Positions 1-64,000 of a stretch of DNA of 64,000 bases are shown here, in pieces; position 1 is the first letter of the stretch; each line of letters starts with the position of its first letter. The notes beneath the pieces are model-generated. The model saw only the letters and a list, made by a program, of their open reading frames with translations. It had not been told where the DNA came from and searched no databases. This DNA is from Yinghuangia soli (GTDB lineage Bacteria; Actinomycetota; Actinomycetes; Streptomycetales; Streptomycetaceae). The stretch is from contig NZ_JAKFHA010000005.1 in NCBI RefSeq assembly GCF_021502675.1, positions 1 through 64,000 on the forward strand, written 5' to 3'. Both the position numbers and the translations under genes were made by a program.

Positions 1-1
1 G

Positions 2-1645
2 GTGTTCGAGGACCTCTACGCCCGGCACGCCGACTCGGCCGCCCGGCCGGCGTCCGCGACCCCGCCCGGACCCGCGGCGCTCATGGCCGCGCTGGCCGCG
101 GCCGGCGGACCGGCCGCCGCCGTCCTGGACCCGTCCTGCGGCCCCGGCGACCTGCTGCTCGCCGCGCAGCGCGCCGGATGCGGCACCGCCGCCCTCGCCG
201 GCCAGGACGCCGACCCTGGCCTGGCCCGGCTCGCCGCGGTACGCCTGGCCTTCGCGGCCCGGGCCGGCGCCCGCGCCGGGGACGCCGCCGACCCGCTGGT
301 CGCCGAAGGCGACGCCCTGAGGCACGACGCCTGGCCGCGCCTGCAGGCCGACGCCGTGCTCTGCAACCCGCCCTTCAACGACCGCAACTGGGGCCACGAA
401 GACCTCGCCTACGACCCCCGCTGGGAATACGGCCTGCCGCCCAAGACCGAAGGCGAACTCGCCTGGGTGCAGCACGCCCTGGCCCACGTCCGCCCGGGCG
501 GAGCCGTGGCCATGCTCATGCCCCCGGCGGTCGCGGCCCGCGGCTCCGGCCGCCGGATCCGCGCCGAACTCCTGCGCAGCGGCGCCCTCCGCGCCGTGAT
601 CGGCCTGCCGGCCGGCGCCGCCCCGCCGGCCGGCATCGCACTGCAGATCTGGCTGCTGGCCCGCCCCGGATCCGGAACCGCCGCATCCGCCCACGTCCTG
701 TTCGTGGACACCGCAGGCGCGCCCGGCCCCGCCGACCCGGGCCGCCGCGACATCGACTGGGACGCGGTCACCGCCCTCGCCGTCGAATCCTGGCAGGCGT
801 TCCGCGCCGACCCCGCGTCCTGCCCGCAACTGCCCGGCGTACGGCGCTCGGTGCCGGTCATCGACCTCCTCGACGACAGTGTCGACCTGACCCCCGCGCA
901 CAACCTGCCGCTGCCCGCCGGCGCGGACAGCGCGGCCCTGGTCGCCGACACCCGCGGCCACCTCGTCGACGCGATCGCCGACCTGCCCGGCCTCATCCCG
1001 GCCACCGACCCCGCCGACCCCGGCCGCGCCACGTGGCGCATGGTCGCCATCGCCGACCTGGCCCGCGGCGGCGCCGTCTCGCTGCACCGCGGCCCGGTAC
1101 GCCCCGGCCGCACCGACCCCGAGGCCGGCGGCAGCAGCGAGGAGCGCGTCCTCACCGCCGCGGACGTCACCTCCGGGAGCGCCCCCTCGGGCGCCTGGCC
1201 GGCCGCCGACGACAGCACCGCCCAGGCCACCCGCGTCCAGGCCGGGGACGTCGTGGTCCCGGCCGTCTTCGCCGCCGACGGCACCTCGGTCCGGGTCGCC
1301 GACGACGCGGACGCCGGCGCCCTCCTGGGCGCCAACCTGCACCTGCTGCGCCCCGACCCCCAGGTCCTCGACCCGTGGTTCCTGGCCGGCTTCCTGTCCG
1401 CCCCCGCCAACACCCGCCAGGCCACCTACGGATCGAGCATCGTGCGGCTCGACGTCCGCCGCTTCGAAGTCCCGCTGCTGCCCGTGGACGCCCAGCGCCG
1501 CTACGCCGAGGCGTTCCGCGCGCTGTACGCCTACAACACCGCGCTGCGCCGCGTCGCCCGGCAGGGCGCCCTCCTCGCCGCCGGCCTCCTCGACGGCCTG
1601 ACCTCCGGTGTCCTGGAACCCAAAGAGTCCGCACAACGCCCCTGA
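2..1645 (+). CDS. N-6 adenine DNA methyltransferase with fused specificity-like domain (5' partial)
   Basis: The gene runs in from outside the window: the visible reading frame begins in the middle of the catalytic fold. A SAM-binding motif I (DPSCGPGDLL) lies at about residues 43-52 and the amino-methyltransferase motif IV NPPF at about 124-127, the gamma-class order of HsdM-like adenine methylases. The last 200 residues or so (VLTAADVTSGSAPSG, then a stretch ending in a helical RRYAEAFRALYAYNTALRR segment) resemble the target-recognition and coiled-coil parts of HsdS. This is therefore an M-S fusion without a visible restriction subunit. Homologues known to me from streptomycetes have about 190 further N-terminal residues with a winged-helix segment, which would lie upstream. 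Whether it protects DNA, regulates transcription or belongs to a restriction system cannot be decided here. Confidence in the fold is high, in the role low. Confidence 0.85.
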   Translation: MFEDLYARHADSAARPASATPPGPAALMAALAAAGGPAAAVLDPSCGPGDLLLAAQRAGCGTAALAGQDADPGLARLAAVRLAFAARAGARAGDAADPLVAEGDALRHDAWPRLQADAVLCNPPFNDRNWGHEDLAYDPRWEYGLPPKTEGELAWVQHALAHVRPGGAVAMLMPPAVAARGSGRRIRAELLRSGALRAVIGLPAGAAPPAGIALQIWLLARPGSGTAASAHVLFVDTAGAPGPADPGRRDIDWDAVTALAVESWQAFRADPASCPQLPGVRRSVPVIDLLDDSVDLTPAHNLPLPAGADSAALVADTRGHLVDAIADLPGLIPATDPADPGRATWRMVAIADLARGGAVSLHRGPVRPGRTDPEAGGSSEERVLTAADVTSGSAPSGAWPAADDSTAQATRVQAGDVVVPAVFAADGTSVRVADDADAGALLGANLHLLRPDPQVLDPWFLAGFLSAPANTRQATYGSSIVRLDVRRFEVPLLPVDAQRRYAEAFRALYAYNTALRRVARQGALLAAGLLDGLTSGVLEPKESAQRP

Positions 1646-1837
1646 CCGCGCGGTGAGATCGAGCAAGATGGCACGCTCGATCACCCTGGGTGACCAGCGC
1701 CGAACCGGCCCGGCCCGAGTGGTCGGGCCGGTGCCGACCCCGTAGCGTGGGCGGGAGTCGGACCGTCACCAAGCGGTCCGCGCAGGTGGTAACGGCTCCG
1801 AGGGGTACCTGGAGGCCCCGCCGGGCATCACCAGGGT

Positions 1838-1867
1838 GTGACGGATCGTCACGTGATGTGGCTCACG
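1838..1867 (+). promoter_or_regulatory. Two adjacent palindromes upstream of citrate synthase
   Basis: GTGACG-GAT-CGTCAC (1838-1852) is followed at once by GTGA-TGTGGC-TCAC (1853-1866). The second has the exact GTGA-N6-TCAC core of CRP/FNR-family sites. The first has a 7-base gap between GTGA and TCAC and so is not a standard CRP site. They lie about 150-175 bp upstream of the citrate synthase start, in a 369-bp gap with no gene. Regulation by Crp is inference. Confidence 0.5.
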
Positions 1868-2014
1868 GTTTATTCCGCGAGACGGGAGCCGGTTGCAGCG
1901 CGGCATCGTGCGCCTGCTATTCGTACTGGTGCACACATGTCACGAAAGCCGGGGCCGACCGGACACGATCCGGACGGGTGTCGGAGCCTGAGCCGAGAAG
2001 TAGGGGACCCAGCC

Positions 2015-3304
2015 ATGAGCGAGGACTCGGTAGTACTGCGCTATCAGGGAAATGAGCACACGTACCCGGTGGTCGACGGGACCATCGGCGACAACGCCAT
2101 CGACATCGCGAAGCTGCGCGCGGAGACCGGACTGGTCACGTACGACGGCGGCTTCGTGAACACGGCCGCCTGCAAATCCGCGATCACCTTCATCGACGGC
2201 GAAGAAGGCATTCTGCGGTACCGCGGCTACCCCATCGAGCAGTTGGCCGAGCAGGGCAGCTTCCTGGAGACTTCGTACCTGCTGATCTACGGCGAGCTGC
2301 CCACGCCGGCGCAGCTGGACGATTTCCGCGAGGAGATCACGAAGCACACGCTGCTGCACGAGGACGTCAAGCGCTTCTACGACGGATTCCCGCGCGACGC
2401 GCACCCGATGGCCATGTTGTCGTCGGTGGTCAGCGCGCTGTCCACGTTCTACCAGGACAGCCACGACCCGTTCGACGAGCGCCAGGTCCACATTTCGACG
2501 ATACGGCTGCTGGCCAAGCTGCCGACCATCGCGGCCTACGCGTACAAGAAGTCGGTCGGCCAGGCGCTGCTGTACCCGGACAACTCGCTGGACTACGTGC
2601 AGAACTTCCTGCGCCTGGCGTTCGCGGTGCCGTCCGAGGAGTACAAGGCCGACCCGGTCGTCGTCTCCGCACTCGACAAGCTGCTGATCCTGCACGCGGA
2701 CCACGAGCAGAACTGCTCGACCTCCACGGTGCGCATGGTCGGCTCCAGCCACGCCAACCTGTTCGCGTCGGTCTCGGCCGGCATCAGCGCGCTGTGGGGC
2801 CCCCTGCACGGCGGTGCGAACCAGTCGGTGCTGGAGATGCTGGACGGCATCAAGGCGGACGGCGGCAACGTCGACGCGTTCGTCAACAAGGTGAAGAACA
2901 AGGAAGACGGCGTGCGCCTGATGGGCTTCGGGCACCGCGTCTACAAGAACCACGACCCGCGCGCCACGATCATCAAGAAGGCCGCGGACGACGTGCTCAG
3001 CCGCCTGGGCAAGCGCGACGAGCTCCTCGACATCGCGCTGCGCCTCGAGGAAGTCGCGCTGTCCGACGACTACTTCGTGTCCCGCAAGCTGTACCCGAAC
3101 GTGGACTTCTACACCGGCCTCATCTACCGGGCGATGGGCTTCCCGACCTCGATGTTCACGGTGCTGTTCGCGCTCGGCCGGCTGCCCGGCTGGATCGCGC
3201 ACTGGCGCGAGATGATCGCCGACCCGTCCTCGAAGATCGGGCGCCCGCGCCAGGTCTACACGGGCACCCCGATCCGCGACTACGTGCCGATCGGCGCCCG
3301 CTGA
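2015..3304 (+). CDS. gltA: Citrate synthase
   Basis: Condenses oxaloacetate and acetyl-CoA to citrate at the entry of the TCA cycle, in the cytoplasm. The 429-residue protein is the usual length for the hexameric type II enzyme of actinobacteria. Catalytic landmarks are visible: the WGPLHGGANQSVLEM segment with the first active-site His, MGFGHRVYKNHDPRA with the second, and the C-terminal FYTGLIYRAMGFP region that carries the conserved acid. The frame is open further upstream (to 1838), but that part crosses regulatory palindromes and has no family similarity. I chose ATG 2015 because it follows a purine-rich TAGGGGA and gives the usual N-terminus. It is monocistronic, with a long leader upstream and a 22-bp-stem terminator 40 bp downstream. 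Confidence 0.97.
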   Translation: MSEDSVVLRYQGNEHTYPVVDGTIGDNAIDIAKLRAETGLVTYDGGFVNTAACKSAITFIDGEEGILRYRGYPIEQLAEQGSFLETSYLLIYGELPTPAQLDDFREEITKHTLLHEDVKRFYDGFPRDAHPMAMLSSVVSALSTFYQDSHDPFDERQVHISTIRLLAKLPTIAAYAYKKSVGQALLYPDNSLDYVQNFLRLAFAVPSEEYKADPVVVSALDKLLILHADHEQNCSTSTVRMVGSSHANLFASVSAGISALWGPLHGGANQSVLEMLDGIKADGGNVDAFVNKVKNKEDGVRLMGFGHRVYKNHDPRATIIKKAADDVLSRLGKRDELLDIALRLEEVALSDDYFVSRKLYPNVDFYTGLIYRAMGFPTSMFTVLFALGRLPGWIAHWREMIADPSSKIGRPRQVYTGTPIRDYVPIGAR

Positions 3305-3343
3305 CGGCCCGCAGGGCCGGCGCCTGACACCTGCACGACCTGC

Positions 3344-3390
3344 AACGCCGGAACGGCCGTCCGACAGCGTCGGACGGCCGTTCCGGCGTT
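3344..3390 (+). terminator. Terminator of citrate synthase (22-bp perfect stem)
   Basis: The arms 3344-3365 and 3369-3390 are perfectly complementary around a 3-base AGC loop. There is no T-tract. It sits 40 bp after the citrate synthase stop and before the converging transporter operon, so it may act in both directions. Confidence 0.85.
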
Positions 3391-3444
3391 CTGGCGTTCG
3401 TGTGCCCAGGGGCTCCGGCGTACCTGCGTTCAGGCGGTGCCGGT

Positions 3445-3480
3445 GTTCACGGCGTTCACGGCGTTCACGGCGTTTCCGGG
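3445..3480. repeat. 9-bp tandem repeat, three exact copies plus one degenerate
   Basis: GTTCACGGC is repeated at 3445, 3454 and 3463, with GTTTCCGGG at 3472. It lies in the gap between the convergent citrate synthase and transporter genes (3305-3595). I see nothing else in that gap apart from the terminator. Confidence 0.8.
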
Positions 3481-3595
3481 CAGGCGGAGAGGCCGACCGG
3501 GCCCCCCGTCGCCCGGCCGGCCTCCCCTCATGCGCGGTGGCGGCCCCTGCACGCCACCGCGCAGCCCTTGCACGACTTGCCGCACTGCCGCGGTG

Positions 3596-5392
3596 CTACT
3601 TCTGGCGCGGCTCCAGCGAAGTCGCCACCAGCACCGACGACGGGCCGATGGGGGAGCCCACGGAGTACGGGTTGTCCTTGTCCGGCCAGCCCACGAAGTT
3701 CTTCGTCGTGTACTCGTCCCACGAGACGAAGTTGAACAGCGGGATGACGGGGACCTGCTCGGCCATGATCGTCTGCAGGCCTTCCAGTGCCTGCTTCTGC
3801 AGTGCGGCGTCGGTGGTCCCCGCGTACTGCATCAGCAGCTTGTCGGTCTCCGCGTCCTTCCAGCGCACCACGTTGACGAACGCGGGCTCGCCCACCGGCT
3901 TGGTGAGGTAGCCGGCCAGCGTGCGCTGGTAGACGTCGAACGGGGTGAACGCGCCCGCCAGCGGTCCGAACGTCGAGCCGTCGAAGTTGCCGACGAACAG
4001 ATTGGCGATCCACTCCGCGGTCGCCTTGGGCTCGACCTTGACCTCGATGCCGATCTTCTTCAGCTGCTCGGTCATCACCTGGTACATCGTCAGGATGTCG
4101 GTGAAGCCGGAGGACGTGGACAGCGTCAGGGTCAGGCGCTTGCCGTCCGGCCCGTTCGCGTAGCCGTCGCCGCCGATCGTGTAACCGGCCTTCTGCATCA
4201 GCGCCTTGGCCTGGTTGACGTCCTGCTTGATCTCCACGCCCTTGTACTTGTCCGCGAGGAACGGCTCATGCTGCGGCATGACCAGGCCGGTCGGCGTCTT
4301 GTTGGCGGGCTGCTGGTTCTGCTCCGCGAGCCGCACGAGCTCGTCGCGGTCCAGGGCCAGGCTGATGGCCTTGCGCACGTCGGCGTTCTGCCACTGCGGC
4401 TTGGTCAGGTTCAGCGACAGGAACGTCGGGACGATCGCCGGGAACCAGTACTTGTTGTGCTCGGGGTCCTTGCCGACGTAGTCCGACTCGATGTTGTTGA
4501 CGAAGTTGCCGGTCCAGTCCAACTGGCCCTGCGAGAGCGCGAGGTTGGCGCTCACGTTGGAGTTGAACGTGACGTACCGCAGACCGTCGATCTTCGGCTT
4601 GCCGACCTGCCAGTAGTTCGGGTTCTTCTTGAGGAAGTAGCCCTGCGCGGACCACGTCTCCAGCATGAACGGGCCGGTGCCCACCGGGTTCTCGTCGTTG
4701 AACGTGCCCGGGTCCGCGACCGAGCCCCACTTGTGCTTGGGCACGATGTAGGTGATCCCGATGAACGGCAGCTGCGTGAAGCTCGGCATCGGGAACGAGA
4801 TGACGACCTTGTCGGGGCCCTCGGCCTTCGCCTCGGTGAGCACGATGCCGTTCGCGTTCAGTGCCGGGTTCTTCACCAGCATGTTGAGCGTGAACGCGAC
4901 GTCCTCGGCGCTGAACGGCTGCCCGTCGGTCCACTTGACGCCGCTCTGCAGGTTCAGCGTCAGCTGCTTGCCGTCCGCGGAGAACTCCCACGTCTTGGCC
5001 AGCCACGGGGTGTACGAGCCGACCTTGAGCGTGTTGGGGATGAACAGCGGCTCGTGGATCATCGACGAGCCGCCCACCAGGTTCACCGGGCTGGTGGTCA
5101 GGTACGGGTTGAAGTTGCGGATCAGCGGCCCGGTGGGCGCGCCGGTCACCCGCAGGATGCTCTCGCCGCCCGAGGTGCTGCTCTCGTCGCTGCACGCCGC
5201 CGTGGTGGCGGTCAGCGCCAGGACCGCGAGGCCCACACCGGCCCGCAGCACCGCCTTGGAGCGGCGTATCCGGCGCAGCAGCCCGGGCGCACCCGTGCCC
5301 TGCCGGGCCTGCCGTACCCGCCCGTCCTGCCGCGCCTGCCGCGGGTCCGCGCCTGTCTCACCGCGCGAGCCTGGTCTGCTGAATCCGAGCAC
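3596..5392 (-). CDS. Oligopeptide-type ABC transporter substrate-binding lipoprotein
   Basis: Extracytoplasmic receptor of the importer encoded by the four genes just upstream in the same direction, family 5 (peptide, nickel and opine binding) solute-binding proteins. An unusually long N-terminus of about 66 residues, rich in Arg and Gln, precedes a lipobox (LTATTAAC, Cys67). The hydrophobic core before it (about 51-66) is preceded by RRIRRSK. Family signatures follow: NPYLTTSPVNLV, then the LAKTWEFSADGKQLTLNLQ and GVKWTDGQPFSAEDVAFTL strands near residues 150-190, and a 598-residue total typical for the family. GTG 5392 starts just after the ATPase stop (5399), so translation is probably coupled. 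The first 35-40 residues could be an over-extension, but no good internal start is visible. Substrate unknown; peptides are the default inference. Confidence 0.92.
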   Translation of the reverse strand: MLGFSRPGSRGETGADPRQARQDGRVRQARQGTGAPGLLRRIRRSKAVLRAGVGLAVLALTATTAACSDESSTSGGESILRVTGAPTGPLIRNFNPYLTTSPVNLVGGSSMIHEPLFIPNTLKVGSYTPWLAKTWEFSADGKQLTLNLQSGVKWTDGQPFSAEDVAFTLNMLVKNPALNANGIVLTEAKAEGPDKVVISFPMPSFTQLPFIGITYIVPKHKWGSVADPGTFNDENPVGTGPFMLETWSAQGYFLKKNPNYWQVGKPKIDGLRYVTFNSNVSANLALSQGQLDWTGNFVNNIESDYVGKDPEHNKYWFPAIVPTFLSLNLTKPQWQNADVRKAISLALDRDELVRLAEQNQQPANKTPTGLVMPQHEPFLADKYKGVEIKQDVNQAKALMQKAGYTIGGDGYANGPDGKRLTLTLSTSSGFTDILTMYQVMTEQLKKIGIEVKVEPKATAEWIANLFVGNFDGSTFGPLAGAFTPFDVYQRTLAGYLTKPVGEPAFVNVVRWKDAETDKLLMQYAGTTDAALQKQALEGLQTIMAEQVPVIPLFNFVSWDEYTTKNFVGWPDKDNPYSVGSPIGPSSVLVATSLEPRQK

Positions 5393-5398
5393 GAGCTC

Positions 5399-6463
5399 TC
5401 ACCGCCGTCCGGTCGTCATCGGGTGCTGGTCCTGCGCTTCTTGCTCTTGCGCCTGCTCTTGTTGCTCCTCCGGGGCGTGCAGCCAGCACGCGGCCCAGTG
5501 CTCCTCGCCGGCCCCGCCGCCGACCGAGAACTTCGGGGGTGCCTTCTCCTCGCACACCGGCATGGCCAGCGGGCAGCGGGGGTGGAACCGGCAGCCGGAC
5601 GGCGGGTCCGACAGGTCGGGCGCCTCGCCGAGCCGCTCGGCGCGGCCGCCGTCCAGCACGCCGCGCCGGTCCGGGTCCGGGGCCGAGTCGATGAGCAGGC
5701 GCGTGTACGGGTGCGCCGGCTCCTGGGTGACCGCCTCCGCCGGGCCGCCCTCGACCAACCGGCCCGCGTACATCACCTGCACGCTGTCCGCGAAGTAGCG
5801 GGCCGAGGCGATGTCGTGGGTGATGTAGAGCAGCGCCAGGCCGTCGTCGTGGCCGAGCCGCTGCAGCAGGTTGAGCACGCCGAGCCGGATCGACACGTCG
5901 AGCATCGACACCGGCTCGTCGGCCAGCAGCACCTCGGGGCGTACCGCGAGGGCCCGGGCGATCGAGACGCGCTGCCGCTGCCCGCCGGACAGCTCGTGCG
6001 GCCGCTTGCGCGCGAACTGCTCGGCCGGGGTCAAGCTGACACGTTCCAGCAGGGCCAGTACCTCGGCATGCACCTCCGCCTTGGAGCGCGGCGGGCCGTG
6101 CAGCTTGAGCGGCCGGGCGATGTGGTGCTCGACGGTGTGGATCGGGTTCAGCGACGCGAACGGGTCCTGGAAGATCATCTGGACTTGGCCCAGGTACTTC
6201 CGGAACGCCTGCCCGCGCGGCTTGCCCACCGGCTCGCCGTCCAGCCGCAACTCGCCCGAGGTGGGCGGTTCGAGGCGGGCCAGCACGCGCGCGATCGTCG
6301 ACTTGCCCGAGCCGGACTCGCCGACCACCGCGGTGATCCGGCCGCGGAACAGCGCGAGGGAGACGTCGTCGACCGCGTGCACGACCCCGCGCCGGCCGAC
6401 GTGCCGGACCGGGTAGTGCCGGGAGACGTCGCGGGCTTCCAGAACCGGGTCATCAGGTCGCAT
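5399..6463 (-). CDS. Oligopeptide-type ABC transporter ATP-binding protein (DppF/OppF-like)
   Basis: One of the two nucleotide-binding subunits of the importer. All ABC motifs are present: Walker [10 protein letters not shown] near residue 45, signature [15 protein letters not shown], Walker B VLLADEP, and the H-loop THD. A C-terminal oligopeptide/dipeptide extension carries [14 protein letters not shown], whose cysteines may hold an iron-sulphur cluster as in other DppD/F proteins. The frame is open to 6568, but ATG 6463 follows GGAGG and gives the standard [17 protein letters not shown] start. It overlaps the upstream ATPase gene by 11 bp, implying translational coupling. Confidence 0.94.
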
Positions 6464-7538
6464 CGGAGCCTCCGTCCGGGTCGTCGAGGTGGCACGCGAC
6501 CAGCCGCTCGGGGGCGGCCGGCGGCACCCGCAGCAGCGGGATGTCGCGGCGGCACCGGTCGAACGCATGGCCGCAGCGCGGCGAGAACGCGCAGCCCGGC
6601 GGCAGCGACCGCAGGTCGGGCGGCGAGCCGCCGATCCCGGTCAGCTCCCGGCGCGGTCCGCGCAGCGGCGGGAAGGACCCCACCAGGCCGCGGGTGTACG
6701 GGTGTTCGGGCTCGTGGTAGACCGCCTGCGCGGGCGCCGACTCCACCAGCCGCCCGGCGTACATGATCGCCACCCGGTCGGCGACCTCCAGGAGCAGCGA
6801 GAGGTCGTGCGTGATGAACAGCACCGCGAAGCCGAACTCCTCGCGCAGCCGCACCAGCTCGGCCAGCACCTCGCGCTGCACCACCACGTCGAGCGCGGTG
6901 GTCGGCTCGTCCAGGACCAGGACGTCCGGGTCGAGGGCGAGCGCCATCGCGATCATCACGCGCTGCCGCATGCCGCCGGACAGCTCGTGCGGATACGCCT
7001 TCATCCGGGCCGCCGGCACGCCCACGGTGGTGAGCAAGTGCGCGGCGCGCTCCCGGCATTGCTCGCGCGTGATGCCGGGCCGGTGGGCGCGCAGCGTGTC
7101 GGCGATCTGCGCCGCCACGTTGTGCACCGGGTTGAGCGCGTTCATCGCGCTCTGGAAGACGATCGCGATCTCTTCCCACCGGAACGCCCGCAGCTCGGCC
7201 GGGTTCATGGCCAGCACGTCGACCGGCGGCGGCACCGGACCGCCGTCCTTGGCGCGCCGGTGGTAGAGCACCTGGCCGCCGGTGATGCGCCCGGGCGGGC
7301 GCAGCAGCCGGGTCACCGCGTGCGCCAGCGTGGACTTGCCGGAACCGGATTCGCCGGCCAGGCCCAGGGTCTCGGCGCGGTGCAGCGTGATGTCGACGTT
7401 GTCGACCGCGTGCACGGCACCTGCCCCCTCGCCGTAGTCGACGGTCAACCCCTTGATCTCCAAGAGGGGTTCGCGTCCCGGACCGGGGTCCCGGGCGGGC
7501 GGTACGGCCGCATCGGCCGTGGTGTCCGTCGCGGTCAC
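6453..7538 (-). CDS. Oligopeptide-type ABC transporter ATP-binding protein (DppD/OppD-like)
   Basis: Second nucleotide-binding subunit, 361 residues. Walker A (GESGSGKST), a Q-loop within [11 protein letters not shown], signature [15 protein letters not shown], Walker [13 protein letters not shown] and the H-loop THD are all visible. The C-terminal [15 protein letters not shown] motif is the oligopeptide-ATPase extension. The same frame stays open up to 9188, but only as a shadow of the permease genes. GTG 7538 is chosen because it follows an AAAGGAGG ribosome-binding site and makes a 4-bp GTGA overlap with the permease stop. An N-terminal tail of about 25 Thr/Ala/Pro-rich residues precedes the ABC domain. 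Confidence 0.93.
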
Positions 7539-8506
7539 GGCGTCGCCTCCTTTCCGGCGGCCCCCGCGGCTGCGGCCTGGCGCCGCTGAGCGCGGCGCGC
7601 CTTGCGGTTCCGCTTGGCGACCGGTGCCAGCCGGGGGTTCATGAGTTCGTCGGCGCCGAAGTTGATCAGCGACAGGCTGGCGCCGACCAGCGCGATGCAC
7701 AGCCCGGGCGGCACGTACCACCACCACGCGCCGGTGGTGAAGGCGCTGGAGTTCTGCGCCCAGTACAGGGTCGTGCCCCAGCTCCACGTGGTCATCGAGC
7801 CCAGGCCCAGGAACGACAGGCTGGCCTCGGTGAGGATCGCGAAGATGAACGTGAACAGGAACCCGGAGATGATGATCGCGCCGAGGTTCGGGACCAGTTC
7901 GACGGTCACGATCCGCCAGGGCCGCTCGCCGACCGCGCGGGCCGCCTTGATGTAGTCGCGGTTGCGCAGCGAGAGCGTCTGGGCGCGCTGCAGCCGGGCG
8001 CCGAAGGCCCAGCCGGTGACGCTGATGACCACGGCGATGGGGAACCAGCCGCCGCCTTCCAGATATCCGGTCAGCACGATGGTCAGCGGCAGGGCCGGGA
8101 TGACCAGGAAGATATTCGTCAGCATCGACAGGATGTCGTCGGTCCAGCCGCCGACGTACCCCGCGGTGACCCCGATGAGCACCGCGAGCGCGGTGGCCAG
8201 CGTGGCCGCGACCACGCCGACCAGCATCGACGTCCGGGCCCCGGTGAGCACCTGGGACAGGACGTCCTGGCCGGATTGCGTGGTGCCCAGCAGGTGGGCG
8301 CCGGACGGGGATTGCAGGACGGGTCCGCCGGTCTGCGACGGGTCGTCCGGGGCGATCCACGGGCCGATCACGGCGAGCAGGATGAAGATGCCGAAGATGA
8401 CCACGCCGGTGAGCGCTTTGCCGGACCGCAGCAGCGGGATCCCGCGGCGGGCCTTGGCGGGCGCCGGGGCGGTCTCGGCGGTGACGATGGTGGCCGTTGC
8501 CGCCAT
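7535..8506 (-). CDS. Oligopeptide-type ABC transporter permease (DppC/OppC-like)
   Basis: Inner-membrane permease subunit, 323 residues. It begins with a cytoplasmic tail and a first helix (GVVIFGIFILLAVIGPWIAP) followed by the DPSQT...HLLGTTQSGQDVLSQVLTGAR loop diagnostic of DppC proteins. The conserved EAA-type loop (RAQTLSLRNRDYIKAARAVGERPWRIV) couples it to the ATPases. Six helices are expected and consistent with the hydrophobic segments. Its basic tail (KRNRKARRAQRRQ) is unusually Arg-rich. The start lies 3 bp after the DppB-like stop. Confidence 0.94.
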   Translation of the reverse strand: MAATATIVTAETAPAPAKARRGIPLLRSGKALTGVVIFGIFILLAVIGPWIAPDDPSQTGGPVLQSPSGAHLLGTTQSGQDVLSQVLTGARTSMLVGVVAATLATALAVLIGVTAGYVGGWTDDILSMLTNIFLVIPALPLTIVLTGYLEGGGWFPIAVVISVTGWAFGARLQRAQTLSLRNRDYIKAARAVGERPWRIVTVELVPNLGAIIISGFLFTFIFAILTEASLSFLGLGSMTTWSWGTTLYWAQNSSAFTTGAWWWYVPPGLCIALVGASLSLINFGADELMNPRLAPVAKRNRKARRAQRRQAAAAGAAGKEATP

Positions 8507-8509
8507 GGG

Positions 8510-9514
8510 TCAGGCCTCCTGTCGGATGCGCGGGTCGAGGACCACGTAGCAGAGGTCCACGACGAAGTTGGCGAACAGCACCATGAGCGTGATGATCAGG
8601 AAGATGCCCTGCATCAGCGGGTAGTCGTTGTTGAGCACCGCGTTGTAGAGCAGGAACCCGATGCCGGGGTACGAGAAGACCGTCTCGGTGACGATCGACC
8701 CGCTCACGATGAAGCCGAGCGACATCGCGAATCCGGAGATGTTCGGCAGCAGTGCGTTGCGGGCCGCGTAGCCGAGCATGACGCGGCGGGTGCGCAGGCC
8801 CTTGGCCTCGGCGACCAGCACGTAGTCCTCGGAGATCGTGGTCAGCATCATGTTGCGCATGCCGAGCAGCCAGCCGGCGATCGAGCTCACGATGATCGTG
8901 AGGGCCGGCAGCACCGAGTGGCTGAGCGCGCTGGAGATGAACTCCCCGCTCCAGCCCACCTCGAGCTCGGGCCGGTAGCCGCCGGTGAGCGGGAACAGGC
9001 CGAGTTCGACGCCGAAGACGCTGAGTGCGACCAGCGCGATCCAGAAGTACGGCACCGCGGAGAGGAACGTGGTCAGCGGCAGGAGGGCATCCAGCCGCGA
9101 ACCGCGCTTCCACGCCGCGAGCACGCCGAGCAGGGTGCCGAGGACGAAGCTGATCGCGGTCGCGACCCCGATCAGGACGACGGTCCACCAGACGCCCTGG
9201 CCGATCACTTCCGAGACCTCGCCGGGGAAGTACGAGACGGACAGCCCGAGATCACCCGAGAGCAAGTCCTTCCAGTACGTGCCGTACTGGGACAGGATGC
9301 CGGCATCGCTCACGCCCAACTGGGCCTTCACGGCGTCGATTTGCTCTTGCGAGACCTGCCCCTGGAAACGGGACAGGACGGTGTTCTCCGGACTCCCCGG
9401 CATGAGCCGGGGAATGAGGAAATTCATGGTGATCGCCGCCCACGCGGTAACTGCGTAGAAGGCGATACGACGGAACAGGAAGCGCACCTGGGTCACCACC
9501 GACCTTGGGTTCAC
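8510..9514 (-). CDS. Oligopeptide-type ABC transporter permease (DppB/OppB-like)
   Basis: First gene of the five-gene importer operon (permease B, permease C, two ATPases, binding protein). The protein has the DppB N-terminus (helix, then NFLIPRLMPGSPENTV), the large external loop, and the EAA-type segment ...LVAEAKGLRTRRVMLGYAARNALLP. It ends in DPRIRQEA as is usual. GTG 9514 is the outermost reasonable start; GTG codons 5-9 residues further in are also possible because no strong ribosome-binding site is seen. The promoter should lie in 9515-9610, where I see no clear -35/-10 pair. Confidence 0.92.
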   Translation of the reverse strand: MNPRSVVTQVRFLFRRIAFYAVTAWAAITMNFLIPRLMPGSPENTVLSRFQGQVSQEQIDAVKAQLGVSDAGILSQYGTYWKDLLSGDLGLSVSYFPGEVSEVIGQGVWWTVVLIGVATAISFVLGTLLGVLAAWKRGSRLDALLPLTTFLSAVPYFWIALVALSVFGVELGLFPLTGGYRPELEVGWSGEFISSALSHSVLPALTIIVSSIAGWLLGMRNMMLTTISEDYVLVAEAKGLRTRRVMLGYAARNALLPNISGFAMSLGFIVSGSIVTETVFSYPGIGFLLYNAVLNNDYPLMQGIFLIITLMVLFANFVVDLCYVVLDPRIRQEA

Positions 9515-9613
9515 GGGCCTGCCGGAGTCCGGTGCCGCAGACTGTACGACGGTTACTTAGCGATAGGTAGGTTTGTGATGCGACCGTGACACGTCGATCT
9601 TCAGGCAGCACGA

Positions 9614-9643
9614 AGCCCCGGCGAACTCTCGTTCGCCGGGGCT
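9614..9643 (-). terminator. Terminator between kinase gene and transporter operon
   Basis: A perfect 13-bp stem (9614-9626 with 9631-9643) closes a TCTC loop, about 55 bp after the kinase stop and upstream of the transporter promoter region. No T-tract. Confidence 0.8.
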
Positions 9644-9696
9644 CAGTTGACCTGCGCTTTTAGGTGTTTCCCGAGGTAACTACGGTGAATAACCGG

Positions 9697-12363
9697 TCAG
9701 TTGCTGCGGCCGGTTTGTGGCGCGCCACCGGTTGCCGCGTCCATCACGTAGAGGTGCCGGTCGGTGCTCCCGACGAACACCAGGCCGTCCGCCACGATCG
9801 GCGAGGTGACCCGGCCGCCGGTGGTGAACTTCCAGCGCGGCTCGCCGGACGTGCCGACCGCGATGACCGAGTGGTCGCTGCTGCCCGCGTACACCGTGTT
9901 GCCCGCGACGACCGGCGAGGTGACCCAGCCGTCCGTCTTGAAGCGCCAGGCCAGTTGGGTGGAGTTCACGTCCACCGCGTACAGGCCGCCGTCGCCGCTG
10001 CCGAAGAACGACATGCCGGCCGCCGCGGCGGGCTGCGCCACCGGGCCCTGCGCCGCGTACCAGCCGCGCAGCGTGCCCGACCGGGCGTCCAGCAGGTACA
10101 GGTAGTGGTCGGTGCTGCCGACGTGCACCACGCCGCCCGAGACGGTCGGCGCGGACACCCAGCCGCCGGTGGGGTAGCGCCAGCGCGCCCAGCCGGTCGC
10201 CGCGTCCACCGCGTACACGCAGCGGTCGCTGCTGCCGAAGTAGACGGTGCCGTCCACCACGGTCGGGGTGGTCGCCCAACCCTGCGTCGGGAAGCGCCAG
10301 TTGCACCGGCCGGTCGCCGCGTCCACGGCGTACACCTGGTTGTCGCTGCTGCCGAAGAAGACGGTGCCGTTGGCGACCACCGGAGCGGCCACCACCTCGC
10401 CGTTCGTCGGGAAGCTCCACCGCCACGCGCGGCTGCTCAGCTCCAGCGCGTACAGGTGATTGTCCTGGCTGCTCAGGTACATCATGTCGCCCTCGACCGC
10501 GGGCGGGTGCGACCAGCCGCTGCTGTCGAAGCGCCACTCCCGGGTGCCCAGGTGCAGCGTGTGCAGGCCGTTGTCCTTGCTGTGCACGTGCACGCGCGAG
10601 GTCCGCGAACCGCCCGCGCGCACCGGCGGCGAGACGATCTCCGCGGTCGCCGCGAACCGCCACGGCTGCGTGCTCGCGGCCTCCAGCGGACCCGTCGGGG
10701 TACGCGGCGTCGGCGGGTGCTGGCGCGGGACGTCGTCCTGGCCCGCGACATAGGTCGGCGCGGCGGGCGGGGGCGGGCCCTTGCGGAACGCCAGCTCGGT
10801 CGGCAGCGCGCCGACCGGTGCGGCCTGTGCTGAACCGCCTTGGCCCTGGGGGGTGTTGGGCGCGCCGTGCGGCGGCGCGTACGGCTGCGGCGCGGGCTGC
10901 TGCGCGAACGCCTGGGCGCCGCCCTGCCCGTACGGCGGGTTGCCGCCCGGGCCCTGCTGCGGGCCGCCGGGCTGCGAACCGGGACGCTGCGGGTACGGCT
11001 GCGAACCGCCCTGCGGCCGCGCGGGCTGGCCGGCCACCGGCGGCGGACCGTACGGCGACGGGCTGCCGGCCGGCGGGCCGCTCGGGCGCGGGGGAGCGGA
11101 CTGGCCGTGCTGCGCGCCGGCACCCCCCTGGCCGCCGGGACCGCCGAGGCCGCCGGCACCGTGCTGCGCGGCGGCGGGCTGCGGTTGCCCCTGCGGGCCG
11201 TGCTGACCCTGCTGTCCGTGCTGACCGGGTTGCCCCTGCGGTCCGACCGGGCCGGGGCCGCCCGCATCCGGGCCCGGACGGCCCGGAGCGTCCGCTCCGC
11301 CGCCCGCGCCGGGGCGGTTCGCGGCCGGCTGCTCCTCGCGGACCTGCGCGGGCAGCTTGCCCCAGTCGTCGTCGCTGAGCCGGCCGACGTCGTCGTCCGT
11401 CTCGTCGGGGGCCTGCTGCGGCTCGGGGACCGGCGGCGTGCGCTGCCCGGCCGGGCGGTACTGCCGCTCGAACCGGTCGACCATCGCGGCCGCCGCCTCG
11501 GGCAGCCGGCTGTCGCCGGTGTATCCGGTCTCGGCGTCCAGCAGCGGTGCCACCGAGGTCAGCAGTGCGGTCGGCGACGGCCGGTGCTCGGGCGAGCGCT
11601 GCATGCACGAGTTGATGAGGTCGTGCAGTTCGTCCGGCAGACCGGTCAGGTCCGCCGAGCCGGTCACGAGGCGCAGCAGCGCCTCGGCAGGCTTGCGGTC
11701 CGGGTACGGCGAGTGCGCGGTCGCGGCGTACACGAGCGTCGCGCCCAGCGAGAACATGTCGCTGGCCGGCGTGATGTCCCGGACGCCCTGGGCCTGCTCG
11801 GGCGACATGTAGGCGGGCGTGCCGACCGCGACACCGGTCATGGTCAGCGAACCGAAGTCCGCGGCCCGCGAGATGCCGAAGTCGATGACCTTGGGGCCGT
11901 CGCTGGCCACCAGAACGTTGGAGGGCTTCAGGTCGCGGTGCACGAGCCCTGCGGCGTGCACCGACTCGAGGGCCTCGGCGATGCCCGCGGCGAGCCAGCG
12001 GATCGCGCTCGGCGGCAGCGGGCCGCACGAACGCACCAGGGTCTCCAGCGAGGGGGCCGGCACATATGCGGTGGCCAGCCACGGCACCGCGGCGTCCGGG
12101 TCGGCGTTCACCACCGCGGCGGTGAACACGCCGCTCACCCGGCGTGCGGCAGCGACTTCCTGCGCGAAGCGCGCCCGGAAGCCGGGGTCGCCGCCCAACT
12201 CGGAGCGGATCGTCTTGATCGCGACAAGGCGCCCGAACGGCGAACGTCCGAGGTAGATCCGGCCCATGCCGCCCGCCCCCAGGCGGCCGAGAACCGTGTA
12301 CGGCCCGATGCGGGTCGGGTCCCCCTTGGCAAGGGGCTCACCCGGCCACTCGTGTTCGGTCAC
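9697..12363 (-). CDS. AfsK-like serine/threonine protein kinase with C-terminal PQQ-type beta-propeller
   Basis: Hanks-type kinase followed by a putative sensor propeller, the same architecture as AfsK of Streptomyces coelicolor. In an 888-residue product from GTG 12363 the glycine loop RLGAGGMG is at 27-34, the ATP-anchoring Lys at 50, the catalytic HRDLKPSN with Asp144, and DFG at 161-163, so the kinase should be active. Residues about 300-560 form a Gln/Gly/Pro-rich linker. The rest is a series of roughly 40-residue repeats of the form VVANGTVFFGSSDNQVYAVD, typical PQQ-like blades. No membrane helix is visible. ATG 12399 is an alternative start. AfsK acts on the activator AfsR in secondary metabolism; no AfsR gene is in this window, so the substrate here is unknown. 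Confidence 0.9.
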   Translation of the reverse strand: MTEHEWPGEPLAKGDPTRIGPYTVLGRLGAGGMGRIYLGRSPFGRLVAIKTIRSELGGDPGFRARFAQEVAAARRVSGVFTAAVVNADPDAAVPWLATAYVPAPSLETLVRSCGPLPPSAIRWLAAGIAEALESVHAAGLVHRDLKPSNVLVASDGPKVIDFGISRAADFGSLTMTGVAVGTPAYMSPEQAQGVRDITPASDMFSLGATLVYAATAHSPYPDRKPAEALLRLVTGSADLTGLPDELHDLINSCMQRSPEHRPSPTALLTSVAPLLDAETGYTGDSRLPEAAAAMVDRFERQYRPAGQRTPPVPEPQQAPDETDDDVGRLSDDDWGKLPAQVREEQPAANRPGAGGGADAPGRPGPDAGGPGPVGPQGQPGQHGQQGQHGPQGQPQPAAAQHGAGGLGGPGGQGGAGAQHGQSAPPRPSGPPAGSPSPYGPPPVAGQPARPQGGSQPYPQRPGSQPGGPQQGPGGNPPYGQGGAQAFAQQPAPQPYAPPHGAPNTPQGQGGSAQAAPVGALPTELAFRKGPPPPAAPTYVAGQDDVPRQHPPTPRTPTGPLEAASTQPWRFAATAEIVSPPVRAGGSRTSRVHVHSKDNGLHTLHLGTREWRFDSSGWSHPPAVEGDMMYLSSQDNHLYALELSSRAWRWSFPTNGEVVAAPVVANGTVFFGSSDNQVYAVDAATGRCNWRFPTQGWATTPTVVDGTVYFGSSDRCVYAVDAATGWARWRYPTGGWVSAPTVSGGVVHVGSTDHYLYLLDARSGTLRGWYAAQGPVAQPAAAAGMSFFGSGDGGLYAVDVNSTQLAWRFKTDGWVTSPVVAGNTVYAGSSDHSVIAVGTSGEPRWKFTTGGRVTSPIVADGLVFVGSTDRHLYVMDAATGGAPQTGRSN

Positions 12364-12698
12364 AATCCCCCCGAATTCTCCCCCACCACCGCCCATCATC
12401 CCCGCCGGTTCCTCGCTGCGACAGACTTTGCACCGACCCGGTGGACCGGCGGACGCGCAGCGACCGGGGGCGCGGATCACCGCGTCCGGAATACCCCTGC
12501 TGCCTGAGGCAGAGTACTCGCCCGCAGACACGGCTGCCCACGGTGTGCCCCCCTCCGCGGCAGGTGTCGCGGAACCTTCACAGCCTTGAGACGCCCGAAT
12601 GGTCAAGGGGGTTCCATGCGCGTGGCCTCCGGCCCTGGCGCAAGCCTGGCGCGGCGGCGCGGCAGGGGAGCGGAGCGCGAGGCCGGGGCGCGCGCGGG

Positions 12699-12795
12699 GC
12701 ACATCCGGCGGGGGCGGGCCCCCGCCCCCGGGGGGGCCCCCCCGGGGGTGGGTGGGCGCCGGACCCCGTCCCGGGTCCGGCCCCGCCGGATGTGC
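12699..12795. repeat. Large nested inverted repeat (possible terminator)
   Basis: A 15-bp perfect arm pair (12699-12713 with 12781-12795) encloses a run of G and C blocks and an inner hairpin (CCGGACCC with GGGTCCGG, about 12759-12780). It lies in the 505-bp gap between the membrane-protein gene stop (12869) and the kinase start (12363), both minus strand, so it could terminate the former. The rest of the gap shows only the adjacent tandem repeat. Confidence 0.7.
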
Positions 12796-12796
12796 T

Positions 12797-12855
12797 GAGC
12801 GACCTGCCGAGCGACCTGCCGAGTGACCTGCTGAGCGAGCTGTGAGCGAACTGCC
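12797..12855. repeat. 12-bp tandem repeat, about five copies
   Basis: GAGCGACCTGCC occurs exactly twice (12797, 12809), then as GAGTGACCTGCT, GAGCGAGCTGT and GAGCGAACTGCC. It ends 14 bp before the stop of the neighbouring membrane-protein gene. Confidence 0.8.
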
Positions 12856-12868
12856 GAGCGGACGCGCG

Positions 12869-13552
12869 TCACGCGGTGGCGGGCCGCCACACCGTGAACG
12901 CGATCGACGTGACCACGAGCCACAACCCCAGCAGCGGCGTCGGCATCGCCATCAACGGCACGGCCAGCGCGCACAGCACGCCGATGACCAGGCTCGCCCA
13001 CATCAGCCATGCGGGCATGGCCCCGGTCTTCCGGGCCGCCAACCCGGCGCACAGCACCACCACGCCTCCCGCGGTGATGGCGAACGCCCAGGTCATCGCC
13101 GACGCGCCCTGGAGCGCCAACATGGCGTCCCCGCTCACCTGGTAGTCGTCCGACGCCGTCTCGGTGATCCCGGCGCCCAGGACGAACGAGCCGTCGATCA
13201 TGAACATGACGGCCGCGACCCAGCCGGCCGTGCGCAGCGTCGAGCGCAACCGGCCCTCCGCGACGCCCGCGGCCGCGAGCCGGTCGTCCACCCGGTGCAC
13301 GAACACCACGAGCGACGCGATGGCGAGCATCGCGAGGGCGCCTTGGAGGACGAGCGACGACGTCTCGATGTCGTCGAGCCATTCGCGGGCCTTCGCGGGG
13401 GCATTCTTCTCCGAGGTGTCGACGCCCGGATCGATCACCACGAGCAGGATGTAGATCACGACGAACACGAGGCCGGTCAGGGACCACCAGTCGTACGCGC
13501 GAGCCGGTCTTTGCGCGCTGGTCTCGACCGTCGTGGATGTGCTTTCGGACAT
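12869..13552 (-). CDS. Predicted six-helix membrane protein of unknown function
   Basis: The 227-residue product has a short polar N-terminus (MSESTSTTVETSAQRPARAY) and about six hydrophobic segments (WWSLTGLVFVVIYILLVVI; LVLQGALAMLAIASLVVFV; GWVAAVMFMIDGSFVLGAGI; TWAFAITAGGVVVLCAGLAA; LMWASLVIGVLCALAVPLMA; LLGLWLVVTSIAF). I recognise no catalytic motif; the layout is like small DUF998/DUF4386-type integral membrane proteins, but that is only a resemblance. ATG 13552 gives a sensible start; the frame is open to 13612. It stands alone between two hairpins, so it is probably monocistronic. Confidence 0.8.
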   Translation of the reverse strand: MSESTSTTVETSAQRPARAYDWWSLTGLVFVVIYILLVVIDPGVDTSEKNAPAKAREWLDDIETSSLVLQGALAMLAIASLVVFVHRVDDRLAAAGVAEGRLRSTLRTAGWVAAVMFMIDGSFVLGAGITETASDDYQVSGDAMLALQGASAMTWAFAITAGGVVVLCAGLAARKTGAMPAWLMWASLVIGVLCALAVPLMAMPTPLLGLWLVVTSIAFTVWRPATA

Positions 13553-13744
13553 GGGCACACCATCCCCTGGGAGCTGTGGGCCGGTCCCCATGCCCGGACC
13601 TCGGGGCAGCATCCCGTACCGTCACGATGACGCCTTATATCCCTTTCGTACAAGGGTTTTCCGGGGGCAGACGCCATGGATTCCCTGGCGTTCGGGCACA
13701 CCTCCCGCAACCTTGCCGACCGGGTGCCCGAGGGCCGGACGCGG

Positions 13745-13781
13745 CGAGGCCGGGCGGCGGAAAATCCGCCGCCCGGCCTCG
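13745..13781 (-). terminator. Terminator of the MFS transporter gene
   Basis: A perfect 17-bp stem (13745-13761 with 13765-13781) with an AAA loop starts 24 bp downstream of the MFS stop on the minus strand. The rest of the 13553-13804 gap shows nothing I can name. Confidence 0.85.
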
Positions 13782-13804
13782 GGCGATCCGTGGTGCGGTC
13801 CGGG

Positions 13805-15298
13805 TCAGTGCGTGACCGCGCTCGGGTCGACCACGACGTCCTCGCGGCGGATGCGCACGAGGGCGAACGCGACGAGTGCGGACGCGAACAGCATGATCGA
13901 TGCGGCCAGGATGGCCGTCGTCCAGCCGGACGTGTACGCGTGCGCCGCACCCTTCGCGGCCATCTCGTCCTTGATGACGGTGGTCGAGATGGTGGCCAGG
14001 ACCGCGAGGCCGATCGTGCCGCCGATCTGCTGCGTCACGTTCAGCACCGCGGAACCGATGCCGGCGTCCTCGGCGGCGATGCCCGCGGTCGCGGTGGTCA
14101 TGATCGACACGAACACCGCACCCATGCCGAGGCCCATCAGCAGGACGCCCGGCAGGATGCCGGTCCAGTACGTGGAGTCGACCTCGAGGAACGACAGCCA
14201 CAGCAGACCGGAGCCCGCCACCAGCGGACCGATGATCAGGAACGGCCGCGGGCCCTTGGTGGTGATCAGCCGCGAGGTGATCTGCGCCGAGGTGATGACA
14301 CCCGCGGTCAGCGGCAGGTACGCGGTACCGGCGAGCACCGGCGACAGGTCCAGCAGCGCCGGGAACTGCATGTACAGCGTGAGGAAGAAGAAGGTGCTCA
14401 TCATGCCCGCGCCGGCGAGCATCATGACCAGGTAGCCGCCGGTCCGCGTGCGGTTGCGGAACAGCCGCAGCGGCAGGAGCGGTTCGCGGGTACGCGTCTC
14501 GATCGCCAGGAACGCGGCGATGAACACCACGGCCAGGACGAACGCGACGATCGCCACGGAGTCGGTCCAGCTCTCCTCGGCGGCCCGGATGAACCCGTAC
14601 ACCAGGGCCGAGACACCGATCGTGGAGGTGATGGCGCCCGGGATGTCGAAGCGCGCCAGGCCGCTGCCCGAGGACTCCACCCGGTCCGGCGGGAAGACCC
14701 GCGGAATGGCCATCGCCAGCGCGATGCCGATCGGCACGTTGACGAACATGACCCAGCGCCAGTTGGCGTACTCGGTCAGGAAGCCGCCGGCCAGCAGGCC
14801 GACCGCGGCACCCATGCCGGAGACCGCCGCGTAGACGCCCAGCGCCTTGTTGCGCTCGGCGCCTTCCTTGAAGGTCGTGGTGACCAGCGACAGGACCGCG
14901 GGGGCGGTCATCGCGCCGCCGACGCCCTGCAGGGCACGTGCGGCCAGCAGGGTCGCCTCGTTCTGCGCGAACCCGCCCAGCAGGCTGGCGAGCGTGAACA
15001 GCAGCAGACCGTATATGAACAGCTTGCGGCGGCCGAGGAGGTCGCCCAGCCGCCCGCCGAGCAGCAGGAGGCCGCCGAAGGTGAGCGTGTAGGCGTTCAT
15101 CACCCAGGTCAGCGAGGCCTCGGAGAAGCCGAGGGCCCGCTGGATGTCCGGGAGAGCGATGTTCACGATCGTGGCATCGAGCACGATCATGAGCTGCGCA
15201 CCTGCCAGGACGGCCAGCGCCAGTCCCGGATGTACCTTCCGGCCTGGCGCTTCAGGCGTTCCCGTGGCGGGGGCCACCTCGGGGGGTGCCGTGGACAT
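13805..15298 (-). CDS. MFS multidrug efflux transporter, DHA2 (EmrB/QacA-like, 14-TMS) family
   Basis: Proton-driven drug exporter of the inner membrane, 497 residues. Visible family signatures are the helix 1 motif LDATIVNIALPDIQ, motif A GGRLGDLLGRRKLF, and the helix 5 motif C region built around GVYAAVSGMGAAVGLLAGGFL. The hydrophobic profile fits 14 helices. ATG 15298 is preceded by GCGAGGT and is preferred to the ATG ten codons upstream. It is transcribed divergently from a TetR-family gene with a 142-bp shared promoter region carrying repeated half-sites, the classic arrangement of a self-regulated drug pump. The actual substrate is unknown. Confidence 0.93.
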   Translation of the reverse strand: MSTAPPEVAPATGTPEAPGRKVHPGLALAVLAGAQLMIVLDATIVNIALPDIQRALGFSEASLTWVMNAYTLTFGGLLLLGGRLGDLLGRRKLFIYGLLLFTLASLLGGFAQNEATLLAARALQGVGGAMTAPAVLSLVTTTFKEGAERNKALGVYAAVSGMGAAVGLLAGGFLTEYANWRWVMFVNVPIGIALAMAIPRVFPPDRVESSGSGLARFDIPGAITSTIGVSALVYGFIRAAEESWTDSVAIVAFVLAVVFIAAFLAIETRTREPLLPLRLFRNRTRTGGYLVMMLAGAGMMSTFFFLTLYMQFPALLDLSPVLAGTAYLPLTAGVITSAQITSRLITTKGPRPFLIIGPLVAGSGLLWLSFLEVDSTYWTGILPGVLLMGLGMGAVFVSIMTTATAGIAAEDAGIGSAVLNVTQQIGGTIGLAVLATISTTVIKDEMAAKGAAHAYTSGWTTAILAASIMLFASALVAFALVRIRREDVVVDPSAVTH

Positions 15299-15356
15299 GT
15301 GTACCTCGCAGGATTTCTCTTGGTTCACGGAGATGTACAGAGCACGGAAATAGAGG

Positions 15357-15408
15357 ACGGTTCCGTACTCTGTTTACAGTAAGCAACCACTTTAGAGTAC
15401 GCAACCGT
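15357..15408. promoter_or_regulatory. Likely TetR operator cluster in the divergent promoter
   Basis: An inverted repeat ACGGTTCCGTACTCT (15357-15371) and AGAGTACGCAACCGT (15394-15408) has one mismatch in 15. Its core GTA(A/C)G(C/G)AACC occurs three times: inverted at 15359-15368, direct at 15379-15388, and direct at 15397-15406, an 18-bp period. Binding by the neighbouring TetR is inference. Confidence 0.65.
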
Positions 15409-15440
15409 TTTCTGTACGATGGGATCCGGAGGGCAGACGG

Positions 15441-16127
15441 ATGACCGAAGTACAGACGGGCGTGACCCCTGACGTGGCGGTAGATGTGCAGGTCGATGCG
15501 CATTGTGTCGCCATGGGCGAGCTCGCCGTCGAGGTCGGCGGGTACGACCACCGGCGCTTCCCGCGCCGCCGCGGCAAGGTGCTCGAGCAGGCGATCGGCG
15601 ACGCCGTGGTCGAGGAGTTGGCGGAGCGCGGCTACACCGCGCTGACCTTCGAGGGCGTCGCGGCCCGGGCCGGGACCGGCAAGTCCACGCTGTACCGCCG
15701 CTGGGCCGACAAGCCCTCGATGGTGGTCGACTGCCTCACCGCCGTGCTGCCCGGTCCCGACGACCACCCGCCGACCGGCGACCTCCGCGAGGACCTGGTC
15801 AACGTCCTCGAGGCCTACGCCACCTCGTGCGCGGGCACCATCGGCGTCGCGCTCCGCGCGGTGTGCGGCGATGCCGTGAAGTCCCCGGAACTGCAGACCA
15901 TGTGGCGCGAACGCGCCGCGGAGCCGCGGCTCGCCGCCATCCGCAGCATCATCCAGGCCGCGGTCGACCGCGGCGAAGCCCGCCCGGGCGCCCTCGAACC
16001 GGAGTGCATCCTGGCCGGCCCGGCCATGATCGGGCAGATCTACATGGCCACCGACAACCCGCCCACCCGCGACGAGGTCCGCCGCGTCGTCGACCACGTC
16101 CTCGTCCCGATGTACGAGGCACGCTGA
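15441..16127 (+). CDS. TetR/AcrR-family transcriptional regulator
   Basis: Probable repressor of the divergent MFS pump and of itself. The 228-residue protein has a TetR-type N-terminal helix-turn-helix at about residues 48-95 (AIGDAVVEELAERGY, then FEGVAARAGTGKSTLYRRW), followed by the all-helical ligand domain. It carries an unusual acidic and hydrophobic N-terminal extension of about 45 residues (MTEVQTGVTPDVAV...) before the HTH. ATG 15441 follows GGAGGGCAGACGG, which supports this long start. A bidirectional hairpin follows the stop. Confidence 0.92.
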   Translation: MTEVQTGVTPDVAVDVQVDAHCVAMGELAVEVGGYDHRRFPRRRGKVLEQAIGDAVVEELAERGYTALTFEGVAARAGTGKSTLYRRWADKPSMVVDCLTAVLPGPDDHPPTGDLREDLVNVLEAYATSCAGTIGVALRAVCGDAVKSPELQTMWRERAAEPRLAAIRSIIQAAVDRGEARPGALEPECILAGPAMIGQIYMATDNPPTRDEVRRVVDHVLVPMYEAR

Positions 16128-16162
16128 CGTAGCGCGCCGACGTATCCGGCACGACGAGCGAT

Positions 16163-16197
16163 GCCGTCGCGTGGCGGCCCGACCGCCACGCGACGGC
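16163..16197. terminator. Bidirectional terminator between TetR and DUF305 genes
   Basis: A perfect 15-bp stem (16163-16177 with 16183-16197) with a 5-base loop lies between two convergent genes. No T-tract on either side. Confidence 0.85.
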
Positions 16198-16203
16198 GCT
16201 CGG

Positions 16204-16914
16204 TCAGTGGCCCATGCCGGGCATGCTGCCGGACGAAGTGGCCGTCGGGGCCGGGGTCGCGCCGGGCTTGGCGCCGGTGCCGGCCAGGAGGCGCTGCATC
16301 TCCTGGACCTCGGCGGACTGCGACGACTTGATCGCCTCGGCGAGCTTGCGGGCGTCCGGGTTCGTGCCCTTGGCGAGTTCGTCCTCGGCCATCTTGATGG
16401 CGCCGTTGTGGTGCACGATCATCATCTCGAGGAACTGCCGGTCGAGTTCGGTGCCGGCGGCGGCCTTGAACTTCTGCATGTCGGCATCGGACATCATGCC
16501 GTCGGCGCTGCCGTGGTCCATGCCCGGCATGCTGCCGCCGGAGGGCATCGCGGTGGGCTTGCCCCACGCGCTGAGCCAGCCCTTCATCTGGGCGATCTCC
16601 GGGGCCTGGGCCGCCTCGATGGCGGTGGCCAGCTTCTTGATGTCGGCGTTCGCGGTCTTGGCCAGCACCACCTTGGCCATCTCCACGGCCTGTTCGTGGT
16701 GCGGGATCATCATCTGCGCGAACATCACGTCGGTGTCGTTGAAGGCACCCGGCGCGGTGCTGCCGCCGGGGGCGGCAGGGGCGGACGACGTGGTGCCGCC
16801 GTTGCCGTGGTCCATGCCGTCCATATTGTCGTCGCCGCCGCATGCGGCCAGGACGAGTGCGCCGCTGAGGGCGAGTGCGGACAGCACGAGGGCGCGCGAA
16901 ATACGACGCTTCAT
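16204..16914 (-). CDS. DUF305 lipoprotein, probable metal-related
   Basis: Exported lipoprotein of 236 residues. A basic start (MKRRISR), hydrophobic core and lipobox (LVLAAC, Cys25) are clear. Two tandem DUF305 helical units follow, each with the MMIPHHEQAVEMA / MMIVHHNGAIKMA pattern. The His and Met residues in these helices, plus extra MDGMDHG, PGMDHG and C-terminal PGMGH clusters, suggest binding of a soft metal such as copper. DUF305 proteins are often found beside copper genes; that is the basis of the suggestion, no biochemical role is established here. ATG 16914 is chosen over the longer frame because it starts the signal sequence. It follows the DUF6153 gene by 96 bp and is probably co-transcribed. 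Confidence 0.9.
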   Translation of the reverse strand: MKRRISRALVLSALALSGALVLAACGGDDNMDGMDHGNGGTTSSAPAAPGGSTAPGAFNDTDVMFAQMMIPHHEQAVEMAKVVLAKTANADIKKLATAIEAAQAPEIAQMKGWLSAWGKPTAMPSGGSMPGMDHGSADGMMSDADMQKFKAAAGTELDRQFLEMMIVHHNGAIKMAEDELAKGTNPDARKLAEAIKSSQSAEVQEMQRLLAGTGAKPGATPAPTATSSGSMPGMGH

Positions 16915-17010
16915 AGGGGTCTCCCGGATTCTGCGAGGTGCCGCGGACATGCGGCATCGGTCGAGGTCGGCGGTACGCGGGCAGGCCGAAGCCCGCCGGC
17001 GCGCGCCGGC

Positions 17011-17493
17011 CTATATGCGCAGGACCGCGAGTCGGGAGAGGTCGGGTGGCCGCGGCGGCGGCAGCGCCGAGGCGAGGCGTCCCCACAGGCCGCGGACGGC
17101 CGCCGTGCGGCGCCGGGTGCCGCGCCGCAGCGCGAACCAGGCGACCGCGAGGACGAACGCGGCGAGGGCGATGGCCAGGCAGAGGGACGCGGGGTCCATG
17201 CCGCCGGAACCGTGGTCACCCTGGTTCTGGCCCTGGCTGTGGGCCTCGTTGCCGGGGGAGTGCGCGACGGCCGGCATGGCGTCCGGGGTCGCGCAGTGGC
17301 CGCTCGGGCAGGCGCCGGGGTCGGCGGAAAGCGCGGTCGCGGCGTCGGGGACTGTGACCGCGGCGGCGTCGGCCGTCGGAGCCGGTGCCGCGGCCCGGGC
17401 CTCGGGCGGGTGCCCGATGGTGTGCATGCCGACCGTGCCGATCAGCAGCAGGGCGAACAGCATCAGGCGGACCAGGGTCGATGCGTTGCGCAT
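17011..17493 (-). CDS. DUF6153-like small membrane protein
   Basis: The 160-residue product has an N-terminal hydrophobic segment ending in GMHTIGHPPEA, a His- and Cys-containing extracytoplasmic stretch, a second helix (LCLAIALAAFVLAVAWFAL), a basic stop-transfer, and a C-terminal PPPRPPDLSRLAVLRI. This pattern matches DUF6153 proteins that in streptomycetes commonly precede DUF305 genes. The cysteines and histidines make a role in copper handling plausible but unproven. ATG 17493 follows GGGAAGGA. It is the first gene of the pair with DUF305, and a copper-type palindrome lies 63 bp upstream of its start. Confidence 0.8.
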   Translation of the reverse strand: MRNASTLVRLMLFALLLIGTVGMHTIGHPPEARAAAPAPTADAAAVTVPDAATALSADPGACPSGHCATPDAMPAVAHSPGNEAHSQGQNQGDHGSGGMDPASLCLAIALAAFVLAVAWFALRRGTRRRTAAVRGLWGRLASALPPPRPPDLSRLAVLRI

Positions 17494-17555
17494 GCGCCGA
17501 GTCCTTCCCGCCGGGTGCCGTGAGCCGGGCCGCGCCGCGGCGGCCCGGTCACAGC

Positions 17556-17573
17556 GTACCGGGTAGGGGTATC
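17556..17573 (-). promoter_or_regulatory. CsoR-type (copper) operator-like site upstream of DUF6153/DUF305
   Basis: Read on the minus strand the site is GATACCCC-TACCC-GGTAC. Its left half is identical to the half-site GATACCCC of the palindrome upstream of the DUF4396 gene at 40586. The right half is degenerate. The link to a CsoR-like repressor is inference; no csoR gene is in the window. Confidence 0.45.
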
Positions 17574-17597
17574 AGCCGGATGCGGCGCCGGCCGTCG

Positions 17598-18365
17598 TCA
17601 TGCGGTGCGCAGCCAGCGGGCCAGGGCCGGGTCGCGGCGCAGTTCGCGGCGGGCCATCGCCTCCCAGAAGCCGCGGAAGCCGTCGCCCTTGCTGGCCGCG
17701 AAGCGGGCCCGCACCTGCTCGGGGAGCTCGACCGGCTTGCCGAGCACCTCGGCGTGCCACGCATTGCGGCAGCGCTGTTCGAGGGCGACGGCCCGCTGGT
17801 GCACGGCGCGGATGCCGTTGCCGGTCACGAAGACGCCGTGCCCGGCGAGCAGCGCGATGTCGGCGTCGCCCATCGCGTCGACCGCGGCCCGGGCGTTCTC
17901 GGCCTGGTCGACGGGCCCGGCGTACTCGTCCACGAAGACCAGGCGGCCGCCGCCGAGTGCGGAGGACTGGTCGAGCAGCGGCGGGATGCGGCCCGCGTCC
18001 GCCCAGACCGTGCCCCAGCGCGGGTGGTTGTGCATGGCCACGCGCACGTCGTCGCGGGCGCGGTGGAGTTCCAGGTGCAGCGGGATGCCGAGCGGTGCGG
18101 GCCAGCGGCCGTCGAGGACCTTGCCGTCGGCGTCGATGCGGATCACGTCGTCGGGGGTGAACTCGTCCCACAGCAGGTACCAGGGATTGCACAGGTACGT
18201 GTCGTCGTCGAGCCGGTAGGTGATGTGCCCGGCGAGGTGGTCGTTGTAGCCCTCGTGCCACAACGTACGCGCCAGCAGCGTGAGTTCGAGGCGCGGGTCG
18301 AGGTCGGGGAGCAGCTGCTCGGGGGTCGCGGTGAACGCGGCGGAGGAGGGGGAGTCCAGGGGCAC
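17598..18365 (-). CDS. Class II aldolase/adducin-family protein
   Basis: Zinc-dependent aldolase-fold protein of 255 residues, related to fuculose-phosphate aldolase and adducin heads. The N-terminal helix pattern LARTLWHEGYNDHLAGHITYR is the family hallmark. The metal site is represented by HNHP (about residue 134) and GHGVFV with the distal His; the catalytic region carries HLELHRARDDV. The start lies 12 bp after the amidohydrolase stop, so both are one operon. In such operons an amidohydrolase 2 and a class II aldolase often act on aromatic or hydroxy-acid intermediates, but the substrate is not deducible. Confidence 0.88.
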   Translation of the reverse strand: MPLDSPSSAAFTATPEQLLPDLDPRLELTLLARTLWHEGYNDHLAGHITYRLDDDTYLCNPWYLLWDEFTPDDVIRIDADGKVLDGRWPAPLGIPLHLELHRARDDVRVAMHNHPRWGTVWADAGRIPPLLDQSSALGGGRLVFVDEYAGPVDQAENARAAVDAMGDADIALLAGHGVFVTGNGIRAVHQRAVALEQRCRNAWHAEVLGKPVELPEQVRARFAASKGDGFRGFWEAMARRELRRDPALARWLRTA

Positions 18366-18377
18366 GGGAGGCCTCGC

Positions 18378-19559
18378 CTACGGCTTGGGGTTCGGCGGCA
18401 GCGGGTGGCGGAACAGGCGTGCGGCGTTCGCATGGGTGAGCAGCCGCAGTTCGTCGTCCGGCAGGTGGCCCCACGCCTTGGCGATGACGTCCTGGGTGTC
18501 CGGCCAGGTGCCGTCGCCGTGCGGGTAGTCCGTCTCCAGCATGATGTTCTCGATCCCGATGCGGTGCCGGGTGTCGATGGTCGACGGGTCGTCGATCGTG
18601 CAGAACCGGAAGTTGCGGGTGAGCACGTCGGCCGGGCGGATGCCCCACTGCTCGGCGTGTTTGGCGTAGCCGGCCCGGTCGACGATGTTGTCGAGCCGGT
18701 CGAGCAGCATCGCGACCCAGCCGATGCCGCCCTCCGACATCGCGATGCGCAGGCCCGGGTGGCGGGCCGGGTAGCCGGACCACAGCCATTCCGCGCAGGC
18801 CTGGAGCGAGAGCTGGCCGAAGGTGGTGGCGCCGAGTTCGAGCATCGGCGCGCCGGGGGCCATGTCGGCCATGCCGGACGAGCCCACGTGCAGCGAGATG
18901 ACGGTCTCGGTCTCCGCACAGGCCTCGATGATCGCGTCCCAGTGGCCGGAGAAGAGCGACGGCAGGCCGATGCGGTGCGGGCGCTCGGGCAGCGCCACCG
19001 AGCGGAAGCCGCGGGCGGCGTTGCGGCGGATCTCGGCGGCGCCCGCCTCCGGGTCGGTGAGGTAGGTGATGCCGAGCGGGATGATGCGGTCCGGGTACGG
19101 CTGCCACCACTCCTCGTACAGCCAGTCGTTCCAGGCCCGGGTGACCGCGAGGCCGACCTCGGGGTCGGCCGCGGCGGAGAAGACGCGGCCGCAGAAGCCG
19201 GTGATCTGGGACGGGAAGTTCAGCGAGGCCCACACCCCGGCGATGTCCATGTCGCGGATGCGGGCGTCGATGTCCCAGCAGCCGCGGCGCATGTCCTCGA
19301 AGCGGGTGGGTTCGAGCGAGCGGGTCTCGGGGCGCCGCCCGGCGACCGCGTTCATCCCGACCTGGGTGTAGCGGTTGCCGTCGAACTCCCAGACCTGGTT
19401 GCCCTTCTCGTCCTCGACGACGCGCGGGGCGAAGGGCTGGAGGCGCTCCGGCAGGCGGCCTTCGAACATGCCGGGCGGTTCGACGAGGTGGTCGTCCACC
19501 GAGATGACGGTGTACCGGACCTCACGCGGCTCCGGATCGGGGAGGAGCAGGTCGGTCAC
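18378..19559 (-). CDS. Amidohydrolase family 2 protein (TIM-barrel metal-dependent hydrolase)
   Basis: The 393-residue protein belongs to the family that includes ACMS decarboxylase and other ring-cleavage-product hydrolases or decarboxylases. The N-terminal metal motif is altered to VDDHLVEPP, the form common in the actinobacterial subgroup. A second metal His is in SLHVGSSG, and the C-terminal acid in MLETDYPHGDGTWPD. GTG 19559 is chosen because GAAGGAG stands 6 bases before it; the frame is open to 19838 but the extra residues have no similarity. It leads the operon with the class II aldolase and diverges from an acyl-CoA synthetase gene, suggesting a shared catabolic pathway. Confidence 0.88.
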   Translation of the reverse strand: MTDLLLPDPEPREVRYTVISVDDHLVEPPGMFEGRLPERLQPFAPRVVEDEKGNQVWEFDGNRYTQVGMNAVAGRRPETRSLEPTRFEDMRRGCWDIDARIRDMDIAGVWASLNFPSQITGFCGRVFSAAADPEVGLAVTRAWNDWLYEEWWQPYPDRIIPLGITYLTDPEAGAAEIRRNAARGFRSVALPERPHRIGLPSLFSGHWDAIIEACAETETVISLHVGSSGMADMAPGAPMLELGATTFGQLSLQACAEWLWSGYPARHPGLRIAMSEGGIGWVAMLLDRLDNIVDRAGYAKHAEQWGIRPADVLTRNFRFCTIDDPSTIDTRHRIGIENIMLETDYPHGDGTWPDTQDVIAKAWGHLPDDELRLLTHANAARLFRHPLPPNPKP

Positions 19560-19664
19560 GCGTACTCCTTCGAGCGGCACGGCCGGGGCGGCCTGGTGGC
19601 GGCGGCCCCGCGGGGGAGGGCGGTCCGGCGGGCGGCAGGATGGGTGTAATGCACACCTGTGTAC

Positions 19665-19679
19665 CTGACGCTTCGTCAG
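19665..19679. promoter_or_regulatory. Palindrome CTGACG-CTT-CGTCAG upstream of the amidohydrolase operon
   Basis: Perfect 6-bp arms around a 3-base centre, 106 bp upstream of the GTG of the amidohydrolase gene. The same TGACG-N3-CGTCA core occurs upstream of citrate synthase and the chaplin gene. The regulator is unknown. Confidence 0.45.
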
Positions 19680-19820
19680 ACCGGCCCTCGCACGGTAGGC
19701 CGGGCGGGCGCCGAGAACAAGCCCGACTGCCGGTGCGGAGTGCTGCGACACGTGCCGAGCTGGGCAGATGCGGAGGGCCCGGCCCGAGGTCCCGGCGGCG
19801 GTGTTCGCATAGCGCGAAGA

Positions 19821-19839
19821 CTTGACTGACTCGGTCAAG
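19821..19839 (+). promoter_or_regulatory. Inverted repeat overlapping a -35-like TTGACT before the acyl-CoA synthetase
   Basis: CTTGAC-TGACTCG-GTCAAG has perfect 6-bp arms. Its TTGACT could be a -35 element; 17 bases on is TTAGGG, a poor -10, which would place transcription start almost at the ATG (19858), so a leaderless mRNA is possible. A palindrome in this position is typical of TetR or FadR control of fatty-acid-like genes; the regulator is not identified. Confidence 0.4.
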
Positions 19840-19857
19840 CATTCTTAGGGTCCGCTC

Positions 19858-21561
19858 ATGGCGACCTCGACCTCCGGTTCCCCGTCCGGGACCCCCTCCG
19901 CAGCCGCGTCCGACCCGATGGCCGCGCTCACCGCGCCCGGCTCGCCGTTCGAGCTGGCCGAGGAGGACGTCCTCGGGGTACCGCTGCGCGTGCTGGCGAA
20001 CCGGCCGCGGTCGCTCTCCGAATTCGTGGCCCGCTCGGCCGGGTACGGCGACCGCGAGTACGTCGTGCACGACGACGGCACCCGCTGGACCTACGCCGAG
20101 CACGCCCGCGCGGTCGCCTCCGTGGCCGCCGCGCTGCGCGACCGGTACGGCGTCGAACCCGGCGACCGCGTCGCGATCCTCGCCGCGAACCGGCCCGAGT
20201 GGCTGATCACCTTCTGGGCGACGGTCTCGCTCGGCGCCGTGGCGGTCGGCATGAACGGCTGGTGGGCCGGCGACGAGATCCGCTACGGCCTCGCCGACTG
20301 CGAGCCCAAGGTGCTGGTCGCCGACCGCCGCCGCCTCGAACGCCTGCCCGACGCGACCGTCCCCGTGGTCGAGATGGAGTCCGGCTTCGCCGACCTCGTC
20401 CGGTACGCCCCGGACGCCGAGCTGCCGGCCGGCCCCGGCGACGAGGACGCCCCCGCCCTCATCCTCTACACGTCCGGCACCACCGGCCGCCCCAAGGGCG
20501 CGGTGCTCACCCACCGCAACGTCATCGCGATGCAGAACGTGCAGGCGCTCCTCGCCGCGCGCGCCATGGCCCACGTGCCCGCGGACCGCCGCCCGGCCTC
20601 GCCGCCGGCCGGCCGCTGGCTGGTCAACAGCCCCTTCTTCCACGTCTCCGGACTCCTCGCGGGCGCCGTCGCGGCTTTCGCGGACGGCCACACGATGGTC
20701 CTGTTCAGCGGCCGCTTCGACGTGCCCGCGGTGCTGGCCACCATCGAACGCGAGCGCTGCACGAACTGGTCCGTCGTCCCGACCGTCGGCTGGCGCGTGG
20801 TCAACCACCCCGACTCCGGCGCGTACGACCTCTCCTCGGTCGCCCGCCTCGGCGGCGGCAGCGCGGCCTTCGCCCCCGAGCTCGTCACCCGGCTCCAGCA
20901 GGTGTTCACCAACGCCAAGGGCGCGATGGGCGTCGGCTACGGCCTGACCGAGAGCGGCGGCGTGGCCACCTCTGCGGGCGCCGCGCAACTGGAGGCCGCG
21001 GTCGGCGCGATCGGCGCCGCGGTGCCGACCGTGCAGGTCGAGATCCGCGGCGAGGACGGCACGCGCCTCGCGGACGGCGAGGAAGGCGAGATCTGGATCC
21101 GCAGCCCCCTGGTCATGCGCGAGTACTGGCGCAACCCGGAGGCCACCGCGAAGTCCCTCACCGAGGACCGCTGGCTGCGCACCGGCGACCTCGGCCTCGA
21201 GCGCAACGGGCAGTTCTTCATGGCCACCCGCCGCTCCGACCTGATCCTGCGCGGCGGCGAGAACATCTACCCCGCCGAGATCGAGCACTGCCTCGACGCC
21301 CACCCGGACATCGCCGAATCCGTCGTGGTCGGCGTCCCGCACCCGGAACTCGGCGAAGAGGTCAAGGCCGTCGTGGTACCCAAGCCGGGCGGCGCGCTCA
21401 CACCCGAGACGCTGTCCGCGTACGTCGGCGAGCGCCTGGCGTACTACAAGGTGCCGAGCTACTGGGAGATCCGCACCGAGCCGCTGCCGCGCACCGCGAC
21501 CGGCAAGGTCATCCGCGCAGTCGTCACCGGCGCCAAGGCCGCGGACCTCGTCGAGGAGTAG
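19858..21561 (+). CDS. AMP-dependent acyl-CoA synthetase/ligase
   Basis: Class I adenylate-forming enzyme (567 residues) that activates a carboxylic acid with ATP and joins it to CoA. The P-loop-like YTSGTTGRPKG is at about residues 204-214, the A5 motif GYGLTES near 360, the A7/A8 region WLRTGDLGLERNGQFF with the hinge and RSDLILRGGENIYPAEIE, and the A10 lysine motif PRTATGKV near the C-terminus. All catalytic positions are intact. A 30-residue Ser/Pro/Ala-rich lead precedes the domain. Divergent from the amidohydrolase/aldolase operon, which suggests they serve one catabolic route. Substrate chain or ring type cannot be told. Confidence 0.93.
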   Translation: MATSTSGSPSGTPSAAASDPMAALTAPGSPFELAEEDVLGVPLRVLANRPRSLSEFVARSAGYGDREYVVHDDGTRWTYAEHARAVASVAAALRDRYGVEPGDRVAILAANRPEWLITFWATVSLGAVAVGMNGWWAGDEIRYGLADCEPKVLVADRRRLERLPDATVPVVEMESGFADLVRYAPDAELPAGPGDEDAPALILYTSGTTGRPKGAVLTHRNVIAMQNVQALLAARAMAHVPADRRPASPPAGRWLVNSPFFHVSGLLAGAVAAFADGHTMVLFSGRFDVPAVLATIERERCTNWSVVPTVGWRVVNHPDSGAYDLSSVARLGGGSAAFAPELVTRLQQVFTNAKGAMGVGYGLTESGGVATSAGAAQLEAAVGAIGAAVPTVQVEIRGEDGTRLADGEEGEIWIRSPLVMREYWRNPEATAKSLTEDRWLRTGDLGLERNGQFFMATRRSDLILRGGENIYPAEIEHCLDAHPDIAESVVVGVPHPELGEEVKAVVVPKPGGALTPETLSAYVGERLAYYKVPSYWEIRTEPLPRTATGKVIRAVVTGAKAADLVEE

Positions 21562-21608
21562 GCCCCACGCGGACCGCTGAAGGCTCTGCCCCGCGCGCGG
21601 AGCAGGCC

Positions 21609-22256
21609 TCACACCACCTCCGACAGCTCCCCGTCCACCACCAGCGCCTGGCCGTCGCGCAGCGCGAGGTACGGCGTGCCGTCCGCCCGGTAGCGTTCCG
21701 CGACTTCCCCGAGCACCTGCGATTCCGGGTGCCCGGGGGAGTCGACGTGCGGCACGAACGCGTACGGCAGCAGCCCGAGCCCGTCCCACACCGCCGGCCG
21801 CCCGTACGCGCGCCCGACCTCGGCCGGGTCGTCGCACGCCTCCAGCCCCCGCAGGCTCGGCGCGAGCACGCAACCACCCGCGCTGTAGCCCCCGTACGCC
21901 ACCGCGTCCTCCCGCAGCAGCCCGGCCAACACCGCATCCGCCCCACTGAGCGCCAGCGCCGCCCGCAGCACGAACGCATTGCCCCCGCGCAGCCACAGCA
22001 GGTCGGCCTCGCCGAACACTTCGGCAAGCACACCCGCCTCTGCCCCGAAGTACTCCCGCAGATCCGACTCCTCGGCCGCGAAGCCCAGCGCCCCCAAGGC
22101 GTCGACCTCACGGACCACCCCGGCAGCCCGCTCCCCGGCAGGCTGCCCATCCATCGCATTGGCCACCACCAGGGCCCGCCCACCCACCCCCGGCACCAAC
22201 CCGCGCAACCGCTCCGGCCGTTCCCCCACCCGAAACGAAGAAAGATACAAACGCAT
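21609..22256 (-). CDS. Peptidase S51 (dipeptidase E/cyanophycinase-like)
   Basis: The 215-residue protein has the S51 fold: MRLYLSSF start, a WLRGGNAF strand-turn, and the nucleophile elbow GGYSAGG with the catalytic Ser near residue 125, followed by an acidic and His-containing region (FVPHVDSPGHPES). Members cleave Asp-X dipeptides or related substrates in the cytoplasm. Length is near the usual 220-230. It converges on the acyl-CoA synthetase and lies 20 bp from the MgtC-like gene stop, so these two minus-strand genes may be co-transcribed. Confidence 0.88.
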   Translation of the reverse strand: MRLYLSSFRVGERPERLRGLVPGVGGRALVVANAMDGQPAGERAAGVVREVDALGALGFAAEESDLREYFGAEAGVLAEVFGEADLLWLRGGNAFVLRAALALSGADAVLAGLLREDAVAYGGYSAGGCVLAPSLRGLEACDDPAEVGRAYGRPAVWDGLGLLPYAFVPHVDSPGHPESQVLGEVAERYRADGTPYLALRDGQALVVDGELSEVV

Positions 22257-22276
22257 CCCGCGACCCTACGGCGCCC

Positions 22277-23116
22277 CTACTCCGTCGTCGCGGCGCGGAC
22301 GCCGAGGGAGACTCCGCGGACGCCCTCGAGCTCAGTGAGCTCTTCCAGCAACGGGTGGGCGGAGCCCGCTCCTTCGAGGCGCAGCAGGACGGACGTCACG
22401 GCCGTTCCGGCGTCCTCCGGCGACCGCGGGGCGGGGGCCTTGCGGTAGCCGGCGCCGCCGACTTCCCCGAGCCAGTCGCCGGCGTCTCCCTCGGTGCGTA
22501 CGTCGGTGACCTGGAAGCCCTGGCGGGTGCACACCTCCAGGGCGCTGCGCAGGACGCCGCCGTGCGGTGCGTACAGCAGCCGGACTTCGACCTCGCCGTA
22601 CGAGTTGTCCGGCGCCATCCGCGCGGTCAGCCGCCGCGTGCCGCGCACGATCGCGAAGTAGATCACCACGGCACCCGCGGCCAGCACCACAAGGCCGCCG
22701 CCGCAGGCCATGCCCACCGCGCACACGAACCAGATCGTGGCGGCGGTGGTGAGCCCGCGGACGATGTCCCGCTTGACGAAGATCAGCCCGCCGCCGATGA
22801 AGCCGATCCCGGACACGATCTGCGCGGCCACCCGCGAGGGGTCCAGCGAGACTCCCGGAATCCCGACCGCGGCGCCGAACCCGTGGATCGACACCTCCAT
22901 GAACAGCGCGCTGCCTACCCCGACCAGCATGTGCGTCCGCAGGCCCGCGCTCTTCTGCCGCGCCTCGCGCTCCAGTCCGATCAGCGTGGACAGGACCAGC
23001 GCGATGCCCAACTCGGCGAACTGCCGCAGGCTCTGCCCGCTCCCGTCGCCCGTGCCGAACAACGGGGGAGCAGCGTCCGACACCCAGAGAAGCATGGGCA
23101 CATTGTGCTGAATCAC
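22277..23116 (-). CDS. MgtC/SapB-family membrane protein
   Basis: Integral membrane protein of 279 residues. The MgtC core is clear: LRQFAELGIALVLSTLIGLERE, the RTHMLVGVGSALFM helix, and VSGIGFIGGGLIF, with conserved Glu and Arg residues inside the membrane. A cytoplasmic ACT-like C-terminal domain (about 165-279) follows. Family members are linked to magnesium limitation and inhibition of ATP synthase in pathogens; in soil actinobacteria the role is unknown. ATG 23116 is used; ATG seven codons inward is possible. It is divergent from the HAD gene with only 56 bp between them. Confidence 0.9.
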   Translation of the reverse strand: MIQHNVPMLLWVSDAAPPLFGTGDGSGQSLRQFAELGIALVLSTLIGLEREARQKSAGLRTHMLVGVGSALFMEVSIHGFGAAVGIPGVSLDPSRVAAQIVSGIGFIGGGLIFVKRDIVRGLTTAATIWFVCAVGMACGGGLVVLAAGAVVIYFAIVRGTRRLTARMAPDNSYGEVEVRLLYAPHGGVLRSALEVCTRQGFQVTDVRTEGDAGDWLGEVGGAGYRKAPAPRSPEDAGTAVTSVLLRLEGAGSAHPLLEELTELEGVRGVSLGVRAATTE

Positions 23117-23172
23117 CCCATCCGGACCGCAGATTCCTCGCGCGGCCGTTCGGGGGAAACTAGGGTGGCGCC

Positions 23173-23913
23173 GTGCTGGAATCAGAAGGTGGGGCCGCGG
23201 GCGGACACGTGCTGGTGTTGTGGGATATCGACCTGACGCTGGTGCGGTCCGGGCCGGCGACGCTCACCGCCTTCGACGATGCGCTGTCCGCGGTGGCCGG
23301 CAAACGCCTCACGGAGAAGATCGACTTCGGCGGCCGCACCGATCTGCACATCGCTCGGGAGATGCTCCGCGCGCATGGCGTCCTGCCCACCGACGACCTG
23401 ATCACGCGGCTCCTCGACAGCTTCGCGACCGCTTTCGAGCAGGACGAGGAAGCCCGCAGTGCCGGATACGCGCTCCCCGGCGCGCGTGAAGCGGTGCACG
23501 CGCTGGCCGCGCCGGACATCCACCAGAGCATCCTGACCGGCAACATGGCCCGCACGGCGCCGCTCAAGCTCGCCCTGCTCGGCGACGCGGCGGCCCTGCT
23601 GCGCACCGATACCGGCGCCTACGGCGACGACCACGAGGACCGCAACAAGCTCGTGCCGCTGGCCCGCCGGCGCGCCACCGCCGCCACGGGCCACCCGTAC
23701 CAGGGGCGCCGGACGGTGCTGATCGGCGACACCGTCCACGACGTCGAAGCGGCGCTCCGGAACGACGCGGCGGTCATCGCCGTGGCCAGTGGCCGCACCT
23801 CCGCCGAGACCCTCACCGCGGCCGGCGCCCACACCGTTCTCCCGGACCTGACCGACACCGAACTCGTCGTGTCGGCAATCCGCACCCTCACCCGCGAGGA
23901 ATCCGCCGCATAG
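23173..23913 (+). CDS. HAD-superfamily hydrolase (phosphatase-like)
   Basis: The 246-residue protein has HAD motif I WDIDLTLV (nucleophile and acid-base Asp), motif II within SILTGN, a Lys candidate for motif III in EDRNKL, and motif IV IGDTVHDVEAA. A helical cap lies between motifs I and II, as in phosphoglycolate phosphatase-like members. It probably dephosphorylates a small metabolite. GTG 23173 is the outer start; an internal GTG about twelve codons in is an alternative. A strong hairpin follows the stop. Confidence 0.9.
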   Translation: MLESEGGAAGGHVLVLWDIDLTLVRSGPATLTAFDDALSAVAGKRLTEKIDFGGRTDLHIAREMLRAHGVLPTDDLITRLLDSFATAFEQDEEARSAGYALPGAREAVHALAAPDIHQSILTGNMARTAPLKLALLGDAAALLRTDTGAYGDDHEDRNKLVPLARRRATAATGHPYQGRRTVLIGDTVHDVEAALRNDAAVIAVASGRTSAETLTAAGAHTVLPDLTDTELVVSAIRTLTREESAA

Positions 23914-23937
23914 GCGCACGGATTCATGCCGGGATGT

Positions 23938-23977
23938 GGGCCTGCCCGGCCGGAAAATGCTCCGGCCGGGCAGGCCC
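23938..23977. terminator. Bidirectional terminator between HAD and protease genes
   Basis: A perfect 17-bp stem (23938-23954 with 23961-23977), loop AAATGC, between two convergent stops. No T-tract. Confidence 0.88.
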
Positions 23978-24017
23978 CGGTCAATCGGAAAGGGCAATCC
24001 CGTTCACCCGCTGCGGC

Positions 24018-25268
24018 TTACGGGGCCAGGGCGAGGTTCCAGGTGTTGTAGATGTCCACGACCTCGGTCCACCGGATGGTGCCGCCGCCGCCCCAGCTGT
24101 TGATGCCGCGGGCCTGGCGGGTGCTGCCGGTGATGCCGAAGACCAGGCCGCCGCTGTCGCCGCCCCGGATCGCGGTGCCGGACCGGCTCCCCTCGACGCC
24201 GCGGTGCGGGACGCCGTTGCTGCCGGTCCAGGAGATGTCCTGGTCCACGACGCGGATGCTGCAGATGACGCCGGAGGTGAAGCCGTCCTGGCAGACGTAG
24301 TCGCCGTTGTACGAGTACGCCGAGCTGGTCAGCTGCTGCACGAACGCGTCGCCGTTGTTCGGGCCGTCCCAGGCCATGCCGCGCGTCAGACCGGTGTTGG
24401 TGGTGTCGACGGCGACCGCGTCCCAGAGGTTTGCCCGCGCCACGACCTGGCCGATGTAGTTGCGGCGGCCGTTCTCCCAGCCGGTCCAGACGCTGTTGCC
24501 GTCTGCGAAGCAGTGCGCGGCGGTGATCAGGAACGCCTTGCCGTCGGACTTGCGCCGGGTCGGCACGCCCGACGTGCAGAGCCAGCCGGAGCTCTGCGGG
24601 AGGCTGGTGTTGCCCAGCGCCGCGCCCGCGATCCACGGCACCGAGTCCATCCGCCGGGACATGTCCGAACCGGCGGCCGCCTGCTTGAAGACGGTCTCCA
24701 CGCCGACCTCCGCGGCCAGCGTGCGGCCGGGGGCGACCGGCCGGGTGAGGGCCTGCTGGGCGGCGGCGACGTCGGAGACGCCGATGACCAGGGCGCTGCC
24801 GTCCACGGGCACCGAGATGCTGGCGATGCCGAGGCCCTGGCCGGACCGGAACGCCCGGTCGCGGGCCGCGTGCATGTCCTGGCGGGAGTGCTTGCCCTGC
24901 TTGATGTTCGCCAGGCGCGTGTCGATGGACTTGTCCGCGCGCTTGGCGTCCGCGAGCAGCTTGGCGGACTGCTTCACGTCGGTCAGGTAGATGTTGACCT
25001 TCTTGGCCGGAGCATCGAGTTCGATGCCCGCGTATATGCCGGTGTACGCGCCGGAAGAGCCCGGGCGCCCCAGCGCGTCGACGGCATTGGCGAGGGCGCG
25101 CAGCGGGTCGAGCAGCTTGGCCTGCTCGCTCTGCGACATGGCCGCGATCTGGTCGTGCGTGACGTTCGGTTCGCCGGCCGGTGCCGCCTGGGTCGCCTGG
25201 GTCGGGACCAGGACGGCCAGCACGGCGAGGAACGCTGTGCCGAGAATGACCTTCGGTGATTTCTGCAC
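24018..25268 (-). CDS. Secreted trypsin-fold serine protease
   Basis: Exported protease of 416 residues. A signal peptide is clear (MQKSPKV, hydrophobic core, cleavage likely after TQA near residue 28). About 160 residues of prosequence follow, rich in short helices (EQAKLLDPLRALANAVD). The catalytic domain shows the triad: LITAAHCF (His), DAVAVD (Asp) and GGDSGG (Ser), plus cysteines for disulphides around the His and Ser. The layout fits the streptogrisin/alpha-lytic group with a cleavable propeptide. The stop lies 40 bp from the shared terminator. The 364-bp upstream gap holds the dapD terminator and otherwise nothing I can name. Confidence 0.9.
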   Translation of the reverse strand: MQKSPKVILGTAFLAVLAVLVPTQATQAAPAGEPNVTHDQIAAMSQSEQAKLLDPLRALANAVDALGRPGSSGAYTGIYAGIELDAPAKKVNIYLTDVKQSAKLLADAKRADKSIDTRLANIKQGKHSRQDMHAARDRAFRSGQGLGIASISVPVDGSALVIGVSDVAAAQQALTRPVAPGRTLAAEVGVETVFKQAAAGSDMSRRMDSVPWIAGAALGNTSLPQSSGWLCTSGVPTRRKSDGKAFLITAAHCFADGNSVWTGWENGRRNYIGQVVARANLWDAVAVDTTNTGLTRGMAWDGPNNGDAFVQQLTSSAYSYNGDYVCQDGFTSGVICSIRVVDQDISWTGSNGVPHRGVEGSRSGTAIRGGDSGGLVFGITGSTRQARGINSWGGGGTIRWTEVVDIYNTWNLALAP

Positions 25269-25518
25269 GTATTTCCTTCCGAGAATTGGGTGTGCTCGTC
25301 GGGGAATGCGACAGGGAACAGTCCGACCGCTCCGTCCGGGCCGATGCTAAGCAGTCAACAGGCAGAAAATGTATGGGAGTTCGAGGCAACTAAGCTGTCA
25401 AGTCCCGGCCGCGCGCGCGGCGTCCCCGAATATCCGCGGGGCGTGCGGAATTCTCCATTCCGTGTCCAAATGGCGCGGCCCGTAATTCTGCGGAAACGGC
25501 ACCCTCGGCCCGCGGGAA

Positions 25519-25561
25519 CGCCGAAGGCCAGGACGGACGGTGTCCGGCCTGGCCTTCGGCG
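25519..25561 (-). terminator. Terminator of dapD
   Basis: Arms 25519-25538 and 25542-25561 form a 20-bp stem with one A-G mismatch and a GGT loop, 72 bp downstream of the dapD stop. No T-tract. Confidence 0.85.
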
Positions 25562-25632
25562 GGCGGTGCTGCGCGTGGTGCTGCGGGCGGTGCCGCGGAG
25601 CCGGACCCGAGGTGCGGGGCCGGCGTCCGGGA

Positions 25633-26625
25633 TCAGTCGTTCTTGTGGAGGTCCTCGTTGAGGGAGCCCCACGACTCGGAGCGCCAGATGGCTTCCACGG
25701 CGCCCGTGGTGGAGTTGCGGCGGAGCAGGAGGCCGTTGCGGCCGGAGAGTTCGGCGGCCTTGACGACCTTGCCCTCGGGCAGGGTGACGCGGGTGCCCGC
25801 GGTGACGTAGAGGCCCGCCTCGACGACGCAGTCGTCGCCGAGCGAGATGCCGATGCCTGCGTTGGCGCCGAGGAGGCAGCGCTCGCCGACCGAGATGACC
25901 TGCTTGCCGCCGCCGGACAGGGTGCCCATGATCGACGCGCCGCCGCCGATGTCGCTGTGGTCGCCGACCACGACGCCCGCGCTGATGCGGCCCTCGACCA
26001 TCGAGGCGCCCAGGGTGCCGGCGTTGAAGTTGCAGAAGCCCTCGTGCATCACCGTGGTGCCGGAGGCGAGGTGCGCGCCGAGGCGGACGCGGGTGGTGTC
26101 GGCGATGCGGACGCCGGACGGCACCACGTACTCGGTCATGCGCGGGAACTTGTCCACGCCGGCGACCTCGAAGGAGACCCGGGCGGCGCGGGCGCGCAGG
26201 CGGGCGGCGGCCACGCCGTCCACCGGGACCGGGCCGAGGTTGGTCCACGCGACGTTGGCGAGCAGGCCGAAGACGCCGTCGAGGTTCGCGCCGTGCGGGC
26301 GGACCAGGCGGTGGCTCAGCAGGTGCAGGCGCAGGTACGCGTCGTGCGCGTCGGCCGGCGCGTCGGCCAGCGAGCCGATCACCGTGCGGACCGCGACGAC
26401 CTCGACGCCGCGCAGCTCGTCGGTGCCGAGGCCGGCCGCCGCGTCCGCACCGAGGGCGGCCACGGCCTCCTCGGCGGTCAGGCGCACGGTCTCGGCCGCG
26501 CCGCCGCCGGCGGTCAGCTCGGGGGCGGGGTACCAGGTGTCCAGGACGGTGCCGTCGGCGGCCAGAGTGGCAAGGCCCGCGGCGACGGCGCCCGAGGTGG
26601 GGGAAGCAGAAGAGGTCTCGATCAC
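25633..26625 (-). CDS. dapD: 2,3,4,5-tetrahydropyridine-2,6-dicarboxylate N-succinyltransferase
   Basis: Succinylase step of lysine and meso-diaminopimelate synthesis. The 330-residue length equals that of the actinobacterial DapD type. The N-terminal domain is followed by a left-handed beta-helix of hexapeptide repeats ([42 protein letters not shown]) and the C-terminal [11 protein letters not shown] segment. Family-conserved [12 protein letters not shown] and a Gly-rich loop before GKQVISVG are present. GTG 26625 gives the standard VIETSSA-type start; the longer open frame upstream is repeat-rich and not protein-like. Monocistronic, with a terminator 72 bp after the stop. Confidence 0.95.
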
Positions 26626-26925
26626 GCCGCCTACGTTACCGGGCGGGGGAGCGCGGACCGGCGGAGTGGTGCACGCGGGCGCACACGGCGTGCAAGCGGA
26701 TTGCGGAGGCTCGCGGCACTTTGCGGCAAAGAGTAGAGGGGCCCCTCCACTGCGCCCGCTGTCGGGCAACCGGCACGCTGGGTGGCAACGAGCGCGGGAA
26801 ACGCTCGGCACGGACCGCAACCGCCGACCGGGGGGTAGGCGGGGACCGTGCGGGGGTGGCCGGTCGGGCCTGCTGCCACGAGTGGGTCCGATCGGCGGTG
26901 CCGGGCGCGGGCCCGCGGGGCGTGC

Positions 26926-27005
26926 GCAGTGCAACGGCGAGGCAGTGCAACGGCGCGGCAGGACAACGGCGCAGCAGGGCAAAGGCGCAGCAGGGCAACG
27001 ACGGG
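26926..27005. repeat. 16-bp tandem repeat, five copies
   Basis: Units starting GCAGTGCAACGGCG (26926 and 26942) then GCAGGACAACGGCGCA, GCAGGGCAAAGGCGCA and GCAGGGCAACGACGGG. It ends 16 bp before the start of the small gene at 27022, so it lies in or beside its leader. The remaining dapD-side part of the 26626-27021 gap shows no other signal. Confidence 0.85.
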
Positions 27006-27021
27006 TAGGGGCAGGGGAGTC

Positions 27022-27465
27022 ATGGTCCGCCACCAGGAGGCGCACATCGGCCGCGGCGCGCTGCCGCGCGGACCCGGGGCCCGCTGGGCGTCGGCGGATT
27101 CCGTCGTGCCCGGGTCGGCCGGGCACGACGGCTACGACCTCCGCGACTTCTACCTCGACGTGCGGCTGGCCGCGGACGGCTCGTTCCGCGGCTCGCACAC
27201 CGCCTACATCATCGACGGCAAGGCGGCCGACGACCCCGCGGACGTCGACCGCTTCCGCTACCGCCGCTCACACGTCCTGCTCGGCTACGCGTACGGCCGG
27301 CTGGACGTGTTCGGCGGCAGCGGCGACATCACCATCGAGGGCTACGGCCACAGCCTCGTCCGCGTGCACCCGGGCCCCGGCACGCTGACCCTGCACCTGG
27401 ACGCGTCGGTGATCACCTACTGCCCGGCGATGTATACCCGCGCGGTGCTGGTACGTCGGACCTGA
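27022..27465 (+). CDS. Small protein of unknown function
   Basis: Not recognised. The 147-residue product begins at ATG 27022, 6 bases after AGGGGA, and has codon use like its neighbours. An Arg/Gly-rich lead is followed by [20 protein letters not shown] and [16 protein letters not shown], alternating hydrophobic and polar residues that suggest a compact beta-rich fold, and a hydrophobic end ([16 protein letters not shown]). No signal peptide or helix is seen. Its last 53 bp overlap the 3' end of the LAL regulator gene on the other strand. Function unknown. Confidence 0.65.
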
Positions 27466-30400
27466 CCAGGCACTCCGCCAGACCGTCGCGGTCGGTGCCG
27501 AGCTTGGCGTAGACCGCGGTCAGGTGCTTCTGCACGGTGCCGAGCTGGACCGCGAGTTCGCGGGCCACCGAGGTGTTCGACAGGCCGCGCACCACCAGTT
27601 CGGCGGTCTGGCGCTCGCGTGCGGTGAGCGCCTCGACGCCGGTCCGGTACGCCCGCCGCGGCCGTCCGCCGGCCGCCAGGAGCTCGGCCCTGGCCCGGAC
27701 GGCAAGCGCCTCCGCACCGCAGCGGACCGCCGCCTCGAGGCCCTCGCCGAGCCGCAGCCGGGCCTCGGTGATGCGTTTGGAGCGGCGCAGGGCCGCACCG
27801 AACTCGACCAGCGACAGGGCGTATTCGTACCGCGCGGGAGAGTCGGCGAGCCAGCGCACCGACTCGCCGAGCTTGGCCAGCCCCTCCGCGCCGCCGATGA
27901 GCTGCCCGGCCACCCGCAGGGTCTGGCCGAGCGTCGACGGCGCCCCGAAGACGTACGCCTGGCCGACCGCGCGCTGCGCCGCCCGGCGCGCCCCCGCCGG
28001 ATCCTCCTCGGCGAGGGCGAGCGCCAGGTACGGACGCCACGGGCACCACGCCGGGTTGCTCGCGCCGCGCGCGTCGAGCAACTGGCCCGCCTCGGCGAAG
28101 TCCTCGGCCGCCGCCGCGTACTGGTGCCGGGCCAGCCGCAGTTCGCCGCGCACGACCTGCGGCACCGGGAAGATCACGGCCTGCGGGAACGGTTCGCCGT
28201 ACCCGTAGCGGTCGGCGAGCTGCTCGGCCTCGTCGAGGCGTCCGATCGCGATCAGTATCTGCAGCAGCGTCCCGAGCGCGTACCAGCGGGCCGGGGCGTC
28301 CGGCCCGAGCCGGTCGGCCAGTTCCAGGCCCGCGCGGGCGCCCGCCTCCGCCTCGGCGAGCCGGCCCTGCCGGTACCGGATGTGCGCGAGCAGCGTGTGC
28401 CCGAACGACAGGTGCGTGCCGCGCCAGCCGCGCGCCTCCAGCTCGGCGATGCCGTCCTGGAAGAACGCCTCGGCCCGGTCCGGCTGGTCCGCGTACAGGA
28501 ACGCGAGCGCGGTCAGGATCGGGAACTCGAAGCCCCAGTCCTCGTCGACCCAGCGCAGCGGCGGGTTCATGGCCCGCTCCGCGTACGCGATGACCTGCAC
28601 CGCGGGGTCGCCGCGCACCACGCCGTACCAGGCCCGGATGCCCAGCAGGCAGCGCTCGGTGGTGTCCGCGCCGGCCAGCCGCCCGGCCAGCGACCGCAGC
28701 CGCCGGGCGCGGGCATGCGCCTCGGTGTCCTGGACCCAGAACAGCGCCCACAGGAAGTGCTCGGCCTGCAGCCGCAGCCGGGCCCGCGACAGGCGCGTGG
28801 TCCGCGCCTCCGCATCGACCAGATGGACCGCCTCGGCCATCCGGTCGTCGTGGGCGAGGGCCTTCGCCAGCCGGATCACTATGGCCTGCCGGATCGGCTG
28901 CGTCGGATGCGCGCAGGTCAGCGCCGCGTACAGGTGCTCGATCGCGGCCCGCGGGTCGTGCACGAAGGCGGCCAGCCCCAATTCGTACAGGACCGCTGTG
29001 CGTTCCTCTCCGAACGGGGGCTCGTTCAGCGCCCGCAGCAGGTTCCGGTACGCGGCATCCGGGGCGCCCGCCCGCAGGTCCTCCCACGCCGCGCTGCGCA
29101 GCCGCGCCACCACCCACGGGTCGCCCGACGGGTACGTCGCCAGCAGATGCGCGGCCGCCTGCGCGTCGTCGTGGCCGTCGCCGACCAGCAGCCGTGCGGC
29201 CCGCGCGTGCAGTGCGCCGCGGGCCTGCGGGGGTATGCGGCGGTACACCTCGGTGGCGATGGTCGGGTGCGCGAACTCCAGTTGCTCGTCGCCGGCCAGC
29301 ACCCGGACCGCGCGCAGCCGGTCGGCCGGTCCGACCGCGTCGTCCGCGGCGAGCCCGGCCAGCGACGCGGCCCGGCCGAGCGTCGCGTCGGCGCCGAGGA
29401 CCGCGACCGCGCGGGCCAGGCGCATCGCCTCGGAGCCGGTGCGCTCCAGGCGGGCCATCATGCCGCGGCCGACGATCGCGGCCGCGATCGCGTCGAGGTG
29501 CCGGGCGTTGGCCGCGGTCGGCTTGAGGTCGCGGTCCAGCATCTCGCCGATCAACTGGCCGACCACATAGGGGTTTCCGTCGGCCGACACGTGGCACTGC
29601 GCGCAGAACGCGTCGTCCGCGTGGTCGCCCAGCCGGGCCCGGACCAGCTCGGCGACGGCCTGGCCGGACAGCGGCGCCAGCATCAGCCGCTGCGGGCCGG
29701 CGAGTGCGGCCAGGTCGCCGAGCAGGTCGGTGTTCGGGGTCGGCTCCTCGGGCCGCCGGCTCACCACGACCAGAACCGGCATCGATTCGACGGACCGGGT
29801 GAACGCCTCCAGCCAGGCCAGCGACTCGCGGTCCGCCCAGTGCGCGTCGTCGACCAGCACCGCCATGCAGCCGCGGCGCTGGCTCAGGCCGGCCATCAGC
29901 CAGTCCAGTGCGTCGCGCACGCCCTGCGGGTCCGGCGGTGCCAGCTCGTCGTCCGGTGCGGCGGGGGCCAGGCCGACCGCGGGGGCGACCATGTCCCACC
30001 AGCCGCCGAGGAGTTCGTGCCGCTCGGCGTCGTCGCAGGCCACCAGCAGGCGGCGGAAGAGCTGGCGGACGACGTGGAACGCCCGGCCCTGCTCGCGCTC
30101 GCCGCCACGGGCGTACAGGACCGTGCAGCCGGACTCGGTGACGATGCGGCGGGTCGCGTCCATGAGCGTGGTCTTGCCGAGCCCGGCCGCACCCTCGAAC
30201 AGCAGTACGCTGCCGCGCTGACCGGTCCCGGCAGCCCCGAGCGGTCCCGGGACCCCGCCGATCGCGGGGCCGCCCGCGCCACCCGCACCCGTGCCGCTCG
30301 AACCGACCGAACCGACCGAGCCACCCGAACCGACCGGACCACCCGGACTGTCCGAGTCGCCCGAACCGGAACCGCCCGCCCCCTCGGCACCGCACAACCC

Positions 30401-30493
30401 GCGCACCAGCTCGCGCACAAGCGTCAGCTCGCGCCGACGCTCCAGCAGCGGCTCGTGTCCGGGATCCGGTGCGGCCGAGGCCGCACCGGTCAC
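27413..30493 (-). CDS. LAL-type (large ATP-binding) LuxR-family transcriptional regulator
   Basis: DNA-binding regulator with an ATPase module, 1026 residues. Walker A GAAGLGKTT is at about 101-109, Walker B VLVDDAHWAD about 100 residues later. The middle is a helical TPR-like region (REQGRAFHVV..., AIEHLYAALTCAHPTQ...). The C-terminus holds a LuxR-type helix-turn-helix at about 956-1010 (LTARERQTAELVVRGLSNTS...). A Gly/Ser-rich insert of some 50 residues (about 37-90) separates the first helix from Walker A and is absent in the paralogue. GTG 30493 overlaps the upstream paralogue stop by 4 bp (GTGA). The open frame further upstream is antisense-like shadow. Targets unknown; these regulators usually control secondary metabolism or carbon use. 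Confidence 0.92.
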   Translation of the reverse strand: MTGAASAAPDPGHEPLLERRRELTLVRELVRGLCGAEGAGGSGSGDSDSPGGPVGSGGSVGSVGSSGTGAGGAGGPAIGGVPGPLGAAGTGQRGSVLLFEGAAGLGKTTLMDATRRIVTESGCTVLYARGGEREQGRAFHVVRQLFRRLLVACDDAERHELLGGWWDMVAPAVGLAPAAPDDELAPPDPQGVRDALDWLMAGLSQRRGCMAVLVDDAHWADRESLAWLEAFTRSVESMPVLVVVSRRPEEPTPNTDLLGDLAALAGPQRLMLAPLSGQAVAELVRARLGDHADDAFCAQCHVSADGNPYVVGQLIGEMLDRDLKPTAANARHLDAIAAAIVGRGMMARLERTGSEAMRLARAVAVLGADATLGRAASLAGLAADDAVGPADRLRAVRVLAGDEQLEFAHPTIATEVYRRIPPQARGALHARAARLLVGDGHDDAQAAAHLLATYPSGDPWVVARLRSAAWEDLRAGAPDAAYRNLLRALNEPPFGEERTAVLYELGLAAFVHDPRAAIEHLYAALTCAHPTQPIRQAIVIRLAKALAHDDRMAEAVHLVDAEARTTRLSRARLRLQAEHFLWALFWVQDTEAHARARRLRSLAGRLAGADTTERCLLGIRAWYGVVRGDPAVQVIAYAERAMNPPLRWVDEDWGFEFPILTALAFLYADQPDRAEAFFQDGIAELEARGWRGTHLSFGHTLLAHIRYRQGRLAEAEAGARAGLELADRLGPDAPARWYALGTLLQILIAIGRLDEAEQLADRYGYGEPFPQAVIFPVPQVVRGELRLARHQYAAAAEDFAEAGQLLDARGASNPAWCPWRPYLALALAEEDPAGARRAAQRAVGQAYVFGAPSTLGQTLRVAGQLIGGAEGLAKLGESVRWLADSPARYEYALSLVEFGAALRRSKRITEARLRLGEGLEAAVRCGAEALAVRARAELLAAGGRPRRAYRTGVEALTARERQTAELVVRGLSNTSVARELAVQLGTVQKHLTAVYAKLGTDRDGLAECLVRSDVPAPRGYTSPGSR

Positions 30494-33375
30494 CGAATCG
30501 CTCCGGGGCCGCCGCCCAGCGCCCGCGAGGGCGGGAGTTCGCCGATGTCGACCAGCTCGGCGCGGGCCGCCTCGGCGAGTGCGTCCGCCCCGCACTCCAG
30601 TGCGACGTTCAGGCCTTCGAACAGCGTGTCCACGGCGTCCCGGTCGCCGAACTCGCGGCGCAGCCATATGCCGTACTCGACCAGCGTCAGGGCGTACTCG
30701 TACCGGGCATCGGAGTGTTCGAGCCACATCAGTGCGTCCTCGATCTTCGCGAGGCCCTTCTGCCCGCCCTCCAGCCGCCCGGTCACCCGCAGCGCCTGGC
30801 CCATCGCCGACGGCGCACCGAACCGGTACGCGCGCCGCAGCGCCTCGCTGGCGTGCTCGTACGCGGTCTCCGGGTCGTCGCCGGCCAGCGCCCGGGCGAG
30901 GTTCACCTTCCACGCGCAGAACGCCGGATTGGCCACGCCGCGCGCTTCCAGCTTCTCCCCGGCCTCGGTGAAGTCCTCCGCCGCGGACCGGTTCTCGCCG
31001 GTGGCGAGGCGCAACTCGCCGCGCACCGCCTGCGGGACGGGGAAGACCACCGCGTTCGGGAACGGCTTGCCGAACTGGTACCGCTCCGCGAGCGCCAGGG
31101 CCTGGGGTATGTCGCCGCGCGCGATCAGCACTTCGATCAGCGGCCCGAGCGAGTACCAGGGCAGCGGCAGTCCCTCGGGCAGCCGGTCCGACAGTGCGAG
31201 CGCGCGCCGGGCATCGTGTTCCGCGGCGGCGAGCTTGCCCTGCCGGTAGCGGACCAGGCTGCGCATGGCATGCGCGTACGACAGTTGGGTGCCGCTCCAG
31301 CCGTGCGACTCCAGTTCCTTCACGCCGGCGCTGAACAGCTGCTCGGCCCGGTCGTTCTTGTCGCAGTACATGTAGACGAGCGCGAGCAGGCTGGGGATCT
31401 CGAATCCCCAGTCCTCGTCCGTCCAGTTCAGGCCGGGTCCCCACGCCTGGTCCGCGCTGGCCAGCACCTGGACCATCGGGTCGCCGCGCATGACGCCGTA
31501 CCAGGCGCGCAGCGCCAGCAGGCAGCGCTCGGTGCGGTTGTTGCCCTCCAGGCGCAGCACCAGGTTCTTGAGCCGCCGGGCACGCGCCGGGTAGTCGGGG
31601 TCGTCGACCCAGAAGACCGCCCACAGGAAGTGCTCGGCTTGCAGCCGCAGCCGGCTGGCGGACGCATTGGCGGCCTGCGCCTCGGTGTCCAGGAGTTCGA
31701 CGGCTTCCTTGATCTGGTCGGTGTAGCCCAGCGCGCGGGAGAGCTGCAGCACGATCTGCTCGCGCAGCTGGCGCACCTCGGAGTCGGCCTCCAGCGCCTT
31801 GCGCAGTTCTTCGATCGCGCCCTGCGGCGAGGTGCTGAACAGCGCCCGGCCCAGCTCGTAGTGCACCGCGGCGCGGTCGGCGGGCCGCGGTGGCTCCTCC
31901 ATGGCGCGCTGCAGGCAGCGCAGTGCGGACTCGGGCGCACCGGCCCGCTTCTCCTGGTCGGCGGCGGCCCGCAGCTGGTCGACGATCCACTGGTCGTTGC
32001 GCGGCCGGGTGGCCAGCAGGTGGAAGACCGCCGAGCGGGCGTCGCGGCCGTCCCTGACCAGCAGCCGGGCGGCATTGGCGTGCAGCGAACTGCGCGCGTG
32101 CGAGGGGATGTTGTCGTAGACCGCGGCGGCGATCAGCGGGTGCACGAAGCCCAGCACGTCCTGGTTGACCAGGATCGCCGCGGCCCGCAGCCGGTCCGCG
32201 ACCTCGCCTACCTGGTGCACGTCGACCTCGGCCAGGTCCGCGACGCGGACCACGGTCGCGTCGCTGCCGAGGATCGCCACCGCACGGGCGACCGCCAAGG
32301 TGGCCGCGCCCATGCTCTCCAGGCGCAGCGACAGTTTCTCGCCGATCTGCGCGGCGGCGATCGAGGCCAGGCGGCCTGCGTGGGCGTCCACCGGCGCCAG
32401 CCGTAAGCGCTTGAACTCGCGCAGTGTCGCCCACAGGACGAACGGGCCGCCGCCGCTGACCTCGTAGCAGCGCTCCCGGAAGCCCTCGTCGACCGCGGGC
32501 CCCAGCGCCATGTGCACCATCTGCGCGCTGCCCGTGCGGGACAGCGGTCCCAGCCGGAGGCGCTGCGCGCGGTCCAGCGTGGCCAGGGTGCGGAGCAGCG
32601 GGCTGACCTCGGTGACTTCCTCGGTACGCCGGGCCACCAGGAGCAGGACCGGCCAATTGTGCAGGCGCTGCGCGAAGCTCGTGATCCAGGAGAGCGATTC
32701 GGCGTCCGCCCAGTGCGCGTCGTCCAGGATCATGACGATCGGTCCCCGGTTCCGGGTGAGCGAGGTCATGAGCCAGTCGAGGGCGTCGCTGATGGCGAGC
32801 CGGTCGGGCGTGGAGCCCGCCGCGGCGGGGCACAGGCCCAGCGCCGGGGCGATGATGTCGAACCAGCTGCCGAGGAGCGCGGTGCGCTCGGCGTCGGTGT
32901 ATCCGGCCAGCAGCTTGTAGAAGAGTTCCTTGACCACGAGGAACGAGCGGGTCTGCTCACGCTCGCCGCCCTTGGCGAGGAGCACCGTGCAGTGGTTCTC
33001 CACGGCTATCCGGCGGGCCTCGTCCAGGATGGTGGTCTTGCCCCAGCCGGCCCGGCTCTCCACCAGCAGCAGTTCACCGCGGTGCACCTGGTCCGCGCCG
33101 GAGTCCGCGCGGGCGTGGGCGCACAGATTCTCGATCACCGCGCGTACCGCGGCCAGTTCGTTGTCCCGCTCCAGCACCGGGGGCTGTGCGAGCAGCGCTT
33201 CCGAGCCGGCCCAGTCGGAGACGTCGACGGCCGCCCCACCGCGCACGTCGATACGGCGCGCTCCCTCTGCGCGCCGTTCGAGCGCTCCCGACGAGCGCCC
33301 TTCCGGCGGAATATCCGCCGTCGTCCCACTGGGCCGCGGGGTCCCGGAACCCGGCGATCCGTTCGCTTCTGCCAT
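30490..33375 (-). CDS. LAL-like ATPase/TPR protein lacking the LuxR DNA-binding domain
   Basis: Paralogue of the next gene across nearly its whole length (for example ERCLLALRAWYGVMRGDP against ERCLLGIRAWYGVVRGDP), 961 residues. Walker A ESRAGWGKTT is at 106-115 and Walker B VMILDDAHWAD near 215, so ATP binding looks intact. The protein stops at ARAELVDIGELPPSR...GAIR, exactly where the paralogue continues into its helix-turn-helix. No frameshifted HTH is visible after the stop, because the next gene begins there. ATG 33375 follows GGGGAAGG; the frame is open to 34812 but this is shadow. The 4-bp overlap implies both are made together. I infer a heteromeric sensor or regulator pair, one subunit with and one without DNA binding. 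Confidence 0.9.
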   Translation of the reverse strand: MAEANGSPGSGTPRPSGTTADIPPEGRSSGALERRAEGARRIDVRGGAAVDVSDWAGSEALLAQPPVLERDNELAAVRAVIENLCAHARADSGADQVHRGELLLVESRAGWGKTTILDEARRIAVENHCTVLLAKGGEREQTRSFLVVKELFYKLLAGYTDAERTALLGSWFDIIAPALGLCPAAAGSTPDRLAISDALDWLMTSLTRNRGPIVMILDDAHWADAESLSWITSFAQRLHNWPVLLLVARRTEEVTEVSPLLRTLATLDRAQRLRLGPLSRTGSAQMVHMALGPAVDEGFRERCYEVSGGGPFVLWATLREFKRLRLAPVDAHAGRLASIAAAQIGEKLSLRLESMGAATLAVARAVAILGSDATVVRVADLAEVDVHQVGEVADRLRAAAILVNQDVLGFVHPLIAAAVYDNIPSHARSSLHANAARLLVRDGRDARSAVFHLLATRPRNDQWIVDQLRAAADQEKRAGAPESALRCLQRAMEEPPRPADRAAVHYELGRALFSTSPQGAIEELRKALEADSEVRQLREQIVLQLSRALGYTDQIKEAVELLDTEAQAANASASRLRLQAEHFLWAVFWVDDPDYPARARRLKNLVLRLEGNNRTERCLLALRAWYGVMRGDPMVQVLASADQAWGPGLNWTDEDWGFEIPSLLALVYMYCDKNDRAEQLFSAGVKELESHGWSGTQLSYAHAMRSLVRYRQGKLAAAEHDARRALALSDRLPEGLPLPWYSLGPLIEVLIARGDIPQALALAERYQFGKPFPNAVVFPVPQAVRGELRLATGENRSAAEDFTEAGEKLEARGVANPAFCAWKVNLARALAGDDPETAYEHASEALRRAYRFGAPSAMGQALRVTGRLEGGQKGLAKIEDALMWLEHSDARYEYALTLVEYGIWLRREFGDRDAVDTLFEGLNVALECGADALAEAARAELVDIGELPPSRALGGGPGAIR

Positions 33376-33798
33376 GACGGCACCTTCCCCACGAGGGTGC
33401 ACGCGCGGCCCGATGGCGGTCGGCCCTACGCGTATGCAAATCCCATCCTGGCGCATGAAGGTCACCCGATGTGCCCGCCTTGACACAGAAGTCCTCATCG
33501 ATTGCGGCGATCCGGTCCGCCGAGCGGTGCGACTCGGTCGTTGGTCCCGCCCGGATCGGTCACCGCACGGGCAAGGAAGATCAAGCCCCGCATCCGTCCA
33601 GTCACCATCTCCCCGCCCCGGACCGCGTTTCGCGCGTTTCCCGCGCAACCTGACCGGAATTGACCACAACCGACAACAAGCCCTGCGCGTCCATGGCCCT
33701 TGACTCCTCATCAAGTCCCGCTTCCAATGGGGCACTCGCGCGGGGTGCCAGGACCCCGCGGCCAGTCGGACAAGGGCGACCGGAAGGGGCACGACGCC
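33376..33798. other. Divergent promoter region between LAL pair and thiolase operon
   Basis: No gene is seen in these 423 bp. A consensus -35 TTGACA stands at 33480-33485 on the plus strand but I find no -10 at the right distance. An inverted repeat CTTGA-CTCCTCA-TCAAG lies at 33699-33715, 84-100 bp upstream of the thiolase-like start, resembling in spacing the one before the acyl-CoA synthetase at 19821. Confidence 0.35.
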
Positions 33799-34980
33799 AT
33801 GGCACCGGAGTCCCATCCGTACCGGGACGTGGTCGTCGCCGGGGTCTTCAACACCGCGCAGGCCCGCCGGCTGCCCGGCCACACCTCCGCGTCGATCACC
33901 GTCGAGGCGGTGCACGGAGCCCTGGCCGACGCCGGACTCGGCCTCGACGACGTGGACGGGGTGAGCGCCGCCGACCTCTCCGCGCGGCTGATCCACGACC
34001 TCCGCCTCGGCCCGGCCTGGCGCGGCACGCAGTACGGACTCGGCATGATCGCCGAGGCCGCCCTCGCGATCTCCGCGGGCATGTGCGACGTGGCGGTGGT
34101 GGCGTCCGGTGAGGCCGGCATCCACACCGACCGCGCCGCGACCGCGCCGTGGACCCGCCCGGAGAACGAGTTCGTCATCCCGTGGGGCCTGTTCACCGCG
34201 GCCGAGTTCGCCCTGGTGGCCCGCCGCCACATGATCGAATACGGCACCACGGAAGACCAGATGGCGACCGTCGCGGCCACCATCCGCAACAACGGCCACG
34301 CCAACCCCGAAGCCGTCTACCACGGCCGCGGCCCCTACACCCCCGCCGACATCCGCGCCTCGCGTCCCATCGCCGAGCCCTTCCACCTGCTCGACTGCGC
34401 GATGACCTCGGAAGGCGGCTGCGCGCTCGTCCTCACCCGCGCCGACCGCGCCCGCGACCTGCGCGCCACACCTGTCTACCTGCTCGGCATGGCCGCCGAC
34501 AGTTACGGCCCGGCCTACCAGCACCCGCCCGCGTACGACCTGGCCGGACGCACTGCGCGGGACGCCGACGACCGGGCCGGCACCGTCGGCCGCCGCGCCG
34601 CGGACCGCGCGTTCCGCACCGCCCGCCTGGGCCGCACCGACGTCGACGTCCTGGAGCTGTACGACCCCTTCTCCTTCGAGGTCATCCGGCAACTGGAGGC
34701 CTTCGGCTTCTGCGCCCCCGGAGAGGGCGGCCCGTTCGTCGCGGACGGGCACATCGCCCCGGACGGCAAGTACCCCGCCACCACCGACGGCGGCCTCATG
34801 TCCTACAGCCACGCCGGCTCCAACCCGCAGATGCTCCAGCGCGCCATCCGCGCCGTGCAGCAGGTGCGCGGCACCTGCGCGTCCACGCAGATTCCCGGGG
34901 CCCGGGTGGCCCTCGCCAGCGCAGGCGGCTCCGGCGCGCTGTTCAACCAGGTCGCGCTGTTCGGAACGGAAAGGCCCTGA
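33799..34980 (+). CDS. Thiolase-superfamily protein without the nucleophilic cysteine (lipid-transfer/aldolase type)
   Basis: A 393-residue member of the SCP-x/lipid-transfer thiolase branch. In true thiolases the nucleophilic Cys lies 20 residues before the Asp of the G-x-x-D-V turn; here that turn is AGMCDVAVV with Asp97, and the matching residue is Thr77 (GTQYGLGMIAEAALA). The second-domain His region (MSYSHAGSNP) is kept. The next gene is a DUF35 protein, the same pairing as Ltp2 with the DUF35 domain of ChsH2, where a thiolase fold works as a retro-aldolase in steroid side-chain breakdown. That role is inference here. ATG 33799 follows GGAAGGGG. First gene of an operon with DUF35 and a CoA transferase. 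Confidence 0.88.
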   Translation: MAPESHPYRDVVVAGVFNTAQARRLPGHTSASITVEAVHGALADAGLGLDDVDGVSAADLSARLIHDLRLGPAWRGTQYGLGMIAEAALAISAGMCDVAVVASGEAGIHTDRAATAPWTRPENEFVIPWGLFTAAEFALVARRHMIEYGTTEDQMATVAATIRNNGHANPEAVYHGRGPYTPADIRASRPIAEPFHLLDCAMTSEGGCALVLTRADRARDLRATPVYLLGMAADSYGPAYQHPPAYDLAGRTARDADDRAGTVGRRAADRAFRTARLGRTDVDVLELYDPFSFEVIRQLEAFGFCAPGEGGPFVADGHIAPDGKYPATTDGGLMSYSHAGSNPQMLQRAIRAVQQVRGTCASTQIPGARVALASAGGSGALFNQVALFGTERP

Positions 34981-34982
34981 CC

Positions 34983-35396
34983 GTGCTCGAACCCCAGACC
35001 GGCGTACCCCTCAACCCCGTCACCCCGCTCACCGCGCCCTTCTGGGACGGCTGCGCGGAAGGGGAACTGCGCTACCAGCGCTGCACCGCGTGCGGCACCG
35101 CCAACTTCACGCCCACCGACCTGTGCCGCGGCTGCACGTCGCGCGAGCTCGAATGGCGCGTGAGCGCCGGGCTCGGCACCGTCTACAGCTGGACCGTCGT
35201 GCACCGGCCGGTCACCCCCAGCTTCACCACCCCGTACGCGGTCGCGATCGTCGACCTCGACGAGGGCTACCGCATGCTCACCAACCTGATCGGCGTCGAG
35301 GCGGACGCGGTACGCGAGGGCATGCGCGTACGCGTCGACCTGCACGGCGTGGGCGGCGAGCGCGTCCTGCCGTACTTCCGCCCGCAGTTCCCCTGA
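34983..35396 (+). CDS. DUF35 Zn-ribbon/OB-fold protein
   Basis: A 137-residue partner protein with an N-terminal zinc ribbon (CTAC...CRGC, about residues 36-53) and an OB-fold (GTVYSWTVVHRP...) that in related systems binds acyl-CoA for a thiolase-fold partner. GTG 34983 begins 2 bp after the thiolase-like stop and follows GGAAAGG, so the two are translationally coupled and probably form a complex. The family is also called ChsH2-C or acyl-CoA-associated DUF35. Confidence 0.92.
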   Translation: MLEPQTGVPLNPVTPLTAPFWDGCAEGELRYQRCTACGTANFTPTDLCRGCTSRELEWRVSAGLGTVYSWTVVHRPVTPSFTTPYAVAIVDLDEGYRMLTNLIGVEADAVREGMRVRVDLHGVGGERVLPYFRPQFP

Positions 35397-35419
35397 GCCA
35401 CTCCCGGAGGTCGATCGCG

Positions 35420-37792
35420 TTGGCATCCACCGCTCCGCTGGCGGGCCGTACCGTCATCGAACTCTCCTACGGCGTCCCGGGCGGCTACTGCGCCAAACTC
35501 CTGCGCGATGCGGGTGCGGACGTCGTCAAGGCGGAGGCGGGCGCCGGCGACCCGCTGCGCCGCGGCCGCGACGGCATCGCACCGGACGGCACCGACTCGG
35601 CACTGTTCCGCTACCTGACCGCGGGGAAGCGCTTCAGCGCCGTCTCCGACCGCGGCACGTTCGTGCCCGGCTCCGCGGCCGCCGGATTCCCGGAGCGCCC
35701 CGACATCCTCATCGAGGACGGCTGCCTCGCCGACGCCGACCTGGACGCATGGCGCACCGCGTACCCGGCCCTGGTCATCGTCTCGATCACCCCGTACGGC
35801 CGCACCGGGCCGCACGCCGGGCGCCCGGCCACCGAGTTCACGCTGCAGGCGTCCTGCGGCTCGACCGGCGGCCGCGGGCTGGCCGGCGAGATGCCGCTGC
35901 AGGCCGGCGGGCACATCGGCGAATGGGTCACCGGCGGCTACGCGGCCGTCGCCGCCCTCGCCGCCGCCCGCGCGGCCCGCCGCACCGGCCGCGGCGACCA
36001 CGCCGACGTGTCGATGCTGGAGAGCATGGCGTCGACCATGCAGACGTACGGATCCGTCGCGGCCTCGCTCTTCCGGGCTGCCGGAGCCGAGTTCGTGAGC
36101 GGCCGCACCCTGGAGATCCCCTCGATCGAACCGACCGCGGACGGCTGGGTCGGCTTCTGCCTGGGCACCGGCCAGCAGCTGCAGGACTTCCTGCTCATGA
36201 TCGAACGCCCCGACCTGCTGGACGACCCGCGCTTCTCGACGATGGGCGAACGCGCCAGGCACCGCGAGGAGTTCCTCGACATCGTGCGCACCTGGACGAC
36301 CAAGCACCGCACCGCCGACATCGTCGCCTTCGCGGGCGCGCTCCGCATCCCCGTCGCCGACGTCGGGACACCCTCCTCGCTGCCCGGCATCGACCACTTC
36401 GTCGAACGCGGCGTCTTCGTGCCCAACCCGCAGGGCGGCTTCCTGCAACCACGGGTGCCGTACCGCATCGGCGACTTCCGCGGCGTCCCGTTCGACGCAC
36501 CCGCACCCGGGCCGACGCCGGCAGCCGCACCGCAAGCCGACGCCGAAGCGGCGATCCCGCCCGCCGACGCGGACGCACGCCCCCTCGCCGGCCTCCGCGT
36601 CCTCGACCTCACCGCATTCTGGGCCGGTCCCAGCGCCACCATGGCACTTGCCGCGCTCGGCGCCGACGTCGTCAAGGTCGAGGCGCACAAGCGCCCCGAC
36701 GGCATGCGGTTCGCGTCCGCCCGCAAGCCCACCGACGAACTGTGGTGGGAATGGGGCATGGTGTATTTCGGCGCCAACCCCGCCAAGCGCGGCATCACCC
36801 TTGACCTGGGCACTCCCGAAGGCCACGACCTCGTCCTGCGCCTCGCCGAGACCGCCGACGTGGTGATCGAGAACTTCTCGCCGCGGGTCATGGACAACCT
36901 CGGTCTCACCTGGGACACGCTGCACGCCCGCAACGAACGCCTCATCCTGCTGCGCATGCCCGCGTTCGGCCTGGACGGCCCGTGGCGCGACCGCACCGGC
37001 TTCGCGCAGACCATGGAGCAGGTCTCCGGCATGGCCTGGATGACCGGCCGCGCCGACGGCCCGCCGCTCATCCCGCGCGGCCCGTGCGACCCCAACGCCG
37101 GTACGCACGCGGTGTTCGCGCTGCTCGCCGCACTCGAGGAGCGCGACCGCACCGGCACCGGCACGATGATCGAGTCCACCATGGTCGAGGCCACCCTCAA
37201 CGTCGCCGCCGAGGCGCTGGTCGCCTGGACCGCGGAGGGCCGCGAGGTACGCCGCGACGGCAACCGCGGCGCGGGCGCCGCCCCGCAGGGCGTCTACCGC
37301 TGCGCCGGCCCGGACTCCTGGCTGGCCCTCGCCGTCGAGACCGACGCGCACTGGCAGGCACTCGTCGGCCTCGCCTCCGCCGACCTGCCCTGGACCGGCA
37401 GCGAGGACCTGGCCGCCCGCCGCGCCGCCCACGACGCGATCGACGCCGCCCTGGACGCCTGGTGCGCGGACCGCGACGCCGACCGCCTCGCCGCCGAACT
37501 GCGCGACGCAGGAATCCCGGCCGCGGTCGTGGTCCCGCCCGCCGCGATCGAGACCGACGAGCAACTGGAGCACCGCGGCTTCCTCAACCGCGTCGTCCAC
37601 CCCGTCGCGGGCGAACACCGCGTCCCGGGACTCCCGTTCCGCCTCGCCTCGATCCCCGGCCCTTGGCTCACCACCGCCGCCCCGACCCTGGGCCAGCACA
37701 CCGCGGAGATACTGACCGGCGAACTAGGTCTCACCGACTCCGACCTGGCCGATCTGACCACCCGCAACATCACCGGCACCCGCCCCTTCTGA
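35420..37792 (+). CDS. Double-domain CoA transferase family III (CaiB/BaiF) protein
   Basis: Two CaiB-type domains are joined in one 790-residue chain (about 8-370 and 390-790), each starting with the ADVVK(A/V)E motif (AGADVVKAEAG and LGADVVKVEAH). Such double proteins move CoA between acyl groups or racemise 2-methylacyl-CoA. In the ordinary family the catalytic residue is Asp in a D-V-S-x-x-D context; here both domains show Glu (DVSMLESMA and STMVEATLN), as in some members. The start is TTG 35420, 9 bases after GGAGG; no ATG or GTG is better. Third gene of the thiolase-like/DUF35 operon, a set typical of side-chain or branched-acid degradation. Exact substrate unknown. Confidence 0.88.
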   Translation: MASTAPLAGRTVIELSYGVPGGYCAKLLRDAGADVVKAEAGAGDPLRRGRDGIAPDGTDSALFRYLTAGKRFSAVSDRGTFVPGSAAAGFPERPDILIEDGCLADADLDAWRTAYPALVIVSITPYGRTGPHAGRPATEFTLQASCGSTGGRGLAGEMPLQAGGHIGEWVTGGYAAVAALAAARAARRTGRGDHADVSMLESMASTMQTYGSVAASLFRAAGAEFVSGRTLEIPSIEPTADGWVGFCLGTGQQLQDFLLMIERPDLLDDPRFSTMGERARHREEFLDIVRTWTTKHRTADIVAFAGALRIPVADVGTPSSLPGIDHFVERGVFVPNPQGGFLQPRVPYRIGDFRGVPFDAPAPGPTPAAAPQADAEAAIPPADADARPLAGLRVLDLTAFWAGPSATMALAALGADVVKVEAHKRPDGMRFASARKPTDELWWEWGMVYFGANPAKRGITLDLGTPEGHDLVLRLAETADVVIENFSPRVMDNLGLTWDTLHARNERLILLRMPAFGLDGPWRDRTGFAQTMEQVSGMAWMTGRADGPPLIPRGPCDPNAGTHAVFALLAALEERDRTGTGTMIESTMVEATLNVAAEALVAWTAEGREVRRDGNRGAGAAPQGVYRCAGPDSWLALAVETDAHWQALVGLASADLPWTGSEDLAARRAAHDAIDAALDAWCADRDADRLAAELRDAGIPAAVVVPPAAIETDEQLEHRGFLNRVVHPVAGEHRVPGLPFRLASIPGPWLTTAAPTLGQHTAEILTGELGLTDSDLADLTTRNITGTRPF

Positions 37793-37807
37793 GGAGCACG
37801 GCAGCAC

Positions 37808-37909
37808 ATGGGCAGCCCCGACACCGTCCAAGCCCTCAGCGCCTCGGCAGGCGTATCTGGGGCGCTGCCTACAACAAGATCCTCCGTGGTGCCGTCGACC
37901 GCGCCCTGA
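37808..37909 (+). CDS. Possible 33-codon small ORF after the CoA transferase
   Basis: ATG 37808 follows GAGGAG by 9 bases, directly after the CoA-transferase stop (37792). The product, MGSPDTVQALSASAGVSGAL..., has no recognisable features. It overlaps the 3' end of the FAD oxidoreductase gene on the other strand, and that makes it doubtful. Confidence 0.25.
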   Translation: MGSPDTVQALSASAGVSGALPTTRSSVVPSTAP

Positions 37910-38834
37910 ACGGGATCGCGGTGCCGGCGAAGGCCTGACGAGGGGATGGCGGGCGGCCGTGGGCGAACCGGCGCAGGGCGAAGTCGGCTGCGGGGACATC
38001 AGGGTCCGTGCTGGCGCCCTCGCACAGCAGGTCGGCGATCAGCGTGCCGACCGCGGGAGAGGTGGCGTAGCCGTGCCCGCCGAAGCCGGCTGCCACGAAG
38101 AGCCCTTCCGGGCCCGCGGGGCCGATGACCGGGGCGAAGCCCGGAGTGGCGTCGTGGCAACCGGCGTACAGCGACGCGAACGACGCGTCCGGCAGGTCGA
38201 CGCCCAGCGGTGCGACCAGCGCCGGGCTCCACGGACCTGCCGCCACGACCACGGTGCCCGCGGCGATTTCCTGCCCGTCGGCCAGGCGTACCCCGGTCAC
38301 CCGGTCGCGGGACGCGGTCAGCGCGGCGACCGGAGCATGCTGCCGGATCCGCGCCCCCGCGCGCATCGCGGCGCGCCCGAATGCGTGCGCGGTCCGGTGC
38401 GCGTCCCCGTACCCGCCGCGCGGTTCGTACGCGAACGCCGCGAAGTCCTTCAGCTCGGCCGCCGGCCGCAGCCGCGCCGCGTCGTCGCGGCCGACCAGGT
38501 ACACGTCGATGCCGAGCGCCCGCTGCATCGCGACGCCGGCCTCCAGCGCGCGCACGTCCAGCGGACCGACGCCGACCAGGTGGCCGGTCCGCCGGAACCC
38601 CACGCTCGCACCGAGGATTTCCTCCGCCTTCTCGAAGATCTGCAGGCTCCGCCACGCCATCGCGGCAGACGAAGGGGTCCCGTAGCGACAGTGCACGACG
38701 CCGCTCGACATGCCGGTGGCGCCGGGGCCGACCGTGCCGCGTTCGAGGACCAGGACGTCCCGCATGCCGCGTTCGGCCAGCGCCCAGGCGGCCGCCATGC
38801 CCTCCAGGCCGCCGCCGACGATCACCACGTCCAC
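37869..38834 (-). CDS. FAD-dependent oxidoreductase (DAO family), internally shortened
   Basis: The 321-residue protein carries the Rossmann FAD motif VDVVIVGGGLEGMAAAWALAERG at its N-terminus and the C-terminal DAO signature (GLFVAAGFGGHGYATSPAVG). Amino-acid and amine oxidases of this kind usually have about 370-400 residues. Here LGVDLPD passes directly to SFASLYAGCHDATPGFAPVIGP. About 70-90 residues of the substrate-binding sheet region that normally lie between are absent. GTG 38834 follows GGAGG by 8 bases; the frame is open to 38948. It is convergent with the CoA-transferase operon. It may be a shortened enzyme or a decaying one; the frame itself is intact. Confidence 0.8.
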   Translation of the reverse strand: MDVVIVGGGLEGMAAAWALAERGMRDVLVLERGTVGPGATGMSSGVVHCRYGTPSSAAMAWRSLQIFEKAEEILGASVGFRRTGHLVGVGPLDVRALEAGVAMQRALGIDVYLVGRDDAARLRPAAELKDFAAFAYEPRGGYGDAHRTAHAFGRAAMRAGARIRQHAPVAALTASRDRVTGVRLADGQEIAAGTVVVAAGPWSPALVAPLGVDLPDASFASLYAGCHDATPGFAPVIGPAGPEGLFVAAGFGGHGYATSPAVGTLIADLLCEGASTDPDVPAADFALRRFAHGRPPSPRQAFAGTAIPFRARSTAPRRILL

Positions 38835-39128
38835 GATGCTGCCTCCGCGCCGCATTCCGGTAGCGGTCCTCGCGCCGCGCCCGGGAACCACGACGCGCCC
38901 GCGGGGCAGAGGCGCTGCGTACGGCGCAGGGGTCCGCGTGGGTGCCATGGCTTCGCATCCTTTCGTCCACTACCAGGAACGTTTGTCTCTTTTGAGTAGA
39001 CCCAGGAGGCATTTCCGGATGAGGGCAGTCGAGTAACGGCGCGGTTACATTCCGTGCAGGCAATCCGCCGAATGAGGGGCTGCGCACGGCTCTGGAAGTC
39101 GTATCGTCGGACCGCTACGGTCGCGCGC

Positions 39129-39524
39129 ATGGATGCTGCAGCGACGGTCGACGAGTTCATCAAGGCGTGGGGCCGGCTCGACCCGGACGAGTTGGCCGGG
39201 TACTTCACCGAGGACGCCACGTACCACAACATCCCGATCATGCCGGTGACCGGACGCGAGGCGATCCGGGACTTCATCGCCGGCTTCGTCGGGCCTTTCA
39301 CCGGGGCCGAGTTCACCGTGCACCACCAGGCGGTGAACGGCGACACCGTGCTGAACGAGCGCACCGACGTCTTCACGTTCCCGAACGGGAACACGCTGGA
39401 GATCCTTGTCATGGGCGTCTTCGAACTGCGCGACGGCAAGATCCACGCCTGGCGCGACTACTTCGACCTGGCCGCGGTGACCGACGCCTTGGCGAAGAAC
39501 TCCGGTCCTGCCGCAGGGGCCTGA
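39129..39524 (+). CDS. Limonene-1,2-epoxide hydrolase-like (NTF2-fold) protein
   Basis: The 131-residue protein matches the small cone-shaped LEH/SnoaL-like fold. The residues that in limonene epoxide hydrolase form the Asp-Arg-Asp charge relay are present: NERTDVF (Arg and Asp) and WRDYFD (Asp). A role in hydrolysing an epoxide is therefore plausible; it could also be another NTF2-fold enzyme. ATG 39129 is preferred over the GTG 25 codons upstream, whose extra residues are unrelated. It ends about 30 bp before a strong terminator. Confidence 0.85.
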   Translation: MDAAATVDEFIKAWGRLDPDELAGYFTEDATYHNIPIMPVTGREAIRDFIAGFVGPFTGAEFTVHHQAVNGDTVLNERTDVFTFPNGNTLEILVMGVFELRDGKIHAWRDYFDLAAVTDALAKNSGPAAGA

Positions 39525-39552
39525 CGGACAGTCGGCCGATCCCGGATGAACC

Positions 39553-39594
39553 AAGGGCCGGTCGGGCATCCCTGCGGACGCCCGACCGGCCCTT
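39553..39594. terminator. Bidirectional terminator between LEH-like and DUF4396 genes
   Basis: A perfect 15-bp stem (39553-39567 with 39580-39594) with a 12-base loop lies between convergent stops. Confidence 0.85.
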
Positions 39595-39623
39595 GCTTGT
39601 TCCTTGCTTGTTCCTTGCTCGTC
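39591..39623. repeat. 11-bp tandem repeat, about three copies
   Basis: CCTTGCTTGTT occurs at 39591 and 39602, then CCTTGCTCGTC at 39613. It abuts the terminator in the gap between two convergent genes. Confidence 0.75.
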
Positions 39624-39668
39624 TCCTGCTCGCCCCGGTCCCGGCGGCTGCCGGTGGTTCCGGTCCGG

Positions 39669-40553
39669 TCAGTGCATCGAGTGCACGACCGCGTGGCCCT
39701 TGCCGCGGGCGATCAGCGCCTTGTTGACCGGCGTGGTGATCACGAAGGCAAGGGCGAACGCCCCGGCCAGCGCGCCCCAGAAGAGGCCGTCGCCGAGCCC
39801 GGAGTCCATCGCGCCCGGGATCGCCATCATGAAGCCGTTGTCGATGACCTCCATCACGATGATCGACACGGTGTCCGCGGCCAGCGCCACCTTGATCATG
39901 GTGCCGAACGGCAGGCCTGCCTTGCGGATGCCGAACATGGTCAGCGCGTAGCCGAAGAAGAACGCCAGGCCGACCGCGAGCGCGATGGTCGCCAGGTTGC
40001 TCCAGCCGAGTGCGGTGCCGATCGCGAGACCGAGCACCTCGCCGATGGCGCAGCCGGTGAGGCAGTGCAGCGTGGCGAGGGCGGCCATCCGCCAGGAGAC
40101 CGGGCCGTGGCCGTGTCCGTGTCCGTGGTGTTCGTGGCCGCCTGCGTGGGAGGCGTGGTCGGCATGCCCGGCGTGCTCTGCGTGGTCGGCATGGGCTGCG
40201 TGCTGGGCGTGCTGGGCGTGCTGCGCCTGGTCGCTGTGCGCGGCGTGCTCGCCGTGCTGCCCGTGCTCGCCATGCCCCTCGTGGTTGGCGTGGTCCCCGT
40301 GCCCGGCATGCTCACCGTGCCCGGCGTGGTGCCCGTGATGCCCGTGGTGCCCCGCGTGGGCCCCCTGTTCATCGGGCACCGCGTCCGGGACGTGTTCGCC
40401 ATGTCCGGCGTGGCCTGTGTGGTCGACGTGCGCCCCGTGGCCCCCATGGCCTTCGTGGCCCGCATGCCCGCCGTGGTGCGCGTGTCCCGCATGGTCCGCG
40501 TGCGCGCCGGCGCTCGCGCCGTGCTGGTGCTGCTGCTGCGTCGAGTTGCTCAT
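39669..40553 (-). CDS. DUF4396 membrane protein with a very histidine-rich N-terminal domain
   Basis: The 294-residue protein starts with about 145 residues dominated by His, Gly and Ala in GHAGH- and AHADH-like repeats, ending in HEHHGHGHGHG. It continues into a four-helix DUF4396 domain with cysteines (LATLHCLTGCAIGEVLG). The His tract is a likely metal-binding region, for copper, nickel or zinc; the membrane part suggests transport or sensing. Orthologues of the DUF4396 domain often lie near copper genes. ATG 40553 is the clear start; an open frame to 40646 is less likely. Control is suggested by the palindrome-flanked promoter just upstream. Function remains unassigned. Confidence 0.88.
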   Translation of the reverse strand: MSNSTQQQHQHGASAGAHADHAGHAHHGGHAGHEGHGGHGAHVDHTGHAGHGEHVPDAVPDEQGAHAGHHGHHGHHAGHGEHAGHGDHANHEGHGEHGQHGEHAAHSDQAQHAQHAQHAAHADHAEHAGHADHASHAGGHEHHGHGHGHGPVSWRMAALATLHCLTGCAIGEVLGLAIGTALGWSNLATIALAVGLAFFFGYALTMFGIRKAGLPFGTMIKVALAADTVSIIVMEVIDNGFMMAIPGAMDSGLGDGLFWGALAGAFALAFVITTPVNKALIARGKGHAVVHSMH

Positions 40554-40585
40554 CGTGGTCCCGCCCTGTCTTCGCCGGTCTGCCC

Positions 40586-40662
40586 GATACCCCCATGGGG
40601 TATCGCCGTCGGCGTCGAAACTACGCGCGGCGTTCATGATCGTCAAGTACCCCCTGGGGGTT
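40586..40662 (-). promoter_or_regulatory. Promoter of the DUF4396 gene flanked by two copper-type palindromes
   Basis: On the minus strand, TTGACG (40641-40646) and TAGTTT (40618-40623) form a -35/-10 pair 17 bases apart, the best sigma-70 type promoter in the window. A palindrome GATACCCC-CAT-GGGGTATC (40586-40604) lies just downstream of the expected start, and ACCCCC-T-GGGGGT (about 40649-40661) abuts the -35. The core matches the form ATACCCC-N3-GGGGTAT reported for CsoR operators. Binding is inference. Confidence 0.65.
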
Positions 40663-40807
40663 CCTATTCCCTGTCCGGTACGCGCGATTCGGCTAGCGCA
40701 GCGCCGGTAGGACCGGGTATCCGCCTGCCTCTTGGTAGCGTGTGGCGCGCCCGTTCGGCGGCGTGCGGAGGCCCGGGGGACCGGCCGGCGAGGGTGGAGA
40801 CGATCCG

Positions 40808-41743
40808 ATGGCGTTCGACGGCGGCGACAGCGGTACGGCGGCCCCCGGGGCGAGCCCGTCCCCGCCCACCGACCGCGTGGTGGGCGTCCTGGAGCTCCTG
40901 GCCGGCCGCCCGTCGCACGCGTTCAGCCTCAGCGACATCGCGCGGGCCCTCGGCATGAGCAAGGCAACCTGCCATGCGGTCACCGCAAGTCTCGCGAGCG
41001 CGGACTATTTGATCCGCAATCCGCTCGACAAGACGTTCACGCTCGGCCCGGCCCTCGTCGCCGCCGGTCGCGCCGCGGAGCTTTCGTACCCGGCGGTGCA
41101 CCTCGCCCAGGCCGAGGCCGTCGCACTCGCCGAGGAGCTCGGCATGGAGGCCACTGCCGCGATCCGCAGCGAAGGGCATCTGGTGATCGTCGCGCACGCG
41201 GGCGGCGCCGCCACCGGGCCTGCGGCCGGCGCGGCCCGCATCGGCCGCCGCATCCCGCTCGCGCCGCCCTTCGGCGGCGTGTTCGTGGCGTGGGCGGACG
41301 ACGAGGTGGTGGCCGAGTGGGCGGCGCGCACCGAGGGGCCGGCCGCCCGCGGACCGCTGCTCGACTCGCTCGCCGCGATCCGGGCCCGCGGCTACAGCGT
41401 GGAACGCCTCACCCCGGCCGGCGTACGCCTGCGCCACGCCCTCGCCGAGCTGAGCGACGACCCGCTCGCCGAGGGGCTGCAGCCGATGGTCATGGCCCTG
41501 CTCGCCGAACTGCGGCAGGCCGAGTACCTGCCGGGCGACCTGGACGGCCCGGGCCGCTACCCGGTGAGCGCGCTCAGCGCCCCGGTCTTCGATGCCGACG
41601 GCGGCACCCAGATGAACCTGTCGGTGCAGCCGCACCGCGAGATGGCCGCGAAGGACGTCGAGCGCGTCGGCCGCCGCCTGCTGCGCGGCTGCACGCGCAT
41701 CACGCAGGCGGTCGGCGGCAAGCCGCCGGTCCGCCGCGGCTGA
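40808..41743 (+). CDS. IclR-family transcriptional regulator
   Basis: The 311-residue protein has an N-terminal winged helix-turn-helix (about 27-80; VVGVLELLAGRP, SDIARALGMSKATCHAVTASL) and a C-terminal GAF-like effector domain. Domain order and length fit the family, with a longer than usual N-terminal tail of about 20 residues. ATG 40808 follows GGAG by 9 bases. The divergent DUF4396 gene has its own palindromes, so a direct link between the two is not evident. Targets unknown. Confidence 0.9.
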   Translation: MAFDGGDSGTAAPGASPSPPTDRVVGVLELLAGRPSHAFSLSDIARALGMSKATCHAVTASLASADYLIRNPLDKTFTLGPALVAAGRAAELSYPAVHLAQAEAVALAEELGMEATAAIRSEGHLVIVAHAGGAATGPAAGAARIGRRIPLAPPFGGVFVAWADDEVVAEWAARTEGPAARGPLLDSLAAIRARGYSVERLTPAGVRLRHALAELSDDPLAEGLQPMVMALLAELRQAEYLPGDLDGPGRYPVSALSAPVFDADGGTQMNLSVQPHREMAAKDVERVGRRLLRGCTRITQAVGGKPPVRRG

Positions 41744-41765
41744 CCGCCGGCGCCGGCCGGGGCGA

Positions 41766-41811
41766 CCGGATCAGCCGGATCAGCCGGATCGGACCGGACA
41801 GACCGGACGGA
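41766..41811. repeat. 9-10 bp tandem repeat, five imperfect copies
   Basis: CCGGATCAG twice, then CCGGATCGGA, CCGGACAGA and CCGGACGGA. It lies 23 bp after the IclR stop; the rest of the 257-bp gap shows no other element. Confidence 0.75.
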
Positions 41812-42000
41812 ATCGCGCACGATCCGCCCCGGAACCGCCGCGCAGTCCGCATCAATCGGATCATCTGCGAAGGTTCCCGGGAAATTCGGGCGGGCCGGGC
41901 TCACGGCTCGCCGGCCTCTGCGGCATCATTGCCGTCAATCCGGGTAACACTCGGGTTCCGGGTCGTTCCTGACCGGGGCAAGGATGCGGAGGTTCCCGCG

Positions 42001-42300
42001 ATGACCACCACCTCGCTGGCCGCGCTGGCCACTGCCGTCGTGGGCCTGTCCGCCTGCGGCTGGGCGTTCGTCCACGGTCAGCGGCAGAACCGCATGTTGG
42101 CGTGCGTGCTCGCGTCGATCATCGTGTGCCTCGCGCTCGTGTTCTTCTCGATCGGCCAGGGCCGGCTCGCAGCCCTCGACGCGGCGCTGGTCATCGGCAC
42201 CCTCGGCCCGCTCGTCACCGTGCTGGTTGCGGTGCGCGGCCGCGGCCTCGGGGCCGCGAAGCAGCCCGTGGGGCACGGCCGCCGGCGCCACGCGCGCTGA
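42001..42300 (+). CDS. Small hydrophobic membrane protein
   Basis: The 99-residue product has about three hydrophobic segments (SLAALATAVVGLSACGWAF, MLACVLASIIVCLALVFFSI, ALVIGTLGPLVTVLVAV) and a basic tail (GHGRRRHAR). The segment GRLAALDAALVIGTL is vaguely like small subunits of Mrp-type antiporters, but this is weak. ATG 42001 follows GGAGG by 8 bases, strong evidence that it is expressed. I cannot assign a function. Confidence 0.75.
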   Translation: MTTTSLAALATAVVGLSACGWAFVHGQRQNRMLACVLASIIVCLALVFFSIGQGRLAALDAALVIGTLGPLVTVLVAVRGRGLGAAKQPVGHGRRRHAR

Positions 42301-42363
42301 GCCCGTCCGGCCCCGGCCGCCGTACGACCGCCCGGCCCGGCCACCGCCGGACGGCCGCCGGGC

Positions 42364-42759
42364 TCAGCCGGTATCCGGCCGCCGCATGTACACGCCGACG
42401 CACATCCACACGATGGCCGCGGACGTCGCCAGCGTCATCATGACCAGCGCGAAGACCACGAAGTAGACCGTCCCCGCGGTGAGCAGCGCGGTCAGGACGA
42501 TGCTGAACACCAAAGCGAGCGCCCAGGTCCGGCGCCGGTCGCCGGGCGCGTGCACCTCAGGTGCGCTGTCCCCGGGGGCGGTGCCCTCCTCGCCCGGGGT
42601 GCCCGGCGCCTCGTCGCCGCGTCGGCGCACCGCTCGGCGGGAATTGCGGGGCGTGCGCATTCTGCGCAGCGCGCGGTCGAGCTCGCGGTCCTTGCGCAGC
42701 TCGGTCTCTATCTCCTCGAGCGCCCGCCGTTCGGCGGGCGTCAGGCGGACGTCGTCCAT
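42364..42759 (-). CDS. DUF3040 membrane protein
   Basis: The 131-residue protein starts with the DUF3040 helix LTPAERRALEEIETELRKD, continues through a charged and Pro/Gly-rich stretch (about 30-75), and ends in two transmembrane helices (WALALVFSIVLTALLTAG and VFALVMMTLATSAAIVWM). The family is common in actinobacteria and of unknown function. ATG 42759 follows GAGGGGGCG. It is divergent from the chorismate mutase gene. Confidence 0.88.
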   Translation of the reverse strand: MDDVRLTPAERRALEEIETELRKDRELDRALRRMRTPRNSRRAVRRRGDEAPGTPGEEGTAPGDSAPEVHAPGDRRRTWALALVFSIVLTALLTAGTVYFVVFALVMMTLATSAAIVWMCVGVYMRRPDTG

Positions 42760-42916
42760 GCCGGTCGCCCCCTCATGCCTCGTCGCATGCGTGCCGGTCG
42801 CGCGCACCCGAACAGGGATCGGGATTCCGCATCGGCCGTACCTTGAAGTTCCCCGGGTGGACCGCGGTGACACCTCGAAGCGGCCCCCGTCGCGGCCCCG
42901 GGTAGGGTGGCGCGAT

Positions 42917-43258
42917 ATGGCCGACTCCACCAACGAACAGTCCGCGCCCGAGGCGACCGGGTCCGAGGACGCGCCGGCGATCCCCGCCGAGCTGCAGGAC
43001 CTGCGCGACAGCATCGACAACATCGACGCGGCACTGGTCCATCTGCTCGCCGAGCGGTTCAAGTGCACCAAGCGCGTCGGCGTCCTCAAGGCGACGCACG
43101 ACCTGCCGCCCGCCGACCCGGCGCGCGAGTCGGTGCAGATCCAGCGGCTCCGGTCGCTGGCGGCCGGTGCGAAGCTGGACCCGGATTTCGCGGAGAAGTT
43201 CCTGAACTTCCTGATCGCCGAGGTGATCCACCACCACGAGGCGATCAAGCGGGCTTGA
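42917..43258 (+). CDS. AroQ-type chorismate mutase
   Basis: Converts chorismate to prephenate for phenylalanine and tyrosine. The 113-residue all-helical protein has the AroQ pattern: LQDLRDSIDNIDAALVHLLAERFKCTKRVGVLKA, with the catalytic Arg and Lys of helix 1, then DPARESVQIQRLR and a last helix FLNFLIAEVIHHHEAIKR. A 20-residue acidic tail precedes the domain. ATG 42917 follows GGGTGG. It is an isolated mutase, not fused to a dehydratase. Confidence 0.9.
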   Translation: MADSTNEQSAPEATGSEDAPAIPAELQDLRDSIDNIDAALVHLLAERFKCTKRVGVLKATHDLPPADPARESVQIQRLRSLAAGAKLDPDFAEKFLNFLIAEVIHHHEAIKRA

Positions 43259-43310
43259 TCCGCCCGGACGGTTGGCAGGGATTCGACCCGACATGATCGG
43301 TTTTCTTAGC

Positions 43311-43323
43311 TGACGAGTCGTCA
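43311..43323 (+). promoter_or_regulatory. Palindrome TGACGA-G-TCGTCA upstream of the chaplin gene
   Basis: A perfect 13-base palindrome, 134 bp upstream of the probable chaplin start, in the 198-bp gap after chorismate mutase. It shares the TGACG-N3-CGTCA form with sites at 1839 and 19666. The binding protein is unknown. Confidence 0.4.
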
Positions 43324-43404
43324 TATGCCCGCAGCCGCCGGGTTATTCGTGCATACGGGCGAATTGGCGATCTTCCCGTTGCCCCCATGGGGGGTCGCGC
43401 GTTG

Positions 43405-43434
43405 ATGACGGTGGAACCCCGGTTCCACCGTCAT
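43405..43434 (+). other. Hairpin immediately upstream of the chaplin start
   Basis: A perfect 14-bp inverted repeat (43405-43418 with 43421-43434) with a 2-base centre. It ends 7 bp before ATG 43442 and 22 bp before the likely GTG start. It could be a terminator of the chorismate mutase gene, an operator, or an mRNA structure controlling chaplin translation. Confidence 0.55.
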
Positions 43435-43456
43435 TCGAACGATGGGAAACATCTCA

Positions 43457-43966
43457 GTGAACGAGTTCGCCAAGAAGACCGTGGTGACTGCCGCCATGGT
43501 CGGCAGCGTTTTCGCCCTGGGCGGCGGGGTGGCGCAGGCCTCCTCCTCTGCCGACGGCGCGGCCACGGGTTCTCCCGGTGTCCTCTCCGGCAACCTGGTC
43601 CAGGTCCCGGTGCACGTGCCCGTCAACCTGTGCGGGAACAGCGTCGACGTCATCGGCGTCCTCAACCCGGCGTTCGGCAACACCTGCGTGAACGCCGAGG
43701 GCCCGATGGCTCCGCCGCCGCACCACCCGCCGCACCACCCGCCGGCGTGCCCGCCGCAGGGTCCGCCGACCACCCCGCCGGCGTGCCCCCCCACCACCCC
43801 GCCGCCGGTGACGCCCCCGCCGGTGACCCCGCCGCCGGTCACCCCGCCGCCCGTGACCCCGCCGCCGGTGACCCCGCCGCCGTCGGAGGAGTGCCCCTCG
43901 GACGAGGAGTGCCCGTGCCCCGAGGTCCAGGTCGTCCACGAGGTCACTGACGCCGTCAGCCTCTGA
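43457..43966 (+). CDS. Chaplin-domain secreted protein with Pro/Thr-rich repeats
   Basis: The product (169 residues from GTG 43457) has a Sec signal peptide (cut likely after AQA, residue 28), then one chaplin domain at about 38-80 (GSPGVLSGNLVQVPVHVPVN, GNSVDVIGVLNPAFGNTCVN) with the two conserved cysteines 59 and 77. Chaplins form amyloid-like hydrophobic surface fibres that let aerial hyphae rise. Unusually, the chaplin unit is followed by a Pro/His/Thr region with repeats of the type PPPVT and a Cys-rich acidic end (EECPSDEECPCPEVQ). It has neither a second domain nor a sortase motif. ATG 43442 would add five residues but lacks a ribosome-binding site. It may be a cell-wall-spanning chaplin variant. 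Confidence 0.85.
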   Translation: MNEFAKKTVVTAAMVGSVFALGGGVAQASSSADGAATGSPGVLSGNLVQVPVHVPVNLCGNSVDVIGVLNPAFGNTCVNAEGPMAPPPHHPPHHPPACPPQGPPTTPPACPPTTPPPVTPPPVTPPPVTPPPVTPPPVTPPPSEECPSDEECPCPEVQVVHEVTDAVSL

Positions 43967-44205
43967 CCCGGATCACCGGACCCGCAGCGGAAGCCAGGCC
44001 GTGCCGGCTTCCCGGCGGGATCGGCAGGCAGTACCAGCACGTGAAGCACCGCACCAGGCCCCGGCCGTCTGCCAGACGGCCCGGGCCTCGGTCATGAGCG
44101 GAAGAAGTGCCGCCAGGGCATGCCGGGGGGATCTTGCGCCGGGCCTGGCACCCGACCGAGCCTCCGAGCCCCCCGAGTGCCCAGAGCCGGTTGAGCCCTC
44201 AAGTC

Positions 44206-44247
44206 CTCAAGCCCTCGTGCTCTCAAGCCCTCGTGCTCTCAAGCCCT
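44206..44247. repeat. 16-bp tandem repeat, about 2.6 copies
   Basis: CTCAAGCCCTCGTGCT repeats at 44206 and 44222, with a partial copy at 44238. It lies 31 bp from the stop of the converging amidohydrolase gene. The remaining part of the 43967-44277 gap shows no gene or clear hairpin. Confidence 0.8.
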
Positions 44248-44277
44248 TGAGTCCCCGAGCCGTTACGCGCCCCAGGG

Positions 44278-45993
44278 CTACCGGCGGCCGCGGATCAGCG
44301 TGCCGGGCAGTTCGCCGGTGTGCTCGCCCTCGCGGAAGGTGACGCGCCCGGCCACCGCGGTGGCCACGTAGCCGTCGGCGCGCTGGATGAGCCGGGGGCA
44401 GTCGCCCGGCAGGTCGTACAGCACCTCCGGCGGGTGCGCGCGCAGCCGGTCGAGGTCGATGACGTTGAGGTCGGCGCGCAGGCCGGGGGCGATGCGCCCG
44501 CGGTCGCGCAGCCCGTACAGCGCCGAGGTGTCCGCGGTCATCTTCTTGACCGCGAGCTCCAGCGGCAGCCGGTCGCCGCGGCTGCGGTCCCGGGCCCAGT
44601 GGGTGAGCATCGTGGTGGTCATGCTCGCGTCGCTGATCGTCGCGCAGTGCGCGCCCGCATCGCCCAGGCCGAAGACCGAGCGCGGGTGCAGGAGCATCTC
44701 GCGCACCGGTTCGAGGCTGCCGTCCGCGTAGTTCAGGATCGGGATCATGAACATGCGGCGGCCGTCGCGCTCCAGCATCAGGTCGTAGAGCACCGCGTCC
44801 GGCGCCCGGCCCTCGCGCTTGGCCCGGGCCGCCACGCTGTCCTCGTACGCCGGTTCGTAGTCGACCTCGTCGCCGATCGGCACGATGCGGTCGCCGAACG
44901 TGGCCAGCAGCGAGAACTTCGCGGCGCTCTCGGACAGGATCGCGGCGCGCACCGCGGGGTCGCGCAGCCGGGCCACGCGCTCGGCGATCGGCAGCGGCAG
45001 CAGCGCGTCGAAGCTCGGGCGCCCGCGCAGCGGGTGGTACGTCGTCTCCAGGCTGAAGATCAGGCCGGTGGCCCGGCCCGCGACCTGCATCCACACCTCG
45101 GCGCCGGCGTCCGCGGCGGCCTGCGTCTCGGCGAGCAGCTCGCGGTAGAGGTCGGGCGACGCGTTGGACTGCGTCATGCCGTACGCGACCGGCCGCCCGA
45201 TGGCCGCGGCCAGGCGCCGCATCCACGCCACCTCGCGCGAGGCGGCCAGATCGTCCTCGCCCGCGACGCCGGCGGGCGCCACCTCGAAGACCCCGTGCCC
45301 GGCGGCCTTGAGCGCCGCGCCGATGCCGAACAGCTCGTCCTCGGCGGCGTAGGTGCCCGGCACCGGCTCGCCGTCGATCGCCCGGTGCATGATCGTGCGG
45401 GACGTGGTGAAGCCCAGCGCCCCGGCCTCCATCGCCTCGCGCACGATCGCGGCCATCGCGGCGATGTCCGCGGGCGTGGCCGGCTCGTTGCGGGCGCCGC
45501 GCTCGCCCATGACGTAGGTGCGCACCGGGCCGTGCGAGATCTGCGTCCCGAAGTCCATCACGAGCGGGCGCGTGGCCAGGAAGTCCAGGTACTCGGGGAA
45601 CGACTCCCAGGCCCACTGCATGCCCTCGTGCAGCGCCGTGCCGGGGATGTCCTCGACGCCTTCCATGAGTTCGATCAGCCGGCGGCGCTCGTCCGGCTTA
45701 CAGGGCGCGAAGCCCACGCCGCAGTTGCCGGTGACCACCGTGGTCACACCGTGCCAGCAGGCCGGGGTCAGGAGTTCGTCCCAGGTGACCTGGCCGTCGA
45801 AGTGCGTGTGGATGTCCACCCAGCCGGGCGTGACCAGTGCGCCGTCCGCGTCGATCTCGGTACGCCCCGCGCCTACTTCGGAGCGGCTGCCCACCGCGGC
45901 GATGCGGCCGTCCGCCACCGCGACGTCCGCGGTCCGGGCCGGTGCGCCCGTCCCGTCCACCACGGTCCCGCCGCGGATCACCAGGTCGTGCAT
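44278..45993 (-). CDS. N-acyl-D-amino-acid deacylase-like amidohydrolase
   Basis: The 571-residue protein belongs to the amidohydrolase 3 group of metal-dependent hydrolases. The small beta-sandwich start (VIRGGTVVDGTGAP) is followed by the metal motif VDIHTHFDGQ (His-x-His), the cysteine ligand segment GNCGVGFAPC typical of D-aminoacylase, and the C-terminal acid in GLGDAGAHC. Substrates of the group are N-acyl-D-amino acids or related amides; the one here is unknown. ATG 45993 follows CGGGAGGG. It is divergent from idi; a short inverted repeat TGATGA-AACC-TCATTA (one mismatch) at 46018-46033 lies 25 bp upstream. Confidence 0.9.
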   Translation of the reverse strand: MHDLVIRGGTVVDGTGAPARTADVAVADGRIAAVGSRSEVGAGRTEIDADGALVTPGWVDIHTHFDGQVTWDELLTPACWHGVTTVVTGNCGVGFAPCKPDERRRLIELMEGVEDIPGTALHEGMQWAWESFPEYLDFLATRPLVMDFGTQISHGPVRTYVMGERGARNEPATPADIAAMAAIVREAMEAGALGFTTSRTIMHRAIDGEPVPGTYAAEDELFGIGAALKAAGHGVFEVAPAGVAGEDDLAASREVAWMRRLAAAIGRPVAYGMTQSNASPDLYRELLAETQAAADAGAEVWMQVAGRATGLIFSLETTYHPLRGRPSFDALLPLPIAERVARLRDPAVRAAILSESAAKFSLLATFGDRIVPIGDEVDYEPAYEDSVAARAKREGRAPDAVLYDLMLERDGRRMFMIPILNYADGSLEPVREMLLHPRSVFGLGDAGAHCATISDASMTTTMLTHWARDRSRGDRLPLELAVKKMTADTSALYGLRDRGRIAPGLRADLNVIDLDRLRAHPPEVLYDLPGDCPRLIQRADGYVATAVAGRVTFREGEHTGELPGTLIRGRR

Positions 45994-46165
45994 GGGCCCT
46001 CCCGCCGAGCCAGCTTGTGATGAAACCTCATTAACCGATGGTCCGCAGTGAAGCAGCAGGGCCTTGCGATGTCGATGGGCGCGGCGCGGAATCCCCGCGG
46101 CATAAAGGCGCGGCCGGTAGGGTTTCCGAAGAGGTACGGACAGTAGCGAGCGGGTAGGAGCGCGC

Positions 46166-46735
46166 ATGACGCAGGAAGCGTCGGCCGACGTTGTGATGGT
46201 CGAACTGGTGGACGCCGACGGCAACACCATCGGCCTCGCCGAAAAGCTCGCGGCCCACCAGCCGCCCGGACAACTCCACCGCGCTTTCTCGGTGTTCCTG
46301 CTCGGCGAAGAGGGCGGCCCGGACGCCGCCTCGGTCCTCATGCAGCGCCGCGCGCTCACCAAGTACCACTCCCCGGGCCGCTGGTCGAACACCTGCTGCA
46401 GCCACCCGTTCCCCGGCGAACCGCCCGCGGACGCGGTGGCCCGCCGGGTCGGCGAGGAACTGGGCATCAAGCCCGCGGTGTTGATCCCGGCCGGGCTGGT
46501 GACGTACGACGTGACCGACGAGGTCTCCGGGCTGGTGGAGAAGGAGTACAACCACCTCTTCGTGGGCCGCGTGGGGAGCAGCACGGCGCTCAATCCGGAC
46601 GAGGTCCACGAGGTGGCGTACGTGCCGCTCGCGGAACTGGACGCATGGCTGGCCGCCCACGACCACACGGCGTGGCTGAGCGCGGTACTGGGCACGGCCC
46701 GCCCGGCGCTGGAGGACCTCGCCGCAGGACGCTGA
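46166..46735 (+). CDS. idi: Isopentenyl-diphosphate delta-isomerase, type I
   Basis: Interconverts isopentenyl and dimethylallyl diphosphate for terpenoid synthesis. The 189-residue Nudix-fold protein has the active-site cysteine in NTCCSHP, the Nudix-like GEPPADAVARRVGEELGI, and the catalytic Glu in EKEYNHLF. All expected catalytic residues are present. ATG 46166 follows GTAGGAG. No other isoprenoid gene is in the window; it stands alone. Confidence 0.94.
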   Translation: MTQEASADVVMVELVDADGNTIGLAEKLAAHQPPGQLHRAFSVFLLGEEGGPDAASVLMQRRALTKYHSPGRWSNTCCSHPFPGEPPADAVARRVGEELGIKPAVLIPAGLVTYDVTDEVSGLVEKEYNHLFVGRVGSSTALNPDEVHEVAYVPLAELDAWLAAHDHTAWLSAVLGTARPALEDLAAGR

Positions 46736-47264
46736 ACGCTCTGCAGGGGCAGGGCGGCGTGGCAGCGCAAGTACCTGGCTGCCGGGTGCGGCGTCGAGGC
46801 GCAGGCGTGGCTGCCGGACTGCCCTGAGTCGACCTGCCGCCTGCCGCGCACCCCCGCCATCCGCGACGCGGCAGGCCACTCGGCGTTCCGTCCGGCAACT
46901 GCTGCGTCCGCCGTGCGCACGCGGCGCCCCTGCCGACGTCCGCGCCCGCCCGCGACCGGGCGCCCGCGTGTCATCGGTGTTGCGTCGCGGCCCAGCGCCC
47001 GGCTGCCCGAATGACCTGCCCCCGGCTCCATGTGAACGTGTGAAATCCCTTTCCGCCCCTCGGAGTTTCGTGCGTTTGTGAAATCCGGCCGGGGGGCGAA
47101 TCGGTGGTATCGCCGCGGATTCGCACAGGTTTCCGGGGTGCGGCGCGCCGTTGTGACGAAACCCTTTCGGCTGCGGCCCGGGAACGCTGGGCACAGCCCC
47201 CTCGTCTTGGTAGAAAAGGGCGCACGGGGGTCCGGCGCCCAGGGCGGAAGGCGGCAGCGACGTG
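46736..47264. other. Gene-free gap with a direct repeat
   Basis: I see no convincing gene in these 529 bp. The decamer TGTGAAATCC occurs at 47039 and again at 47077, 38 bp apart, about 180-225 bp upstream of the next gene, and could mark a regulatory region. No perfect hairpin is evident. Confidence 0.4.
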
Positions 47265-48200
47265 ATGCACGGATTCGTGCTTGCGCTCTTTGCGGCAGCG
47301 ATCCTTGCCACCGCACCATTCGTCCTCGACCGCGCCGAGGCCGCCGGGTTCAGCCCGCAGCTCGTGCAGCAGGGCTGGCGCGCCGCCGCAGGGGGAGCGC
47401 TTGCGTCGCTCGCCCTCGCCGTGCCGGTCTTCACCACCGACCTGTGGGCCGCGCCCGCCCGCTCGCTCGGCCTCACCACCGACATCGCCCCGGAGATAGG
47501 GCTCGGCGACGTGCCGCTTCCCGCGCAGGTGCTGGTCGCCGTCCTCGTCCTCGTCGGCCTGGTGGCCGGCTGGCGCCGCGGCGGCCCGGTGGTGCGCGAC
47601 TACCGCCGCGCGCTGCGGGTCCAGCTCGACCGCCTCGAACGCACGAGCCCCGTGCTGGACGAGAAGGAGCGCGGCCACCCGCGCCTGGTCATCGTCGAGG
47701 ACACCCAGCCGCGGCTCGTGCTGCTGCCCTCCCGGCCGCCGCGCGTCGAGGTCACCACGCGTGCCCTGGACCTCCTCAAGCCCGAAGAGCTCAACGCGGT
47801 GCTCACCCACATGACCGGCCACCTCCGCCGCCGCGACGCGCTGTGGATGACGGTGTCCGAGACCATGGCCGAGGCGTTCCCGCGCATCCCGTTCTTCGCC
47901 CGCTGGGCCGACCACAGCGCTGCGCTCGCCGAGAAGGGCGCCGACGACGACGTCCACGGCCCCATCGCGCGCTCCAACCTGCGCCGCGCGCTCGCCAAGC
48001 TGTCCGGGCCCGGCCAGGCCAACGGCCCCTTCTGCCCCTGCTTCGCGTGGCCGCTGCAGCGCCAGGAAGAGCTGACCGTACGCACCGCCCCCAAGCCCGG
48101 CCGCACTCCCGTCGCGGTGGCCGCCCTGCGCACCCTCACCGCGGCGGCGCTGATCGTCCCGACCCTGGTCGCCGCGTCCCCGCACTTCCTCTACATCTGA
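47265..48200 (+). CDS. M56-like membrane protein with a degenerate zinc-protease motif
   Basis: The 311-residue protein has N-terminal membrane helices (VLALFAAAILATAPFVL; GALASLALAVPVF; VLVAVLVLVGLVAGW), a cytoplasmic segment, and a final helix. The segment ELNAVLTHMTGHLRRRDALW aligns with the M56/BlaR1 active site (HExxH followed by LRRRD), but the catalytic Glu is replaced: HMTGH. It should therefore bind metal poorly or be proteolytically dead. ATG 47265 is used; GTG directly before it is possible. No penicillinase repressor gene (BlaI type), the usual partner, is adjacent. Confidence 0.82.
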   Translation: MHGFVLALFAAAILATAPFVLDRAEAAGFSPQLVQQGWRAAAGGALASLALAVPVFTTDLWAAPARSLGLTTDIAPEIGLGDVPLPAQVLVAVLVLVGLVAGWRRGGPVVRDYRRALRVQLDRLERTSPVLDEKERGHPRLVIVEDTQPRLVLLPSRPPRVEVTTRALDLLKPEELNAVLTHMTGHLRRRDALWMTVSETMAEAFPRIPFFARWADHSAALAEKGADDDVHGPIARSNLRRALAKLSGPGQANGPFCPCFAWPLQRQEELTVRTAPKPGRTPVAVAALRTLTAAALIVPTLVAASPHFLYI

Positions 48201-48239
48201 CGCGCGACCCTTCGTAGGCGAACAGCCTGTGCGACCTGG

Positions 48240-50066
48240 TCACTTCGCGGATTCGAAGTGGGCCTTCAGGCGCAGCGAGTCGACCTCCGTCCAGCCCTCC
48301 GGCGGGAGCACCGCACCCCACCCCAGCGTCGCGTTCTGGCCGTAGCGGTGGCCGTGCGGCGGCGGTGCGCCGAACGAGACTGCGAGGTCGACGGTCGTCT
48401 GCCAGAAGGTCACCAGCGGGAACCAGTCCACCTCGTCGGTGATGTCCGGCCCGAACGGCGGCTTCAGGATTGCCGGTTCCTCGAACAACAGGCCGGGGTT
48501 CCACCACACCACCGGATCCGACGCGTTCTGCAGGTACACGACGCGCGGCGACTCCCACGGCCCCGGCGGCACCGCCAGATCCGTCTCGGGGAACTGCGCG
48601 AAGCGGATGTTGCGGCCCTGCTCGTACACCGGCCGCCACACCGGGCTGCCCGGCTCGCGGTCGGCCACGATGTGCCGCCACAGCGGGCTCGCATTCGGCG
48701 GGCCGATGAACAGCGCCCCGTCGGTGCGCGTGAGCAGCGCGTCGACGCTGTCGAAGGCGTGGTCGGTGGCGTACGCGCCCAGACTCTCGCCGGCCACCAC
48801 CAGCTTCGGCCGCCGGTCCGGCGGCAGCGCGGCGATCCGGGCGGAGACCGCGTCGAACAGCGCCTGGGACGCGCGTTCCGCACGCCCGCGGTCGACCAGG
48901 AACGACATCCAGCTCGGCAGGTACGAGTACTGCAGCGCGGCCATCGCCGTGTCGCCGCCGTACATGTACTCCAGCGGCTTCGGGATGCCGCGGTCGATCC
49001 AGCCGCTGCCGGTGGTCCCGAGCAGCGCCACGACCTGGCGGTCGAAGCCGCCGGTACGGTCGAGTTCGCGGACCGCGAGCTCCGCCATCCCGGGGAAGTC
49101 CTCGCGCGCGGGCTCCTCGCCGATGTACACGCGGATGGGATCCAGCGCCGGACGCCCGGTGAACGCGGAGATCTCCGCGGCATCCGGCACGGCCGAGATG
49201 AACTTGCGCCCCTCGGCGCCTAGTTCATCCCAGCGGACAAGAGACTCGGGACTGCCCGACACCAGGGGGGAAACGGGCTGCCGCACTCCGCGGTCCAGCG
49301 TGCTGTTGATCTTGCGCGACGCCTGGTCCGCCAGCCCGATGACCCCGCGCTCCCACACCACGTCGAACACCGCGAAGCTCAAGAGGAGCCCGCACACGGC
49401 CACGCCCAGCGCATACGCGACCGGCCGCGGCAGCAGCCGCCGGAGCCACCGGATGACCCGGCGCGTCAGCAGCCGCACCGCGCGGCCGAGCACCACCAGC
49501 GTTCCGGCCACCACGACGGCGATCAGCACGATCAGCGGCCCGTTCCACGGCGCCGACGGCGGCAGGCTCTGTAACTCCCGCAATCGCTCCTGCGCTTCGG
49601 CACTCCACACCACGCCGGCGAAAGTGACCGGGATGGCCAGCACGTAGAAGCCCTGCCACAACCGGGTGCGCCACACGCTGCTCGGCCGCCGCTTGGTGGC
49701 CAACCGCACCGCGCCGGAGGCCGACGCGCCCAACGCGTACCCGATCGCCCCGGTGATGCCGCCTACCAGCCCTTGGAAGTACCAGGGCCGCGGCAGCAGC
49801 GACGGGGTGAGCGAGGCCCAGAAGAACAGCACCGCAAGGCAGCACGCCGTCAGATCGGGCCACCGCCGTACAAGCCGCGCCGGGTCGACCGGATCGCGGT
49901 ACGGATGCCGCGCCCACGCCGCCAGTTTGCGCCCGACCGTACGCGCGCCGCCGGCCACCGCGCCGCGCAACGCCGCGCCCCGCCGGAACCGCGGCGCCGG
50001 CCCGCCCACCTGCACCGCCGCATCGGGAGCCTCGGTCGCGGACGGCGGGGAACCCGGTTCGGACAT
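48240..50066 (-). CDS. Abhydrolase_9-type membrane alpha/beta hydrolase
   Basis: The 608-residue protein combines an N-terminal membrane region with about four helices (LTACCLAVLFFWASLTPSLL; GGITGAIGYALG; FYVLAIPVTFAGVVW; GVAVCGLLLSFAVF) and a C-terminal hydrolase domain whose nucleophile elbow is VVAGESLGAYA. Other landmarks are PIRVYIGEEPAREDFPG and LQNASDPVVWWNP. This two-part architecture is that of the Abhydrolase_9 families, common in mycobacteria and streptomycetes; substrate unknown. The start ATG 50066 follows CTGGGGA. It is divergent from the nucleotidyltransferase pair. Confidence 0.9.
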   Translation of the reverse strand: MSEPGSPPSATEAPDAAVQVGGPAPRFRRGAALRGAVAGGARTVGRKLAAWARHPYRDPVDPARLVRRWPDLTACCLAVLFFWASLTPSLLPRPWYFQGLVGGITGAIGYALGASASGAVRLATKRRPSSVWRTRLWQGFYVLAIPVTFAGVVWSAEAQERLRELQSLPPSAPWNGPLIVLIAVVVAGTLVVLGRAVRLLTRRVIRWLRRLLPRPVAYALGVAVCGLLLSFAVFDVVWERGVIGLADQASRKINSTLDRGVRQPVSPLVSGSPESLVRWDELGAEGRKFISAVPDAAEISAFTGRPALDPIRVYIGEEPAREDFPGMAELAVRELDRTGGFDRQVVALLGTTGSGWIDRGIPKPLEYMYGGDTAMAALQYSYLPSWMSFLVDRGRAERASQALFDAVSARIAALPPDRRPKLVVAGESLGAYATDHAFDSVDALLTRTDGALFIGPPNASPLWRHIVADREPGSPVWRPVYEQGRNIRFAQFPETDLAVPPGPWESPRVVYLQNASDPVVWWNPGLLFEEPAILKPPFGPDITDEVDWFPLVTFWQTTVDLAVSFGAPPPHGHRYGQNATLGWGAVLPPEGWTEVDSLRLKAHFESAK

Positions 50067-50314
50067 GAGGCGATTGTCCCCAGGGGGTGCGGCTGCCCCG
50101 GGTATTTGGGCCTGGCATCCCCCCGTTCGGCCGATTCCGCAGAGAGCCCGCACGAGCCTGTGCTCGATTCCGTCCGGGGACTCGGAACTCGGGCTCCGGG
50201 ACTCCGGTGCCGGGCGCTGCGCGCGCCAGGCGTTCACGTGCGGAAGGCGCCGTCTGCGCCGGAAAAGCCGGTGCGCGCAGGTCACATGCCGCGCGACCAT
50301 CTCCCATGGACGCC

Positions 50315-51418
50315 ATGAGCGACGCCCCGCAGAGCCGCCCCGAGCCGACGACCGCGCCCATCCCGCTGCGCGACCCGCAGGACAGCCGCTACTGCGATCT
50401 CCCGCCCAGCACGCTGTTCATCCCCGACGAGCGGGCCCGCCAGGCGATGGTCTTCGATCCGGCTCTCAAGCAGTACGGAGACGCCTTCCGCGCGGCCGAC
50501 CCCGACATGGCCGACGCCGAACTCGGGGAGGCCTGGCGCGCAGCCCGCCGCCGCGCGATGGACGCCGTCCTCGTGGCTGTCGCGGCGTCGCCATGGGCGG
50601 GCAGCCTGGTGCTGCGCGGCAGCGTCCTGCTCCGGGCCTGGTACGGCGCGGCTGCTCGGGAGCCCGGCGATCTCGACTTCGTCGTCGTGCCCGGCACCTG
50701 GGCGATCGACGCCCCGGACACCGACCGCATGATCGCCGACCTGGCCCGCCGCGCGGCCCACGCGGCCGGCGGCGAGCGCCTGGCGTTCTACCCCGAACTC
50801 GCCCGCAGCGACGAGATCTGGACGTACGAACGGGTGCCCGGCCGCAGGCTGGTGCTGCCGTGGGCCGCACCCGGTGTGCCAGGCGGAGTCGTCCAGCTCG
50901 ACTTCGTCTTCGGCGAGCAACTGCACGCCGCGCCCGAGACGTACGGCATCCCGCTGGCCGACGGGGGAGCGGCGGAAGTGCTCGGCGCGACGCCGGAACT
51001 GTCCCTGGCGTGGAAGCTCGTCTGGCTGCTCTCCGACTTCCACCCGCAGGGCAAGGATTTGTACGACGCGGTCCTGCTCGCCGAGTCGTCGTCTCGCCCG
51101 CTGTCCCACGAGCTCATGGACCGCGTCTTCGCCGACCACGAGGACGCCGACCACCTGGCCCGTGTCAACCTCACCGACCTCTGCCAGGCGGCCCGCAGCG
51201 TGGACTGGCAGGGCTTCGACGCGGACCATCCCGGCCTCGTTCCCGATCCGGACCGGCTGCCCTGCCGGCTGGCCGCCGCGGTCGCCCCGGCTTTCGGTCC
51301 GGTCCGGTCCGTCCCGCAGGGCGAATACCTCCGGGTCCACGTCGCTCCCGCGGGGCCGCAGGGGTGGTGCGTGCGGCCGCGCTGCGCAGACGATCCCCAG
51401 GAAGGAGATCTGCCGTGA
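50315..51418 (+). CDS. AbiEii-like nucleotidyltransferase (first of a tandem pair)
   Basis: A 367-residue protein with the minimal nucleotidyltransferase core of AbiEii/DUF1814-type toxins: LRGSVLLRAWYG, then EPGDLDFVVVPG with the two metal-binding acids, and a downstream QLDFVF that could supply the third. The later KDLYDAVLLAE helix is the family's conserved KxxDLYD segment. AbiEii enzymes poison growth by nucleotidyl transfer and are normally restrained by AbiEi; no such gene is nearby. ATG 50315 or 50306 starts the protein, neither with a good ribosome-binding site, so this start is uncertain. It is translationally coupled to a paralogue. Confidence 0.75.
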   Translation: MSDAPQSRPEPTTAPIPLRDPQDSRYCDLPPSTLFIPDERARQAMVFDPALKQYGDAFRAADPDMADAELGEAWRAARRRAMDAVLVAVAASPWAGSLVLRGSVLLRAWYGAAAREPGDLDFVVVPGTWAIDAPDTDRMIADLARRAAHAAGGERLAFYPELARSDEIWTYERVPGRRLVLPWAAPGVPGGVVQLDFVFGEQLHAAPETYGIPLADGGAAEVLGATPELSLAWKLVWLLSDFHPQGKDLYDAVLLAESSSRPLSHELMDRVFADHEDADHLARVNLTDLCQAARSVDWQGFDADHPGLVPDPDRLPCRLAAAVAPAFGPVRSVPQGEYLRVHVAPAGPQGWCVRPRCADDPQEGDLP

Positions 51419-52452
51419 CGGACCCCTCGACCCCGCCCGTACCGCCGGCCGGCGTCCCGGCGGTTCCGGCCAGCCCGTCCGAGATCCTCGGCACGCCGCC
51501 CGACCCCCGTGACGAAGGACCTCGGCACCCCGAGACCCTTATGCGCATTCCCGACTCCCGGGTCGCGCAGGAGCTGGTCTTCGACCCGGCCCACGCCTGG
51601 TATGGGCAGTCCTATCGGGCCTCGGAGCCGAGCTTCGGCGATCCGGTGCTGGCCGCAGCCTGGCACGCCGCCCGGCGATGCGCGATGGACACCGTCCTCA
51701 CTGCGCTGGCCGGTTCCCCTTGGGCGGACAAGCTCGTCCTGCGCGGCAGCGTCATGCTGCGTGCCTGGCTGGGCGAGGCCGCGCGGGAGCCCGGTGACCT
51801 CGACTTCGTCGCGGTGCCGCGCACCTGGAAGGTCGGCGACCCGGCCACGCAGGTCATGCTCACGAGCATCCCGCGCCTGGTCGCCGAGGAGTCGGACCGC
51901 CGGAACCGCGGCGGGGTCGTCTTCGCCGCGCAGTGGGCGCGCAGCGACGAGATCTGGACGTACGACCGCGCCCCGGGCCGGCGCCTCGTCCTGCCCTGGA
52001 GCGCGCCCGGCATCCCCGGCGGGCTCGTCCAGCTCGACTTCGTGTTCGAGGAGACCCTGCACGTCGAGCCGGAGCCGTCCGCGATCCCGCTCGCGGGCGG
52101 CGGCACGGCCGTGCTCCTGGCCGCGACGCCTGAGCTCTCGCTGGGCTGGAAGATCATCTGGTTGCTGACCGACCTCTTCCCGGAAGGCAAGGATCTCTAC
52201 GACGCGGTCCTGCTCGCCGAGTGGATGCCGCTGCCGCTGCCACGAGACCTCATGGGGCTGCTGATCGCCGATCTGGAGGACGCGCAGTATTACGCCGACG
52301 TGGACCTCGACGAGATCCGCCGGGCCTGCGACGACGTGGACTGGCGCGGCTTCGCCGCCGACTACCCCGGCCTCGCGGTCGACCAGGAGGACCTCGTCCG
52401 CCGTCTCCTGGCCGCGCTCGCTCCGACGTTCGGCGCGGAGCAGCCGGGCTGA
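51415..52452 (+). CDS. AbiEii-like nucleotidyltransferase (second of a tandem pair)
   Basis: The 345-residue protein is a clear paralogue of the preceding one: LRGSVMLRAWLG with EPGDLDFVAVP, RSDEIWTYDRAPGRRLVLPW, QLDFVF, KDLYDAVLLAE and a matching C-terminal DVDWRGF...YPGL segment. The catalytic acids are kept in both, so both may be active. GTG 51415 overlaps the first gene's stop by 4 bp and follows GGAAGGAG, an ideal site. The pair is probably made in fixed ratio and may act as a heterodimer; that is inference. Confidence 0.78.
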   Translation: MTDPSTPPVPPAGVPAVPASPSEILGTPPDPRDEGPRHPETLMRIPDSRVAQELVFDPAHAWYGQSYRASEPSFGDPVLAAAWHAARRCAMDTVLTALAGSPWADKLVLRGSVMLRAWLGEAAREPGDLDFVAVPRTWKVGDPATQVMLTSIPRLVAEESDRRNRGGVVFAAQWARSDEIWTYDRAPGRRLVLPWSAPGIPGGLVQLDFVFEETLHVEPEPSAIPLAGGGTAVLLAATPELSLGWKIIWLLTDLFPEGKDLYDAVLLAEWMPLPLPRDLMGLLIADLEDAQYYADVDLDEIRRACDDVDWRGFAADYPGLAVDQEDLVRRLLAALAPTFGAEQPG

Positions 52453-52606
52453 CCCGGGCTCTCGGCCCTGCACCACCCCGTTCCGTATCCGGGCATGCAC
52501 TCCGCGACGGTGGTGCATTCTCCCTCCGTGCGGTACGTCTAGGGAGTCCCGGTAGGCGCCAACGGTCGGCGATACCGCAGGCCAGAGGTGCATCGGAGGT
52601 GGGCGG

Positions 52607-53602
52607 ATGGCAGAGGGGAAGCCCTGGGCGTCCCGGGTGCGGGGCTGGCTGCATCACGATGCCGATCCGCCGCCGGCCCGGCCCGAGCGGGCCGCGGAGC
52701 TCGCCGTGCTGGCCGAGCGGCTGATGGCCGCGGAGCGTCCGCTGGTCATCGCCGGGTCGGGCGTCGTCGCCGCGGACGCCGTGCCCGGGCTGCGCGCGCT
52801 CGCCGCCGAGGCCCGGGTCGGCGTCTACAACACCTGGCGGGCGAAAGGCGTCCTGCCCTGGGACAGCGACTTCCACCTCGGCACCATCGGGCTGCAGGAG
52901 CGCGACCTGGAACTGTGCGAGCTCGACGGGTACGACCTGGTCCTGGCCACCGGCATCGTCGAAGGCGAGCCGCCCGCCCTGCCGGACGGCCTGGACACGG
53001 TCCACTGCCCGGTCGAGGACCTGGAGATCCTCGCCGTGCGCTGCGCCGACCGCGAGGGCGCCGAGACCACCGACGCCCCGCTGCGCGAGCGGCTGGCCGC
53101 CGTGGTGCAGAAGGCATGGGGCGGCGCAAAGCCGCCGCTCGCCCCGACCTTGATAACCCGCCAGTACGCGCTGCTGCTCGGCGACCGCGGCATGGTCGCC
53201 GCCGACGCCGGGACGGCCGGGTTCTACCTCGGCCGGACGTTCCCCACGCTGCGCCCGCGCACAGTTGAGCTGCCCTTGGCGCCGACGCCCGGCTTCGCCG
53301 CCGAGGCGGTCCTCGCCCGCCGCTCGGTCGAACCGGACCTGCCCGCGCTGGCCCTGGTCGACGGCACCGGACCGGACGCCGCGACCCAGGCCGTCGTGGA
53401 TGCCGCGGCCGCCCGCGGCATCGCCGTACCGGTCGTCTGCTGGTCCCCGGACGGCCCGCAGGTCGGCATCGAAGAGCACCTCGACGACGTCCGCAAGGCC
53501 GTGGCCGCGAACCGGCCCGTCGTGGTGGCGGTCGGCTACGACGCGGCGCAGCTCGCCGATCTCGAACATGTGGCGGGCCACATCACCGCCTGGCGGGTCT
53601 GA
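52607..53602 (+). CDS. Truncated thiamine-diphosphate-enzyme-like protein
   Basis: The 331-residue protein resembles only the middle and last domains of acetolactate-synthase-like enzymes. The central Rossmann-like domain (ERPLVIAGSGVVAADAVPGL, YNTWRAKGVLPWDSDFHLGTIG) is intact. The whole N-terminal pyrimidine-binding domain with its catalytic Glu is missing. The last domain has lost the usual GDG...N cofactor motif: the region reads ALVDGTGPDAATQAVVD. It is unlikely to be a working ThDP enzyme and may have become a binding or structural protein. ATG 52607 lies 154 bp after the nucleotidyltransferase pair, a gap in which I see no other feature. Confidence 0.7.
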   Translation: MAEGKPWASRVRGWLHHDADPPPARPERAAELAVLAERLMAAERPLVIAGSGVVAADAVPGLRALAAEARVGVYNTWRAKGVLPWDSDFHLGTIGLQERDLELCELDGYDLVLATGIVEGEPPALPDGLDTVHCPVEDLEILAVRCADREGAETTDAPLRERLAAVVQKAWGGAKPPLAPTLITRQYALLLGDRGMVAADAGTAGFYLGRTFPTLRPRTVELPLAPTPGFAAEAVLARRSVEPDLPALALVDGTGPDAATQAVVDAAAARGIAVPVVCWSPDGPQVGIEEHLDDVRKAVAANRPVVVAVGYDAAQLADLEHVAGHITAWRV

Positions 53603-53690
53603 CCGGCGCGGCTCCCGGACTTATAGGTTGGCCGCCGCCTCGGCCCTGGGCGATCGCTGCCCGTCGGCCGGGTCCGCAGAGCACGGCAGG

Positions 53691-53730
53691 ACCGAAGAGG
53701 ACCGAAGAGCACCGCAGGGACCGCAGAGGA
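53691..53730. repeat. 10-bp tandem repeat in the acyl-CoA dehydrogenase leader
   Basis: ACCGAAGAGG, ACCGAAGAGC, ACCGCAGGG and ACCGCAGAGG follow one another, ending 14 bp before the start codon, just before the GAAGGAGA ribosome-binding site. It may be transcribed as part of the leader. Confidence 0.7.
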
Positions 53731-53744
53731 CAGAAGGAGAACCG

Positions 53745-54908
53745 GTGGACGACTCCGACGTGACCGAGATCGTGGCCTCGGTACGCCGCTTCATCCGCGA
53801 CAAGGTCGTACCGCTCGAGACCCGCATCGACGAGACCGACAGCATCCCCGGCGAACTGCGCGAGGCGGCCGCCGCCATGGGCCTGTACGGCTTCGCAATC
53901 CCCGAGGAGTACGGCGGCCTCGGCCTGACGATGAGCCAGGAAGTGCCCCTGGTCATGGAGTTGGGCTGGACCACGCCCGCCTTCCGGTCGCTGTTCGGGA
54001 CCAACAACGGCATCGCCGGACACGTCCTGCTGGAAGGCGCCACCGAGGAGCAGAAGAAGCTCTTCCTGCCGCGCCTGGCCAGCGGCGAATGGACCGCGTC
54101 CTTCGCGCTCACCGAGGCCGAGGCCGGCTCCGACCCCGGCGACCTGCGCACCACCGCGCGCCGCGGCCCGGACGGCGGATGGATCCTCGACGGCGCCAAG
54201 CGCTTCATCACCAACGCCCCCGTGGCGGACGTCTTCATGGTGTTCGCGCGCGACGCCGACCACCCGGGGCGCGGCGGCGACGGAATCTCCGCGTTCCTCG
54301 TCCCGGCCGGCACGCCCGGTCTCACCGTCGGCCCGCGCGACCACAAGATGGGCCAGCACGGCGCCTGGACGGCCGAGGTCTTCCTGGACGCCGTCGCGGT
54401 CCCGGACGGCGCGCTGATCGGCGGCCCGGAAGGCCTCGGGCAGGGCTACCGCACCGCGATGCGCTGCCTGGCGCACGGCCGCCTGCACATCTCGGCGCTG
54501 TGCGTGGGCCTCGCGCAGCGGCTGCTGGAGGAGACCGTGTCGTACGCCAAGACGCGCAGCCAGTCGGGGCATCCGATCGCCGAGTTCCAGCTGATCCAGG
54601 GCCTCATCGCGGACAGCCAGACGGACGTGTACGCGGGCCGCGCGATGGTGGCCGCGGCCGCCGCGCAGTTCGACAGCGGGGAGGACGTGCGCATGGCACC
54701 CTCTTGCGCCAAGTACTTCTGCAGCGAGATGGTCGGCCGGGTCGCCGACCGCGCGGTGCAGGTGCACGGCGGGGTCGGGTACATGCGGGGCGTGCCGGTC
54801 GAGCGGTTCTACCGTGATGCCCGGTTGTTCCGTATCTACGAAGGCACCAGCCAGATCCAGCAGATCGTGATCGCCAAGCAGTCGCTGGCCCGCGACGGGC
54901 GGATGTAG
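53745..54908 (+). CDS. Acyl-CoA dehydrogenase
   Basis: Flavoenzyme (387 residues) that introduces the alpha-beta double bond into acyl-CoA. The pattern is complete: IPEEYGGLGLT, the FAD/substrate loop FALTEAEAGSDPGDLRTTA, the KRFITNAPVADVF strand, SAFLVPAGTPGLTVG, QLIQGLIADSQTDVYAGR, and the C-terminal YEGTSQIQQ that carries the usual catalytic Glu region. GTG 53745 follows GAAGGAGA. Together with the acyl-CoA synthetase downstream, separated by a repeat-rich gap, it could form a beta-oxidation-like unit. Confidence 0.95.
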   Translation: MDDSDVTEIVASVRRFIRDKVVPLETRIDETDSIPGELREAAAAMGLYGFAIPEEYGGLGLTMSQEVPLVMELGWTTPAFRSLFGTNNGIAGHVLLEGATEEQKKLFLPRLASGEWTASFALTEAEAGSDPGDLRTTARRGPDGGWILDGAKRFITNAPVADVFMVFARDADHPGRGGDGISAFLVPAGTPGLTVGPRDHKMGQHGAWTAEVFLDAVAVPDGALIGGPEGLGQGYRTAMRCLAHGRLHISALCVGLAQRLLEETVSYAKTRSQSGHPIAEFQLIQGLIADSQTDVYAGRAMVAAAAAQFDSGEDVRMAPSCAKYFCSEMVGRVADRAVQVHGGVGYMRGVPVERFYRDARLFRIYEGTSQIQQIVIAKQSLARDGRM

Positions 54909-54974
54909 CGGCTGCAGGCGAGGCGGTCGGGCGGGGCGGCAGGGCAGGGCGGTACGGGCAGGGCGCGGTACAGG

Positions 54975-55034
54975 CAGGGCGTTACGGGGCAGGGCGTTAC
55001 GGGGCAGGGCGTTACGGGGTAGGGCGTTACGGGG
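54975..55034. repeat. 15-bp tandem repeat, four copies
   Basis: CAGGGCGTTACGGGG occurs three times without change (54975, 54990, 55005) and a fourth as TAGGGCGTTACGGGG (55020). It fills most of the gap between the dehydrogenase and the synthetase. Confidence 0.9.
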
Positions 55035-55139
55035 CAGCAGGGCAAGCGCGCAGGGCATCGCGTGGCAGCGCGGCGCGGCGGATCCGGAAGGGCATCAGTG
55101 CGGCAGGAGCAGCGGACTACACGGGAGAGGGGCCGGGGG

Positions 55140-56675
55140 ATGCACACCAGCTTCTGGGCGGAGATCGCCGCACGGGCGGATGCCACGCCCAAAGCCGAGA
55201 TGATGGCCGACGACCGCGGCAGGCGCATGACCTACGGCGAATACCGCACCGCCGCCGAGAAGTTCGCCGCGCACCTGGCCGAGCGCGGGGTGCGCGAGGG
55301 CACGGTCGTCACGTGGCAACTGCCGACCTGGATCGAGTCGGTCGTCGTGGTCGGCGCGCTGGCCCGGCTCGGCGCGGTGCAGAACCCGGTGATGCCCATC
55401 TACCGGGAACGCGAACTGGCGTTCGTCACGGGCCAGGCCGGCAGTCGCCTGCTCATCGTCCCGCCGGTGTGGCGCGGCTTCGACTACCCGGAGATGGCCG
55501 CCGCGGTCGCGGCCCGGACCGAGGGCCTCGACGTCATGGTGCTGTCCGGAGACCTGCCGGACGGTGACCCCGCGCTCCTGCCGCCCCCGCCCGCCGTCCC
55601 GCAGAGCCGGGAACAGGCCCCGGTCCGCTGGTACTTCTACACCTCCGGCACCACCGCCGACCCCAAGGGCGCCCGGCACACCGACGCCACCGTGCTGGCC
55701 GCGGGCATCGGCATGTCGGACCGCATCGGCTGCGTACCGGGGGACAGGGTCGGCCTGGTCTTCCCGTTCGCGCACATCGGCGGCTGCACGACGTGGCTGG
55801 CGTCGTCGGTGGTGCACGGGGTCGCGATGATCCTGACCGAGGCGTTCGACCCGGTCGCCACCGTCGAACTCCTGCGCCGGGAGCGCGTCACGCTGGCCGG
55901 CGCCGGGACCGTCTTCCACCAGACGTACCTGGCCGCGCAGCGCCGCGACCCGGGCACCCCGCTGTTCCCCGACGTACGCTGCTTCCCGGGCGGCGCCGCG
56001 CCCAAGCCACCGGGGCTGCACGCCGAGGTCAAGAAGGAACTGGGCGGCGCGGGCATCGTGGCGGGCTGGGGCCTCACCGAGGCGCCGATCCTGACCATGG
56101 CCGGCCCCGAGGACCCCGACGAGGCGCTCGCCGCCGCCGAGGGCCGCCCGAACTGCGGCGTACGGCTGCGCGTGGTCGGCCCGGACGGCCGCGAGGTGCC
56201 GCCCGGCGGCGAGGGCGAACTGCGGGCCAAGGGGCCGCAGGTGATGCTCGGCTACCTCGACGCGTCGCTGGACGCCGAGGCGTTCGACGAGGACGGCTGG
56301 TTCCGCACCGGCGACCTCGGGCGCATCGACGAGGGCGGCAACGTGTACATCACCGGCCGTCTCAAGGACGTGATCATCCGCAAGGGCGAGACGATCAGCG
56401 CCAAGGAGATCGAAGACCTGCTGAGCGCCCACCCGGCGGTCGCCGAGGTCGCGGTCGTCGGCCTGCCGGACGCCGCGACCGGCGAGCGCGCGTGCGCAGT
56501 CGTCGTCGCCTCCGACCCGGCCGCCCCGCCGACGCTCGACGCACTGGGCGAGTTCCTGCGCGGTCAGGGCCTCATGGTGCAGAAACTGCCCGAACGGCTT
56601 GAGGTCGTGGGGGTGCTGCCGCGCAATCCGGCGGGGAAGGTGCTGAAGAAGGAGCTCAAGGAGCGCTACGCCTGA
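55140..56675 (+). CDS. AMP-dependent acyl-CoA synthetase
   Basis: Adenylate-forming enzyme of 511 residues. The P-loop-like YTSGTTADPKGARHTD lies near residue 165, GWGLTEAPILT near 310, the WFRTGDLGRIDEGGNVYITGR hinge with KDVIIRKGETIS, and the catalytic Lys motif NPAGKVLKKEL at the end. All motifs are intact. ATG 55140 closely follows GGGAGAGGGG; the frame is open to 55062. It is likely to be co-regulated with the dehydrogenase upstream. Substrate unknown. Confidence 0.93.
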   Translation: MHTSFWAEIAARADATPKAEMMADDRGRRMTYGEYRTAAEKFAAHLAERGVREGTVVTWQLPTWIESVVVVGALARLGAVQNPVMPIYRERELAFVTGQAGSRLLIVPPVWRGFDYPEMAAAVAARTEGLDVMVLSGDLPDGDPALLPPPPAVPQSREQAPVRWYFYTSGTTADPKGARHTDATVLAAGIGMSDRIGCVPGDRVGLVFPFAHIGGCTTWLASSVVHGVAMILTEAFDPVATVELLRRERVTLAGAGTVFHQTYLAAQRRDPGTPLFPDVRCFPGGAAPKPPGLHAEVKKELGGAGIVAGWGLTEAPILTMAGPEDPDEALAAAEGRPNCGVRLRVVGPDGREVPPGGEGELRAKGPQVMLGYLDASLDAEAFDEDGWFRTGDLGRIDEGGNVYITGRLKDVIIRKGETISAKEIEDLLSAHPAVAEVAVVGLPDAATGERACAVVVASDPAAPPTLDALGEFLRGQGLMVQKLPERLEVVGVLPRNPAGKVLKKELKERYA

Positions 56676-56678
56676 GCC

Positions 56679-56774
56679 GGTTGCCCGGTTGCCCGGTTGC
56701 CCGGTTGCCCGGTTGCCCGGTTGCCCGGTTGAAGGGTTGCCCGGTTGAAGGGTTGCCCGGTTGAAGGGTTGGCC
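56679..56774. repeat. 8-bp tandem repeat, twelve units
   Basis: Twelve consecutive octamers all begin GGTTG: eight GGTTGCCC, three GGTTGAAG that alternate with GGTTGCCC, and one final GGTTGGCC. It begins 4 bp after the synthetase stop. This is the longest array in the window. The rest of 56775-56991 shows no gene. Confidence 0.95.
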
Positions 56775-56991
56775 GGGCTTGCATACCCAGTCGCCTGGGC
56801 CGCGCGGGCCGGCCTGCGGTCGCTGACCTGCCCGGGCGCGTCTGCCGGCCCACCCACGAGCACGCCCGCCGACTTCGCTGCCTGCTGAATGGCTTGCCCG
56901 TCCGCATGGCTGCCTGCGCGTCCGTCGGCCAACCGCCCGCCGGCCGGCCACCGCGCAGCCCGCGGGCCTGCCCCGGTCGGGGGCTGCGCGG

Positions 56992-57876
56992 TCAGGCCTT
57001 GACCGCGTCGCGGGCTGCCTGCGCGAAGGCGCGTACCAGCGGGCTCGCGCCCGAGTTGCGCCACACCAGGCCCCAGCGCAGTAGCGCCATGTCGTGGATC
57101 GGCACGAACGCGATGTCCGCGCGCTGGAAGTACTTCGGGGCGTGTGCGGGGACCGGTGCCATGCCCAGCCCGGCGGCGATGTTGGCGAGCGTCTCGTGCA
57201 CGGTCGCGACCGCGGGGCCGCGCGGGATCGGCTTGCCGCTCGGCGTGACGCGCGGGTTGATGGCCTCTTCCCAGTAGGCCGGGATCGACTCGGCGGACTG
57301 CAGCACCGGGCCCTCCACCAGGTCCTCCAGCGACACCGTCTCGCGCTGCGCCAGGTGGTGCCGGGCCGAAACAGCCAGCACCATCGGCTCGGTGACCACC
57401 ACCGGGCCGACCGTCAGATCCGGCTCCTCGACCGGCAGCCACACCAGCTGCACGTCCACGGTCCCGGCCCGCAGCGGCCCGAACGGATCGCTGATCTGCG
57501 CCTCGCGGATCTGCAGGCGGCACTCCGGGTGGCGTTCCCGGAACAGGTCGGTGACGGCGTGGATCTCGTGCAGCATCGCGTCCATGATGCCCAGGCTCAG
57601 CACCCCGGTCAGGCCCTTCGCGGCGGCCGCGGCGCGCTCCAGGCCCTCGTTGATGCGCCGGTAGCCGTCCGCCAGGTCGTCGCGCAGCTGCGCCCCGATC
57701 GGGGTGAGCGCGACGTTGCGGCTGGTGCGTTCGAACAGCGGTGCCCCGATGCGCCGCTCCTGCACCTTGATGGCCTGGCTGACGCGGGCGCGCGAGACGA
57801 GCAGGCGGTCGGCGGTGCGTCCGAAGTGCAGTTCCTCGGCGAGCGTCAGGAATATCTCGATGTCGCGCAGTTCCAT
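56992..57876 (-). CDS. LysR-family transcriptional regulator
   Basis: The 294-residue protein has a LysR winged helix-turn-helix at 1-60 (MELRDIEIFLTLAEELHFGRTADRLLVS, then SQAIKVQERRIGAPLFERTSR) and a periplasmic-binding-like effector domain. Length and motifs are standard. It is divergent from an SDR-like/DUF1772 gene pair, the usual position of a LysR next to its target genes. ATG 57876 is the standard MELR-type start. The shared promoter region contains a palindrome at 57933. Confidence 0.92.
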   Translation of the reverse strand: MELRDIEIFLTLAEELHFGRTADRLLVSRARVSQAIKVQERRIGAPLFERTSRNVALTPIGAQLRDDLADGYRRINEGLERAAAAAKGLTGVLSLGIMDAMLHEIHAVTDLFRERHPECRLQIREAQISDPFGPLRAGTVDVQLVWLPVEEPDLTVGPVVVTEPMVLAVSARHHLAQRETVSLEDLVEGPVLQSAESIPAYWEEAINPRVTPSGKPIPRGPAVATVHETLANIAAGLGMAPVPAHAPKYFQRADIAFVPIHDMALLRWGLVWRNSGASPLVRAFAQAARDAVKA

Positions 57877-57932
57877 GTACCCGTCCGTCCTGTCCCGTGA
57901 TCGAGCGTGCCGGACGCGAGCGGCCGGACCGG

Positions 57933-57946
57933 TAACCCATGGGTTA
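57933..57946. promoter_or_regulatory. Palindrome TAACCC-AT-GGGTTA in the LysR/SDR divergent promoter
   Basis: A perfect 14-bp palindrome (TAACCC with GGGTTA around AT), 57 bp upstream of the LysR start and 202 bp before the SDR-like gene. Its size is compatible with a LysR-type operator, but binding is not shown. No other strong element is seen in the 271-bp gap. Confidence 0.45.
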
Positions 57947-58147
57947 ACCGAGGTTCTCATCTTGGCCGTTGTTCGGCCCGCGCGGGTGCCGCAGGCTTGA
58001 GACATCGAAGGAACGGGCCCCAAAGGCGCCGGAACCGCCGAGCGCAAGGACCGCGGACGCGGACCTGCCCCGCCCGGAAGGCCGTCGGCCGCAAGGGCGC
58101 CCCCGGGTCGCGCAGACCATCCCCATGTGCCGAGAAAGGAGACCGTC

Positions 58148-58897
58148 ATGCCCAAAACCGCCGTCGTGATCGGACCGGACCGGAGGTCGGGCGGCGAAGT
58201 TGCCGCGGGCCTGGCCGAGTTGCTCGGTACCGAGGCGACCGTCCGCAGCATCACCGACACAGCCAAGGCCGTCGCGTTCGCCCACGCACTCGCGGCGGCG
58301 GGGAAGCAGGCGGACATCGTGGTCGCGGCCCCGGCGGCGGGGATCGAACCGGGTGTGCGGATGGCCGACCAGGTCGCCGCGTACCTCGACGCCAACAACG
58401 GCGATCTGCACCTGATCATGAACGCGTACCTGCCGGTGCTCGCCGACGGCGCGCGGTTCGTGGTGGTGTCCAGCACGCTCGGGTCGCTCGACCACCTGCC
58501 GCTGCGGCTGCGCGGACGGTTCGACGGCTTCCCGGAGCCGTCCCAGGCGTCCCCCGGGGCCGCACTCGCCTCCGGACTTGCCCACCTGGACGAGGTGCTG
58601 GCCGCCTACGCCGAAGCCGTCGCCGCAGGCACCGCAGCGGCCGAGGGCTGGCCGGCCTGGATCGAAGTGGCCTCGCGTGTCGGCCAGATCGCGGCGATGC
58701 GCTGCCTGGCCCGGGCCCTCGCCGACGTCCGCGGGAAGCGCGACCTGCTGGTCGGCGCGGTGTGCGCGGACCCCGACACCGCGGGGGTCGCCCTCGACGA
58801 GGTGCTGTGGGCCGCGACGCTGCCGCCGGGCACGCGCGAGCCGTACGGCCGGATGCTCAAGCACCGCACCGCCATGCCGTTCGCGTACGCGGGCTGA
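58148..58897 (+). CDS. SDR-like (short-chain dehydrogenase fold) protein, divergent
   Basis: The 249-residue protein looks like a Rossmann-fold short-chain dehydrogenase by its layout: an N-terminal beta-strand/loop (AVVIGPDRRSGGEVAAGLAE), a middle VVVSSTLGSLDHL strand in the place of the catalytic Ser segment, and a later MRCLARALADVRGKRDLLV. The nucleotide loop is not the usual TGxxxGIG and the YxxxK pair is not evident, so catalytic activity is uncertain. ATG 58148 follows AAAGGAG. It precedes a DUF1772 gene and faces a LysR gene. Confidence 0.65.
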   Translation: MPKTAVVIGPDRRSGGEVAAGLAELLGTEATVRSITDTAKAVAFAHALAAAGKQADIVVAAPAAGIEPGVRMADQVAAYLDANNGDLHLIMNAYLPVLADGARFVVVSSTLGSLDHLPLRLRGRFDGFPEPSQASPGAALASGLAHLDEVLAAYAEAVAAGTAAAEGWPAWIEVASRVGQIAAMRCLARALADVRGKRDLLVGAVCADPDTAGVALDEVLWAATLPPGTREPYGRMLKHRTAMPFAYAG

Positions 58898-58937
58898 CCG
58901 ACACCGTTTCCGAAACAAGACCGCCGCACCAAGAGTG

Positions 58938-58974
58938 CCGAACCAAGACGTCCGAACCAAGCTGCCGAACCAAG
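58938..58974. repeat. CCGAACCAAG repeated three times in the DUF1772 leader
   Basis: Exact 10-mers at 58938, 58952 and 58965, 3-4 bases apart, in the 97-bp space before the DUF1772 start. Confidence 0.75.
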
Positions 58975-58994
58975 ACTTCCGAGGAGCAACCACC

Positions 58995-59549
58995 ATGGCT
59001 GTCATCGACCGTCCCTCCACCGCTGCTTCCGCCGCCGCGCCGCTCACCGCTACCCCGGCACCGCGCGACGGGGTCCGCAAACTGCTCGTCTTCGGAACCG
59101 TCGCGTCGGCGGTGATGGCCGCCATCTACGTGGCGTTCAGCGTCGCGGTGATGCCGATCCTGGGCCGCAAGAACGACGCCGACTTCGTCGACGCCATGCA
59201 GCGGACCAACGTGATCATCGAGAACCCGGCCTTCTTCGTCCTGTTCTTCGCCGCCTTCGTCCTGCCCGCACTCGCGGCCTGGAAGATGCGGAAACGCGGC
59301 GGCGGACCGGCGCTCCGCTGGGCCGTGGCATCGGCCGTTCTGTACGGCATCGGCGTACTGACCACGATGGCGATCAACGTGCCGCTCAACGAGACCCTCG
59401 CGTCGACCGGCGACGCCGACCCGTCCGGCGTGCGGGCCGACTTCGAGGCGACGTGGAACGCCTGGAACGCGGTGCGCGCCGTGCTCTGCCTCGCGGCGAC
59501 CGGGGCCGTGGCCCGCGCACTGTACCTGCACCGGACACCCCGCGCCTGA
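58995..59549 (+). CDS. DUF1772 (anthrone oxygenase-like) membrane protein
   Basis: The 184-residue protein has four hydrophobic helices (LLVFGTVASAVMAAIYVAF; FFVLFFAAFVLPALAAW; WAVASAVLYGIGVLTTMAI; AVRAVLCLAATGAVARAL) and the family's FEATWNAWNAVRAVL motif near the last helix. Related proteins include fungal anthrone oxygenases, so an oxidation role is possible but not demonstrated. ATG 58995 follows CGAGGAG. It is in one operon with the SDR-like gene. Confidence 0.85.
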   Translation: MAVIDRPSTAASAAAPLTATPAPRDGVRKLLVFGTVASAVMAAIYVAFSVAVMPILGRKNDADFVDAMQRTNVIIENPAFFVLFFAAFVLPALAAWKMRKRGGGPALRWAVASAVLYGIGVLTTMAINVPLNETLASTGDADPSGVRADFEATWNAWNAVRAVLCLAATGAVARALYLHRTPRA

Positions 59550-59705
59550 CCCTTCTGCCCGTCCTGTGGACGACCCGGTACCCGGCTCCGGCTTCTCCAC
59601 AGGCCCGTCCGTTGAGGCCCCTCCCGGCCCCCGGCAGCCGCAGTATCGTCGTGCACAGCGACGCAACTGCGCCGCCGGGGGTACTCGGGTTCCGGGGGGA
59701 ACACC

Positions 59706-61313
59706 ATGAGCACTACAACTGCTACCGGTGACGGCTTCGTCGACCTGGCCAACGGCTATGCCGTGCAAGCGCCAGGCCTGCGCATGACCGTCACGCTGCA
59801 CGACCGCCACGACAACGTCCCGAACCTCGACGAGAGTTCCCTGGGCCCCGCGGACCCCGGCGTCGGTACCGGGCGCGACATCGAGGCCGACGCCGAGGCG
59901 GCCGCCGCCGACGCCGCCGACCCGCGCGGCCAGGCCGAATCCGCCGCCAACCTGCTGACCCGGCAGACCCTCATCGTCGAGGCCGAGCCCCTGCCGCCCG
60001 GCGCCGGCGGCGCCGCCCACGACAACGTCGTCCTCACTGTCCCCGACCCGCAGCCCGGCACCTTCCAGGTCCTCCGCTACCAGGACGACGCGGGGCTATG
60101 GCACTGGCGCGTGCCCGCGCCGCGCACCGAACAGCCTGCCGAGAACGAGTCGGCCGTCCCCGAACCCGCCACTCCCGGAACCCAGTTCGTCATCCCCCGC
60201 GCCGCCCTCACCGCACCGCCCGCCGACCAGCCCGACCAGCCCGTCCTCGATGAGGGCCTCATCGGCGCGATCGCCCGCCAGGTGGTGCGCAAGTTCGCCG
60301 TGCTCGTCTACCCGATCGTCGACACCATCGCCGATCCGCTGATCGACAAGATCTGGCAGAAGCGCGAACTGGCATCGCACCCTTACGGCGTACGCACCTT
60401 CACGCCCGACAACTACACGACCCCGCAGGCCGCCGGGTCAGCCCTTACCACCGCCGAGGATTGGTCCCGCCTCGGCACCGGCCGCACACTGCTCTTCGTC
60501 CACGGCACCTTCTCCACCTGCCACGGCGGCTTCAGCGGCCTCGACCAGGCCACCGTGCAGGCTCTGCACGAGCGCTACGAGGGCCGGGTGATCGCCTTCG
60601 ACCATCCGACGGTGTCGTTCTCGCTGACCCACAACATCGACAAGCTCCTCGAACTCACCCACGCCACCGGGCCGCTGGACGTCGACATCGTCGCCCACAG
60701 CCGCGGCGGCCTCGTGGCCCGCGAGCTGATCCGCCGCCAGCACGCACCCGACGCCAAGTACCGCGTCCGCAAAGTGGTGTTCGCCGCCACACCCAACAAC
60801 GGCACCCCGCTGGCCGACCCGGACCACGTCGTCCGCTTCATCGACCGCTACGCCAACCTGGCCGGCCTGCTCCCCGGCCCGGCCGCGGTGGCGGGCGACA
60901 TCCTCTCCGGCCTCATGACCGCCGTCCAGATCCTCGGCCACGCCGGCCTGGCCTCGCTCGACGGCCTCTGCGCGATGGACCCCCAGGGCAAATCCCTCGA
61001 AGACCTGCTCCCCGGCGCCGCCGGCACGGAGTACTACGGCATATCCGCGAACTTCGAGCCGGGCCCCGACCTCACCCTCAAGCTCAAGGCCGGCGACCTG
61101 CTCATGGACGACATCTTCGGCATGGAGAACGACCTCGTCGTCCCCACCGCAGGGGTCTGCCGCCACGACCTGGCCGCCCGCGGCGCAGCAGGCTTCCCGA
61201 TAGCCGACGACCGAACCCTGCACTTCCCCGCAGAAACCGCCGTCTGGCACAGCTCCCTGTTCCAGCACCCGCAGACCAGGGAAAAGCTCCTGACCTGGCT
61301 CACCGCGGCCTGA
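59706..61313 (+). CDS. Large cytoplasmic alpha/beta-hydrolase with long N-terminal region
   Basis: The 535-residue protein has about 250 N-terminal residues of mostly Asp/Ala/Pro-rich sequence, then an alpha/beta hydrolase fold (LLFVHGTFSTCHGG near residue 260, nucleophile elbow IVAHSRGGLVAREL, distal His region toward LHFPAETAVWHSSLFQH). The pattern is that of lipase/PGAP1-like (DUF7379-type) hydrolases. There is no signal peptide and no recognisable partner gene. Related hydrolases occur as effectors in conflict systems; nothing here proves that. ATG 59706 follows GGGGGGA. Confidence 0.8.
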   Translation: MSTTTATGDGFVDLANGYAVQAPGLRMTVTLHDRHDNVPNLDESSLGPADPGVGTGRDIEADAEAAAADAADPRGQAESAANLLTRQTLIVEAEPLPPGAGGAAHDNVVLTVPDPQPGTFQVLRYQDDAGLWHWRVPAPRTEQPAENESAVPEPATPGTQFVIPRAALTAPPADQPDQPVLDEGLIGAIARQVVRKFAVLVYPIVDTIADPLIDKIWQKRELASHPYGVRTFTPDNYTTPQAAGSALTTAEDWSRLGTGRTLLFVHGTFSTCHGGFSGLDQATVQALHERYEGRVIAFDHPTVSFSLTHNIDKLLELTHATGPLDVDIVAHSRGGLVARELIRRQHAPDAKYRVRKVVFAATPNNGTPLADPDHVVRFIDRYANLAGLLPGPAAVAGDILSGLMTAVQILGHAGLASLDGLCAMDPQGKSLEDLLPGAAGTEYYGISANFEPGPDLTLKLKAGDLLMDDIFGMENDLVVPTAGVCRHDLAARGAAGFPIADDRTLHFPAETAVWHSSLFQHPQTREKLLTWLTAA

Positions 61314-61374
61314 CCGGGCCTAGCCCACCGACGGTACGGCGCCGACCAGCCTCCGAAAGTCGGGGCACGAGGCA

Positions 61375-61716
61375 ATGTCCTCGTGCCCGCACCAGGTCTT
61401 CCACGAACTCGTCGACCCGGCCAGGGCCCTGGCCGAGGCCCGACGCGTACTGGCTCCTCGGGGGCGGATCGTCCTGACCGGCCAGGACTGGGACGCCGTC
61501 GTGGTCGACTCCGAAGACCACCTACTGACCCGAACCCTGATTCACGCCCGCGCCGACCTGGTCGTCGGCCCCCGCACTGCCCGCCGCTACCGCAATCTGC
61601 TGCTCGACACGGGATTCGTCGACGTCACGGTCACCGTGCACACGACCGTGCTCACCGACGCCGACCGGATCCTCGTCGCCATCCCCATGTTCACCGCCGC
61701 GGCAACCCGTACCTGA
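61375..61716 (+). pseudogene. Remnant of a class I SAM-dependent methyltransferase
   Basis: Only the later half of a methyltransferase is present: HQVFHELVDPARALAEARRVLAPRGRIVLTGQDW, then RTLIHARADLVVGPRTARRYRNLLLDTGFVDVTVTVHTTVLTD. Motif I (the glycine-rich SAM loop) that should precede it is missing upstream, and the tail jumps from LTDADR to LVAIPMFTAAATRT, skipping the 40 or so residues I expect between. I therefore read it as a doubly deleted pseudogene, although the remaining 113-codon frame is open. The gap on to the next gene (61717-61841) shows no feature. Confidence 0.7.
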
Positions 61717-61841
61717 CCTTCCTCACCGCCCCTGGCAACTCCGCCACAGCCGCCACCCTCCCGGCTGCCACCCGCAAGGGTCTCCCCGTCCAACCGAAAA
61801 GGACTGTCCGATAAGCGGATCATGGTGATAGGAATCCGGCC

Positions 61842-62612
61842 GTGGACACGACTCCGGAGTTCTCCGACCTGCTGCGGCTGATCGACGAGCGGTCGGCTGC
61901 ATTCCGGGCCGCGGTGGCGGCTGCGCCCAGCCTCGATGCGCAGGTTCCGACCTGCCCCGACTGGACGTTGTCCGATCTGATCCGGCACATCGGCGAGGGT
62001 CGCCACGCCTGGGCGGCGACCGTTGCCGCCGGACCCAAGGCCACCGCCAAGTCCACCGCGGCGGGCGCCCCGCCCGCGCCCGGCGACCCCGAGAGCATCC
62101 AGGCCTGGCTGGCCGCATCGACACACGCCCTGCTGGACGCACTGCGCGAAGCCGGGCCCGACCGCGGCTGCTGGATGTGGTGGGGCGACTCCCAGTCGCC
62201 GCCCACCTGCCATGCCGTCGCCCGGCACCAACTGCAGGAACTCGCCGTCCACACCTACGACGCGCAGCTCACCGCAGGTGCACCGCAGTCGTTGCCCGCG
62301 GAGGTGGCACTCGACGGCGTCGAGGACTTCCTGTCCACCTGCTGCTCGACGTCGAGCCCCTGGCCGCACAAGGCCACCGCGTTCGACTTCCACGCTGCCG
62401 AGGGTCGCTCGTGGCGCCTGACCGCAGATGCCACCGGCGCGCGCTACACCCGCAACCCGACCGCCGACGACCCCGCTCCTGGTGTCTCGGTCCACGGCTC
62501 CGCCGGCGACCTCGTCCTCTTCATGTACGACCGGATCCCTCTGACGTCCCTGCGCGTCGACGGCGACTCGGGTCTCATCGACCTCCTCCGCGCCTGGGAC
62601 CCCGATCAGTAG
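61842..62612 (+). CDS. Mycothiol-dependent maleylpyruvate isomerase-fold (MDMPI/DinB) protein
   Basis: The 256-residue protein has the actinobacterial MDMPI architecture: a DinB-like four-helix N-terminal domain with candidate metal histidines (LIRHIGEGRHAWA at about residue 45 and HQLQELAVHTYDAQ at about 125) and a small C-terminal domain. Mycothiol is the low-molecular-weight thiol of actinobacteria, so this fits the host. The exact reaction is unknown. GTG 61842 follows TAGGA. Confidence 0.85.
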   Translation: MDTTPEFSDLLRLIDERSAAFRAAVAAAPSLDAQVPTCPDWTLSDLIRHIGEGRHAWAATVAAGPKATAKSTAAGAPPAPGDPESIQAWLAASTHALLDALREAGPDRGCWMWWGDSQSPPTCHAVARHQLQELAVHTYDAQLTAGAPQSLPAEVALDGVEDFLSTCCSTSSPWPHKATAFDFHAAEGRSWRLTADATGARYTRNPTADDPAPGVSVHGSAGDLVLFMYDRIPLTSLRVDGDSGLIDLLRAWDPDQ

Positions 62613-62802
62613 GAACCCCTGCACGCCGCCAACGACAATTGCCAGGCGTCCAGTTGGTCGAATCCGGCAGTATCCCCGCAAGGACTCGTCACCACGTACG
62701 CACCTGACCCGCGAGCAATTCGTCGACGTCGCGCGGGCTGCGCTGGGGGAGCGTCGCAGCCTCGCGGCCGTCGAGCGCATCCGGGGTGGCACCAAGAAGG
62801 GC

Positions 62803-63702
62803 GTGTACCGGCTCGTCCTCGAGGACGCCTCGACCGCGGTCGCGTACGTCTGGAACGACGCCGAGAACTACTGGCCGACCACGCCCGGCACCGACTCCGA
62901 CGACCACCGGGACCCGTTCTCGGCGGCCACTGGCATCGACCTCTTCGAGGCCGCCCACCGGCACCTCACCGCTCTCGGCATACGTACGCCCCGCATCCAC
63001 CTGGCCGATCGGAGCAGGACGTACCTGCCCGCCGACGTCGTCGTCCTGGAAGACGTGACCGGAGGCAGCCTGGAAGCGCTGCTCCGAGCCGACCCGGCCG
63101 CCGCAGCGCGGCCTCTGGCCCGACTCGCCGAGGCCCTCGGCGCCATGCACGGCCACCGTGGCCCGCGCTTCGGGAAGGTCGCACTGATCGACGCGGGCAG
63201 GGCCTCGCACGGCGAGTCCTGCGAACAGGTGCTCCTGGAACGAGCGTTGACCGACTTGGCCGAGGCGGCATCCCGCGACACCCGGCTCCGAGGCAGAGAC
63301 CGCGACCTTGAAGCGGCCGTCCGCGGTCTGGCCGCCACCGTGCAGCCGCGTACCGAGTACGCACTCATCCATGGCGAACTCGGTCCCGACCATGTCCTGG
63401 TCGATGCGGCGGGCGAACCGGTGATCATCGACATCGAAGGACTCATGTTCTTCGACGTCGAATGGGAGCACACCTTTCTCCACCTGCGCTTCGGCGAGCA
63501 CTACCCGGCAATCGCCGCCGCCTCCGCTGCCGACCTCGACCCGCAGCGCATCGCGTTCTACGCCATGGCCATGCACCTCTCCCTGATCGCCGGCCCGCTG
63601 CGCCTGCTCGATGGAGACTTCCCGGACCGCGACGCCATGCTCGGCATCGTCGAACACAACCTCGCCGCCGCGCTCGCGTTCCTCCCCCGCGCCGCGGCCT
63701 GA
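62803..63702 (+). CDS. Aminoglycoside phosphotransferase-like (APH fold) kinase
   Basis: An APH/choline kinase-like protein: HGELGPDHVLVD carries the Brenner-type catalytic loop and VIIDIEG the metal-binding Asp segment, with the phosphate-binding region at the N-terminus. The homologous reading runs further upstream than the only ATG/GTG/TTG in frame (GTG 62803): codons from about 62704 spell LTREQFVDVARAALGERRSL and then the Gly-rich IRGGTKKGVYRL. The true start may be a CTG at 62704, or the original start codon may have been lost. As annotated (299 residues) the protein would miss part of its ATP-binding loop. Substrate unknown. Confidence 0.7.
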   Translation: MYRLVLEDASTAVAYVWNDAENYWPTTPGTDSDDHRDPFSAATGIDLFEAAHRHLTALGIRTPRIHLADRSRTYLPADVVVLEDVTGGSLEALLRADPAAAARPLARLAEALGAMHGHRGPRFGKVALIDAGRASHGESCEQVLLERALTDLAEAASRDTRLRGRDRDLEAAVRGLAATVQPRTEYALIHGELGPDHVLVDAAGEPVIIDIEGLMFFDVEWEHTFLHLRFGEHYPAIAAASAADLDPQRIAFYAMAMHLSLIAGPLRLLDGDFPDRDAMLGIVEHNLAAALAFLPRAAA

Positions 63703-63848
63703 ATCCCAGGCCCCGCCCCACCGCCGAACGGTGGAATTTCGCCGTGTCGCCGCCCTGCTCCGCAGCCCGGCACGTCCGCCTGCCCATGCTGCCGGAGACG
63801 CGGGGTGGCGCGGCCACTCCGGGACACCGACTCCCCGGGAGGCACCGG

Positions 63849-64000
63849 ATGCGACGCCCGAAGCGGCTCACCGCCAAGACCGCGGCCCTTGCGGTCATGG
63901 CCCTGCTTGCCACCGTGCCCGCACCCGTGTCCGCCCAGGCCCACAGCCCGCAGCCCCGCCCGCACGCCGGCCAGGACGCGAACCTGCGCGCCGAACTCGC
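63849..64000 (+). CDS. Start of a secreted protein (3' partial at window end)
   Basis: ATG 63849 follows GGGAGG by 6 bases. The 50 visible residues begin MRRPKRLTAK, continue with a hydrophobic core (TAALAVMALLATVPAPVS) and a likely cleavage after AQA near residue 31, then PQPRPHAGQDANLRAEL. It is a Sec signal peptide; the function lies outside the window. Confidence 0.7.
   Translation, partial: MRRPKRLTAKTAALAVMALLATVPAPVSAQAHSPQPRPHAGQDANLRAEL

Follow-up and report, generated by a model that had tools for sequence, protein, structure and literature searches.

Two coupled LAL-type STAND paralogues in Yinghuangia, one without a DNA-binding domain: a possible two-part regulator

A coupled pair with one DNA-binding domain

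Two adjacent, translationally coupled genes of Yinghuangia encode paralogous LAL-type proteins, of which only the downstream one carries a LuxR-type helix-turn-helix (HTH). We give about even odds (a probability of roughly 0.5) to the reading that they form a two-part STAND regulator of the LAL/MalT type, in which an HTH-less modulator would be joined to a DNA-binding executor. A C-terminal HTH is the defining feature of LAL regulators, but it has been lost repeatedly in this subfamily, and many Streptomycetaceae genomes seem to retain the HTH-less version alone, which raises the question of what role a transcription regulator without a DNA-binding domain may have. The Yinghuangia pair is a favourable test case, as one coupled unit holds both copies and the HTH-less one indicates, by its TPR end, where to look.

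In the window, which is the whole 64,000-nucleotide stretch of DNA that was analysed, both genes lie on the minus strand (Table 1). The upstream gene starts with an ATG at 33375, preceded by ggggaagg, and stops with a TGA at 30492-30490, while the downstream gene starts with a GTG at 30493 and its stop codon ends at 27413; the GTGA overlap between adjacent LAL paralogues, the starting point of the original prediction, is thereby confirmed. The junction is also a GTGA overlap in Y. seranimata and consists of TAG, two nucleotides and GTG in a third Yinghuangia genome. Gene order, tight spacing and the missing upstream HTH are common to all three Yinghuangia genomes compared, and an HTH in an orthologous upstream gene, which the prediction had named as the sign of a mere truncation, occurs in none of them. 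Since the frame is open and the HTH absent in 3/3 genomes, a strain-specific truncation or sequencing error is ruled out, as is an HTH hidden beyond the upstream stop, where the sequence of each of the three goes straight into the start of the downstream gene.

Table 1. Features of the coupled pair and its surroundings, with positions in the window
Feature	Position	Strand	Basis or remark
Upstream HTH-less LAL-derived STAND protein	30490..33375	-	961 aa; ORF, Pfam, alignment, motifs, model
Parts of upstream protein, in order: disordered N-terminus, AAA/NOD, winged-helix region, TPR superhelix		-	
Walker A region, upstream protein (ESRAGWGKTT)	33031..33060	-	GKTT kept, first Gly replaced
TPR end of upstream protein (residues 831-941)	30553..30885	-	most constrained block; most fixed differences from partner
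GTGA overlap (stop of upstream gene, start of downstream gene)	30490..30493	-	
Downstream HTH-bearing LAL	27413..30493	-	1026 aa; ORF, Pfam, alignment, model
Gly/Ser-rich low-complexity insert, downstream protein	30221..30388	-	absent in both congeners
Walker A region, downstream protein (EGAAGLGKTT)	30167..30196	-	
LuxR-type HTH (GerE), downstream protein	27494..27631	-	Pfam
Candidate promoter/operator block ahead of pair	33441..33496	-	conserved in all three genomes
Second conserved block, divergent intergenic region	33697..33728	.	holds inverted repeat
Divergent genes, possible targets	33799..37792	+	three genes
Thiolase-like lipid-transfer protein gene	33799-34980	+	
ChsH2-type OB-fold protein gene	34983-35396	+	
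Fused CoA-transferase III gene	35420-37792	+	

Domains, models and kinship

The two proteins align at 50-51% over both the ATPase and the TPR regions, which are indeed shared as predicted, and the upstream protein ends at the point where the downstream protein enters its HTH. Pfam finds AAA_16 in both (52.3 bits upstream, 50.7 bits downstream) and, in the downstream protein, GerE at residues 955-1000 with 34.7 bits against a cut-off of 23.5. The downstream protein therefore has every defining LAL feature: large size (1026 aa), GKTT and DD, and a C-terminal LuxR HTH, the recognition segment of which (GTVQKHLTAVYAKLGTD) is identical in three congeners. In the upstream protein, hmmscan against Pfam with E up to 1 found no GerE, so that the defining C-terminal LuxR HTH is missing; Walker A and B motifs within about 900-1000 residues, the other mark of a LAL, are present (961 aa; GKTT, LDDAHW). 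The tail after its last conserved TPR residue is 20 residues long, and 20 and 21 residues long in the congeners. By Pfam content, tail length and position in the tree, the upstream protein is a paralogue of a DNA-binding regulator that lacks an HTH of its own. The upstream copies retain the Walker A GKTT, the Walker B DD, the conserved Arg and the winged-helix HP motif; two of the three have lost the first Gly of Walker A. The Gly/Ser-rich insert predicted ahead of the downstream Walker A motif is real (residues ~36-91; pLDDT below 50 over residues 36-91 of the model) but is missing in both congeners. It is consequently a strain-level low-complexity expansion, and a functional linker is ruled out.

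Structure models were built from 7 sequences (pTM 0.58 and 0.50) and are usable for domain order only. Together with the motifs they give the order of a STAND/MalT-type protein, namely a NOD, with its AAA part and winged-helix HP motif, ahead of a TPR superhelix. The ATP sensing of the original prediction does not follow from this, since STAND proteins as a class use ATP as their switch nucleotide. The upstream model matches 2qen, 2fna, CED-4, NLR cores and MalT domain III, which binds the inducer and precedes the HTH of MalT. The match of its TPR part to MalT domain III (1hz4; Z 23.0, rmsd 4.6, 334 residues) is unspecific, as eight eukaryotic TPR chains rank higher (Z 23.1-25.6). For the downstream model, MalT (8bob) is the third Foldseek match. 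By sequence, the upstream protein has no match in the PDB at E up to 0.1, and the matches of the PDB sequence search are limited to HTH domains of other proteins.

Within its own genome each copy is by far the other's closest relative (next match E 8.6e-19), and the upstream and downstream clades of Yinghuangia are sisters with full SH-aLRT support in an unrooted tree of 86 proteins, built by the quick method only. The sample comprised 92 LAL-like ORFs, 90 from 80 loci and the two of the window. Two of the 92 were fragments and were set aside, and the tree also leaves out four proteins that were broken or cut (L067, L070, L124, L134).

Recurrent loss of the HTH

Loss of the HTH by itself is not special, as it is recurrent in this LAL subfamily: starred branches of the tree force at least nine changes of HTH status. 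L089 and L094 were scored HTH-bearing by tail length though their HTH has collapsed, and L089 has no Pfam match. Among matches from other families, 26 of 28 extend to residue 901 or beyond in a query of 934 residues and so reach the HTH, a pattern that points to loss of the HTH more than to its gain.

A missing HTH does not imply an HTH-bearing partner. Two other genera were surveyed in 146 genomes, and in 58 of these (12/35 in g6, 46/111 in g9) only HTH-less close members were found at E <= 1e-70, with 23 (g6) or 7 (g9) candidates scored per genome, four g9 genomes unclear and more distant LALs possibly present. HTH status in this survey was read from the end of the match to the downstream protein (HTH-bearing from residue 990, HTH-less at 930-970, in 1026-aa numbering). 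A general rule that an HTH-less copy accompanies an HTH-bearing one is thus not borne out. Six other tandem pairs, all in g6, retain an HTH region in each of their copies. No HTH-less protein directly upstream of an HTH-bearing LAL was found among the matches listed for the 35 g6 and 111 g9 genomes, nor, more widely, among those listed for 297 genomes of the family and 296 of the class, with two candidates scored per genome. From these comparisons the arrangement appears to be known from one genus and three genomes.

A constrained TPR end in the upstream copy

The upstream copy is under purifying selection. Its gene is open in three genomes at 69-73% identity, and dN/dS across the three is 0.35-0.43 for the upstream and 0.25-0.27 for the downstream copy (Nei-Gojobori at about 75% GC, hence rough), so the upstream copy evolves faster overall. 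Its TPR end stands apart, with 16 variable columns in 111 against 284 in 733 elsewhere (Fisher 2e-7) and a dN/dS of 0.10. Low mutation is ruled out by the ordinary dS of 0.62 there, and gene conversion by the 53% identity of the two partners in this block, within the 38-61% of the other blocks. Fixed differences between the upstream and downstream copies are also concentrated here (28/111 columns against 62/734; p 1.6e-6).

The ratio of TPR-end to remaining divergence is 0.32-0.42 for the three upstream pairs. Among 658 pairs from other clades its minimum is 0.45 and its median 1.41, and for the other HTH-less proteins, with 34 pairs, it ranges over 0.82-1.89; these pair counts are not independent. 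In the four other HTH-less clades compared, none of the seven blocks is less conserved than the TPR end (ratio 1.23-2.13; 0.36 in Yinghuangia upstream), so that the constraint on the Yinghuangia copy is one they lack. As two downstream pairs, at 0.79 and 0.83, also fall under the 5% point of the other pairs (1.01), the constraint is shared in part with the HTH-bearing partner and so may be partly older than the HTH loss; one further HTH-bearing clade has a ratio of 0.75. These patterns suggest that the upstream TPR end is a specialised sensor or interface, although what it binds could also be a ligand or a third protein instead of the partner.

A possible mechanism and its alternatives

Under the two-part reading, a tandem duplication in the Yinghuangia lineage would have given the pair, after which the upstream copy would have lost its C-terminal LuxR HTH and retained the nucleotide switch and TPR sensor, while the downstream copy kept its HTH. 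We speculate that both proteins, translated from a shared message, join through their homologous NODs to form mixed multimers, and that the specialised TPR end of the upstream subunit, in response to a signal, sets the number of HTHs that the assembly presents. The upstream subunit would then be a modulator of its DNA-binding partner, most likely an attenuator. Likely targets would be the divergent thiolase, OB-fold and CoA-transferase genes and the pair's own promoter. The guess at targets is weak, since in the third genome the OB-fold gene alone represents the divergent set in the stretch examined. The second conserved block contains the inverted repeat TTGA-N7-TCAA (33700-33714), a palindrome picked after viewing the alignment, and 6 of 100 shuffles also contained one.

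The idea of an HTH-less modulator, taken over from the original prediction, gains from the absence of the HTH in 3/3 genomes, the sister clades, the purifying selection and the unusually constrained TPR end, and loses from the six tandem pairs with two HTHs and from the genomes elsewhere with HTH-less members only. The latter lead to its main rival, in which the HTH-less protein would work alone as a ligand-sensing STAND ATPase on a target that is neither DNA nor its neighbour, co-translation being a leftover of tandem duplication and an HTH-removing deletion. The recurrence of HTH loss speaks for this, as do the GKT and DD kept in all 33 HTH-less proteins of the motif table and the 58 genomes above, where HTH-less members must function without a close HTH-bearing relative. 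Yet in the four other HTH-less clades compared the TPR end runs opposite to that of the Yinghuangia upstream copy, and an overlap or 2-nt spacing has been preserved in three genomes; we regard this rival as a serious possibility that falls short of the two-part reading in probability.

Simpler accounts fare worse. The upstream gene might only feed ribosomes to the downstream gene, or be a redundant duplicate retained on account of the polar effect that losing it would have, which would suit the GTGA overlap, the downstream GTG start and the faster evolution of the upstream copy. Polarity, however, would not conserve the protein, as the low dN/dS overall and especially at the TPR end shows that selection does, and we hold this account to be improbable. 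A truncated pseudogene on its way out is less probable still: the lost HTH and raised overall rate agree with it, but the gene is open with its motifs retained at the divergence seen, and the end adjoining the truncation is its most conserved part, a pattern of selection that already contradicts a relic.

Comparison with known systems

MalT of E. coli has the same order of parts as the downstream protein (NOD, winged helix, TPR superhelix, C-terminal LuxR HTH); it is one protein, whereas the Yinghuangia locus encodes an HTH-less paralogue in front of the HTH-bearing copy. STANDs are described as acting by multimerising (in passages of PMC4381067 and PMC6468293), and MalT as being sequestered by unrelated proteins such as MalY (in a passage of PMC10427625). 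If the heteromer is real, subunit mixing would be a mode of control for LAL/MalT-type activators.

The LALs of actinomycete clusters (PikD, RapH, NysRI/RIII, AmphRI/RIII) resemble the downstream protein in size, Walker motifs and C-terminal LuxR HTH; in the Yinghuangia pair, by contrast, the upstream protein lacks the defining HTH and the neighbours are thiolase and CoA-transferase genes. One cluster can contain several LAL genes, according to passages in PMC3282765, PMC9774167 and PMC9942304. NysRI/RIII and AmphRI/RIII are those listed in PMC3282765, and NysRII is absent from the domain figure of PMC9942304. NysRII is nonetheless termed a LAL in the texts of PMC9942304 and PMC9774167, so nothing was made of NysRII/AmphRII, from the nystatin and amphotericin clusters, as an HTH-less precedent.

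The Yinghuangia pair differs from TrlR, CerN and FleT and their partners in that a single translationally coupled unit encodes two large STAND ATPases, whose interaction is predicted from sequence. FleQ is an enhancer-binding protein, and TrlR/TraR and CerN/CerM are of the autoinducer LuxR type, with AHL-binding sensors unrelated to the STAND sensors of Yinghuangia. In CerN/CerM, TrlR/TraR and FleT/FleQ, as described in the relevant part of PMC11655674, an HTH-less paralogue acts on the DNA-binding one via hetero-oligomers, and the locus numbers given there for CerM and CerN are adjacent.

Paired NLRs and NAIP/NLRC4 are sensor and executor STAND pairs of eukaryotic immunity. They likewise divide labour between two STAND paralogues with the output domain on one, an analogy only, and the Yinghuangia output would be transcription via the LuxR HTH. 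Tentatively, and with less confidence than in a two-part regulator as such, we propose that the coupled LAL pair may be a bacterial counterpart of such sensor/executor STANDs, in which a new, strongly constrained TPR face on the HTH-less copy would either detect a signal or bind the partner, the number of DNA-binding heads being set by mixed multimers. As far as the open-access papers searched show, such a pair would be the first among LAL/MalT-type regulators.

The gene pair and its conservation

The upstream, HTH-less LAL-derived STAND protein and the downstream, HTH-bearing LAL both contain AAA_16, and GerE, the LuxR-type HTH, is present only in the latter (Pfam, 34.7 bits vs a cut-off of 23.5). 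From ahead of Walker A to where the TPR region ends, the two share about 50% identity, and no other protein of their genome (9.7 Mb, 91 contigs) is nearly as similar to either. The translational overlap of the original prediction was confirmed on the minus strand, where the upstream stop and the downstream start share GTGA (30490/30493); its claim that the upstream protein ends at the HTH boundary was borne out by the alignment, in which this protein terminates where its partner enters the HTH, and by the confinement of GerE to that partner. The HTH of the downstream protein is among the weaker ones of its genome (39.9 bits, rank 55 of 62). A second tandem LAL pair in this genome (G000:C13:101411-107022), both members of which have a strong GerE (60.7 and 60.2 bits), is a built-in control: HTH loss is not obligatory in tandem LALs.

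Features of the gene pair and its divergent region, and examples of terpene synthases beside LAL relatives at two Streptomycetaceae loci (L098, L120)
Feature	Location	Position	Strand	Remark
Upstream gene	window	ATG 33375 to TGA 30490	minus	961 aa
Downstream gene	window	GTG 30493 to 27413	minus	1026 aa
Conserved block	window, divergent region	33441-33496		3 genomes
Conserved block	window, divergent region	33697-33728		3 genomes; contains TTGA-N7-TCAA
Terpene synthase	L098	2535-3698		
Terpene synthase	L120	6927-7937		

The best relative with a species name is from Yinghuangia seranimata. All three genomes examined from the genus keep the pair in identical order and strand, with the HTH absent from the end of the upstream protein and present in the downstream one; an orthologous upstream gene retaining the HTH, which would point to mere truncation here, was looked for, and all three copies lack it. 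The junction is GTGA in two of the three genomes and TAG, 2 nt and GTG in the third. The Gly/Ser insert noted in the downstream protein ahead of Walker A is present and predicted to be disordered (AlphaFold model), but was found in neither congener.

A separate tandem pair in six genomes of another genus (g6) keeps the HTH region in both copies. The second reading frame opens just 73-177 nt beyond the first stop in three of the six, the first in-frame start was seen 90 nt beyond it in two, and in one no in-frame start was seen within ~117 nt of it. Several of these loci (L058-L063) have a terminator-hairpin-like inverted repeat behind the first gene (read by eye).

HTH loss in the LAL subfamily

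Relatives at E <= 1e-70 occur in 258 of 297 Streptomycetaceae genomes, and 80 loci were taken from among the matches listed, which favour better matches. The tails after the last conserved TPR residue (90 proteins) fall into two groups, of 0-36 and 73-116 residues, the longer containing an HTH-like segment. In a tree of 86 proteins, 30 of them HTH-less, from which the HTH columns were excluded, the three upstream and three downstream Yinghuangia proteins form sister clades (100*); 10 switches between HTH-bearing and HTH-less are needed, 9 of them forced by starred branches. Where retained in this subfamily, the HTH is often worn. Ten of the 57 HTH tails were given to Pfam, with 39.7 and 40.9 bits for two from Yinghuangia, 19.7-31.7 for seven others and no match for one. 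At the C-termini of L089 and L094 the helix-turn-helix core is deleted and the YRKLGTDRxGL segment behind it retained; these appear to be HTHs in mid-collapse.

The constrained TPR end

In the upstream copies GKTT and the DD of Walker B are intact, as are the winged-helix HP motif and the conserved Arg; two of the three have another residue in place of the first Walker A Gly, and DDAHW has become DDVQW in one. Compared across the three genomes, the upstream gene has a dN/dS of 0.35-0.43 and the downstream gene one of 0.25-0.27. In the upstream copy, variable columns make up 16/111 of the TPR end (residues 831-941, directly before the missing HTH) vs 284/733 elsewhere (Fisher 2e-7), and dN/dS of this block is 0.10 with ordinary dS. 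In the downstream copy dN/dS is lowest at the TPR end as well (0.17), and the contrast in variable columns is not significant (27/111 vs 214/733, p 0.31). When divergence at the TPR end was divided by that of the rest of the protein in twelve clades, the Yinghuangia upstream proteins gave a ratio of 0.36, the downstream ones 0.82, six other HTH-bearing clades 0.75-1.52 and four other HTH-less clades 1.23-2.13; the block is thus usually variable with or without an HTH. For divergence-matched pairs the ratio is 0.32-0.42 in three upstream and 0.79 and 0.83 in two downstream pairs, against a minimum of 0.45, a 5% point of 1.01 and a median of 1.41 in 658 others. The constraint thus belongs in part to the Yinghuangia lineage as a whole and is greatest in the copy without an HTH. 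Fixed differences between the copies are concentrated in the TPR end (28/111 vs 62/734 elsewhere, p 1.6e-6). The pattern fits a specialised, protected surface rather than decay.

AlphaFold models were built from seven sequences (pTM 0.58 and 0.50). Both show an AAA core, a winged-helix region and a TPR superhelix, followed in the downstream protein by a four-helix HTH (958-1011). Upstream residues ~57-456 resemble STAND/AAA cores, among them those of CED-4 and plant NLRs, and residues 570-954 match MalT domain III (1hz4, Z 23.0); eight eukaryotic TPR chains rank above 1hz4 (Z 23.1-25.6), so this match is evidence for a TPR superhelix, not for kinship. For the downstream model Foldseek ranks the STAND 6mfv first and MalT 8bob third, with low whole-query TM-scores.

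Genomic neighbourhood

A terpene synthase adjoins the LAL at 33 of the 80 loci (by clustering: c2 at 25, c16 at 8, one representative of each confirmed as Terpene_syn_C_2), and all 8 c16 loci also have a P450 of cluster c12. Among terpene-synthase loci whose LALs were kept in the tree, 29/30 are HTH-bearing, the exception being L131. Though confounded by phylogeny, the association suggests that these LALs regulate terpene clusters.

For the pair itself, the divergent region is a candidate regulated region. Its inverted repeat TTGACTCCTCATCAA at 33700-33714, extended to CTTGA-N7-TCAAG in two of the three genomes, is a candidate operator; TTGA-N7-TCAA occurs once in the window vs 0.07 expected, for a pattern chosen after the fact. 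Past this region lie genes for a thiolase-like lipid-transfer protein, a ChsH2-type OB-fold protein and a CoA-transferase, which Y. seranimata keeps at 88, 92 and 74% identity; in the fetched stretch of the third genome the OB-fold gene is the sole member of this set found. Thiolase, ChsH2-type OB-fold, CoA-transferase, FAD oxidoreductase, SnoaL-like and IclR-type regulator genes at 33799-41743 and 17598-21561, the latter assigned from sequence only, make these surroundings look catabolic. The sole tRNA call of the window (Ala, 96 nt, 5567-5662) is probably false, since it lies within a predicted ABC-transporter-like gene (5399-6382).

Proposed mechanism

The main rival, possible though tentative, is that the HTH-less protein has a stand-alone function. 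An HTH-less copy can apparently do without a close paralogue that bears the HTH, because HTH-less-only genomes are found in g6 (12 of 35, beside 13 HTH-bearing only, 8 with both kinds and 2 without a match) and in a second genus, g9 (46 of 111, beside 27, 23 and 11 respectively, and 4 ambiguous). It is the only member of this subfamily found in many of these genomes, e.g. at L075, L119 and L121, the last two of which adjoin apparent protocatechuate dioxygenase, PcaB and PcaL genes (named by eye).

Passages in two papers describe multimers formed by STANDs in the ATP state (PMC4381067, PMC6468293), and one on yeast describes heteromers as common among duplicated genes (PMC6711710). Both Yinghuangia paralogues would be made from one message and so could co-assemble; as only one carries an HTH, the HTH-less subunit would alter how many DNA-binding heads there are or how they are arranged. 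From STAND multimers, such co-assembly and the three cases that PMC11655674 describes in part of its text (CerN on CerM, TrlR on TraR, FleT on FleQ), we adopt, at a probability of about 0.5, the reading that the upstream protein modulates its partner, probably by attenuation.

In MalT the TPR domain binds the inducer and is positioned just ahead of the HTH, as the constrained TPR end of the upstream protein precedes the missing HTH; this end may therefore bind a ligand, the downstream partner or both. For a coupled HTH-less/HTH-bearing LAL pair no precedent was met in the open-access literature searched. HTH-less modulators are already known as a kind, and the Yinghuangia pair is proposed to work as CerN/CerM, TrlR/TraR and FleT/FleQ do, with the HTH-less paralogue acting on its HTH-bearing partner.
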